From positions 24,025,475-24,089,474 of the forward strand of contig CM067348.1 in the NCBI GenBank assembly GCA_034190875.2: a stretch of 64,000 nt of DNA. The letters are read 5' to 3'. Within the stretch, counting starts at the first letter, position 1. The number at the start of each line of letters is the position of its first letter. The notes under the pieces were generated by a model, which worked only from the letters and a program-made list of their open reading frames with translations, made no database searches and had not been told where the DNA came from. Made by a program: the position numbers and the translations under genes. Positions 1 to 64,000 of this stretch are shown piece after piece. Source of the stretch: Urechis unicinctus (Eukaryota > Annelida > Polychaeta > Xenopneusta > Urechidae).

Positions 1-528
1 TCATATGATGGCACTATGGGTCTTTTATATGATGGCGCTATGGGTCTTTTATATGATGGCGCTATTGGTCCTTAATATAATGGCGCTATTTGTCCCTCAT
101 ATGATGGCGCTATGTGTCCTTTATATGATGGCGCTATCGGTCTTTTATATGATGGCGCTATGTGTCCTTTATATGATGGCGCTATGTGTCCTTTATATGA
201 TGGCGCTATTTGTCCCTCATATGATGGCACTATGGGTCTTTTATATGATGGCGCTATGGGTCTTTTATATGATGGCGCTATTGGTCCTTTATATAATGGC
301 GCTATTTGTCCCTCATATGATGGCGCTATGTGTCCTTTATATGATGGCGCTATCGGTCTTTTATATGATGGCGCTATGTGTCCTTTATATGATGGCGCTA
401 TGTGTCCTTTATATGATGGCGCTATGGGTCCTTTATATGATGGCGCTATGTGTCCTTTATATGATGGCGCTATCGGTCTTTTATATGATGGCGCTATGGG
501 TCCTTTATATGAAGGCATGTCATGTCCT
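1..528. repeat. 24-bp minisatellite array
   Basis: About 22 tandem copies of a 24-bp unit built on tatatgatggcgctat plus a variable gtcctt/gtcttt part. Because 24 is a multiple of three, all frames stay open and give long artificial reading frames with an 8-residue period; they are not genes. The array decays between about 505 and 600 (unit sequence drifts to aaggcatgtc). The array continues off the left edge of the window. Confidence 0.95.
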
Positions 529-887
529 TTATATTAAGGCGTGTCGTGTCCTTCATAAGAAGGCATGTCTTGTCTTTTATATGATGGTGGCATGTATCCC
601 CAATAGATATATGTGCAGGTAAAATATGACATTTGTATGTACTTTTTAAGTTTCTTGTGTGTCCTGTTGACAAGTACTGTTTACTTGCTTGTGACACATG
701 TTTTGTATATACAGGTGACATGTGGCTTTTATAAGCAGGTGGTCGTTATACGTATGTGTCCTCTGAGATTTACATTATCATTCATAGCTAGCACCAGATC
801 CTTAGGAGAGGAATCACTTTCTTATGTACTTCGTTATTATGTTTGTTTGTTCAGTGTCTAGTTTTTTATTACGTTATCTGCTTTCAG
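529..887. other. Non-coding stretch upstream of SLC5 exons
   Basis: Decayed copies of the minisatellite run to about 600; the rest is AT-rich single-copy-looking sequence ending in the polypyrimidine tract and AG acceptor of the first visible SLC5 exon at 888. I found no start codon or earlier SLC5 exon here, so the amino-terminal exons are either outside the window or lost. Confidence 0.5.
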
Positions 888-3753
888 CTTGCCTACATGG
901 GTGTTTCTATTTATGCACCATCCGTTGCATTGGAAGCTGGTAAAAATAACATTCGTATAAGAGTTTACTTGATTAACCGTAACTGATGTTTCCTCCTTTC
1001 GGAATTTGCATTTTGTATCGCGTTTGTCTTTCCCTAATTAGACATCGCTGGTTGGAAACTATGTGAAAGCCATTGGTCATTCCTCCCACCGACTTTTTCT
1101 CATTATTTTCATGAACCAACTGAGATATTACCGTAATTATTTAATGCGTTAGAATTCATTTCATTTCATTATTGACTGCTCCACTTTAACAGCTTCCGTT
1201 TTCATTGATTATTTTTGACAGCTTCCGGTTTCCCAAGCAGCTGGTCCATTCCCATCATGGCCGCCGTCTGTGTATTGTATACAACAGCTGTAAGTCAAGT
1301 GACGAGTTATCAGAAACAGATTCGTGTGATATGCTAATGATATATGCAATGAAATGTATTCCATATTTGTAACTAAAATATATGCAACAGCTAATGATGA
1401 AACGATTATTACATATAGTGTGATGTACTTGTTGGTGAATAGTGAATAGAATATCGCTTATTATCCTTATTCCAATCATTGAACACAAATTCGATTTCGA
1501 TTAATATCAACAATATTCATGGTACAACTAACAGGGTGGTATCAAAGCGGTGGTGTGGACGGATGTGTTCCAATTCCTCATTATGATGGCTGGGATTCTG
1601 GCGGTCCTAATTAAGGTAAAACATTGCCTGTAAGCGTGACATTATTCTGAAACTGTCATGCTAGGTAGCGTGTACGATAAGACAACATGCAAAGCCTATT
1701 TCGATTGCTAGGTGTAAACGCTATCCGTGTTTATAAAATTTGGCAATTTCATATCTTGATGATACTTCTTGAAGAGATCACTCTTGTATGAAACTCTGAG
1801 GCATAGAGAACAAATTAAACAACTTTTGGTTCAGTGCCATAAATGTCATTAACAAAGACGCTCGGATTCTTACGGTAGAACATTTTGCCGGCGCTCGGAA
1901 AGCTAACACTGGAATTCGAGCACTTGTAATCTTACTAACTGTAAATTGCTTCATGGTGTGTCAATAGTCCATCCTGTTGACCCAGCATTTGAATGTGTAT
2001 GAGGTCGCCAGCAACCAGAGCAGGATCCAGTGGGTTGAGTACGGATCATTTTATATGCAAACATGGATAAATCTACAGAAACGAGTGAAACTGGCACTCA
2101 AGTTTTAAAACACCCGACGCTCTTAGCCCGAAGTACCTGAAATACATAAACAGCCGAGGGAGGTTACAAAACTCGAGTGCCTGATTATCTGGCGTAGTCT
2201 TGTAGTAAATGTAGATAAAAAAGTGGTTAATTTCCGATTGATTTTGTGTTCGTTATCGGAATTAGCTCAGTCTCATCTGCTATGATCTTCAGTTTTGATC
2301 CCAACCCGCAGACGCGTCATACGGTGTGGGGCTACGTATTTGGCTTGTCATGGTTGTGGTTTTTCCTTTATGGAACGTCACAAGCTTCGATCCAGCGGAT
2401 CTCTGCCGTCAGTTCCATGCGCGAGGCTCGATGGTCTGTATAACTTCAATAAAGCTGTTGCAATGACAAATCTGATGAATTTCATGAGTGCTGAAATTAT
2501 TTGGCTAAAATCGGCAATCACGGCTGCTATAGCCTTGCTTCATTAAATATCATCTTACGAGGATTTATACTTGATGGCTTCGGTTATAAATGTGTAATTT
2601 TGTTGATAAAAATAAACCACTACGTTAATTAGCAAATTGATTAATTAAATATACAAGACATCACCAAGTTTTGAAATAAAATATTGGTTGAGAAATTGAG
2701 ATATTATTTGAAATAAAATATCTGTTTGAGGCAGGATTGCGCTACTGAACATCCCCACCACTGCCCTGGCCTTCGGCTGTTGTTACGTCATCGGTATATT
2801 TGTTTTCGCCTTCTTCTATGACCAGAATTGTGACCCACTGGCAAGTGGAATTGTGCATTCCCCTAACCAGGTGTGTCTTTATGCTAACAAAATGATATAT
2901 GCCTGGCAGGGAGCTTGAAATAGATATGAACCATACTATCTGCTTCTGGGGACACCTGTGTATAACGGTCACCTGTCGAAAAGGGGAATATGTTTTTAGT
3001 CCAAACTATTCAGTTTGTTGAAGTGAAGCTTGAGGAGTAGCAATACAGTTAACTTACACCTGCCGTTAACGTACACTAGCCGTTTACAGACATCTGTCAC
3101 TTGCATGTATCTGTTGTAATAGACACCAGCCGTTAGCAAACACATACCAATAACATACAGGTGTTTATACGGGATAGCGAGGCCAGGTGCCTATTGTCTT
3201 GTTCCCAAACTCCGAATTTGTTATGAGATGATCACAGGTTAATTTACGTGGGGTTTTGCAGTGCTTTGTGCAGACTTATCAAATTGTTTCAGATAGTTGT
3301 GACTTTTGTCTCCGAAGTTTTTGTCAATTACAGAGGCCTCACTGGTCTTTTTATAGCAACGCTGTACAGCGGAGGGCTCAGGTAATTTCCTGCGCGTTAT
3401 AATTTAGAATTACTGGTCATTAGTGATTTCTTGTGTCTGAATTTCAATTGATTGTCCAGCTCTGTGAGTTCAAGTCTCAACGCAGCCACAGCTAATGCTT
3501 GGGAAGACCTTATGAAGTACCGATTGACGGTAACGGAAAAACAGGCAGCCTGGATTATATATAGTACTCGGTATATATATATAATAACGTCAATATATAT
3601 ACCCATATATATATGCATAGACGACGGGAAAGATTATACCAGGACATATATAGTACTTATTTTTATATACATATGAACACATATATATATATATATATAT
3701 ATGCATATATTTAATGTCTAAATATACAGGGCATTAGTGTCTATATACACATA

Positions 3754-3834
<81 letters not shown>

Positions 3835-5929
3835 ATATGTATAAGTATATATAAGTACTCATTTATGCATATATAAATGTACACATACTTATATGTGTAT
3901 ATGCATATATTTTAATGTCTAAATATGCATAATATTTATATATGTATATATATATGTGTGTGTATATAGAGAACCATTTGCCGATCTGACCCATCTGCAG
4001 ATTGGTCTGACCCGTTTACAAATCCACAGATGGGTTGCCCATCTGCAGATGAAAACGGCCCATCTTCAGATGGTTCTGACCCATTTAAGGATATTTGACA
4101 CAATTGCTTCCTTCTCTGGATGTAGTTTGCACAGAATTTTTTTTGGTTTTGTGGCCCAAAAAAAAATAAATAAAGGTCAATAAAAATAATCATGACGCGA
4201 TACTTCTTTGAAGTTGGGTCTTATCCATCCCCAGAAATGGTCAGAAGCATATGCAGATGGGTCTGACCTATTTGCAGATGGGTATGACCCATTTGGATAT
4301 GGTTCAGAACCATCTGCAGATATTTTTTCTCCATCTGCAGATTTGGAACTTTTTCAAATTTTCGCACATTATGTTGCATATAACGGAAATGAGTTGAGTT
4401 AAAACCATTTGCGGATGATTTTCTTTGATTTCATATGTTTACAAAGTTATGCATGGGATTTGTCATAATGACTATGCCACTGAGTTTTTTGTTTGTTCGT
4501 ATTATAGCACAAAGCAGGAATAAATTAACATCCATTAGTATAATTACGATGCAACACTGATACGCAATTGGGTCAGAACCATCTGCAGATGGGCCGTTTT
4601 CAGTCCATCAAGTGATCCGCATCTGTGGATTTATAAACGGGTCAGACCGGTCGACAGATGGGTTGTAACATGTATACGTACTATATGTTTTTATATATGG
4701 CCATAAGCCTAAATATTTCTTTGCGCGTACCTTTTGCAGTCGTATTTTACGGCGTTTTGGCTACTGGTGTCGGATTTATTGTGCTCTACATAGAAGGACC
4801 TGTCGTACAGGTGAAACTCCAAATATATAAATAATTGCCCTTCCATTTATCTGTGAGTGCACACTAACAAGGCCCAGGTTCGTTGATATATTTACAATTG
4901 TTGAATATTGCAGATTGCAGTATCTCTTCTGGCAGCTTCTGCTGCTCCTATGGGCACCATGTTTTTGCTTGGAGGAAGCCGGTTTTTGTTCGAGCATATC
5001 GAACCGATCGTAAGTCTAATTTAGCGCGCTATTTCGAGTAAATGAAGGTTTTCCCAGTAATTCGAAATTTCCACTGATTTCTAGATCCACAATTTTGTAT
5101 TGGTGACCATTTATTCAATCATTGCTTCTGCAGTAGATCATGTGTGTTTGTGTTTCTTTTTCAGGGTGCGTGCTGTGGTGGTATCGCTGGTTTTGCTATC
5201 AACGTATGGATAAGTGTAGGAAGGGCATTCACGAGAGGCAGCAGCCCGCTTCCCCCAGTCGACATCTCAGGCTGTGTATACCCATTTAACCAGACTCTCC
5301 CAAAAACCCTTTCTCCTGAAGCTCAGCCGTATGTCGTAACGTTATGCGTCTTTCCTATATCAGTACATTTTCAATGATGACCCGGGGATGGTGTCAGTCT
5401 CTGTATCAACTCAGATAATCGTATAGAAAATCACCAGCCTCACACATATCCGAACTCCAATGATATTACTCATCAAACCAAATTTGCAATCGTATACCTG
5501 CGAACATCCTTCATAGTTATATTATGTTTTAGGATCGGCATAGACAATCTCTACCGAGTTTCCTACATCTGGACGGGACCTATCGGGGTAATTACTACCA
5601 CGCTGGTGACTCTACTTGTGTCTAGAATTGCATGTAAGACACATTGCAGTCTCAGTGAACCATAAATACAACGTGTGTGCTTTACAAAACGTCATTTTGT
5701 CTTATTAGACGAAGTTCTATTTGTGACTGCTGTGACTGTGAAATTTCCAGTGTGCTTTTACAAGCCTAAGCTAATTGATGTTTCGGATGGATTATTTTTG
5801 AGTGCAAGACATATGTTTACGTTTGGCGCCGAATCGTCGCCGAAGTCAAACCTGGGTGTCGACGAATTGGACAAGAATAGCAAGGAGGAAAAAGTATGCT
5901 TTGTTTCACCTTACCAAGGATCGTCATAA
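888..5929 (+). CDS. SLC5-family sodium:solute symporter (5' end missing)
   Basis: Multi-exon gene for a sodium-coupled cotransporter of the SLC5/SSF family, a polytopic plasma-membrane protein importing a small solute with Na+. Exons read from splice sites: 888-939 (YMGVSIYAPSVALEA), 1222-1289 (WSIPIMAAVCVLYTTA), 1535-1615 (GGIKAVVWTDVFQFLIMMAG, the family signature), 1968-2033, 2271-2433 (FDPNPQTRHTVWGYV, then TSQASIQRISAV), 2735-2870 (CDPLASG), 3334-3381 (GLTGLFIATLYSGGL), 3460-~3563, 4740-4810, 4914-5009, 5165-5328, 5533-5633 and 5709 onward. The run from the GGIKAVVW exon to the RVSYIW exon follows SLC5A6/A8/A12-type transporters; the substrate cannot be decided. The reading phase between the 1968 and 2271 exons is unresolved, and a short exon near 3,257 is possible. 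The end is uncertain: reading through stops at 5,929, or a splice at 5,892 leads to a basic tail ending near 6,251. A decayed inverted copy lies at 53.6-55 kb. Confidence 0.85.
3675..3960. repeat. (TA)n microsatellites in SLC5 intron
   Basis: Two dinucleotide runs, about 3,680-3,702 and 3,755-3,826, with TG-containing edges, inside the 1.2-kb SLC5 intron between the 3,460 and 4,740 exons. No coding content. Confidence 0.95.
3973..4672. mobile_element. Foldback-like repeat with ~100-bp inverted ends
   Basis: The left arm (about 3,973-4,086) and right arm (about 4,568-4,672) are inverted copies. Both contain, in order on their own strand, the core words tctgacccgttta, aatccacagatg and aaaacggcccatct, followed by cagatggttctgaccca. 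The interior also has several isolated copies of the word catctgcagatg (around 4,245-4,345). No reading frame of a transposase is seen, so this would be non-autonomous. It sits wholly within an SLC5 intron. No target duplication was clear to me. Confidence 0.6.
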
Positions 5930-7540
5930 ACCAAAAAATTCATGTTTTTGCATTTGATAACGTATCACGTCGAGTTATGAGGAGGGTGATCAATGTTTTT
6001 TCCACATTCAGGTTGCTTTTGTTCAATCCTCTTTTATTCTGCTAATACGTATGAATAGATACACAATTCTTGTTCCTATATTCTTTCAGATCGCGCAACC
6101 AGACAATGGTGATCAGTGTAAATTACTTCCTCGAATGGATTTTCATCTGAAAAAGCGGAAGAAACTAAACTATAACTTCTTACGATCAATATTAGTGCAT
6201 GTCAATTTGTGCTCAAATTTAAATGATATGCATTGGATAAACTTCTTATGACTATCCTATTTGCACTTATCGATATGCATGTCGACATTTCTTAATTTTA
6301 TGATCCAAATTTTGTAACTTAATGTTACAGATCCCTTTTATTTGTTAACCTATCGTTGTTAATATAGTCTCTTAAAAAATAAATGGGAAATTCCATAATT
6401 AGGACGTAATCTGTTACCTAGACCACCTGCAGCACATCATTTCAAGTAACTATACTCTTTGGACCACATTGTAGAATTCTATTACAATGACAGCTCGATT
6501 ATGTAACAACCAGCTATATTCTGCCGTTAAGTTTATATACATATTATTTTCTTCTGAAATACAAGTGAATAACGACTGAACAACGCGCTGCGTTCCCTTA
6601 CAAAGGAAATTATTACTACGAAACAGCAGTTTCTATTCCCCATTCGGTTAACATTGAGCAAGAGATTTCGTAACAGTTTGTTTATTAATTACTCAGGGGT
6701 CAAAGGGGGGGGGGGGGGGGGGTTCGAGGGGTTCGAACGAACCGCCCACTTTGCCCAGAAGGTCCGCCTTACTCTAACGCATTTGTGTTGCTGCGCATAA
6801 CAGTTTTCGACCAATTACAAAGCTTTGCACATCAGTATGAGCCAGGAGAAAGGTCCACAATTGAAGGGAAAAGAACCCCCACCACTAAAAATCCTGGCTA
6901 CGGGCCTGTCAACATCTCATGGAACTCGCGCATAATTCCATGATAGGAGGTCATCTTGGCATCAAAAAAACAACTGACAAAATAACCAACATTTTTTTTG
7001 TTGGCCTGGCATTAATGAGAACGTAGCCAGTTTCTGTAGGTCATGTTATGACTTTCAGCGGGTCATAAGCAACGACAGTATTCACCAGAGCACCGCCTCA
7101 GAATATGCCTTTGATTAGCATTCTATTCCAGGGGATAGCCATCGATCTAGTAGGTAAAAAGTATTGGTAATGGTTATATTGTAATTTAACATAACTTTCA
7201 CCAGCAAGGTGATATCGCGATGGCGATGTATAGGGATGAGTATGATGCTTGGACAACTCCCCTTTAGTGCCAGCACATTCCCATACAGAGATGGGACCGC
7301 CATTTAACGTTAGCTTCAGGACCACGGTGAACCGGTCAGGTTTTCACACCTTGAAACCACAACCTGTGGGTCGAAAGGCGACGCAGTTTACCACTACGCC
7401 ACGGGAACCGGCTCGATCTTGCAGGTCCGATACACCCGCCGTCAGAAGCAGGTCATCGCTTTATCCTGACACTCATGGATTATGGCAGACGATATTCCGA
7501 GGCAGCGCCACTGAGGAACATAGACATGGAAACATTAGCT
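5930..7540. other. Intergenic region with repeat debris
   Basis: No convincing gene. A G-run lies at 6,705-6,722. From there to about 6,911 the minus strand reads ggcccgtagccaggatttt followed by a G/T-rich stretch, an arrangement often seen at ends of non-autonomous DNA transposons in invertebrate genomes; I call it only as probable repeat. About 6,470-6,610 resembles 8,262-8,395 in the same orientation (shared words atacatattatttt and gcgttccct), a diverged direct repeat flanking this block. Confidence 0.4.
7330..7425 (-). repeat. tRNA-derived SINE-like head
   Basis: On the minus strand the sequence reads gtggcgtagtggtaaac (A-box-like) and about 35 bases later caggttgtggtttcaagg (degenerate B-box-like), the spacing of a tRNA promoter. 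The B box deviates from GGTTCGANNCC and no acceptor stem pairs cleanly, so this is better read as a SINE head or tRNA relic than a functional tRNA. Confidence 0.45.
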
Positions 7541-7550
7541 GAGGCTCTCG

Positions 7551-8162
7551 TAGCCCTACAAGACGTCTGAGTAGACGTCTTATTTTCTCTTGAACCGAAG
7601 AAATGTAAACAATTTGAGAACGATTGAGACAACAACCAAACACCAAACATACCTAAGTTTATGGAGTTTTAGAATGCAATGATGTTCACGGACAATTTTA
7701 TCCCTTCTCGGCGGGGGATTTCATCCATGGTAATTATTTATAGTTCGATCAATTTGGGAAGCGGTAAAAAGTCCGAAACACAGCTACATGTTTGTTTTCA
7801 AGTTCAAGACAACGCGCATCGCGCATGCTCAGGGTGACGTGACCCATCGACGACTAATGCTAAGGCAATGCGGATGAGGCGGCGGGATATGGCGGGAAAT
7901 CACGCGACCCAATAATTCCAATAATGGCGGTCTTCGTATCGCGATTATTCAGAAATGATATATCGATGGCATTTCTTGAAGAATAGCGTCGAGTGGGGGG
8001 AAGTTTTTTGGTGTGTGAGAACTTTTTGTTGTACAGGCTCTTGATATATGTTATTTTCTAGAGGCGTGATGCAGCACTTTAACCCTAACGCGTTTTCTGC
8101 GACGCGCGGAAAATGATCGAAGCGGAATGGTATATATTCATATTACCGTTCGACCGGAGCTG
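7551..8162. mobile_element. 612-bp TAGC-ended non-autonomous element, 9-bp TSD
   Basis: Starts tagccctacaagacgtctg and ends ttaccgttcgaccggagctg, the same termini as the miniature elements at 18.7, 36.2 and 40.0 kb (their last base is A, here G). It is bracketed by a perfect 9-bp direct repeat, aggctctcg, at 7,542-7,550 and 8,163-8,171. The interior has no long frame. A 9-bp target duplication is characteristic of Mutator-like elements; the family assignment is inference. Confidence 0.7.
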
Positions 8163-9019
8163 AGGCTCTCGTAGATATCTCCAGTAAAGACCGAGAATCA
8201 TCCACTCGTTTACAAGGAAAATGCGAATTTGAGTCGATTAATAACAAACTACTACTGTATCACCTCGATAATGTAACACCTACCTTCATTCTGCCATTTG
8301 CACCAGTGACAGATAAATACATATTATTTTGACCCTTTCAGCTGTTTAGCAATAGCAGTGAAAAACGACTGCACGATGCCTTGCGTTCCCTCATATGGCA
8401 ACCGACCAGTGTGAAGTTGGCGCAAAATAGTAGAACCATATAAGACGAGATCTCGCGAGAAGAAAAAGAAGCAAATACCTTATTGCAGATATTACTATGT
8501 TTTCGAGATAGCTTGATATTTTCGTCTGCTACGATATGCTTTATTTTAATGTTGCAATCTTCGATTTATACTGGTAATTGCGGCCAAATGTCAAATATGA
8601 CTCGAGTGCTGTGAGAAATGATAACAAGTGGATCTACAATCACCCGCGTTGTTGTTATCATTCGTTATTAAACTATATATGGTGTGTAAACTTTAGTTTT
8701 GAGCGATATTGAAAGGTTTTTTGTGCAATCAAGTCCATAATAGGATCGGTAAGTTAGAAATCAAAGTTAGAAATCAATGAATTCGAGCACATAATTTTAC
8801 AAAATAAAATATGATTAAAACCAGTTATGAACACATGCTAAATGATATAAACTTGTTGTCTCTCTTGAATGACATTGCATTTTCGCCGAATAGGGATATT
8901 GCTTTCCCATATGTCATGCGTTAATAATCCTAGTGTGAGAGCCTGTCATGTAATGTAAGAATCTGTAGAACCATCCCCTAAGACCCCGCCCCCCCAAAAA
9001 AAAACCCCCTCAGTGATAA

Positions 9020-12010
9020 TAGCATTTAGTGGAAGCTATGTATATTCAGGTCCCGCAAAGCCAAAAATCTCACTTTGAACCCCCTGTAACACAAAAACTG
9101 GGAGGGAAACCCCCGAAGTAACTATAGTTTGCGACTATACACCTACTAGGCTACTCAAAACTGTATCCAGTATACCCCCACCGGCGTTATAACTATCTAG
9201 AACCATTTAGTGGAAGTAATGTGTATTGAGTTAACATAGGGTCCAAAATCTCACTTTCAACATCCTGTAACACAAAAACTGGGAGGGAAACCCCCAAAGT
9301 AACTATGGTCTGCTACTATACACCCACTAGGCTACCCAAAACTGTATCCAGTATACCCCCATCGGCGTTATAACTATCTAGAACCATTTAGTGGAAGCTA
9401 TGTATATTTAGGTCCCGCAAAGCCAAAAATCTCACTTTGAACCCCCTGTAACACAAAAACTGTGAGGGAAACCCCCAAAGTAACTATGGTCTGCTACTAT
9501 ACACCCACTAGGCTACCCAAAACTGTATGCAGTATACCCCCATCGGCGTTATAACTATCTAGAACCATTTAGTGGAAGCTATGTGTATTGAGTTAACATA
9601 GGGTCCGAAATCTCACTTTCAACCCCCTGTAACACAAAAACTGGGAGGGAAACCCCCAAAGTAACTATGGTCTGCTACTATACACCTACTAGTCTTCCCA
9701 AAACTGTATCCAGTATACCCCCATCGGCGTTATAACTATCTAGAACCATTTAGTGGAAGCTATGTATATTTAGGTCCCGCAAAGCCAAAAATCTCACTTT
9801 GAACCCCCTGTAACACAAAAACTGGGAGGGAAACCCCCAAAGTAACTATGGTCTGCTACTATACACCCACTAGGCTACCCAAAACTGTATCCAGTATACC
9901 CCCATCGGCGTTATAACTATCTAGAACCATTTAGTGGAAGCTATGTGTATTGAGGTCCCGCAAAGCCAAAAATCTCACTTTGAACCCCCTGTAACACACA
10001 AACTGAGAGGGAAACCCCCAAAGTAACTATAGTTTGCGACTATACACCTACTAGGCTACTCAAAACTGTATCCAGTATACCCCCATCGGCGTTATCGGCG
10101 TTGTGTATAAACTATCCAGAATCTCATTTAGTGGAAAACCCCCAAAGTAATATGGTCTGCTATTGAGTTCCAGTATACCCCCATCGGCGTCCAAAACCAT
10201 CTCACTTGAGGTCAAAGCAAAAATCTGTTTGAACACACAAAAACTGGGAGGGAAACCCCCAAAGTAACTATGGTCTGCTACTATACACCCACTAGGCTAC
10301 CCAAAACTGTATCCAGTATACCCCCATCGGCGTTATAACTATCTAGAACCATTTAGTGGAAGCTATGTATATTGAGGTCCCGCAAAGCCAAAAATCTCAC
10401 TTTGAACCCCCTGTAACACAAAAACTGGGAGGGAAACCCCCAAAGTAACTATGGTCTGCTACTATACACCCACTAGGCTACCCAAAACTGTATCCAGTAT
10501 ACCCCCATCGGCGTTATAACTATCTAGAACCATTTAGTGGAAGCTATGTATATTGAGGTCCCGCAAAGCCAAAAAATCTCACTTTGAACTCCCTGTTCAA
10601 CAAAGTAACTATGGTCTGCCTATACACCTACTAGTCTTCCCAAAACTGTATCCAATACCCCCATCACAACTAAGAACCATTTAGGGAGCTATGGATTGAG
10701 TTAACATAGGGTCCAAAATCTCACTTTCAACACCCTGTAACACAAAAACTGGGAGGGAAAACCCCCAAAGTAACTATGGTCTGCTACTATACACCCACTA
10801 GGCTACCCAAAACTGTATCCAGTATACCCCCATCGGCGTTATAACTATCTAGAACCATTTAGTGGAAGCTATGTATATTTAGGTCCCGCAAAGCCAAAAA
10901 TCTCACTTTGAACCCCCTGTAACACAAAAACTGTGAGGGAAACCCCCAAAGTAACTATGGTCTGCTACTATACACCCACTAGGCTACCCAAAACTGTATG
11001 CAGTATACCCCCATCGGCGTTATAACTATCTAGAACCATTTAGTGGAAGCTATGTGTATTGAGTTAACATAGGGTCCAAAATCTCACTTTGAACCCCCTG
11101 TAACACAAAAACTGGGAGGGAAACCCCCAAAGTAACTATGGTTTGCTACTATACACCCACTAGGCTACCCAAAACTGTATCCAGTATACCCCCATCGGCG
11201 TTATAACTATCTAGAACCATTTAGTGGAAGCTATGTATATTTAGGTCCCGCAAAGCCAAAAATCTCACTTTGAACCCCCTGTAACACAAAAACTGGGAGG
11301 GAAACCCCCAAAGTAACTATGGTCTGCTACTATACACCTACTAGGCTACCCAAAACTGTATCCAGTATACCCCCATCGGCGTTATAACTATCTAGAACCA
11401 TTTAGTGGAAGCTATGTATATTGAGGTCCCGCAAAGCCAAAAATCTCACTTTGAACCCCCTGTAACACAAAAACTGGGAGGGAAACCCCCAAAGTAACTA
11501 TGGTCTGCTACTATACACCCACTAGGCTACCCAAAACTGTATCCAGTATACCCCCATCGGCGTTATAACTATCTAGAACCATTTTAGTGGAAGCTATGTG
11601 TATTGAGTTAACATAGGGTCCAAAATCTCACTTTCAACCCCCTGTAACACAAAAACTGGGAGGGAAACCCCCAAAGTAACTATGGTCTGCTACTATACAC
11701 CTACTAGTCTTCCCAAAACTGTATCCAGTATACCCCCATCGGCGTTATAACTATCTAGAACCATTTAGTGGAAGCTATGTGTATTGAGTTAACATAGGGT
11801 CCAAAATCTCACTTTCAACACCCTGTAACACAAAAACTGGGAGGGAAACCCCCAAAGTAACTATGGTCTGCTACTATACACCCACTAGGCTACCCAAAAC
11901 TGTATCCAGTATACCCCCATCGGCGTTATAACTATCTAGAACCATTTAGTGGAAGTAATGTGTATTGAGGTCCCGCAAAGCCAAAAATCTCACTTTGAAC
12001 CCCCTGTAAC
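9020..12010 (+). repeat. Left ~181-bp satellite array of the transposon
   Basis: About 16 head-to-tail copies of a ~181-bp unit (landmarks: atctcacttt, aaaaactgggagggaaaccc, actatacacccactaggcta, catcggcgttataactatct, tagaaccatttagtgg). Two unit types differ at one junction: ggtcccgcaaagcc or gagttaacatagggtcc, in an irregular alternating order. Two stretches, about 10,085-10,240 and 10,590-10,700, hold shuffled and deleted fragments of the unit. The same unit occurs in reverse orientation at 16,780-18,060, so the two arrays form very long imperfect inverted repeats inside the element. Confidence 0.95.
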
Positions 12011-12150
12011 GTGGTGGGGTGCATTCCCGTGGTGGGGTGCAGTCCCATGGTGGGGTGCAGTACCGTGGTAAGGTGCAGTCCCGTGGTGGGGTGCAGTCCC
12101 GTGGTGGGGTGCAGTCCCGTGGTAAGGTGCAGTCCCATGGTGGGGTGCAG
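12010..12150 (+). repeat. 18-bp tandem repeat at inner edge of array
   Basis: About eight copies of an 18-bp unit (gtggtggggtgcagtccc with variants gtggtaaggtgcag and catggtggggtgcag) start exactly where the last 181-bp unit breaks off after ccctgtaac. It separates the left satellite array from the coding core. Apparent reading frames here are repeat artefacts. Confidence 0.9.
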
Positions 12151-12232
12151 GTCAGGGTAGGGTCAAGAAATTCCGAGGAGGAGGCCAATCTAATTATTCA
12201 CTCTCAAAGCATTTGACCAAAAAGTAGTCCAT

Positions 12233-13648
12233 GTGTATTACAAGGGAACCCTTAAACATAGCGTTTATGAGAAACATGCTAGACCAATATCAGGGACAGA
12301 AAGGGAATTGAAGAAAAAAATATTGCACTGTGTTAATGCTTCAAGTTTACAATACTACTCAGCGACAAAAAGGTGGGGAAGAACTGTTGGCAGGAAATTT
12401 CAGTGGTATGGGGGTTACCAAGTCAGTGTTAAGGAAAATAAGGAGCGAGAGTAACCAAGAGGATAGACATGATAAAGATTTATTTATTAGTATCATAAGA
12501 ATGAAAAAGCATATGATAGAGAAATCTAGTGGAAGTAAAAAGTCAAAGGTAGAAGGATTCAAACAAAATATTGGTCTTGATCCTTTCTATGTTCATTTTT
12601 ATTCTAAGACGGGTTTGAGAATATGGCATGAGTTATGCAAGAGGGATGTAGTTTTCTTAGATGCAACGGGAGGTATAGCTAAACCTTTAGCAGACGGTAA
12701 AAAAATTTCTTTACTATGAAGTGTCCTTTGCAAACCCTATTAGGAAGGAATCTACTGTACCAGTTGCAGGGATGCTTTCATCAGATCAACAAGCAACTCG
12801 TATAAGAGATTTCCTAGTTCACTTAAAAGATGACGAGAAACGGCTTTTTGGTCATAACAAACCTCAAACCACTCCGATTTTGTTTAATGTAGATGCTGCT
12901 ATGGCCATGATAGTCGCTGTTTTAGATGTCTTTTGTAAGGAGAGTGTTTTGGACTTTTTGAACCGAGGTTGGGAAATAGTCAGCGGGGGTGCTAACGAGC
13001 GAATGTTAAGTGCAACAGTAGTTCATATATGCCTAAGTTATCACATGAAACGTACATCCCGGCATCTAAAAAAAATTAACTTCCTTCCATAAAAACTAGG
13101 ACAAGCATAAGTTTGGTATGTTTTTGATGGGCCTGTTAGTTAATTGTAATTCTCTAGCTGAGGCAGGAGAGGTTTTGCTTGATGGGCTAGTCATTTTAAA
13201 ATCCAAATTTACCAATAAAGTTATTCAAAAACACAGCAGTAGATTGATAAAGAAAATAAATAGTTTTGACACCAGTTTGCGATCGCTTTTTGATAAATCT
13301 GATCTGACTGAAGCAAACAGCATTAACCAGGAGACAAATGAAATGACTGTTGAGGATTTAGAAAAACCAAATTATTTCAGTGAAGAAGAAAAGTTGTTAT
13401 TCAATACATCCTCCCCTTTCCATATCTGGGCATCAGGAATAGAAGAAGAAGCCGATAAAATTGTTGAGGCTTCTTGTGATGTTTCATCAACGACGAAAAA
13501 TAGTCGCTACTCCGTTACTTTTGCCAAGCTATTGTTGAAACTTTGGTTGCCTACATTCCCACTATGGTCAAATTTGTTGCTTGGTGATCCGAGCCGCCAT
13601 TCTAGTAAGTATAAAGTCTTTTACCACACCACTCTCAATTTTAGCTAA
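12233..13648 (+). pseudogene. MULE-like transposase, frameshifted
   Basis: Predicted DNA transposase of the element, in several frames. The central part, once a run of seven A near 12,700 is allowed for, reads from a helical region (VLRKIRSE near 12,430) through GLDPFYVHFYSKTGLRIW to VFLDATGGIAKP (first likely catalytic Asp), then PVAGMLSSDQ, FNVDAAMAMI (second Asp) and ICLSYHMKR, resembling the C-x-H motif after the catalytic core in MULE transposases. The third segment (13,118-13,648) includes GMFLMGLLVNCNSLAEAGEVL and a W-L-P-x-x-P-L-W motif. Frame changes occur near 12,365, 12,700 and 13,100, with in-frame stops around 13,092-13,118. The RNase H-like assignment comes from motif order; I do not know a named family member to match. 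Transcribed away from the left array, upstream of the protease segments. Confidence 0.7.
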
Positions 13649-15037
13649 TGGTACTAACAATACCAGATTTAGATCAGCCTTAGACCCATCTAAAACTACA
13701 AGTGCACAGGAAGAAAGATTTGACTACCTTAAAAATAAAACTTTGGGGGCAGAGAGGGATTAAGATGCGACGAATTATCTGCAACATTGGAAAGGGAATT
13801 TTGTGCTCTGCAACAGAATATATGCAAGACAATTTTTCTGTGCAACAAGAGATGAGACCCCTGCTAGGTATATGGCATCATATTCTGTTCAATTCCCCTG
13901 AACCAGTACCGGATACTTTATTATATAATATGCTGAAGCCAATCGCTGACAAAAGTGAGGATGATGTTTTTTGCTTGAATTATCCAGTAAGCACATTACC
14001 AATATCATCACTCAAAACTACCAAAAGGCCCCTTCATTACTTGGGTTCTGAGAAATTTCCTTATCAAATACAGGTAGATGCCCAGGAGTTCTTCATGGAG
14101 TACATGAGCAGAGAGATGACACGGCTCAAATACCTCATTATGGTAAATATTGCCGATAAACGTAATAAGTTTACCCATTGCTGTATTTCGTTGGCTGTAG
14201 ACTACTTTTTACAGGGATGTTTTTGCTCGGTAACAGATTGACTACAAACGGGAATGTCAGAGGTGCAGGACAGTTACCTTCAAACAAGCAAGTGACACCT
14301 GCTTGGTCCTGACAGTACCCCAGGAGTCTCCAGCAGGTTATTACAGGTCTATTCAGGTTAGTTAGTTTGTCGAAGCTACTTGGCTGAGTACATACCTTAT
14401 CAAACAAAGAAGTCATCTGTAATTGCCCTAGCATAACCTCTCATCAATAGGATATTACACGATTCCATCACTTGGTGCAAGAGATTTTGTAGCAAGATAA
14501 TAATGTGATATTTGGTTTTGTTATTAGGACCTACTAAATGAACACCAAGAACCGCGTCCTATGGAACAGGCCTGCTCCAAATGCTCAACAAGTGCCAGCA
14601 CAGAGACTGTATCCTTTGCCAGTTTACCACCTACACTGGTCATAATTTTAAACAGGTTTGTGTTCAATCAAACTAGTAAATGTGCAGAGAAAAACCGCAA
14701 TGAGGTATATTTAAATGAGGTCATTAATATTGGGGTATCAGATAGTTCAAAACAATCTTACCAACTTCTTAGTTATATTGATCATTGGGGTGATTCACCA
14801 GATTCTGGCCACTATACAGCAAGTGTATTGACATCAATTAGCAATCAAACATATGTGACCCTTTGTAACGACAATATTATATCAACCCAGCTCATGACAA
14901 CCGAGGAACTTGTGGGAAAAAATGCCTATGTTTTAGTGTATATGAAAAAGGGAACATTTCGATACAAAGGTACTATGGATAGAGCCAATAGTCCACGCTC
15001 TATCCAATGCCAAAGGCCTTTTAGATCTAAAGAATGA
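13581..15037 (+). pseudogene. Ubiquitin-specific protease-like domain (USP/UCH)
   Basis: Segment with features of a C19 deubiquitinase. In order: the QEFF helix in VDAQEFFMEYMSREM (about 14,072), a zinc-ribbon CxxC pair (KRECQRC near 14,255 and ACSKCSTS near 14,570), LPPTLVIILNRFVF (14,625-14,670, the usual LPxxLxxxLxRF strand), the catalytic-His box DSGHYTASV (about 14,800) and a terminal AYVLVYMKKG (about 14,925). Between about 14,350 and 14,527 there is a plausible intron (gttagt ... ttattag), and another at about 14,142-14,215. I do not see a clear amino-terminal Cys box (GxxNxGNTCY), so catalytic activity is doubtful. Lies directly downstream of the transposase on the same strand and may be part of one polyprotein or gene. 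Confidence 0.7.
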
Positions 15038-15038
15038 G

Positions 15039-15580
15039 TTGTCAAATAAGTCAGATTCTAGCCTATATAGGGCGAAACATATTCTTAAACTGCTTACTTC
15101 TCACCAACAATTACACAAGCCAAACATAGAGTTAATCTGTAAAAGTGTTATTGGGGTCGCAACTACAACTAGTGCTATTACTTTTTACTGTGCTATGGTT
15201 AAAACACTTACTCAAATGTTTCCGGGGGCTTGGCAACTGCATTTTCAACCATTTTCCATTCTACCAGTAGTTGCCCAGGGTGTATAAAAAATGTAACTTC
15301 CTGTTCTGTGCCATTCATAGATGTCTTTAATTTAACTGCTCACGATTTGCTAAAAAGCCTGTCAGCCTTCATCAGCAAAAAACACAGAGTAAATTCTTGT
15401 AATTGTATGTCAGACCAAAATACCCACCCTGTAGTTGTTTCATCACTACCAAGTACATTGGTAGTGAGACTCAATTCCAATTTAAACAAAATATTAGATT
15501 TTGCATGTGATGTCTCATTTGATAGTTCACATATAATTAATTTACTTTACCCAGGCAGGGTTGTCGTGTGGTTGCTGTGA
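15039..15580 (+). pseudogene. Second USP-like segment, degenerate
   Basis: Read in two frames that overlap near 15,240-15,287. It has a second zinc-ribbon pair (SSCPGC near 15,268 and NSCNC near 15,400) followed by SLPSTLVVRLN (about 15,438-15,470), the same strand motif seen in the preceding USP-like segment. A His box is not visible. It looks like a decayed second UCH domain or the other half of a domain split by rearrangement. It lies one base after the stop of the first segment and runs into the Ulp1 segment. Confidence 0.5.
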
Positions 15581-16470
15581 TTTTCGAACTTAATGACTCA
15601 TTGATGAATGTAAGTTTCTTAAAGGGCAACATTTTTCAAATGGACAACCAGGGGGTTTCACGTCAACTTTCTTCAGCTTCTTTGAAAGAATTACTATTAG
15701 TTACAAACACAGCAATAATTTTTATGAACAAGAATGTTGTTAAACAAACTAATATACCGACCTTGAGGGAAGCAAGATATGAGACAACATCCATTGAAAA
15801 AATTAGTTTAGTTTCGGCCAAGTCTAAACCATCTTATAAACAGTTAAATAACATCTCTCTTGGTGGCCACTTCATCAGTACAGAAACACTATCCAAAATT
15901 AGTAGTTGCAATAGGGATGGGTGGTTCAACAGTGCTGTTATAGATACTTACATGTTTCTTATTAAGAATCATAGTATAAATTCAAAATTGGTTCATGTGG
16001 TGGATTCTGGGTGGATTTTCCAACGTTTGTTTGATTGTAACAAAAAACCATTGCAAAATTTTATAACTCTTCAGTGTTCAATTAAATGGTTTGATTATGA
16101 ATGGGTTTTGATACCATGCAATTCCGACCTCCATTGGATACTGTTTGTTGTGAACACCAAGAGAAACGCCATTTTTACTTGTGACTCCTACTGTGGCACA
16201 CATGATTCAGTTGTGGCTCAAATAGCTAAGTACCTTCATTTTGAGTATATATGTGCAACCGGTAAAAAAATGGAATCTAAATATTGGTCTCATGTTGCTT
16301 ATTGTCAAACTAATAATTTCATAAAACAAAAGGATGGTCATAGCTGTGGGCCATATGTCTGCACCATGGCAAAAGCTCTAGTCTTTAATAAGGTATTTTC
16401 ATTTGAACCCCTGCTTTCTAGACTAACAATTCTTCATGAATTAATAGAACCAGAATTGAAGTTTAATTGA
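15568..16470 (+). CDS. Ulp1/SENP-type cysteine protease (C48), transposon-borne
   Basis: Continuous frame of 300 residues. The carboxy half carries the C48 peptidase signature: DGWFNSAVIDTYMFLI (substrate-side Trp helix), LHWILFVV (catalytic His in H-W), FTCDSYCG (catalytic Asp), and QKDGHSCGPYVCTMA (oxyanion Gln region and catalytic Cys in C-G-P). All three catalytic positions are present, unlike in the upstream protease segments. Family members remove SUMO from proteins; Ulp1-like domains are known passengers or parts of several eukaryotic transposons, including some MULEs. The first ~90 residues look like linker; the chosen start is only the first Met in frame and the domain may be fused to upstream sequence. 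The stop at 16,468 is followed by AATAAA at 16,693. Confidence 0.85.
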   Translation: MVAVIFELNDSLMNVSFLKGNIFQMDNQGVSRQLSSASLKELLLVTNTAIIFMNKNVVKQTNIPTLREARYETTSIEKISLVSAKSKPSYKQLNNISLGGHFISTETLSKISSCNRDGWFNSAVIDTYMFLIKNHSINSKLVHVVDSGWIFQRLFDCNKKPLQNFITLQCSIKWFDYEWVLIPCNSDLHWILFVVNTKRNAIFTCDSYCGTHDSVVAQIAKYLHFEYICATGKKMESKYWSHVAYCQTNNFIKQKDGHSCGPYVCTMAKALVFNKVFSFEPLLSRLTILHELIEPELKFN

Positions 16471-16692
16471 CATATTCATATTCGATAAGGAATTTGCAAT
16501 ATTTGCCAGGGATATCTTTTTCATTGCACATTTACTACTCTGATTGAACAAACATGTGATTAAAAATTGTGAGTAGAGTATATTGTTTACATATCATTAA
16601 ATATTGTTGTATATACACATATTGTATATATTTTGCAAATAAGCCAATTAAATCCCATTCCATGTATGATAATGCGTTAACGGTTTGAAATC

Positions 16693-16698
16693 AATAAA
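16693..16698 (+). terminator. Poly(A) signal AATAAA of transposon gene
   Basis: Canonical AATAAA about 220 bases after the Ulp1 stop codon and before the right satellite array, with a GT/T-rich stretch (tgttcatgtttt, then tgtgcttctgtcattt) shortly after. Consistent with the 3' end of the element's transcript. Confidence 0.5.
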
Positions 16699-16779
16699 GT
16701 TACTGTTCATGTTTTACCTTAATAGCTGTGCTTCTGTCATTTATTTGTTATGAACTGCATGGTCTAAAGTTTAGAGGTT

Positions 16780-18060
16780 TAACTCAATACACATAGCTTC
16801 CACTAAATGGTTCTAGATAGTTATAACGCCGATGGGGGTATACTGGATACAGTTTTGAGTAACCTAGTAGGTGTATAGTCGCAAACTATAGTTACTTTGG
16901 GGGTTTCCCTCTCAGTTTTTGTGTTACAGGGGGTTGAAAGTGAGATTTTTGGCTTTGCGGGACCTAAATATACTTAGCTTCCACTAAATGGTTCTAGATA
17001 GTTATAACGCCGATGGGGGTATACTGGATACAGTTTTGGGTAGCCTAGTGGGTGTATAGTAGCAGACCATAGTTACTTTGGGGGTTTCCCTCCCAGTTTT
17101 TGTGTTACAGGGGGTTCAAAGTGAGATTTTTGGCTTTGCGGGACCTAAATATACATAGCTTCCACTAAATGGTTCTAGAAAGTTATAACGCCGATGGGGG
17201 TATACTGGATACAGTTTTGGGTAGCCTAGTGGGTGTATAGTAGCAGACCATAGTTACTTTGGGGGTTTCCCTCCCAGTTTTTGTGTTACAGGGGGTTCAA
17301 AGTGAGATTTTGGACCCTATGTTAACTCAATACACATAGCTTCCACTAAATGGTTCTAGATAGTTATAACGCCGATGGGGGTATACTGGATACAGTTTTG
17401 GGTAGCCTAGTAGGTGTATAGTAGCAGACCATAGTTACTTTGGGGGTTTCCCTCCCAGTTTTTGTGTTACAGGGGGTTCAAAGTGAGATTTTTGGCTTTG
17501 CGGGACCTCAATACACATAGCTTCCACTAAATGGTTCTAGATAGTTATAACGCCGATGGGGGTATACTGCATGCAGTTTTGAGTAGCCTAGTAGGTGTAT
17601 AGTAGCAGACCATAGTTACTTTGGGGGTTTCCCTCTCAGTTTTTGTGTTACAGGGGGTTCAAAGTGAGATTTTTGGCTTTGCGGGACCTCAATACACATA
17701 GCTTCCACTAAATGGTTCTAGATAGTTATAACGCCGATGGGGGTATACTGGATACAGTTTTGGGTAGCCTAGTGGGTGTATAGTAACAGACCATAGTTAC
17801 TTTGGGTGTTTCCCTCCCAGTTTTTGTGTTACAGGGAGTTGAAAGTGAGATTTTGGACCCTATGTTAACTCAATACACATAACTTCCACTAAATGGTTCT
17901 AGATAGTTATAACGCCGATGGGGGTATACTGGATACAGTTTTGGGTAGCCTAGTGGGTGTATAGTGGCTGACCATAGTTACTTTGGGGGTTTCCCTCCCA
18001 GTTATTGTGTTTCCTAGGGCCAAATATGTGATTTGGGACCCAATGTTAACTCAATATACA
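16780..18060 (-). repeat. Right satellite array, inverted relative to left
   Basis: About seven units of the same ~181-bp satellite as at 9,020-12,010, in reverse-complement orientation (landmarks: ttccactaaatggttctaga, cgccgatgggggtatactg, gggtttccctcccag). Both junction variants are present. The outermost unit ends at a near-palindrome, tcaatatacatagtatgtatattga with its two arms inverted, around 18,050-18,075. Confidence 0.95.
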
Positions 18061-18619
18061 TAGTATGTATATTGATTTACAAAAGTTCACTTGAAGTGGA
18101 TCATGGTTCCCGATTATGTTTAATTATAGTTGTTTATATATGTTTGAAAGGAAATAAACTATTTCTACTTGTCTATATTCGTTCATTCTGTTTAAATATG
18201 CTTTGAATCCTTATATTCCGTTGCAGCCGACCAATCAGCTGATTTGTGTTTACATGCTAAAATTCGGCGTAAGCTATTTGCCGCTCATCTGTACCAGGAA
18301 TAGGTTGTCCCGTCGGGCTCTTATTTGGTTCTACTATTTTGCGCCAGCTTCACACTGGTTGGCAACCGATAGGTGGCGCTTACCTTGCAGATCATAATGC
18401 ACCTAACTCGCCTCTTCGGCGGCTCGACTCAATCCAATCACCAATCACTGTCTCTACTTACGACAAACATCTTTTCCTCTCATATATCAAAACAATGTTC
18501 TCCCAGAATAGTCTCTGCAATGTAGTTAAATATTATGTGAAAAGTATGGAGGATATCCGCATTGGTAGGTTTTCGCCGTTGTATGTACAAGTAATCTGGT
18601 AACACCCCGGGGGTAACAC

Positions 18620-18667
18620 TAGCCGTGCACGACGTTTATATATTTATATTACCGTCGTGTGCGGCTA
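18620..18667. mobile_element. 48-bp palindromic miniature element, perfect 9-bp TSD
   Basis: Begins tagccgtgcacgacg and ends cgtcgtgtgcggcta; the arms pair over about 15 bp around an AT-rich centre (tttatatatttatat). It is flanked by the perfect 9-bp direct repeat gggtaacac at 18,611-18,619 and 18,668-18,676. Far too short to encode anything. Confidence 0.85.
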
Positions 18668-18725
18668 GGGTAACACTAACAAGGACAAACCCCTGTAAAA
18701 GTTATATAATTGATTAATGAATAGA

Positions 18726-18791
18726 TACCCCTACAAGTACAAGACGTCCGAGTAGACGGTTTATATTTATATTACCGTTCGACCGGAGCTA
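18726..18791. mobile_element. 66-bp miniature TAGC-type element
   Basis: Begins tacccctacaagtacaagac (variant of tagccctacaagac, with a small internal duplication) and ends ttaccgttcgaccggagcta. Flanking nonamers atgaataga (18,717-18,725) and atgatttga (18,792-18,800) agree at seven of nine positions, compatible with an aged target duplication. Confidence 0.65.
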
Positions 18792-18931
18792 ATGATTTGA
18801 ATGTGGTCTTTAATCTATTTATTGAAATCTGATTTTGGACTGTGGAAATTTGAAACGTGCGTTGAAGTGAGCTTAGAATGCCACTGTATAAGTGGACTTT
18901 GTGATTGGTATGTTATCTCCTCACCATGTTA

Positions 18932-18974
18932 TAGCCGTGCACGGCATATTTCTATAACCACCCGACCGGGGCTA
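18932..18974. mobile_element. 43-bp miniature TAGC-type element
   Basis: Begins tagccgtgcacggc and ends cccgaccggggcta. Flanked by accatgtta (18,923-18,931) and accatggta (18,975-18,983), eight of nine matching. The left end resembles the 48-bp element, the right end the ccgaccggagcta family, so it looks like an intermediate or hybrid type. Confidence 0.75.
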
Positions 18975-19183
18975 ACCATGGTATTGCCCTACTTTGGTGC
19001 AGATAATAAGATTGACTTTGTCCTCTGTCATGTCTTGATGATAGTCTACCTTTGGAATTTGTTCTTGTTTAGTTGAATTTAATCATCTGGGTCGTTTATT
19101 TTCCTTGGTATTACTTTATGGTATTAGTTTATTGAGTAAGTATACATTCTTTGCTTTGTTGTATTACCACTTATTGTAACCAT

Positions 19184-19241
19184 TAGCCCCGGTCAGACGG
19201 TGATATACATATATGTACCAAAAAGACGTACCCCAGGGGTA
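19184..19241. mobile_element. 58-bp miniature TAGC-type element, weaker
   Basis: Begins tagccccggtcagacggt, the reverse complement of the accg..gaccggagcta end, and ends ccccaggggta. Flanking nonamers tgtaaccat and tttcaccac match at six of nine positions. Orientation appears reversed relative to its neighbours. Confidence 0.45.
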
Positions 19242-19616
19242 TTTCACCACTTGCTACTATTCATACCCATTATCTTTTCTGTTAATTGGACATATGTTAT
19301 GTTAAATAGGCAACATACTTTTTTTTTAAAAGGTGACCATTAATTTCCATATTCATGATGTAATGTGTGTTGAACTTGAAGCTAGGTCAAAATACCCATT
19401 CATTGTTGTTATTCTCATCCTTAACATCTCTGCCTAATTGGATTTATCATTTAACTTTCAGACTAGTATATCATCAAGCATTCATCCCAATATTATATGA
19501 CATATAAATTATCATTAAACTTTCCGGAAAGTATGTTATGAAATTTTCACCCCATTATGATTTATCAACCACCATACTTTGATTCGAAGGGCAAGGACCA
19601 AGTATCTCCAGTCATC

Positions 19617-22091
19617 ATGTGGGACCCCAACATCACCATCACCATCAACCTCTACTGGTTAACCATCATCTTCATCATCTACACCTTCCTACGAACCTAC
19701 CTCCATCGCCAAATGATCAAAGATGTCTCTGACAAATATGTCCTCATCACGGGTTGTGATTCAGGCTTTGGGAACCGAGCAGCGGTGAGGTTCTCTCGGG
19801 AGGGTTGTCATGTGATTGCTGGGTGTCTGACACAGGAAGGATGTGAGGCAGTTACGAGGGAAGGTAGAGGTGTCGTGGCTGTCAGATTGGATGTGACAAA
19901 TATCAAGAGTATAGAGAGTGCTTATGAGGAGGTGAAGGTGATCGTGCCTGAGTCGGTAGGTGAGGGCATTACTATTTATATTTTCTTTGTTGGCTTTCAG
20001 TTCAGTCGTTTGGTGGAAAATACGTCCCTCTTATTTCATCTCTCTGTCATCTTGTGCTGTGATCCCATTTAAGTGTGGCCAATTGATATTATTAATGGTT
20101 CTGGGTTTTCTGTATAATTGTTTTTATATTTCCCTAACACTGACTTCTGGCTAGTGACTAAAGCGACCTACTATGTTTTATATAATCTGTGCATGATAAA
20201 TAGCAAAGTGTAATAAAATGAATAAAAATCGAAATAATAAATAGTAGCCATTGATCTAGGCTAGCCCTATATGACCTCTGAATGATTCATTTTAAACTAT
20301 GTATTTGTTTGTTTGTGCACAGGGCTCTGGGGTGTTGTCAACAATGCTGGGATGTCTGGTAAATTGGGCCCTATTGATTGGCTGAGCCATGATGATGTCA
20401 CCAAGGTGATTGAGGTCAACGTGACAGGAATGATTGATGTTTCCAGAACCTTCATGCCTATGCTGAAAAAAGCACGAGGCCGACTGGTGAATGTGGCGAG
20501 TATCGTTGGGTCGGTGAACCTGCCTTATAATGGTGTGTACAGCATGACGAAACATGCTGTTGAATCACTGTCAGACTGTATGAGGTAGGTGTGTCCATGA
20601 TGCTGTATCCGATCCTGACTTACCCACCTTATCTATAGGTGTATCCTCCTGAATCTCATATCAGTTTATCTCTTATTATCTTGTACATCTTATTTCTTTA
20701 TTGACCCTTTCTTCATCTAGTTCATTATAATCAACCATTAATCTCATAACATATATAACCTCCAATCATCTTCTATAGTCATCCTCATTTGACATACCAT
20801 ATCCCTGGTTAAACTTTCCTCACCCCGTCCCCAACACCATCCCCATCTTATGTTACACAATTCCAGTCTTGTTCTAGTCACTAATTGTCCTTCAATAGCT
20901 CTTTCTGATTGCCAAGAATCCTTTTCAGTCATGCCAACTCAAATATATTATTTCAAAATAGAACCTCCTTTCTTGGATTTTCTTTTCACAAATGACGTTC
21001 CTAAAATCTCTTTGACAAACTCTTACCATACCTGAATTCCCTTGAAACATCAGTTTTGTCCGGTTTACATGTCTCAGGTGATCACTAATTAATGTCACAG
21101 GATGGAGCTTGAGGCATTTGGGGTGCAGGTGCTCATCATAGAACCAGGCGTTCATAAAACTGCTTTTGTGAACAACATTAGAACATGTGTGAATGCTGCA
21201 TGGGAACAATTGCCTGAGGACAGGAAACAGGAATATGGCAAGGAATATCTGAAATCAGGTGACGGGAGTCATTTATTTTTCTCTGCATTATGCCAGTTTA
21301 TTATAATCAGGTCAAGGTCAATAGTAGTGTACTGATATATATTATATATACTTCATGAGATGCTATGTCATGTTTTTTTAACCTTAGCTTATATGTACTG
21401 TCTGTTGACTAACAAATAAAAAAATATGGAGAAATATAAATTATGCTAGCTGCTGCTGGACATGTTTTTTCTTAATATACTGTATATTATAATCAAGTCA
21501 AATTATTCATTTTTAAGTCAAATTGATGTATTGATTGTTTTTATTTATAATTTGTTATCATACCATCTTTTTGAGATTTTCTGTCGGTTACAAATCCTTC
21601 ATTTAATCATAATGTCGCAAACAAAACTTTTCCTTCTCACTGTTTAGCCCTTAGCACTTAAGTTATCATTGTAGAAAATTTTATCAAAATCGTCCCTTAT
21701 GTTTTTGGATGATCTTGCAAATTGACCTGTTACAATTTGAACAAACTTTTAATATAACTACAGGGGCTACAAGATATGTTAAATGGGACACCGAAGACTG
21801 TCTGATTTTTGATATCTGGTTTTCGATTCCTAACCATCACCACCTGATTATGCTTCAGTCATGTTTCTTGGTTGTGACCTTATCTCTGCGATCGGATCAT
21901 CCAACATCGACCAGATCGTATCCGCCTACCATCACGCCCTCTTCAGCACCAACCCCAAGAGACGCTATATGGTGGGCATGGATACCAAGGTCCTGCGATA
22001 CTTTCATTACATGCCTGGGTGGTTAACGGATGCTATCTTCAGGTTGCCTGGGATGCAGGCCATTCCAGCTTCCATAGCCAAGAGGCCCTGA
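19617..22091 (+). CDS. Short-chain dehydrogenase, retinol/17-beta-HSD type (SDR9C-like)
   Basis: Four exons with consistent phases: 19,617-19,959, 20,323-20,584, 21,101-21,258 and 21,859-22,091, giving 331 residues, close to the 317-330 usual for the RDH/HSD17B6 group. Residues ~10-28 form one hydrophobic membrane anchor; the cofactor motif TGCDSGFG follows at about 45-52, then LDVTN, the NNAG motif (VVNNAGMSG), the catalytic Ser in NVASIVGS and the active-site YSMTK. The PG motif is in IEPGVHKT. Such proteins oxidise or reduce retinol or hydroxysteroids with NAD(P) at the endoplasmic reticulum; the substrate here is not determinable. The Met at 19,617 was preferred to 19,557 because it places the anchor at the very amino end. 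An intron-1 stop is avoided by using the gtgagg donor at 19,960. Confidence 0.9.
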
Positions 22092-22768
22092 ATGGTTACA
22101 TCCATCAAATTCCTGTTATTTATTTGACAAAGAAACATTATTTATCTGATGGCCGATTTTCTTTGTTGCATAATAGAAGATTTTATATGTAGCTGCATTG
22201 TTTGTTATGTACCGTACAACACATTATCATTAATAGTATGTTTCACTTGATGTTTTTGTTATGGTTTTTAATTGCGGCAGTTGAAGCCATCATTGACCCT
22301 GGTCATCAAGTGTCAGGTGAATATGTTTACCTGCCATCGTTTCTGCCACTAGCATGTACACATACACACACACACACACATCCAAAATCCGGAAACTTCC
22401 GAAATCCGGGCAAGTACCGTTATGATGCCGCAGTGAAATTTTCCGATCTGACCTCGGCGGCAAGAGGTTTGTGGTGGGGCCGTTATCAAGGTGCTTAAAT
22501 TAGTTTCACGAAATAACGTTGAGGTACGTTTGCGACTGTTAACGCACCCTTTTTCTAACAAAATTATTCCGATTTCTATCGTCGAGTCGATATTTACAAG
22601 GCGGTGTTCGTTTGGAAAACCGCAACGTTATGAGTAACACCATGGTTGTGCTTCTCCAAACTTACGAAGTGAAATGGGTGTCTGGAAAGGCATATTCCGA
22701 AATCCGGAAAATTCCGAAATCCGGAACACGCCCGGTCCCGACCATTCCGGATAAGGGATACTCGACTT

Positions 22769-22842
<74 letters not shown>

Positions 22843-22849
22843 TATAGCA

Positions 22850-22898
<49 letters not shown>

Positions 22899-24114
22899 AT
22901 ATATATTATATGTTATACCATCTGTTTCTCACATCAAATTATAGCAAACCATCAAGGAGATGATGTGAACCCATCTCCAGTCATCCATTATTTCCACAGT
23001 TATTAATTTGAATCAAATACTTATCCAGCGACTTTCCCAGGGTGATTGTCAGGGTATAAGCTGATGTGACTACCACAATGTGTTGAGCCAAGCACTGTTT
23101 GATCAGGTCATCTAGAAGTAGTAACCAAGGCACCTTCCATACATAGGCAGCGTACTGGTGCGATAGAGACCCTGCGCCTTAGGACTTACTTGAAACAAAA
23201 CCTACAATTCCTCTCTTTCATTGAGATGAAGCCAATAGAGTGACAGGTGAATGATGTAAGCACAATTCATTGCCTACATGGCTTTCACTGTACCAGATGC
23301 AAAGTATAGAATCAAACAGATGAATAACATTGGTTAGCTTTTATTAGTTAAGAAAAGAGCACCTCACCATCTCCAAACATGTCATAAATTAACATCCCTT
23401 GTGATATTTTATCACCAATACAGACCCTGAATGAACCATGACATGGCTACATCCAATAAGCTAGTCTCACACACACACATTATTTACAGTATCCAAATGT
23501 TTTAAACAAGGTAATAAAACTAATTATGTAGACATTTGTTCTGGGTTTTAGTATCCTAGCATCTGACTAGCCATGATATCACCTAGAACTTACACATGGT
23601 AATCTGATAGTAATATTTTAGGAAAAAATATCGCTGTTCATTTGAATACTGAAACAAAAAGTCGTATATATTTGCCTGTCATGACAATTACATACACAAT
23701 TTGACTAATATATCTTTGCATTGATATCGACTTGAACATCCCCCCCCCCCCCCCCCCCCCGCACACACCTATATAACATCATGCACCAGATATGCAATAT
23801 AAAGTGAAGTGTTGTTCGTAAAACACAGACAGGCAAAACTTGTGTTTAGATAACCCTGACACTTACGCAAATAGAGAACGACAACCGACATATAATTACC
23901 AAACCAGTCTGTCTTCGTTACTTACACACATAAATCATTGAGTGAAATATAACTACACAAAGATAACACTCTCTTAGCAGATTCACAATCATTCCTGAGC
24001 AGCAACATGTTATTATTTATAAACAACACAAATGTAAAAAGCCACATTCAACCTGCATTAAGTTTCATTTTCCTAAAACAATTATTGCATGATACTAAAC
24101 GAAGATCCATGTAT
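22092..24114. other. Intergenic region between SDR and VLCAD genes
   Basis: Convergent gene ends. Contains a (CA)n run at 22,360-22,380, direct repeats of a ttccgaaatccgga word at about 22,395 and 22,697-22,720, two (AT)n runs at 22,772-22,836 and 22,854-22,892, and a C-run at 23,740-23,760. The rest is AT-rich; no gene is supported. Confidence 0.6.
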
Positions 24115-33588
<9,474 letters not shown>

Positions 33589-34141
33589 TTTGACAGTTTT
33601 GGAATGCTGTTATATGTTGAGATCTAGAACACAGAGATTATATCACCGCGAATGGTAGGCTGAGGTAAGAGTTCAGAAACAAACCTTGACCCCACCTAGA
33701 TGCAATCACTCGCCAGATGGCAGAGTTATATTTATCATCATAACGTGCGGACCTCATTGACCGTGTTCTGGTCGCTAGAGCCGAGGGTTGTTGTTGTTGT
33801 TGATTCAAAATTTAACGCTGCTCGGCTTCTTTTGCTTGACTGTTAATATTTTGAACTTGTCCAACCGGCCGAGTGGTTTTTATGAGCCGGGCACACATTC
33901 TACAACACTCCGATTTGTTGTTTCACGCTGAGTGGCACCGTTAATCACACATACGGCGAGAGAAGCAGATACACAACTGGTTCTTTTTAACTTACTATCA
34001 CGTAAACATACTATCGTGCAGCTAAGCGATTAAAGCGCTTGCTGTGGTGCCAATTTGAACTTTTGAGACGCCCCATAATTCCAGAACACATTCAATGTGT
34101 TCTCATTGGCAGCAGACCACTACATTGTGCAGACGTCACAT
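33589..34141. other. Upstream region of VLCAD gene
   Basis: Contains the presumed 5' UTR and promoter of the minus-strand VLCAD gene. No TATA box is evident. A (TTG)n run sits at 33,788-33,803. Beyond about 33,850 I see nothing recognisable up to the transposon end at 34,142. Confidence 0.4.
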
Positions 34142-34997
34142 CCCAGTGGGCACAACACGTGGAATCCACGTGGAAAATACGTGGAGAAACTGGTGTAATT
34201 CACGTAGATAATACGCGTAAAAGGCAAGTTGAATTCAGGTGGATATCGACACGTGGAAAACACGTGTGCTCTTCCATCTAAATTCAACGATACAAAATAT
34301 CTGTATTCAGGTGGTTTTTACTTCCTCTTGACTTTAGTAATTTTTTTGTTTTTTAATATATTTCACAAGATCATTGAACCAAGTACATTTATTTCTCAGA
34401 TATATCCAACTATAAGTGCTACATGATCACAAATAACAATATTAAACATGTTTTAAACATTACGAGCAAATGTCAACATACAAAGGCAACAAATTAGTGG
34501 AAAAAGGCAGGTTTGTTCATGAAACACATTAAACCAGTCACTACATGCATGAGCATCATGAATATACACAGATATAACATGATTTACTTTCACCCTAATA
34601 AAATGCAAATTATAAAATGTACTTAAAAGCCACTGAAATGCAAAACCGAATTTTTGTTATCGCATTTTGATGATAATTTTTAAGTGACTTTCTGGGTGAC
34701 GTCACCTAATTGACACAAATCTGTCAAATTCGTCTAGGATGGCTTTCATCAGTAAACCACTAAACGAAAGTGAGTGAATGAGTTTGATGACTTCATACAG
34801 GAAAGTCTGCGAGTTTGATCGGTAATATCTCGGCAACCAGTAATGACATCTCAGTCATACTGTTGTCAAAATGTCACAAAATCATCTTCATAATTAGATG
34901 ACAACACAAATTTGAATTTTGCATGTAAGTGGCTCTTTAAGTAAACGATCTAGTCAAATCTATGAAAAATATAAATGTGTGAGTAAATCAACAATCA

Positions 34998-35789
34998 TTA
35001 CCAATAGGCAATATTTAAACTTCTCTTGGGTGCATTCCTCAGTCGGTTGGCTAGAAAGACATTAACAGCAGCCTCGGTGAACCCATGACTCTTCACTACA
35101 CTTTCTGCACAGTACAAAGAGGACAATATAAGCTATCTAATTTCATACATCGTACAACTGACTTTCATTATTTATTGTGTATCATTAAAATAAAAAAAAA
35201 CTATCCTGGACTTCCAAGTAATTAGCCAATGGTGAACCTACCGACAATTAATTTGCAGAGTGCCATTTTCTCAAAGCTGGCTTTGTCACCTGACTCGTTC
35301 ATGTTAAGCTTGCACTGCAGGGAATTAGTGATTAATCTGCAAGCAATATGTCTGAATGAATACAATTGGTGCATGAAAATTTCTTAAACATTGCCAATTC
35401 AGACAAAATGCATAAGTGCAAGTTGTTTGGATCATGGATTTACATCATATACATATACATAGAGAATCGCACCTGCTTGTCAAATCGTTCATCGTATCCC
35501 GGACACTGCACAATGATTTTCATACACTTCTGAAACTGACACAAAAATGTGACATTTGGAAAATATTTCATTGCTGTTTATTAGATCTAATGCCCACTCC
35601 TCCTTAAAAAAACTGCAATTTTACATACCCACAAATTCTTTCTCTGGTTGTCCATAAACTGCTCATCAGTGCTGTTCATCTGCACAGCTTCAGGAAGCAT
35701 TTTGCCACTATCGGCCAGCTCTCTCCTCTCCTGCCTGTTCAGTATATCCCTGATTTGCAGAGGCAGGAGAGGCAGCGCTCCTGAAAACC
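34998..35789 (-). CDS. Unrecognised multi-exon gene inside transposon (3' part)
   Basis: Four exons with matching phases and GT-AG borders, read on the minus strand: 35,629-35,789 (SGALPLLPLQIRDILNRQER and onward to MDNQRKNLW), 35,473-35,535 (QKCMKIIVQCPGYDERFDKQ), 35,242-35,313 (CKLNMNESGDKASFEKMALC) and 34,998-35,104 (SHGFTEAAVNVFLANRLRN, ending in a stop). Together about 134 residues, soluble, charged, with no membrane segment or motif I recognise. The amino-terminal exons were not found; the sequence upstream is the minisatellite at 36 kb. The absence of any frame damage suggests it is recent or under constraint. It could be a transposon-encoded accessory protein or a captured host gene fragment. 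Confidence 0.55.
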
Positions 35790-35964
35790 TGTGCACAAAC
35801 AAATTATGCAGTATTCAATTACTATGCTGCTGACTACAAACTCATAAATAATACCTTTCTCAATAGCAGCATTAAAACAGAGAAAATATTTAAAGAAAAT
35901 ATTCCCAAATGTGCACTTATGTTAAAGGAAAACCATCATTGCTCAACCAACGACTGTTAGAATG

Positions 35965-36275
35965 AGTGACAGATGAGCCATGACTGTGGGACTGAGTGAC
36001 AAATGAGCGATGACGACCGTGTGGAACGGATTGACAGATGAACGATGACTGTGAGATGGACTGACTGATGAACGATGACTGTGAGATGGACTGACAGATG
36101 AACGATGACTGTGAGATGGACTGACTGATGAACGATGACTGTGAGATGGACTGACAGTAGCCCTACAAGACGTCTGGTATAAATTCATGTAACCGTTACA
36201 CCAGAGCTAGACTGACAGATGAACGATGACTGTGAGATGGACTGACAGATGAACGATGACTGTGAGATGGAGGAA
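35965..36275. repeat. 30-bp minisatellite interrupted by a miniature element
   Basis: Tandem copies of a 30-bp unit (gactgacagatgaacgatga, then ctgtgagatg) from about 35,965 to 36,275. The array is split at 36,158-36,209 by an inserted 52-bp element. Confidence 0.9.
36158..36209. mobile_element. 52-bp miniature TAGC-type element inside minisatellite
   Basis: Begins tagccctacaagacgtctg and ends gttacaccagagcta. The nonamer gactgacag occurs immediately on both sides (36,149-36,157 and 36,210-36,218). Because that word is also part of the 30-bp repeat unit, the duplication alone is weaker evidence here, but the interruption of a regular array shows the exact element boundaries. Confidence 0.85.
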
Positions 36276-36629
36276 CAGTCAACAGATGAACCATGGCGTG
36301 TGTATAAGATGGTTGTGGTGTATTAAGGAGCAAGCCTCCAAAAAACCACGAGGCGTGCCTACAGCCTTTCCGCTGCAACTAACTAGCTGCAACGGCTGGC
36401 ACTTTGCTGAGAGCGATAATACAGGTTTCATGCATTAATGAGCATAAAATCATAAACCATGAAGACATTATACACGGCAAGCAGTTTTTGTACAGCTACT
36501 TGAGTAAACTTATTTTCATTGAAAGAATAACATTTGAATATGACTCACTTGTAAACTTAGAAACTGTCAAAAATATAGCAAATGAATTCTCAACTTTCCA
36601 AAACTGCAGAAAATCGCGCCAATCAGCGG

Positions 36630-36700
36630 TTAGCGGTTAACCCCCGGTGGGGTCTCCACCACGGACCAGCAGGTCACGGGTTCGAACCTCGCCTACGTTT
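36630..36700 (+). repeat. tRNA-derived SINE-like head
   Basis: Contains an A-box-like stretch (cagcggttagcggttaa) and about 40 bases later a perfect B box, gggttcgaacctc. The spacing fits a tRNA promoter, but the expected 3' acceptor-stem pairing and flanks of a tRNA gene are not obvious and the sequence continues into unrelated DNA, so a SINE is more likely than a tRNA gene. Confidence 0.45.
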
Positions 36701-37111
36701 GGAGAGTATCTCACCTGAATTTCGACTCATTATTCCAGGAGACCCCTGTCACGATAGTAACTAAGCAGATGAAAGCCAAAAACCGTCATCATCCCCAGAG
36801 CTCATAGATCGATAGCACCAAAAGTTGTGAAACCCACTATATCTTGGCATATCTAGCACAAGCCTAGCTGGGGCTGTCAGGTTAACACATGGCCATATTT
36901 CTGGTATAATCTGAAAAAAAAGAATATTTAAATAATAATTTACAAATGGGTCCTAAAATACACGTCTTTTCCACGTGTTTTTGACACGTCAATTCCACGT
37001 TATTAATACTCGTGGAATCCACGTGGATATCGCGTGAAAACACGTGGATCCACCAATTCACCAAAAATCCACATGATTTCCACGTGGATTCCACGTGTTG
37101 TGCCCACTGGG

Positions 37112-38302
37112 ATAGAACCGAGGGTGCGTATCACAAGCCATTTCCATGAGCCAGACACGTGCAATTAAGGTCAATCCGGGTCACAACCTTTGCGTTGATT
37201 GGTCACGAAGATTAACGAACGTGTCTAATGAATATTCGGACGCGCCACTTTTGGAGCTGGTCGTGTCGTAGACTCTAGGGCGAGAAGCGTAGCGGAACCC
37301 CTGGAGTCTGGGACGCAGACTAGTATTGACACCTTGTTGGTTGCGCGGAAGACACGACGCTATTAACGTGCGCGTGGCGCGTTTTTGTCAATGACACGGT
37401 AAAAAGTAGCTGATAACGAAGATCTAAGACAATTTCAATAATCAGAAACGATCTTGAGCATACTTTGATCTGCGAACAAGAACATTTTACGAGTGACAGC
37501 TATAAACTCGGCGATATAAAATCAGCCATGGCTGACAAGCTACAAACCAGCCGATTTGTTTGAAGCTCAATAATCATGGCTTACCAGTATTTGGAAGGAC
37601 TACCCAACGTGGCACGAAAGAGGTATATACAAAAACTGACTACACCCAGATCCAGTAAAATGTACGTTGCATGAGCTGAATATGTGGACTTTGTCTACTG
37701 GACTCCTGGGGAGTGTGTGATCAGACGGTGATTTTCTTTTGGAGTTGTGTAACAAGTATGTTTTGGCAGTCAGCAGTATTTTCAGAACTTCTGACACGCA
37801 GATTAGTGGATGGTGCATGTACTTCTGGTGAAGATATGTTTGGATATGCTGTAAATACAAGTGGTTTCATTTTTCATGCATCAGCATCAAAAGAGTATCA
37901 AAGGGTGCCTGGTATTGCAAGTCTGCAAGAAATACATCTTGAGCCAACCTTTCTGTATATATAAGATGTTCCTTTTATAGACTTATTTTGATATCTTTGA
38001 CTGTTATATGGTGAATGAGTTGGGCGAATAAAATTTATTCTCAAATTCTATCCTCTTCTTAAATTGATTTGTGCCTCTATGAAATTTACAATGTGATGTC
38101 ACTAACAGCAATCAAATGCAAATTCTGGATGAAGAGAAATGTGAAATATCACAATGAATAGTCTTTAAGTGTGGCATGGACAATAAGAAACCACCAGAAC
38201 ATTTAATAAATGCTTTATTACAATTGTGTATTGAAAACAAATTTACTGCAAAATGAAAAAGCGTACAGGTAATACCACTACATAATATGTAATTTGAACT
38301 AT
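37112..38302. other. Region without recognised gene
   Basis: Holds a short plus-strand frame at 37,713-37,964 (83 residues, with CTSGEDMFGYAVNTSGF) followed by AATAAA near 38,030; I recognise no family and cannot tell whether it is coding. The GC-rich part around 37,130-37,400 may be promoter-like. No other feature seen. Confidence 0.3.
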
Positions 38303-39441
38303 TTCAGTCAATCAAATCACTGTCTCCTACAATAATGCAACCCCCAGCATTTAACAAACAACAAGCCACAGTGACCATCTTGTCCACACTCATTATCATC
38401 ATTGGCTTCAGAGAGTTCACCGACCGGATAGGTAGGGTCCCCTTCAGCAGTTGATATCTGTTTTTTACACACCCAATGACTCTCTAAATGTGAATGCGGA
38501 CAGAGGATTTCCTACGTGACACTTCCACATCTTCTGCAGGTAGTGGATTGTGTCCTTTTGTGAAGCTGGGGATGATGAGCTCAGCTCCACAGACAGTTGC
38601 CAGATCTTACTGTACTGTGAAGGCCCTGTCAGCTATAATTTGGTCACCATGCTGGTGCAGGTCCGCACTTACAAAACCATTCTGTCATACAATTTGAGCA
38701 TCTGAAGCCCTACCTCCCCAAGCCTTTGACACATTGGCTGTGCAGTGCTTCTTATAATTGCTGTAAGTTTGTGCCCTTGCCTTTGGGTTGGCCGATGAAT
38801 AACTCAAAGCAGTCCACAATGGAAGATTCGAACACAGCATCACGGTCTTGCCTATTTGATCAACCAGCTCAGTTCTACATACATTAAATCGATCCACCGC
38901 CAGAATATTTCGATCACAGTGGACAGTCCCAATCCAAACTGATATGCAATATGCTGAAAATGCATATCAAGTCTAAGTTTAACCAGAGTGAGGAAGGGCT
39001 GGTCTTGAAGAGAGATACCATCTTTTCTGGTGACTGAATCATCATGATTCACTACAATCTCACTCAGTACCTAAATACAGAGCACATGGTAAAATGTATA
39101 CATACATCATTGTAGAAGTAGAAATGTTTATACATATGTGATTGTGTGCAAAAACATTCATTATTATAATAAGCAGATTTAGTACAAAGATTCATTATCA
39201 TTATTAAGATTCATTATAATTATTGAATAAGCAGGCTAATTAATACTGCCAAAATCAATTAATTTTATTTAAAAGTATTCACCTGTCTTTTGTTGGATGA
39301 ATGCTCAATGACTCCTTGTAAAGAACGTTTCTTGGCGTTCTTGTAACGATTCATGCGGTCATGTTGCTTGTTGCCATCTTGTCTGTGTGTGAATATAGAG
39401 GGTATCCAGTCTGGGAAAAGTGGGTCCTTGTTAACCACCCC
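38303..39441 (-). pseudogene. PIF/Harbinger-like (DDE_Tnp_4) transposase relic with THAP-like tail
   Basis: Minus-strand fragments in several frames follow the order of DDE_Tnp_4 transposases linked to a THAP region. At 39,290-39,441: PDWIPSIFTH, like the end of a THAP domain, then a Lys-rich stretch. At 38,900-39,050: LTLVKLRLDMHFQHIAYQFG, the helical region before the catalytic core. At 38,690-38,800: NPKARAQTYSNYKKHCTAN and WGGRASDAQIV, typical core motifs. At 38,308-38,500: RIHI, stop, RVIGCVKNRYQLLKGTLPI, where the conserved catalytic Glu of the R-x-x-x-E-R motif is replaced by a stop codon. The multiple frame breaks show it is dead. It lies just outside the 34,142-37,111 transposon; relation between them is unknown. 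Confidence 0.75.
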
Positions 39442-40230
39442 TAGAGGAATGAATTATAATGACTTATTATGTTTCTAACCACAAATGGTACAAACAATAC
39501 AAGGGGAATATAGAATAGCAAAATTGAAATCACAGTTGAATGGAAAGTCCTCATCGACATTACACACAGTAAAAACACATATAAACAGGGCGACATGAAT
39601 GATGAAGTCGTTCAAGCAGAATTAACGTATTTACTTAAATGTCATCAAATTGGATTAAGAATAAAGTATTGTGTAACAGATATACCCTACAAAAGTGTAG
39701 AACCTACCAGTGATGAAATGATGTCCACAAAAACCAAGTTTTAATTTATTGATTAATGGTAAGATCTTATGGGTTTGTAATATGGACCATGTTTTGGTAG
39801 TCGGTGGGGTCACTTTATCAGTTTAATTATTTGAGGAAAAGCTTTCTAGATTGAGAAAAAAATAACAAGAGGGTTGAATTTCGATACTAAAGTTTTATTT
39901 TTTGTGTCTAGGAGATGTTACAGCTGAATGATTGATTATATAAATGACAACAGCACACCTGATATTAAATCGCAACAGCAACTAACTTAATCCCGGGCTT
40001 AATCCATCCTAGCCCTACAAGACGTCTGGGTAATGTTACCGTTACACCGGAGCTAAATCCACCCTTACTTATCTAACCAAGTAATGCAGGATAATAAACG
40101 AAATTCCTTGAAAGCACACTTTTACTGACTGACACTTGCCAAGGTCCCCTACCCTTTTGGCTGCGGGCCCTGTTTACATGTTAATGATATTCAATACTCG
40201 CGCCAAGGGACTCTGGGGTGAGAAGCGTTG
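39442..40230. other. AT-rich intergenic region
   Basis: No gene recognised apart from the miniature element at 40,010. AATAAA-like words occur, and the region presumably holds the 3' UTR of the sulfotransferase exon next to it. Confidence 0.4.
40010..40055. mobile_element. 46-bp miniature TAGC-type element
   Basis: Begins tagccctacaagacgtctgg and ends gttacaccggagcta. Flanking nonamers aatccatcc (40,001-40,009) and aatccaccc (40,056-40,064) match at eight of nine positions. Almost identical at both ends to the 52-bp element at 36,158. Confidence 0.85.
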
Positions 40231-40805
40231 TCAGCAACATGAAGAGGAATCACAGTGGGATGAACCACAACTTGCGAACATTGTCGTGGTGTTGAACGAA
40301 TAGCCAAATAGATCCATATCCACTTCATACATTTTTTTAAGCTTCTGGACTAACTGGGGAGCAATTCGGGTGTAACTGCTGAGAATTTTGTTCGCTTTCA
40401 AACCCAACGGCTCATGGGTTTCTTCGTCAAGTCGACGCACGTTGAACGACGGGAAATCAGTGACGTTGAGTCGGGATAAAATCGGGGCCATGTCCTGCTC
40501 CAATGTCTCAACCTTCAATATTGTGTCATAATCTATGGAGCAGGGGTAACATTCGTCGATAATTTTGTTCCAATGATGATTGTGTTTTTCCGGTGATTGA
40601 TCCTCTAGGTAACTAATGTATTTCACGAACTCTTGCCATGTGGCACCTTTGCGGTATTCCAGTTGCATATTGCCTCCGTGTGACGTCTTACGAAACATTC
40701 TGATCATCGTTGGTCCATGGTCCGTCCACGTGTACTGGGCTGTGGGATGAGTAAATTTACAATTGTAGCAAGACTCCAAGCGATCAAAGGGATCAGTCAG
40801 CGTGG
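40231..40805 (-). CDS. Carbohydrate sulfotransferase, carboxy-terminal exon (HNK-1 family)
   Basis: Minus-strand exon encoding the end of a Golgi sulfotransferase of the CHST8-14/HNK-1 type (Sulfotransfer_2), which moves sulfate from PAPS to a glycan. Visible features: TDPFDRLESCYNCKF, matching the R-D/H-P-F-x-R-L-x-S-x-Y region near the 3'-phosphate site; FVKYISYLE; HWNKI, followed by CYPCSIDYDTILKVETLEQD, the family hallmark of a C-x-P-C-x-x-x-Y-D block followed by an E-T-L-x-x-D block; then the carboxy tail. The PAPS 5'-phosphosulfate loop (amino-terminal) is not in this exon. Upstream of 40,805 an in-frame stop appears and no earlier exon was found, so this is either the last exon of a gene whose other exons are more distant, or an isolated fragment. 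Confidence 0.7.
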
Positions 40806-41466
40806 TTGCGTTAATTCAAAGACAAGTTTTATGGCATGATAAGCAAACAGAAAGGTCAGGTCCGTACATTCTCTTACCACTGTTTCCAGCAATATCGTCT
40901 ACCTCATGGGCCGGGCGTCCTGGGGCGCTCGTTGATAGCCTACAGGCCCGAGTCACACATCTGTATATTTATTGGTCGTTATTTAATCATTAATGGCTAC
41001 TCAGACCATATTATTGGCTTCACCTTATTGCAGCTATCTCATGAAATCGAGGTGCAGCCAATTTGAACGAATATATTTCGTACGTGTAGGGGCGATATCA
41101 GCATGATTTTTTGCAGAGTTGCTGGAGGAAGTATTATTTATTTGCTATAATGCATTATACTGCTGTTCGTTATTCTTCAGTTTTGTATGAATTTCAGCTG
41201 TTGGTTTCATATCAATTTACCAATCAGCGAACCGACTATAAACCAGGATTCGCTTAAAACTGCCTTTAGAATTCCATATACGCATGCGTGGCATTTAATA
41301 GATTCTTAATAACCTCTTGGTCCAGCTCGTGGCCCCTCCAAAGTGTAATCGCCAAACACAGTTACAGTGTGAGAGGGAATTCCTCTGGAAGCCTGTTTAG
41401 ATGTATTCTGTTCCTCCTGAATCTCATAGTGGGAGTAGCCACATTGAATGAACGTGAACTACACTT
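40806..41466. other. Region without recognised feature
   Basis: I see no gene, repeat array or mobile-element end here. It separates the sulfotransferase exon from the Gypsy fragment. Confidence 0.4.
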
Positions 41467-42560
41467 CTATAGCATCATACCGGGTTCTTGTCGATCTTTT
41501 ATCCAGACTTGATCGCGGGTGTTAAGCACAGGCAATGTTTTTGATCCAAGTCTCAGATCAAATGTCATCTTTTGTTTTAATCGCATATCCTGTTCCTTCT
41601 CACCAATATGTGGAATGAAAGATTCCAGTTGCTGAGCAGATATTGGGATTGTGGTTCTTAATCTCCTAAACATAAGCAATTCCGCAGGACTGAATCAACA
41701 TGCGAGTGCTGTATTACGTTAATCTAGAAGAGCACCATATGGGGCGTTTGAATTTTTCAACAAATTTTTCACATTCTGGACAGCCCTTTCTGCTTCTCCT
41801 TTTTCCTGAGGAATGTCCGGGGCTTGATGTGGTGAAAGTGAACCTATAATCGGTAGCGAATACTTTGAACTCTCGCGAGGTGTACTGACTGCCGTTGTCT
41901 GACATCAGTTTCTCTGGCACACCATGTCTTGCAAATATGGATTTGAGATGATTGATGATGTGGCAGCTTGTCAAATTCTTAAGTTTCGCTAATTCAATGT
42001 AACGAGAGTAGAAATCAACAACTACTAAGTAATTGTCTTTTCTGAATTCCATCAGTGACTACTCTTTGCCATGGTCTTTGTGGTAGTTCTGATGGTAGGA
42101 GAGGTTCTACATGAGGTTTGGCCTCTTTACAGCAAGTGCGACACTGGCTTACCAGCTCATAAATTTGTTTGTTTAGTCCGGGCCACCACACACTCTGAAG
42201 TGCACGTCTTCGACATTTAACAATACCTTGATGACCTGCATGTTGGTGGTCTAAAATATCCAGTCTCAGTGAAGAGGGAATGAGTATTCTAGTCTGATAC
42301 ATCAGTAGAGCATTCTGTACTGTTAGATCTCCTCTGCGTGGGTAGTACTGGTGCCAAAAAATTTACAATTTAGTCTGGTCTGGCCAGCCTTCTTGTATGT
42401 AGACCATGACTTGTTTTGTCATCTCGTCTGTTTGTTGATGATTGATAATTTGTTGAATTATGCTGTCAGTTGCGGGCAAACCCTCCATAACCATAACAAC
42501 AAATCTAGCGGTTTGTGGTCAGTTTCTAGAGTGACTGAAGGTTAATCCTGTGATATAATC
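41467..42560 (-). mobile_element. Ty3/Gypsy element fragment (RNase H end and integrase)
   Basis: Minus-strand pol remnant. Near 42,520-42,540 the RNase H motif VTLETDHKPL; at 42,140-42,300 the integrase zinc finger (HAGHQGIVKC ... CRTC); at 41,714-42,052 the integrase core (VVVDFYSRYIE with the first Asp, MSDNGSQYTS with the second; the Glu helix is garbled after a frame break); at 41,467-41,679 the integrase tail. Several stops and frame changes make it a pseudogene. It is distinct from the neighbouring element at 43.3-47.6 kb, which has its own integrase. The right side is cut by the inverted repeat that starts near 42,505. Confidence 0.85.
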
Positions 42561-43262
42561 AGAAAATCTTTCACAAGCCCAAGCATATACATATGCCGGG
42601 GTATGTTTTTTCGGCCTCCCGACGAGTTTTGTTGGGCCTCATATTTGTAGGACGGCGTATGCTTTTGCCATTTTCACCTTGTATGACGGGTACGGGTTTT
42701 TGAGATCCCGGGGCACACCCCTGCTCAGGACAAGGCCAAGTGCCCCCTCCAGGCTTCGGGAATCCATACGTGTTATCTTTTTTCAATTGTCAATGCGATA
42801 TCGTTGAATACATATCCCCCCTGTAAGGTAGGTATTGCCAAAAGATAATCATTGACAAAATGACACATATACTTAAATAATACAATTCGGAAAGCAAAAG
42901 TTCTTGCGAAGAACCTTGTCTGTGCGTGCGCGCAGAAACCGATCTAAACATGAATTTTTAAAAATTTGTCTAACCGGATTAAATCGCCTTTGACGAAATC
43001 TCACACGTAAACTAACTCAACTTGTTAATAAACATTCATATATGTGAAAAAATATTCTTCATATGTACATTTGTGTAATTATCGTGTAAAATTGTATCGT
43101 TCACCGCGTGTACGGTTACGACCATCGCACAATTCTAACCGGCGGAACTCCAACTCTCCGGAAGTTAACTTGTATTCGTCATGACATATTTTAGGTAACG
43201 TTATGATGACTAACACTTACAATAACTAGAATCTCATGAAATTGAATAATTAAAATTGTTAT
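42505..43262. repeat. Inverted-repeat partner R1 (partner at 52,086-52,740)
   Basis: Matches 52,086-52,740 in the opposite orientation over its whole length, including gcgcacgcacagac, the purine/pyrimidine tract catatcccccctgtaaggta, and the RNase H motif coding tgaccacaaaccgctag at the outer end. R1 has about 110 extra bases (around 42,585-42,705) missing from R2. Shared sequence ends exactly at 43,262, where the Gypsy LTR begins. Confidence 0.85.
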
Positions 43263-43589
43263 TGTTGTATTTCTCGTAGCCATTTATTGCAGAACACATA
43301 ATGATGACGCAGTACACATGAGCACATACGGGAGCGTTCATGTTACCAACATAACAGGGAGCAACTATTATTACAACATGCCCCTTATAAAGAAAATAGT
43401 TTAAGAACACCCACAAATGTCACTAAATCAATTACTACTAACTTGTGATTTCAAACATTTCACTGAGGTCACAAATTGTCCAACACTAGAAATGCATTAC
43501 AACAAATGAGACAACATATAAATATTGCAGACAGAGGTTTCAGAACTTGTCTCACCGTTGGAGTCAGGTCTTCAGCACCTGCTCTTTAA

Positions 43590-44881
43590 TCACATATACA
43601 CAAAATCTTTGTGTTTGTTAGGCTTTGGCTGTCGACCTGATCTTGCAACGGTTGGCGTTTTTGCTGTAGACGCAGGTGAAGAAGCCCCTGGAGGTGTTTG
43701 AGTTGTTTTAAGTGGAGTAGGACAAGTACTAGAAGTAGGGATCGGGACAGGCGTTTCATGCGCTAGCATCTTTGTAGGATCAGGTGGTTCAAGTGGGTTA
43801 GATGCTGGTGGTACACATAATTCTTCTGGTAGGGGTGAAACACAGTCCCGGATGTCAGTTGGGAGGGAGTGATGTTCAAATGGATGGACAGCTCCATTCT
43901 TCTCACCAGCCGATTGTTTTCCTCGACGGTGATCCAATAGGAGTCGGGCTGAGGGTGTCTTGACTCTATGGAGCCTGGTTTCCATTCAGGACAACCATCT
44001 TCCGTGAACCAAATAGGCTGATCCGGAACATATTCATCTCTTGATGTCTGAGTTGGGTTTAGGTGAGCAGCTCTCTTGTCTGCTAGTTTAGTCCGTTGCG
44101 AATCGCTGAGCTGAGAAGGTTGATACATCTTCCCAAGACGTGTGTTAATTCTTCTGTTGAAGAATAATTCTGCGGGCGAAGGTAGCTCACTGCTTGCCGG
44201 TGTATCATGGTATGCCAGTATCGCCATAGTCACTTGTAGCTCATTCTTGCACTTCTTTATCATCTGCTTCATAGTTTGTATGGCTCTCTCAGCACGCCCA
44301 TTTCCTTGGTGATAATGTGGACTTGACGTTGTGTGCTTGATTTCAAGAGTGTCACAGAAATTTTTGAACTTTTCAGATTTGAAGCATGGTCCGTTGTCAG
44401 ATATTATTCTTTCTGCAAGCCCGAACTTGCGAAAGTTGTTATTGAGTGATCTAATGACTGCATCTGACGTTGTGGATGTGATATAGTCAATAGTCATATA
44501 TCCGGAGAAGTAGTCGACTGAGACAAGTGCGGACTTACCTTGGATGTCCATAAGGTCTGTGGCAACAATTTCCATTGGGCGAGACGCTGCCACTTGACGA
44601 TCTGGGGCTCGAGGTTTTTGGTTTGCATGAATCTGACAGTCACTGCAGTGCAAAACCATTGCTTTGACATCGTCTTGTAAGTTTGGCCAATAAACGGTTC
44701 TCCTGGCACGCTGGAGTGTGGCTGTAAGACCTTGATGACCATCATGGAGTCGACGGAGAGTTTCCTCACGCAATGTTGATGGAACTAACACACGGTTGCC
44801 TTTCATAAGGAGTCCATCCAGGACAGCTAGTTCATCACGAAAACACCAGTACGGGCGGAGGCTATCTGAAAGAAGCTGCAT
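43590..44881 (-). pseudogene. Gypsy integrase
   Basis: Long minus-strand frame from MQLLSDSLRPYW with the HHCC zinc finger (HDGHQGLTATLQ ... HCSDCQIH), then the DDE core: ATDLMDIQGK (Asp), ISDNGPCFKSEKF (Asp) and HQGNGRAERAIQTMK (Glu), all three catalytic residues present, followed by the tail region. A frame change near 43,985 separates the proline-rich carboxy tail (to 43,590). Lies downstream of the RNase H part (44,903-45,121), separated by a stop. Confidence 0.9.
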
Positions 44882-44902
44882 ACTGTCAGGCCAACCTTCG
44901 AT

Positions 44903-46752
44903 TTATGTGCTCTCTAAGTTTTGAAAAGACAGGGTCAAACTTGGTTTCCTCTTGAAGTGTGTCGGTCTGATCTTCAGAACCAGTGCAATATTCACATCAA
45001 GATTGGCAATGGCAGGATGAGTTCCTGGTTGGACTAGTCTGGAGAGTGTGTCTGCCAATAGAACACTCTTTGCTCCCACATACTTAACTTGAAGATTATA
45101 TATCCTCAACCTCAGCAGCATTCGCTGAAGGCGAGCCGGGGTGAGGCTGATCGGTTTCCGGAGAATCGACTTGGCTTGTGGTCAGTGTGTATTGTGACAA
45201 GTCTGCCAAACACATAAACATGAAGCTTCTCACAAGCGAACAGAACTGCCAGGAGCTCTCTTTCAATATTCGAGTAGTCAGATTCTGTCTTTGTGAGTGA
45301 TTTGCTGAGGAACTTCACAGGTCTGCCGTCTTGAATGAGCACAGCACCCAAACTTTTCAGAGAAGCATCAGTTTCTATAATGGTTGGTTTGCTGGTGTCA
45401 AAGTGTGTGAGTTGAGTGGCGCGTGCAATTGCCTGTTTGATGGTGTCAAATTCCTGTTGCATGTCCCCTGTCCACACAAAGTGAACGTCTTTTTTCATAA
45501 GACTTCGCATCATGAACGTTTTCTTGGACAAATTGGGAATGTGAGTTGCCATGAAGTTGACTGAGCCGAGGAAACTTTGAAGTTCCTGTTTATTTTCTGG
45601 AGGTTGCAATTCCAGGATGGCTTTCACTTTCTTCGGATATGGCTCAACACCATGTGGGGAAATTACACGCCCAAAGTATTCAATTTTCTGTCTTTTGATT
45701 CGACATTTGTCAGGATTGAATTTGATCCCTGCAGTGCAAGCTTTGCTAATGGTTTCAAGGAGGTGTATGTTGTGCCGCTCTTCCGTGGACCCTTGAACCT
45801 TAATGTCATCAGCACATGGGAATGTGCCAGGAATACCTGCCATAGCCTTGTCCATCTGTTCACAAAATATTTCAGAGGACACTGACAATCCAAAAGGTAA
45901 CCTGACAAAACAATACTTCTTGAGCGGCGTGTTAAATGCTGTGAGATGCTGCCTTTTGTCGCCGAGTTTTTTGGTCCAGTAACCGCTTTTCGCATCAAGT
46001 GTGGAGAAGTATTGCCCTTTACTGAAGCTATGTTGTGCATCTTCCCAAGAGGCTGTGTAGTGCACACTCCGAATGAGGTATCGGTTGAGATTTTGCGGAT
46101 CCAGGCAGATTCGAATGTCACCATTTTTCTTGGAGACGATGACGAGGTTGTGGACCCAGTTGGTCGTTTCAGGGCAGGGTTTGATAATGCCTTCTTTTTC
46201 CATCTTGTCCAACTCTTGTTTGAGCTTGGGTAATACACTTAGAGCGACGGCACGAGGAGGTAACTGGACAGGTTTGGCCTCTGGTGATAACTTAAGTTCA
46301 ACCTCACCTTCAAATAGGCCGACTGTTCCGTCGAATGTTTCAGGAAAAATGACCTTCAGGTCATTGAGCGGATCGCCTGTTTTCTTCCCCAGTGGAAGGT
46401 GTTTCTTCCATTTCTGCTGAAGGGATATGTAATTGACTTCACTCTCTTCAGTGATATGAACAGCTTCAATGTTCCGATCCATGTTTACGTTGCTTTGGAT
46501 ACAAGTTTTAGCTACATCCACTAGCTTGAAAAGTTTGCAGAAATCAAGCCCCAGGATAAGTTCACTGCCAAGTTCAGTAACCATAATCTTGACCTTATCC
46601 GTGTGTTTATTACAGGTAGCCTTGACTGTCAGCTCACCACAGTTTATCATATCAGCACCTGTCACGCCACGCAACCGTGTTTTACTTGGAGTGAGATCAT
46701 TGCGACACAGCCCAATATCTTCAAACATCAACAATGGTATGCACGTCACCAT
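44903..46752 (-). pseudogene. Gypsy protease, reverse transcriptase and RNase H
   Basis: Minus strand. The protease Asp lies at the frame junction (VDTGA near 46,752), with LILGLDFC as its flap-side partner. Reverse transcriptase follows with RLPFGLSVSSEIFCEQMD and CADDIKV, where the usual Tyr/Phe of the x-x-D-D box is Cys. RNase H has ETDASLKSLGAVL, SNIERELLAVLFA and VTIHTDHKP. A frame change after the last motif moves to 44,903-45,121 (VKYVGAKSVLLADTLSRL). The Cys in the catalytic box and the frame break suggest loss of activity. Confidence 0.88.
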
Positions 46753-47570
46753 GCACCTGTGTCAACCTTGCCTTGAAGTACAGCTGGAGTCGGCGTGTGA
46801 AATTTAACATCAGCGAGAATCTCTCTCGTCTTGCCATCTACACTATTGACAGAGACAACACCAACATCATATGCAGATCCACGGTCATCATCACTGGAAT
46901 CAGTCTCTGACGCCTGTACCTCATTCTGGGTTTTGGGCTTGCCTTTGCATTTTTGCTTGAATTTGCATGCTCTCTCAAAATGGCCCCTCTTGTAGCAAAA
47001 ATTGCACTTCATCCCTTTAGCTGGGCATTCGGCATTCGTCATAGGGGTGTGGACTGCCACCACATCAAGCACACTTTTTCTTCCTATCAGCATCTGGCTT
47101 CAAGGCTGTTGGTTTGGACCTCATCTTGCTTTTCTGGCCATTTGGCTGGGACTGTTTAGTTGGGTCTCTTGAGTATGTTGCATTAATCTGGCATGACTCA
47201 CTTAGATGTTTCATTGTGATGTCTACCGCCTCATACTGGCGTAACAGGTCTAGACAGTTTTTAACAGTAACATCTTTCCCTCTTGACATTAGTTTGCGTT
47301 TGCACTCAGCAATGGTGCACCCATGGATGAGCTTGTCTACGATCAGGAAGTCAGACTGCTCTGGGAAGTCTGCTAAGCGAAATAGTTCTAATAATCTGCT
47401 GTAGAAAGTTGTTGTGTTTTCACTTGGTTTCTGTCTGACATTGTAAAAGTCCTCTCTTGCTTCTCGGAAGAGAGTTGAGTGAGTGAGACATTTCGCGAGA
47501 CAATCGAGCAGGTCTTCTGCTTTTTGTATCCTCATGTCTGGATGTTCTGACTGTCTGGCCTCTATCAACG
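46746..47570 (-). pseudogene. Gypsy gag with zinc knuckle, truncated
   Basis: Minus-strand gag: a helical domain (FYNVRQKPSENTTTFYSRLL, LADFPEQSDFLIVDKLIHGC), a basic linker and, in the next frame, a CCHC zinc knuckle (CNFCYKRGHFERAC near 46,975) after ECPAKGMK. A TGA stop and a frame shift lie between linker and knuckle around 47,050-47,065. Residues before TLIEARQSEHPD come from flanking NRF intron DNA, so the true gag start is missing. Confidence 0.85.
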
Positions 47571-50500
47571 TTTCTGAAATGATAATTAGATTTGATGACA
47601 TTATGTATACGTGTGTTGTCTGTGTGTACAGTGCATGGGGTGGACATGGTATCTGGCTAATGACTTCCAGTTCTACGTCATTGCCCCACTCTTTGTCTTT
47701 TTCCTCTATAGGTGAGTGTCATAGTGTGATTTCCATTCGGCGTCCGTCCCCTGAACGACAACTAACTCTCTGTGCAAAGCAAAGAGTATCGCTTCTGGCT
47801 TCTGGGCTGCAAAAGCTTATTTTACAGGAGAAAAACAAATGGATGTCACACATGGCGATATGGATGTATAATGGCAGTGAATAGCGCTTGTAAGTTGAAA
47901 ACATAAGCCTCAAACTTAATTCCATCGCACGGAAGCCGTAGTCTATACGCATAGGCGCATTGTTATCAAATCACCACGCTGATGCGATGTATATCAACTC
48001 CGAATTATGTAATATTTTTCAAAGCGATTATAAATTATTATCTTTAGATGGCCAAAGATTGGAATCCCGCTTCTGGCTGCAGGATTCGCTGGCCATATAG
48101 CGGCAACAGGCTACATTACACAGTACGTGATATCTGTAAGAATACCGGACCTTATTTCATTGCGTTTCTGTTAGTTTTTCACAGATGCTAATGAATATAT
48201 TGGGTTTCTTCTAGCCAGGTTGAAATAGGCAACATGGATGGTATGGCTGACCTGTATATCAAACCATGGTGTCGATTTGGGCCTTATGCTATAGGAATAC
48301 TAACTGGCCACATTATGTACAGAACCAAATGCAAGGCAAACATCCATTGGGTAATTATACCTTCTTATTGGTTTTTAAAAATATTATTCCTATCATCATG
48401 ATACGTCATAATTGCTCAATTCTATCACTCCCTATTTCATCATACATCTCTCACCGTTGTAGACATCATATAGCGCTCTGATATTTGCGTACCGTTAAAC
48501 GCTATACTGACCTTACATTCCTTCGATGCGGCACTTTTAATGAGATAATCGTCTTAAGGCAGCTGCTTTTTTCTGTCTGAACAGACTATTATTGCACTGG
48601 GTTGGATTTTAGCTATCGTTTTCTTTACGGCATCAGTGTATGGTAACTTCCAACGCCAATGGCGCTGTGAAGAATGTAATGGATACTGGAGTTTAGGTTT
48701 ACACGTGTTTTTTCTTCACCATCCGCCGACCTTTATTTGCTGCCGCTGTAGCCTGGATGATGTTTGCTTGCTGTTCCGGATATGGCGGTATTCTTCCTTC
48801 TACGTCACCATCAACATATATTTGAAGATTAACCAATTTACTATATGATCTTCATTATTTGATTATAAATTCATTCTTAAGAGGCTTGCGACTTCAATGT
48901 ATCATACCACGATTGGCCCAGATAAATCCTATCGTAAGAGCTTTGATTTGTGTCGTCTGTTTGTAGCGTTTATCAACACATTTCTCTCGTGGAAGGTGTT
49001 CGTCCCGCTGGGAAAGTTAACCTACGTCGGCTACCTTATTCACCCCATACTGCTCTATTACTTCTACTACGCCGGCAAGCGACTTGTCTATGTGGATGAA
49101 CTGACAATGGTGAGATGTGTCTTTGTGTTGAGCTGGGTGTGATTGTGAGGAGCTGGGTGTGATTGTGTGAAGCATGTTGTGATTGAGGTGTGGGTGTGGT
49201 GTGTGTGTGAAGCATGTTGTGATTGTGCATAGTTGAGGGTGTAGTGATTGTGTGGGTGTGATCGTGGGGAGTGGGTGTGTTGTGATGTGGTGGGCGTGAT
49301 TGTGAGGAGGTGGTGGGTGTGTGATTGTGAGAAGCTGGGCGTGATTGTGGTGGAGGTGGGTGTGTTTGTGAGAACAGTTATGTGATTGGTGGAGCGGGTG
49401 TGATTTGTGGAACAGGGTATGATGTTTGTGGAGGTATGGGGTGTGGTGGTGTGGGAGGTTGGTGTGATTGTGTGGAGCGGGGTGTGATTTGGGCGAACTG
49501 GGTGTGATTGTGTGGATCTGGGTAGCATTTTGTCGAGCTGTATTGGTTTACCCGGGTGTTGGCATGATGCGAGGGGTTGTGTGTGATTTTAGCTGGATGT
49601 GATTTAGAGTAGCTGTGTTTGACTGTGAGAGATGGGTGGGGTAGTCAAGGGGTTGTGTGTGAGTGAGAGGGATGGGTATGGTAGTCAAGGGGTTGTGTGT
49701 GAGTGAGAGGGATGGGTGTGGTAGTCAAGGGGTTAAGTGTGAGGGAGAGGGATGGGTGTGGTAGTCAAGGGGTTAAGTGTGAGGGAGAGAGATGGGTGTG
49801 GTTTTGATGGGTTGTAGGACGATTGTGAGAGAGTGTTGTAGGGGATATAATCAGAACGATGCTACTTTGGTATTCCGTTTATTGTTGGAAGAAAACCTTC
49901 GACAGGTTTCTTTTTAATTACTTTTGGTGTATCATACCTTCGACATTTGTTTTGCTGTACGTATATTTATTGTATACTGCGTGTAGATAATCGCCAACTT
50001 TCTGTACATTACTGTGTACTGTGTGTACATTATTGTGTGCTGTGTGTACATTGGCATGTTCGATGTGAACATTATAATGTGTGTAGATTACTATTAACTG
50101 TGTGTTCATTACCGTTAACTGTATGTCGGTTTCCATGTTCTGTGCGTACATTACCGTATACTGTGTGTAGATTTTCGTGTATTGTGTGTAGATTGTCGTG
50201 TATTGTGTGAAGATTACCGTGAACTGTTTGTGGATTACTGTGTACTATGTGTAGATCATTGTTTACTGTTTGTAGAATATTTTGTAGTGTGTATAGATTG
50301 CAATGTATTGTGTGTAGGTTGTGGTGTATTGTATGAAGATTATCGTATACTGGTTATTGTGCACTGTGCGTACACTATTGTGTACTGTGTGTACATTATT
50401 GTGTATTGTGTGTATATTATTGTGTACTGTGTGTACATTATTGTGTACTGTGTGTACACTATTGTGTACTGTGTGTACATTATTGTGTATTGTGTGTATA

Positions 50501-51078
50501 TTATTGTGTATTGTGTGTACATTATTGTGTACTGTGTGTACATTATTGTGTACTGTGTGTACACTATTGTGTACTGTTTGTACATTATTGTGTATTGTGT
50601 GTATATTAATGTGTACTGTGTGTGCATTATTGTGTACTGTGTGTACATAATTGTGTACTGTGTGTACATTGTTGTGTACTGTGTGTACATAATTGTGTTG
50701 TGAACTGTGTACATTATTGTGTACTGTGTGTACATTATTGTGTACTGTGTGTACATTATTGTGTACTGTGTGTACATTATTGTGTACTGTGTGTATATTA
50801 TTATGTACTGTGTTTACATTATTGTGTACTGTGTGTACATTATTGTGTACTGTGTGTAGATTATCTACTATGGAGCAGTCCTCTTCTACACATGCGTCCT
50901 CTCTTTTGTGATCAGCCTCGTTTTCGAAGTACCCATGTTATCACTGAAAGAGTTCTTATTCCAAGACATTGATATTACTTGGTCAGATAATTCAAATAAA
51001 TGTACGTTCAGAAAAACAGCCACTGTGAAAGCTCTCATTATCAATCCCGCGTTCCCAGTCTCCCTCTACAGCCGGTGA
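47571..51078 (+). pseudogene. NRF-6-like acyltransferase gene, 3' half copy A
   Basis: Exons equivalent to 9-14 of the gene at 57,058: 47,632-47,711 (CMGWTWYLANDFQFYVIAPL), 48,048-48,122, 48,215-48,350 (DLYIKPWCRFGPYAIGILTG), 48,585-48,787, 48,922-49,109 (GKLTYVGYLIHPILLYYFYY) and 50,860-51,078, ending in a stop. Exons 1-8 are absent; a Gypsy element abuts at 47,570. Exon 12 has six T where copy B has five (near 48,710), shifting the frame after LGLHVFF. The last exon reads openly (LSLKEFLFQDIDITW and on). Protein role: the membrane-embedded acyltransferase-3 domain of nose-resistant-to-fluoxetine-type proteins, implicated in lipid/small-molecule transport in nematodes. Nearly identical to copy B, introns included, so recent. 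Without a start it is a pseudogene unless spliced to unseen exons. Confidence 0.85.
49110..50859. repeat. Minisatellite-filled intron 13, copy A
   Basis: The whole intron between exons 13 and 14 is repeat. From about 49,125 to 49,830: GT-rich short repeats (ggtgtgattgtg; then ggggttgtgtgtgagtgaga units). From about 49,990 to 50,859: copies of a 21-bp unit (gtgtacattattgtgtact), fading into variants at the left. The final unit carries gtgtag instead of gtgtac and provides the AG acceptor of exon 14. Open frames here are artefacts of the 21-bp period. Confidence 0.92.
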
Positions 51079-52085
51079 CCTTTTGACCCTTTATTACAAA
51101 GTAATCTAAAACATATCCCTAATGTGGTGCTGCAGTCAACAACGGCATTGTTGGGAAGGTCAGATCAAGGCGCAAATCTATGGCTGGACGATTTGTTGGT
51201 CGATCCAACTGTAGTCACCTGAATCGTACATGCACTAATCTAATCCAAGTTCCATCGGACACACGTGGAGTTCACCACTCATGAAATAAATGACGATAGC
51301 ACTTCCGCTTTAAATGTTAAACTACTACTTAATAAGATGGCATGACCAGTAGATTAATACTGAGGGAGGAATATGCTTCAGCTGCTTACTGACAATGACA
51401 CGCAGTTTGTCGAATTACGAGTCACTAGCCTGGACTCCAACGTTACCCACTGACAAATGAACCCCTCAAGCAGTCTTGTTTCTAATCATCTGCACGTCAA
51501 ACATTGCTAATGAGAGACCCTTTAATCCCTGTGGTACCTGATATTTGTTCTGCTTGAGATATAATATATTGTCCGTATAAGTGATCCCCGCGTGGTAAAC
51601 CATTTCGTGCTCATCTGTGAAATATTTGAGGTGAGAACTGTTCCATTGATCAGTAAGGAAAATTGTTCGTTCTTCCCTGCATTTATATTGAAAGCAGGCT
51701 GGAGTACAAAATAACCACTTGGGCAAGACCTTTTTCTACAAAGCCTAATCTGAAATGCTCTCTTACTTTAGCGATGTACCCACCAATCTGCAAACAAATT
51801 AAAAGATGCAGACAAATATATAAGGTTATATTGAACCCTATCACAACCGTGTGTTTTTCTTGTTAGATTCCCATTGTTCTGCAGGGTGTGGACAATTGGT
51901 GGATCCACCATTATCTCCGTCAAATCCACGTAGATTCCATATGAATATTTACACGCGAAAAATCAATTATCTATCCACGTAAATAATGCGTTGATTTTTG
52001 ATTGAAAAATCCTCTTGGTGTACTTTCATGTGAAGCTGGACAACAGATTAATTCATAGGTATATACTCCATCTAAATACATATAA
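51079..52085. other. Region downstream of NRF copy A
   Basis: No recognised gene. A minus-strand frame at 51,466-51,726 (86 residues, CREERTIFLTDQWNSSHLKY) has no family I recognise. Around 51,895-51,975 sequence words resemble the arms of the 34,142-37,111 transposon (ggtggatccacca, aaatccacgtagattcc), possibly a decayed end. Confidence 0.35.
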
Positions 52086-52780
52086 TATAACAATTTTAAT
52101 TATTCAATTTCATGAGATTCTAGTTATTGTAGTGTTAGTCATCATAACGTTACCTTAAATATGTCATGACGAATACATGTTAACTTCCGGAGAGTTGGAG
52201 TTCCGCCGGTTTGAATTGTACGATGGTCGTAACCGTACACGCGGTGAACGATACATGAGTTTCAATTTTACACGATAATTACACAAATGTACATATGAAG
52301 AATAATTTTTCACATATATGAATGTTTATTAACAAGTTGAGTTAGTTTACGTGTGAGATTTTGTCAAAGCCGATTTAATCCGGTTAGACAAATTTTTAAA
52401 AATTCATGTTTATTTTGAATGACAAGTTCGGTTGCTGCGCGCACGCACAGACAAGGTTCTTCGCAAGCGAACTTTTGCTTTCCGAATTTTATTATTTAAG
52501 TATATGTGTCATTTTGTCAATGATTATCTTTTGGCAATACCTACCTTACAGGGGGGATATGTATTCAACGATATCGCATTGACAATTGAAAAAAGATAAC
52601 ACGTATGGATTCCCGAAGCCTGGAGGGGGCACTTGGCCTTGTCCTGAGCAGGGGTGTGCCCCGGGGGCTTGTGAAAGATTTTCTGGTTATATCACAGGAT
52701 TAACCTTCATTCACTCTAGAAACTGACCACAAACCGCTAGTTGCTCTGCTTGGCTCTAAATCTTGACACTCTCGCATCTT
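52086..52780. repeat. Inverted-repeat partner R2 with Gypsy RNase H fragment
   Basis: Opposite-orientation copy of 42,505-43,262. At its right end the plus strand reads FTLETDHKPLVALLGSKS then a stop, an RNase H fragment of a Gypsy element. At its left end the sequence continues tataatataacaatttt where R1 has the Gypsy LTR, so R2 shows the un-inserted state of that site. Confidence 0.8.
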
Positions 52781-53639
52781 ACCAAAGAACGAGTGTGGTG
52801 TTGGAAAATGGTTGGTAGTGTATGGTCGGGGAAAATGAATCGTGGCTACGGGATTAGATAAGGAGCAATGTTGTTTTTTTGATCGGTGATGATGTCTTCG
52901 AAATGGTCGTGACAAATACAAGCAGACTTCGTAGGAGCTTCAGTTTATTCTGCCATTGTCCAATACACTCACGAGTATTACATGGCAAACTGAAGAGCGA
53001 TAGCCCTCACAGTTTCTTTGCTATTTTGAGCACAGCAAGTAGGCATTTTGAAGCCATTACTCACGAATTCTTAATGAAGGTTGATTAATAGATGTCCTTT
53101 CTCGAGGAGGAGCGTTGAACACGTATTTTGGTGGATTTAACAAACCAATAGACTTCACACATCGCTACCCGCTCACGATAAACACTACCTACATCACAAG
53201 GTGTAGTCAATGTCGCTCTGGAATGAGTCTCGCGAACGGCAGAAAAGGGCTTGCGTTTATTCTTCTGTATTTTTGTTCAATAGCGTGCTGCAACACCATT
53301 GTTTAACGGGAAAAAATCATGGAAATGAAATCAAGAGCCTGTTGTGATAAATTTTTAGGCGAATTTCTTATCAAAGTCCTGCTTTAAGTGTCCGTAATAG
53401 GCAGCTGCATATTAGCGAAAGATGTTCGTTATCGGCATGTCTACTCAGTTATCAATTTAATAAACCGAACAGCTGCGACTTTAAACAAATGTCCATTATT
53501 ATGTTATTATTATGTTATTCACAGCAGTCAGCAGAGGCAGATCGTACTGTTCGCATGTAGATCTAGCTACCTGTTAGACATATATATCATATTGTTATCA
53601 GAATGACATACCTGGTTTGGGGAATTCACCATTCCACTA
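52781..53639. other. Region without recognised feature
   Basis: No gene, array or element end that I can support. It lies between the Gypsy fragment and the SLC5 pseudogene. Confidence 0.35.
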
Positions 53640-54970
53640 GCCAGGGGGGTCACAGTCCTGGACCTGGATGTAACAACATCCGAAGGTGAGGACGGCGGTG
53701 AGAATGTTCAGCAGCGCAATGCTGACATAGTCAGGAAAGATTTTACTTCAAAACTGTGTCCGGGGAAAGTTAAAACAACTTGTCTTTTATATCTTATTTG
53801 AATCAATTTGCTCAGAGTTTTTTATTGGTAAATGTAGTGGTTAAATGATTCTTGGAATAACACCTTCTTTGCTGACCGTCGAGCCTCGCGCAGGGAACTA
53901 ACGGCAGATATCCGCTGGATCAAGAGCTTGTGACGTTCTGTAGAGGAAATACCACGTCCATGACAACCCAATTACGTAGCCCCACGCCGTATGACGCGTC
54001 TGCGGGTTGGGATCAAAGTTGAAGATCAAAGCAGATGAGACTGAGCTAATTCTGTGGATGATTTTTTTAAGAAATAATTACCTACAATGCCAAGTAACTT
54101 TAGGTACAGATTTTTACGAAGAATTTCAATGTGATATTAAGCTGGAGTATATGTTAGTTTTAACCTGCGAAGGTTTTTATAAACTGACCACACAGCAATC
54201 GACCATAATTTGCCATAATGTGTAAGAACTAGTTTCTCCAGTTTCTTACATGACTACACTAGATAATAGGAATTTAAAGACTCGAGTGTCAGCTCCAAAA
54301 TGATCCGTACTCAAACCACTGGCTCCTGCTCTGGTTGCTGGCAAAAGCATACACGTCCAAATGCTTGGTCAGCAGGATGGACGACACTCGACACACCTTA
54401 TAATAATATACAGTGGGGGAAAAAGCAATAGGTGCTCGGATTCCAACGATGGGTTTCCGCGCGATGGTTGGGTTATATGAAATCAGAATCCAAACGTTTG
54501 TTGTGAATGGCCAAAAATGTTAAATCTTTTCTCGTTGCCCCTGGAGTATCGAATCGACACAACAATAATGGCCATGTTTTTACCTGAATCTGGAAAGCCA
54601 AAAGACCCGCCATCATGACGTGTAATTGGAACACATCCATCCACACCACTGCTTTGATGCCTCCCTGAGAGTTGTATATTGCATGTTATCAATATTTGCC
54701 GAGAACAATGTCTGTTCGATGTTTTCAGTAAGCAAATGACAATACACGACATGTATGGTTTCTGCTTCAGCAGCTGTACAGGACAATGCTGGTTGATTCA
54801 TGTTTAGAGCAGCTTCAATTGCAACAGTTGAGAACTATTTTACTGCATAAATCTTTAGATTATCACAAGGATCTGTTTTTGATTATGCATCACTTGACTT
54901 ACAACTGATGAGTAGAAGACGTAGACGGCAGCCATGATGGGAATCGACCAGCTGCATGGGAAACCGGAAG
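53640..54970 (-). pseudogene. Decayed SLC5 symporter copy, introns retained
   Basis: Minus-strand paralogue of the gene at 888-5,929. Equivalent exons: 54,903-54,970 (WSIPIMAAVYVFYSS), 54,584-54,664 (GGIKAVVWMDVFQLHVMMAG), 54,316-54,381 (HLDVYAFASNQSR), about 53,877-54,040 (NFDPNPQTRHTAWGYVIGLS) and about 53,640-53,740 (IALLNILTAVLTFGCCYI, QDCDP). The first three have the same lengths as in the parent (68, 81 and 66 bases). Damage: an extra base after TSQA shifts the frame to a stop; the 54,316 exon has lost its gt donor (gtttgag); the last exon lacks about 30 bases and ends in a stop. The upstream YMGVSIYAP exon and all exons after CDP were not found. Introns show a DNA-level duplication, not a processed copy. 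Confidence 0.88.
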
Positions 54971-55544
54971 CTGTAAAAAATCATCAATGACTTCAGAAAT
55001 GAAATAATTAACAACGCATTGATTTATTAAGGATTTATCTCAGTAGTGATTGGTGAAAATAGGCTTTCCTCGGGTTTCGAACCAGCGACGCCTAATACGA
55101 AAAAATAAACGAACGCCGTACAATTCTGGCAGAGGCAACATTCGTTGAGGGAACCATTATTATCATCTGCCGGGGTAGGGGGTGGGGCTGGGCTATATAG
55201 GGGTGTACGGTTCAATTTTAGTTCCACACCCCTCATGTGAGGGCAATTTTGTCTTTTATTGCATCAGGGCGAAGGGTCATAATGTTTGGACAACTTAACT
55301 TTATGTCGTACTTATGTCCACGAGTAATGTAAGGTATTCGGTATATCTGGGACTAAATGAAGGATAGGCTCACTGCGTTAAGAATACTTAGTAGTGATCC
55401 GACCACGCGAACAGACTTGCAACCGTATCGTCTTTCCAAAAACTCAAATATTAAGGATCAACATTGGCGCTACTGCGAAAATATATTTTATTGATTTCGC
55501 TCTCAAGCACTAACCATTCTCATGGAGAAGATACCTAAACACTA

Positions 55545-55726
<182 letters not shown>

Positions 55727-56164
55727 CTGTACATATATATAACGCATTGCACCTTCACTTCAATAGCTTTGCATTGTAATGGTCATAAGCTGGCGGATTC
55801 CCCTGTTCAGCAAATATTCACTCCAGAATTCGTAAAATAACTATCCCAAAAGTATTGATATAATCCATCGCACCAAACGAATGAACCGAACAAGTTAGAT
55901 TAGTCTTTCATTCATTCCTGTAGAAATGAAAAATTAGTTGAGACTATTTTCCCCTTTTCTGAAGTATAACGTGACACAAAAGGAAACATCAAACGAGAGC
56001 GCCTTGTTCGTCGCTGATTGGTAGTTGAGCTCCCTGTTGTTCACCCATGAGTCACGCTCTTCAGGCGGTCATGTGACTCCATGCGCCAGCACGCACCTCC
56101 AGAGCGCATGATGTGGATGACGTACGTCCATGTGACATGGATGCCCTGTCCCAAGCTTACATAG

Positions 56165-56302
<138 letters not shown>

Positions 56303-56560
56303 TATCAGACACTTATGGCATATGCCAAGAATATTGCCTTATCTTTGCACAGGCTGGCAAGGCACATTGACAAATGTAGTATCGCTGGCATTCCCTCATC
56401 GTCTTATCTACAATGGTGACCAAACTCACGTTACAGTAGATATCGAATGATCGGCTATCTTATTATTAATCATTGGGCCGAAGTAACTAGGGGTCGTTGT
56501 CTGTAACGCTCCCAAAAGCTGTGAGAAGCAAAAGTGAGGCATTTATCTGATGTTTGACAA

Positions 56561-56735
56561 TTATCTACGTCATTCATGTAGCAAGAACAGTCCAATACAC
56601 TATGATCTACGTCATTCATGCAGCAAGAACAATCCAATACACTATGATCTACTTCATTCATGCAGCAAGAACAGTCCAATACACTATGATCTATGTCATT
56701 CATGCAGCAAGAACAGTCCAATACACTATGATCTT
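56561..56735. repeat. 42-bp minisatellite, four copies
   Basis: Four near-identical copies of a 42-bp unit (catgcagcaagaacagtcca, then atacactatgatctacgtcatt) about 330 bases upstream of the NRF-6-like start. Open frames on both strands follow from 42 being a multiple of three. Confidence 0.92.
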
Positions 56736-57012
56736 TATTTCAATCAGGTTGAATGTTTCTCAGGACGACATTGACACACATCCCCCTTGACCTCATTCGA
56801 TCCCATCGCGCCGCCCAGTGCCCTCACGGGATCCTATGACGACAACTAGTGACCTCATTTAATACCTTTCGGGGGCAATGTGCTTCCTTGTAACCCGTTT
56901 GACGGTGGATCATAATGATCTGCACCGAGTGCCTCACTTCAGTCGTCTGCTCTCGGACGAATGACGAATTCATTGACTCATCACCTCATGACCACCCATG
57001 AATTAAATGGGG

Positions 57013-57022
57013 TATATATAAG
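57013..57022 (+). promoter_or_regulatory. TATA box of NRF-6-like gene
   Basis: tatatataag, a strong TATA match, lies 36-45 bases before the start codon at 57,058. Transcription would begin about 57,043-57,048 (near ccagcagtc), leaving a 5' UTR of only 10-15 bases. Confidence 0.6.
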
Positions 57023-57057
57023 CTACGTATATTTGCTTCGTCCAGCAGTCTGACAAG

Positions 57058-60000
57058 ATGCCATATGACAGAGCGATATCCATCTGGATTGTGATTTTGG
57101 TCGTTTCAGTGAGAAATACTCAGGGACAAAATGCCAAGCTGATGCAGTTTGCCAGAGATAACTCTGACATAGATCGATTTGTTAATAAGATCCGGAGTTG
57201 GTTCAATGGGCAGAAGCCAGAGGAAGCTATATCGTTGCTGGATACTCGTAGCGAGATAAGTGCCTTGTGTCAACGAGACCTCTACACCTTGATGCTTGGT
57301 CAAGACATGGCTGCCGAGTTCGCTCTTCTAAGTGAGTAATGAATTATCGCCAATTAACACCGCATGTTTGGACTCTACGTTCATTATTTATATGTCTGGG
57401 TGGTCCGGGAAACCTGGTGTGATGGGACTTGATTGGGGGGGGGGGGAGGGGTTGGGCGGTTATCTCTCACCTCTCTTTTGGGGTGGGGGGAATCAGTGGT
57501 TTGCTGGTTGTGTGGGGAGGATTTGCGCAGGGGTGGGGTTGATTTTTTTATGCCATCATTGACACCCCCATATAGCCAACAATAATGGAGTGACAAAAAT
57601 CAAATCGGATTTGTAGGGATGATATACACACAGATGCTAAAGAAGTCTCAGACCTAATTTGCATACAACTGGAGGGAGGGATACCTTTGTAATATAGGCT
57701 TCGAGCGGTAGTATGTAGAAATATATCCACCCCCTTTGACATACTTAATATCCCGCCCTGCCCTGACTGATAATAACCGTACCCCTACAAGACATATGCC
57801 CCTTGCACATACCTCCTGTTGAGGGAGAGCGCAGTTTATTCTCAAATACTTGCTTTGTAGTGAGCGATTCCAATGGGAAAATCGTTGCTGGCATGCTGGA
57901 TGGCTCGCTACAATGGATCGGCAGCTTTGACGAATGTATTAGAGTTGTCCCCACTTACTGGCAGACCACGATGGAAAATGATACATATGTTCACGACTTT
58001 AAGGGGAAATACTGCTACAGTTCCAGCTTGGTCCTGCCTATAACGGAGGTATGCAACTCTTGTTCTCCACGTATTGTCACAATAGTGCATACCAATCATC
58101 CGAGCTCTCGAAATATCTGATATCCTGGAGTAAACGATTTCGTATTCATGTTTAACGTATTTGTCGAGATGCACATTATCGCCATTAAATTTAATTTTGT
58201 ATCGGTGATGTCTGTGGGGTTTGCAGATCGACATACTGTTCCGACAAGGAGTATGTGTACCAGACTCATGTATAAGTGACGACCTCACTGAGTTGATGAG
58301 ACCCGAAGCCCCGGGTTCGTACGATGTCGCGCCATCTATTGATGGTTATTGCTACATATTGTCCGATATTAAGGAAAGCAATTGTGACGTTGTCGCTCAC
58401 TCATATCAAATTGTTCCTGATATTGATAACGATGACTACATCTACGACGACGACGACGACGATGATGATGATGACGACGACGACGATGATGATGATGATG
58501 ATGTTGATGTTGTTGATGATGATGATGATATTTTAGAAGGACTTTTGGAATACCAAGGAGTATTTTGCGAAGAGGAAAAACATATTTCAGAAGACGGGGG
58601 TGCTGTGGCGAACACGTGAGAGAGATTGTTAACAGTAACAATGCATTGTTGATGTTAATCTGGACAATTTCGAAAAAAATGTTGTGTATGAAATATTTCA
58701 GAGTGCTCTTGAGTTTCTTCGGAGCGCTTGTTTTATTGGCCACATTGGTGGATTACGGAAAAAGACGGAAAGACCGAAAAAACGTGGAAATGCTAATCGA
58801 GTCACAGCACAATGCTACGTTTATGGCCGAAATGTCCGAGAAGTCGCAGAAGAATGAGGCGTTTGTAGCCGAGATGGAAAGCAAATCGAAAGAAGATGTG
58901 ACAAAGCCACCTTGTGAGATTACCATCAAACTCTCTGGAAGAATAGAGAGTGGTGAAGTGGAGGGGAAAAGCAAGGCATCTGACATGAAATTTCACCTTG
59001 AACCACAACAGGAAGAAAAAAACAGTAAATACAACAATCACAGAGTTTTATTAATGAAATTGTATCTGTCGCGGTCGAATAATATATGTCTGCTGCAAGA
59101 AACCAACCTGCTTGTTGTTAGAAAGTAACATATCTGTTGTTAGAGTGTCACCTGTCTGTAGCTAGAATACCACACATATGCGGCTAGAATACCACATACA
59201 TGTTGCTAGAATCCACGTCTGTTGCTAGAATACCACTTATATGTTGTACACACAATGCGGTATGTAATTGTGACGTCATTGACTATGACAGATAAAGGGG
59301 TCCGAGCATTGTTGTCATTCTCGCTCTACTCAACAGTACCTTCTTTGACGTCATCAACCACGCCCACAGGATCGTTTAATTGTATGCACGGAATTCGCTT
59401 TCTCAGTATGTCCTGGATCGTCCTGGGACACACCTTCCACTTAGGACCCATGTATGCACCGACCGGACCATGGCATGCCGCCGGTAATCCAACAGCCTTG
59501 TATATAATACACACCTTCTAGACTACTGCCATTGTTCACAATACAGCCATAATGATTCATCTTTGCCATGAAACTCAGATCAATATGTTGTTACTGCAGT
59601 CGTAGCAAACAATGTACGGTGGTCGCATTTCAATCATCAATAGATAATTCATTCAAGATATGTTGAACTCCCATATTCACGCGTGCCTTTGGCAAACAAA
59701 AACACATTTTGTAATTTGATAAATGATTTCTTTGGGGCGTGGGATCCATGGAAAGATGGTATAGAGAGCTTATTGAGTAACACTTATACGCGACGTAGAA
59801 GTTTAGCAAGAGCAACTTATAACCCTTCAATAGTAATACGGTTATGGTACACACATTAGTGACCACTAGTGTTCAAGTTGAGTTTATAATTACAACAGTC
59901 GTCGACTGCGCAGTTGTTGGGGGTTACAACAGCAAGCAGAATAGATCAACGAATGTCAGTTGCATTGATGCTGAGTTTGTTTGCAGAGAACGTGCGCTCT

Positions 60001-63000
60001 CAATATCGCTTAACGTCGAGGTGGCATGACATGGCCGTCAACAATATGAACATGTCCGTCGAGTCTTTCTTCGTTCTCAGGTGGGTTTCATCGTGATGTT
60101 CCCATAAATGATTGTATAATTCCTTCACTCCAGATGAGGCGTCGATTAATGCTGCTATATAATCCAATGAGATGCGCTGATTTGTATTGTTTTTAGCGGG
60201 TGCCTGACAACCATTTCATTCATGAAAGCCTTAAGTCGTCGAAATGGTCGCGTTACTTGCCGCCAGATGGCCCTCTATTACTTTCACAGATACTGGAGGT
60301 ACACTCCCCCTTTAATCGGATCGTCCATTATATAAAATTGGTTTCACTGTTTACATTTATGATCAGATTAACTCATTAGTAAGATTCATAATGTCAAAAG
60401 TATAAACATTCACAAATATTCTATTATGCTGCAGACTTACTCCAGTATATATGGTTTATATTGATGACGTACACTTTCTGTTTAACTACTGGGCCCGTGG
60501 CCCTAACTTCCAACAACCTTATCCGGAATCGATGTTTTGTCAAGAAAAATGGTGGACCAATCTTCTTTACCTGAGTAATTTGATACCTGCCAATACAATC
60601 GTAGGACCAATATTTATATTTATCCAAGTTATTTATGCAATTTTATGTTTCTGAAATGAGAATTAGATTTGATGACATAATGTATGCGTGTGTTGTCTGT
60701 GTGTACAGTGCATGGGGTGGACATGGTATCTGGCTAATGACTTCCAGTTCTACGTCATTGCCCCACTCTTTGTCTTTTTCCTCTACAGGTGAGTGTCATA
60801 GTGTGATTTCCATTCGGCATCCGTCCCCCGAACGACAACTAACTCTCTGTGCAAAGCAAAGAGTATCGCTTCTGGCTTCTGGGCTGCAAAAGCTTATTTT
60901 ACAAGAGAAAAACAAATGGATGTCACACATGGCGATATGGATGTATAATGGCAGTGAATAGCGCTTGTAAGTTGAAAACATAAGGCTCAAACTTAATTCC
61001 ATCGCACGGAAGCCGTAGTCTATACGCATAGGCGCATTGTTATCAAATCACCACGCTGATGCGATGTATATCAACTCCGAATTATGTAATATTTGTCAAA
61101 GCGATTATAAATTATTATCTTTAGATGGCCAAAGATTGGAATCCCGCTTCTGGCTGCAGGATTCGCTGGCCATATAGCGGCAACAGGCTACATTACACAG
61201 TACGTGATATCTGTAAGAATACCGGACCTTATTTCATTGCGTTTCTGTTAGTTTTTCACAGATGCTAATGAATATATTGGGTTTCTTCTAGCCAGGTTGA
61301 AATAGGCAACATGGATGGTATGGTTGACCTGTATATCAAACCATGGTGTCGATTTGGGCCTTATGCTATAGGAATACTAACTGGCCACATTATGTACAGA
61401 ACCAAATGCAAGGCAAACATCCATTGGGTAATTATACCTTCTTATTGGTTTTTAAAAATATTATTCCTATCATCATGATACGTCATAATTGCTCAATTCT
61501 ATCACTCCCTATTTCATCATACATCTCTCACCGTTGTAGACATCATATAGCGCTCTGATATTTGCGTACCGTTAAACGCTATACTGACCTTACATTCCTT
61601 CGATGCGGCACTTTTAATGAGATAATCGTCTTAAGGCAGCTGCTTTTTTCTGTCTGAACAGACTATTATTGCACTGGGTTGGATTTTAGCTATCGTTTTC
61701 TTTACGGCATCAGTGTATGGTAACTTCCAACGCCAATGGCGCTGTGAAGAATGTAATGGATACTGGAGTTTAGGTTTACACGTGTTTTTCTTCACCATCC
61801 GCCGACCTTTATTTGCTGCCGCTGTAGCCTGGATGATGTTTGCTTGCTGTTCCGGATATGGCGGTATTCTTCCTTCTACGTCACCATCAACATATATTTG
61901 AAGATTAACCAATTTACTATATGATCTTCATTATTTGATTATAAATTCATTCTTAAGAGGCTTGCGACTTCAATGTATCATACCACGATTGGCCCAGATA
62001 AATCCTATCGTAAGAGCTTTGATTTGTGTCGTCTGCTTGTAGCGTTCATCAACACATTTCTCTCGTGGAAGGTGTTCGTCCCGCTGGGAAAGTTAACCTA
62101 CGTCGGCTACCTTATTCACCCCATACTGCTCTATTACTTCTACTACGCCGGCAAGCGACTTGTCTATGTGGATGAACTGACAATGGTGAGATGTGTCTTT
62201 GTGTTGAGCTGGGTGTGATTGTGAGGAGCTGGGTGTGATTGTGTGAAGCATGTTGTGATTGTGCATAGTTGGGTGTGTTAGAGGGTAGCTATGTGTTATA
62301 GTGGGAAGTTGAGGGGTATTGTGATCAGGTGGGTGTGATCGTTTGGAGTGGGATGTGATTGTGTTGTGCTGGGCGTGATTGTGAGGAGGTGGGTGTAATT
62401 GTGAGAAGCTAGTTGTGATTGGGTGGAGCTGGGTGTGTTTGTAAGGAACAGGGTATAATTCTGTGGAGCGGGGTGTGATTGCGTGGAGGTTGGTGTGATT
62501 GTGTGGAGCGGGGTGTGATTTGGGCGAACTGGGTGTGATTGTGTGGATCTGGGTAGCATTTTGTCGAGCTGTATTGGTTTACCCGGGTGTTGGCATGATG
62601 CGAGGGGTTGTGTGTGATTTTAGCTGGATGTGATTTGGAGTAGCTGTGTTTGACTGTGAGAGATGGGTGGAGTAGTCAAGGGGTTGTGTGTGAGTGAGAG
62701 GGATGGGTATGGTAGTCAAGGGGTTGTGTGTGAGTGAGAGGGATGGGTGTGGTAGTCAAGGGGTTAAGTGTGAGTGAGAGGGATGGATGTGGTAGTCAAG
62801 GGGTTAAGTGTGAGGGAGAGAGATGGGTGTGGTTTTGATGGGTTGTAGGACGATTGTGAGAGAGTGTTGTAGGGGATATAATCAGAACGATGCTACTTTG
62901 GTATTCCGTTTATTGTTGGAAGAAAACCTTCGACAGGTTTCTTTTTAATTACTTTTGGTGTATCATACCTTCGACATTTGTTTTGCTGTACGTATATTTA

Positions 63001-64000
63001 TTGTGTACTGCGTGTAGATAATCGCCAACTTTCTGTACATTACCGTGTACTGTGTGTACATTATTGTGTGCTGTGTGTACATTGGCATGTTCGATGTGAA
63101 CATTATAATGTGTGTGGATTACTATTTACTGTGTGTTCATTACCATTAACTGTATGTCGGTTTCCATGTTCTGTGCGTACATTACCGTATACTGTGTGTA
63201 GATTGTCGTGTATTGTGTGTAGATTGTCGTGTATTGTGTGAAGATTACCGTGTACTGTTTGTGGATTACTGTGTACTATGTGTTTACTGTTTGTAGAATA
63301 TGTTGTAGTGTGTATAGATTGTAATGTATTGTGTGTAGGTTGTCGTGTATTGTATAAAGATTATCGTATACTGGTTATTGTGAACTGTGCGTACACTATT
63401 GTGTACTGTGTGTACATTATTGTGTATTGTGTGTATATTATTGTGTACTGTGTGTACATTATTGTGTACTGTGTGTACACTATTGTGTACTGTGTGTACA
63501 TTATTGTGTATTGTGTGTATATTATTGTGTACTGTGTGTACATTATTGTGTACTGTGTGTACATTATTGTGTATTGTGTGTACATTATTGTGTACTGTGT
63601 GTACATTATTGTTTACTGTGTGTACACTATTGTGTACTGTATGTACATTATTGTGTATTGTGTGTATATTAATGTGTACTGTGTGTGCATTATTGTGTAC
63701 TGTGTGTACATAATTGTGTACTGTGTGTACATTGTTGTGTACTGTGTGTACATTATTGTGAACTGTGTACATTATTGTGTACTGTGTGTACATTATTGTG
63801 TGCTGTGTGTACATTATTGTGTACTGTGTGTATATTATTGTGTACTGTGTTTACATTATTGTGTACTGTGTGTACATTATTGTGTACTGTGTGTAGATTA
63901 TCTACTATGGAGCAGTCCTCTTCTACACATGCGTCCTCTCTTTTGTGATCAGCCTCGTTTTCGAAGTACCCATGTTATCACTGGAAAGAGTTCTTATTCC
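57058..64000 (+). CDS. NRF-6-like membrane acyltransferase gene, copy B (3' end cut by window)
   Basis: Fourteen exons with agreeing phases: 57,058-57,331; 57,861-58,048; 58,227-58,615; 58,702-59,024; 59,292-59,483; 59,987-60,080; 60,197-60,298; 60,435-60,600; 60,709-60,788; 61,125-61,199; 61,292-61,427; 61,662-61,863; 61,998-62,185; 63,897 onward. With copy A's last exon this is about 875 residues. Order: signal peptide (residues 1-22), NRF domain (CQRDLYTLMLGQD; NGKIVAGMLDGSLQWIGSFD; GVCVPDSC), a poly-Asp stretch, a membrane helix (LLSFFGALVLLATLVDY), a charged loop, then the acyltransferase-3 domain: FNCMHGIRFLSMSWIVLGHT with the conserved His, SVESFFVLSG, then CMGWTWYLANDFQFY and many membrane spans. 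The homologous worm proteins NRF-6/NDG-4 act in lipid or drug uptake; the substrate is unknown. In the last exon an extra G near 63,976 (ctggaaag versus ctgaaag in copy A) shifts the frame. Confidence 0.9.
58443..58532 (+). repeat. In-frame GAY trinucleotide repeat (poly-Asp)
   Basis: Within exon 3 of the NRF-6-like gene, GAC/GAT codons encode about 19 Asp in a row, then VDVVDDDDD. The mix of both Asp codons suggests an old or selected tract mixed with replication slippage. It lies in the predicted extracellular/luminal part between the NRF domain and the first membrane helix of the acyltransferase half. Confidence 0.85.
62186..63896. repeat. Minisatellite-filled intron 13, copy B
   Basis: Counterpart of 49,110-50,859 with the same two blocks: GT-rich repeats (about 62,200-62,860) and the 21-bp unit (about 63,000-63,896), again ending in a unit whose gtgtag forms the exon 14 acceptor. 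Unit numbers differ slightly from copy A; between exon 13 and the 62,520 region the GT-rich block has diverged by insertion/deletion. Confidence 0.92.

Follow-up and report, generated by a model that had tools for sequence, protein, structure and literature searches.

What kind of mobile element carries a USP (C19) and a Ulp1 (C48) peptidase next to its transposase, and do these parts belong to one element? The question is raised by a locus in the window, i.e. the whole 64-kb stretch of DNA that was analysed. The features of this locus are collected in Table 1.

Table 1. Features of the element and its borders (positions in the window)
Feature	Position	Strand	Remarks
Left 9-bp target-site duplication, TGGCAACCG	8396..8404	.	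abuts left end
Left terminal inverted repeat	8405..8445	+	41 bp, 39/41 identical to right one
Left array, 181-bp unit	9023..12010	+	16.4 copies (TRF); two linker subtypes; some copies broken
Array, 18-bp unit	12010..12150	+	7.8 copies
Transposase remnant, main part	12197..13604	+	four frame pieces; match to P0001; D motifs (12654-12674, 12883-12909); CxxxH (13027-13044)
Putative 40-bp intron	13605..13644	+	GT..AG, phase fits; uncertain
Transposase C-terminal piece	13645..13760	+	candidate catalytic E (QEERFDYLK, 13707-13733), our assignment
USP exon	13762..14142	+	possible Cys box GILCSATEYMQ (13795-13827); VDAQEFF (14074-14094)
USP intron	14143..14236	+	GT..AG, in phase
USP exon	14237..14356	+	first CxxC
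USP intron	14357..14527	+	GT..AG, in phase
USP exon	14528..15037	+	second CxxC, SGHYTA His box, CND box
Inter-peptidase region	14946..15580	+	two frames; slight resemblance to a second, degenerate USP-like half
Ulp1/C48 peptidase, 309-aa open frame	15541..16470	+	H, D, Q and C residues present
AATAAA	16693..16698	+	possible polyadenylation signal
Right array, 181-bp unit as in left array	16783..18011	-	inverted; 6.8 copies (TRF)
Right terminal inverted repeat	18319..18359	-
Right 9-bp target-site duplication, TGGCAACCG	18360..18368	.	abuts right end

Ends, target-site duplication and internal arrays

The first-pass annotation described 41-bp terminal inverted repeats (TIRs) and a perfect 9-bp duplication delimiting 9,955 bp, and our analysis confirmed that this anatomy, including the internal order of the parts, is real. 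The end motif ACCAGTGTGAAG[T/C]TGGCGCAAAATAGTAGAACCA, searched for in the window with up to 3 mismatches, has two sites, 8405-8438 (+) and 18326-18359 (-), both mismatch-free, while the expected count was 0 in 100 shuffles; the same search revealed no TIR copies in the window beyond the two of the element. The word TGGCAACCG occurs twice in the 64 kb, as perfect duplicates each adjoining one end. As 0.30 occurrences are expected by chance, and two or more were reached in 2 of 100 shuffles, it is the placement against the ends rather than the count that matters.

A scan for 12-bp inverted words flanked by a direct repeat of at least 8 bp kept 96 pairs after the removal of 10,218 low-complexity pairs, and the first 20 of these 96 comprised the element ends (one pair) and pairs from the 181-bp arrays (19). 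Pairs were seen in 0 of 20 first-order Markov simulations, a control that belongs to the scan without the low-complexity filter, where AT repeats dominated the output. On the strength of the shuffles, the simulations and the scan, a chance pairing of the ends was rejected.

The two inverted arrays of the 181-bp unit inside the element are a feature absent from the first-pass annotation. They may carry repeated binding or promoter sites. The window holds 107 inverted-repeat pairs, 25 of which were listed.

The transposase remnant and its classification

Of the D, D and C-x-H motifs announced for the transposase, both D were recovered, and they are also present in its two relatives, P0001 (62% identity over 53% of the query) and P0002 of a bdelloid rotifer (27% identity over 52%). 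The third motif reads CxxxH (CLSYH), which is one residue longer than the C/DxxH found between the second D and E of MULEs, in what is a decayed copy. This motif and the candidate E fall past the segment covered by the relatives, which are partial or short sequences from contigs of 1877 and 3529 bases and reach no further than the core's first half. The three transposases share 56 invariant columns, including DATGG, RKIRSE and ARPI. Both relatives are transposase only, with no peptidase domain detected by Pfam.

A profile of the three sequences retrieved nothing from the protein collection beyond P0001 and P0002, and its two PDB matches were weak (E 0.14 and 0.16). No relatives were found in viral or prokaryote contigs, and none of P0001 in phages; matches to PHROGs had E 0.026 or weaker, and neither NCBIfam (searched with the transposase) nor the Rfam scan gave a match.

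The element had also been called complete. This is true of its ends; its coding part, however, contains about seven frame changes, three of them within the transposase, as well as an in-frame TAG just before 13100 in the transposase, and leaves the first 164 residues of P0001 unmatched. An intact element was rejected on these grounds. The frame changes near 13758 and 14990 could instead be gene or exon boundaries, and the 40-bp intron is uncertain because of its shortness. The Gypsy pol adjoining the element is also broken. The frame changes reflect either decay or sequencing errors: some of them sit at or beside homopolymer runs of A or G, which fits sequencing errors, whereas the TAG, the broken neighbouring pol and the unmatched N-terminal part argue against such errors.

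The Mutator-like assignment rests on the duplication, the ends and the D-D spacing, and is partly supported. The 9-bp duplication lies within the 8-11 bp of MULEs, and the 41-bp ends are terminal inverted repeats. The two D are 76 residues apart, the gap from the second D to the C is 45 and the distance from the second D to the candidate E is 256. The available text of PMC13359780 gives a D-D distance of 60-76 for most arthropod MULE families and a D-E range of 120-214; our D-D value is inside the former range and the D-E value, with an E of our own assignment, is above the latter. Of the profile comparisons proposed by the first-pass annotation (MULE, C19 and C48), those with C19 and C48 gave matches, but that with Pfam MULE did not: the read-through, P0001 and P0002 scored 0 of 3 at a limit of E 10, under HMMER filters that discard most matches above about 0.1 despite this limit.

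Comparison with 13 IS256 sequences gave P 0.63 for the core, where the lowest value among 40 shuffles was 0.025, and P 0.46 for the full sequence; comparison with a MULE consensus gave P 0.23. None of these was better than 40 shuffles. The power of the test is low, since even the positive control, in which the MULE consensus was set against IS256, went no lower than P 0.0033. The consensus found nothing in viral contigs. With regard to Rehavkus, the combination of a 9-bp duplication with a minisatellite is present here, with arrays on both sides, and P0001 weakly resembles the PHD-zinc-finger-like model zf-HC5HC2H_2 (E 0.11) in a part mostly missing from the window copy. A Gypsy-integrase-like core, as in Ginger1, was not seen, the transposase read-through being without any Pfam match.

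Given the missing Pfam MULE match, the CxxxH motif, the D2-C and D2-E distances and the shuffle-level scores, the transposase might represent a DDE lineage of its own, apart from all described MULE clades, that makes 9-bp duplications by coincidence. We regard this as a serious candidate, though a somewhat unlikely one, as the duplication, the TIRs and the D-D spacing stand against it and the profile test is low in power. Such an origin would not conflict with what our preferred explanation (see below) proposes for the peptidases.

The two peptidases and their relation to the transposase

The order of a transposase followed by USP-like and Ulp1 segments, as first annotated, was borne out, both peptidases exceeding their Pfam cut-offs. 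The UCH match (3.3e-17, 63.4 bits versus a cut-off of 23.9) spans two in-phase intron joins and includes the His and CND boxes. It starts 3' of the possible Cys box, which is atypical, reading GILC where GNTC is usual in USPs. The Peptidase_C48 match (8.8e-15, 55.6 bits versus 20.7) lies in an unbroken 309-aa frame, whose alignment with SENP1 (2.7e-10) spans the catalytic blocks; the NCBIfam match of this frame to a Ulp1-family model (E 9e-4) is far below the cut-off. Most catalytic blocks of both peptidase families remain legible.

The region between the peptidases showed a faint USP-like alignment of 26 columns (hhalign of single sequences, P 0.0059, where the best among 30 shuffles reached 0.015), gave no Pfam match and had a sole PDB match at chance level (E 2.6). 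The alignment is a weak hint that this region might be a second USP. All the described coding parts are on one strand (+) and end before the AATAAA and the right array. A scan for sigma-70 promoters and terminators is uninformative for a eukaryote.

A protein in which the transposase is fused to the peptidases was sought with residues 100-1300 of the 1305-aa read-through; none of the 4079 candidates scored reached E<=1e-3, in a search of low power, as ordinary USP or SENP proteins were not returned either.

The peptidases could be mere cargo, i.e. pieces of the host's USP and SENP genes captured in the manner of Pack-MULEs and never serving transposition. The introns retained in the USP part would fit this, as would the frequency of gene capture in MULEs (available text of PMC6431247 and PMC13317346) and the failure of the protein searches, including the low-power fused-protein search, to find a second copy or a fused relative. 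Nevertheless, both peptidases retain catalytic blocks, share the strand of the transposase and directly follow it, the Ulp1 frame is open over 309 aa although the transposase is broken, and Ulp1 is described as recurrent in Mutator and Ginger1 elements in the available text of PMC2836005; we consider host cargo quite unlikely. A composite of two nested or fused elements, one supplying the transposase and the other USP and Ulp1, and moved jointly once, is very unlikely: frame changes lie close to the joints, repeat arrays flank the core and a single copy is known, but the window contains no extra TIR copy, and outside the element blastn (E 1e-3) detected nothing similar to its non-array parts.

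Proposed origin and comparison with known transposons

Based on these observations, we suggest that the locus is, on balance probably, a large, now decayed cut-and-paste transposon, Mutator-type in the broad sense, carrying USP and Ulp1. An intact relative would encode a zinc-finger transposase built around a DDE RNase-H-like core; this enzyme would bind the 41-bp ends, cut the element out and integrate it at a staggered cut of 9 bp. USP and Ulp1, carried by the same element on the strand of the transposase and perhaps forming one coding unit with it, would most likely deconjugate ubiquitin and SUMO, either from the transposase itself or from host proteins located at the element. Their action may make the transposase more stable, or it may ease repression or repair checkpoints. 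Counting against this explanation, the element is known from one copy and no relative joins the transposase to peptidases; further points are the lack of a Pfam MULE match, the CxxxH motif, the D2-E distance, the frame changes and stop, and the atypical Cys box of the USP.

A bolder and rather unlikely reading is that of an undescribed animal DDE lineage, falling in neither the MULE nor the Rehavkus clade as currently delimited, in which ubiquitin- and SUMO-deconjugating enzymes of its own are a standing part of the transposition gene set; it would perhaps have three peptidase-like domains, counting the degenerate second USP half. As the transposase is not recognised by Pfam, it may be absent from current profile libraries. 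Transposons that are not related to one another repeatedly contain deubiquitinase or SUMO-protease domains, as with OTU and Ulp1 in Ginger1 and with Ulp1 in Mutators (available text of PMC2836005). An element with both USP and Ulp1 would clearly show both modifier pathways touching transposition, and relatives would allow testing. Under our preferred explanation of a Mutator-type element, the pairing may help such elements to cope with the host cell.

The first-pass annotation had proposed that the joining of USP and Ulp1 to an animal MULE-like transposase may mark an undescribed lineage. No single transposon with both was among the open-access literature matches listed, but each peptidase has already been reported singly beside a transposase. 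The novelty is thus narrowed by the reports of Ulp1 in hydra and lancelet Mutators, C19 with transposase_11 and an OTU-bearing hydra MULE (PMC2836005, PMC6446971; available text).

The Mutator (MuDR) elements with Ulp1 from hydra, lancelet (PMC2836005) and plants (PMC2836005, PMC13317346) resemble our element in type and in this domain; USP is not mentioned for them in the available text, and the transposase described here differs in having no detectable Pfam MULE similarity. MuDR-6_HM of hydra likewise joins an animal MULE to a deubiquitinase-type domain, which is OTU and not C19, and its row in Table 1 of PMC6446971 shows no Ulp1. Ginger1 is also a DNA transposon, whose transposase bears a C-terminal OTU or Ulp1; it differs in its Gypsy-integrase-like transposase, a Pfam match that is missing here, and the available text of Table 1 of PMC2836005 lists no C19 for it. 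In the Trichomonas protein XP_001314237.1 a DNA transposase is joined to Peptidase C19, as in our element, but it is of the transposase_11 type, and Ulp1 is unmentioned in the available text (PMC2836005).

Finally, Rehavkus and the Foldback-like MULEs Tm1 and Muta5 (PMC6446971, PMC3169594, PMC5225508; available text) differ in some respects. The repeat units of Tm1 (13-15 bp) and Muta5 (15 bp) are shorter than the 181-bp unit, Rehavkus possesses a PHD finger, with a minisatellite preceding its 3' TIR, and the available text mentions no peptidase for any of the three. Nonetheless, they share with the element described here duplications of 8-10 bp, mostly of 9 bp, and minisatellite or subterminal tandem repeats comparable to its arrays.

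Ends and state of the copy

The first-pass annotation described a complete Mutator-like transposon, and its 41-bp inverted ends and 9-bp duplication are borne out by end comparison and a window-wide motif search. The duplication, TGGCAACCG, adjoins both outer ends of the element and occurs nowhere else in the window; this reading fits both ends, since shifting the end by one base loses the adjacency on the right side. No further copies of the first 34 bases of the inverted repeat were found elsewhere in the window (up to three mismatches). After prior removal of 10,218 low-complexity pairs, 96 inverted-word pairs with an outside direct repeat were left in the window, the first 20 being the element ends (one pair) and pairs within the 181-bp arrays (19).

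Features of the element
Feature	Position in window	Strand or orientation	Remark
Terminal inverted repeats	8405-8445 and 18319-18359	inverted copies	39/41 identical
Left 181-bp array	9023-12010	opposite to right array	16.4 copies
18-bp array	12010-12150		tandem repeat
Transposase pieces	12197 to 13760	+	spread over all three frames
Right 181-bp array	16783-18011	opposite to left array	6.8 copies

Completeness holds for both ends but not for the coding part, which has frame changes near 12377, 12705, 13090, 13758, 14990, 15217 and 15541, and an in-frame TAG directly before 13100. Alternatively, the two at about 13758 and 14990 might mark borders between genes or exons, and base-calling errors are possible, as part of the changes lie in or near runs of A or G. 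The TAG stop, together with an unmatched N-terminal part, nevertheless argues for decay of this copy. The neighbouring Gypsy pol is broken as well.

In that Gypsy-type LTR retrotransposon remnant (43763-47718, minus strand), separate frames hold an integrase, an RNase H and a reverse transcriptase domain; its piece 47065-47718 had no Pfam match. Two repeat-rich blocks about 13 kb from each other appear similar in their ORF translations (49017-49588 to 62093-62578, and 50263-50937 to 63284-63850), as if the stretch had been duplicated. A tandem repeat with a unit like atatgatggcgctat (by eye) lies at window positions 1-600, and a motif like taccgttcgaccggagct flanks the element at about 8143-8163 and 18772-18792, with looser forms near 18650 and 18960. 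Host-type gene pieces encode a short-chain dehydrogenase (19542-20072, plus), an acyl-CoA dehydrogenase (26887-27285, minus) and a sulfotransferase (40231-40815, minus). Together with the introns and the rotifer relative described below, these pieces suggest an animal-like host.

The transposase and the Mutator label

Among 7992 candidates scored from a collection of 5.8 billion proteins, two were related to the transposase read-through, i.e. its broken pieces joined across frame changes: P0001, an ENA protein (62% identity over 53% of the query), and P0002 of the bdelloid rotifer Didymodactylos carnosus (27% over 52%). A profile of the three sequences found no further relatives in the protein collection. 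The match of P0001 to the element starts at P0001 residue 165, residues 1-164 giving no tblastn match within the element at E<=10. These 164 residues contain C-x4-C and the window copy retains H...H, which together look like a zinc finger.

In the remnant, two D motifs are accompanied by CxxxH and by a candidate E; P0001 and P0002 cover only the two D. The spacings are D-D 76, D2-C 45 and, to the candidate E, D2-E 256. Published arthropod MULEs show a D-D of 60-76, Ghost having 84, and a D-E that is usually 120-135 but can be as long as 214 (PMC13359780), and Muta1 is described as requiring D214, D283, H307, W401 and E419 (PMC5225508). No Pfam MULE match was reported for any of the three sequences, and their profile compared with 13 IS256 sequences gave P 0.63, not better than 40 shuffles, with a weak positive control (P 0.0033). 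The Mutator-like label therefore describes the anatomy of the element, which by sequence is a possible MULE.

The peptidases and their possible role

The annotated USP-like and Ulp1 segments stood up to profile comparison. Spliced over introns 14143-14236 and 14357-14527, the USP part scored 63.4 bits with UCH and matched 10 distinct PDB sequences (USP35, USP15, USP46, USP4) at 7e-7 to 7e-4; we assign GILCSATEYMQ, upstream of the Pfam match, as its candidate Cys box. The Ulp1 frame scored 55.6 bits with C48 and matched SENP1 at 2.7e-10, the catalytic blocks aligning. The stretch between them contains CxxC- and CxC-type motifs and faintly resembles part of USP, too faintly for a claim of relationship.

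From the ends, duplication and motifs, we infer that a DDE transposase would cut and paste the element, inserting at a 9-bp stagger. Judging by their families, the peptidases would act on ubiquitin and SUMO, and their targets may be the transposase, chromatin or repair factors. A repair role was proposed for OTU and Ulp1 in transposons (PMC2836005), and plant Vandal elements carrying KIU, which have a Ulp1 domain, are reported to cause hypomethylation of related copies, Ulp1's own part being unknown (PMC13317346).

Comparison with known elements

The suggestion of an undescribed lineage is a bolder reading: a single damaged copy is not enough to establish the pairing as a lineage trait. Published work already contains animal Mutators with Ulp1 and C19 beside a DNA transposase (PMC2836005), as well as a tabulated hydra MULE bearing OTU (PMC6446971). 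Among the matches listed from the literature searched, none was an element that carries a USP together with a Ulp1, nor did a protein search of low power find a fused transposase-peptidase. The combination, known here from one damaged copy, is thus apparently new among those matches, each component having separate precedent.

The element also holds two mutually inverted arrays of one 181-bp unit, absent from the first-pass annotation. Two linker subtypes are intermixed in each, and a single unit found 27 places by blastn (E 1e-5), all within or at the edge of both arrays. In this respect the element resembles Rehavkus (PMC6446971), the Foldback-like Tm1 (PMC3169594) and Muta5 (PMC5225508), for which the sources describe minisatellite or subterminal tandem repeats.
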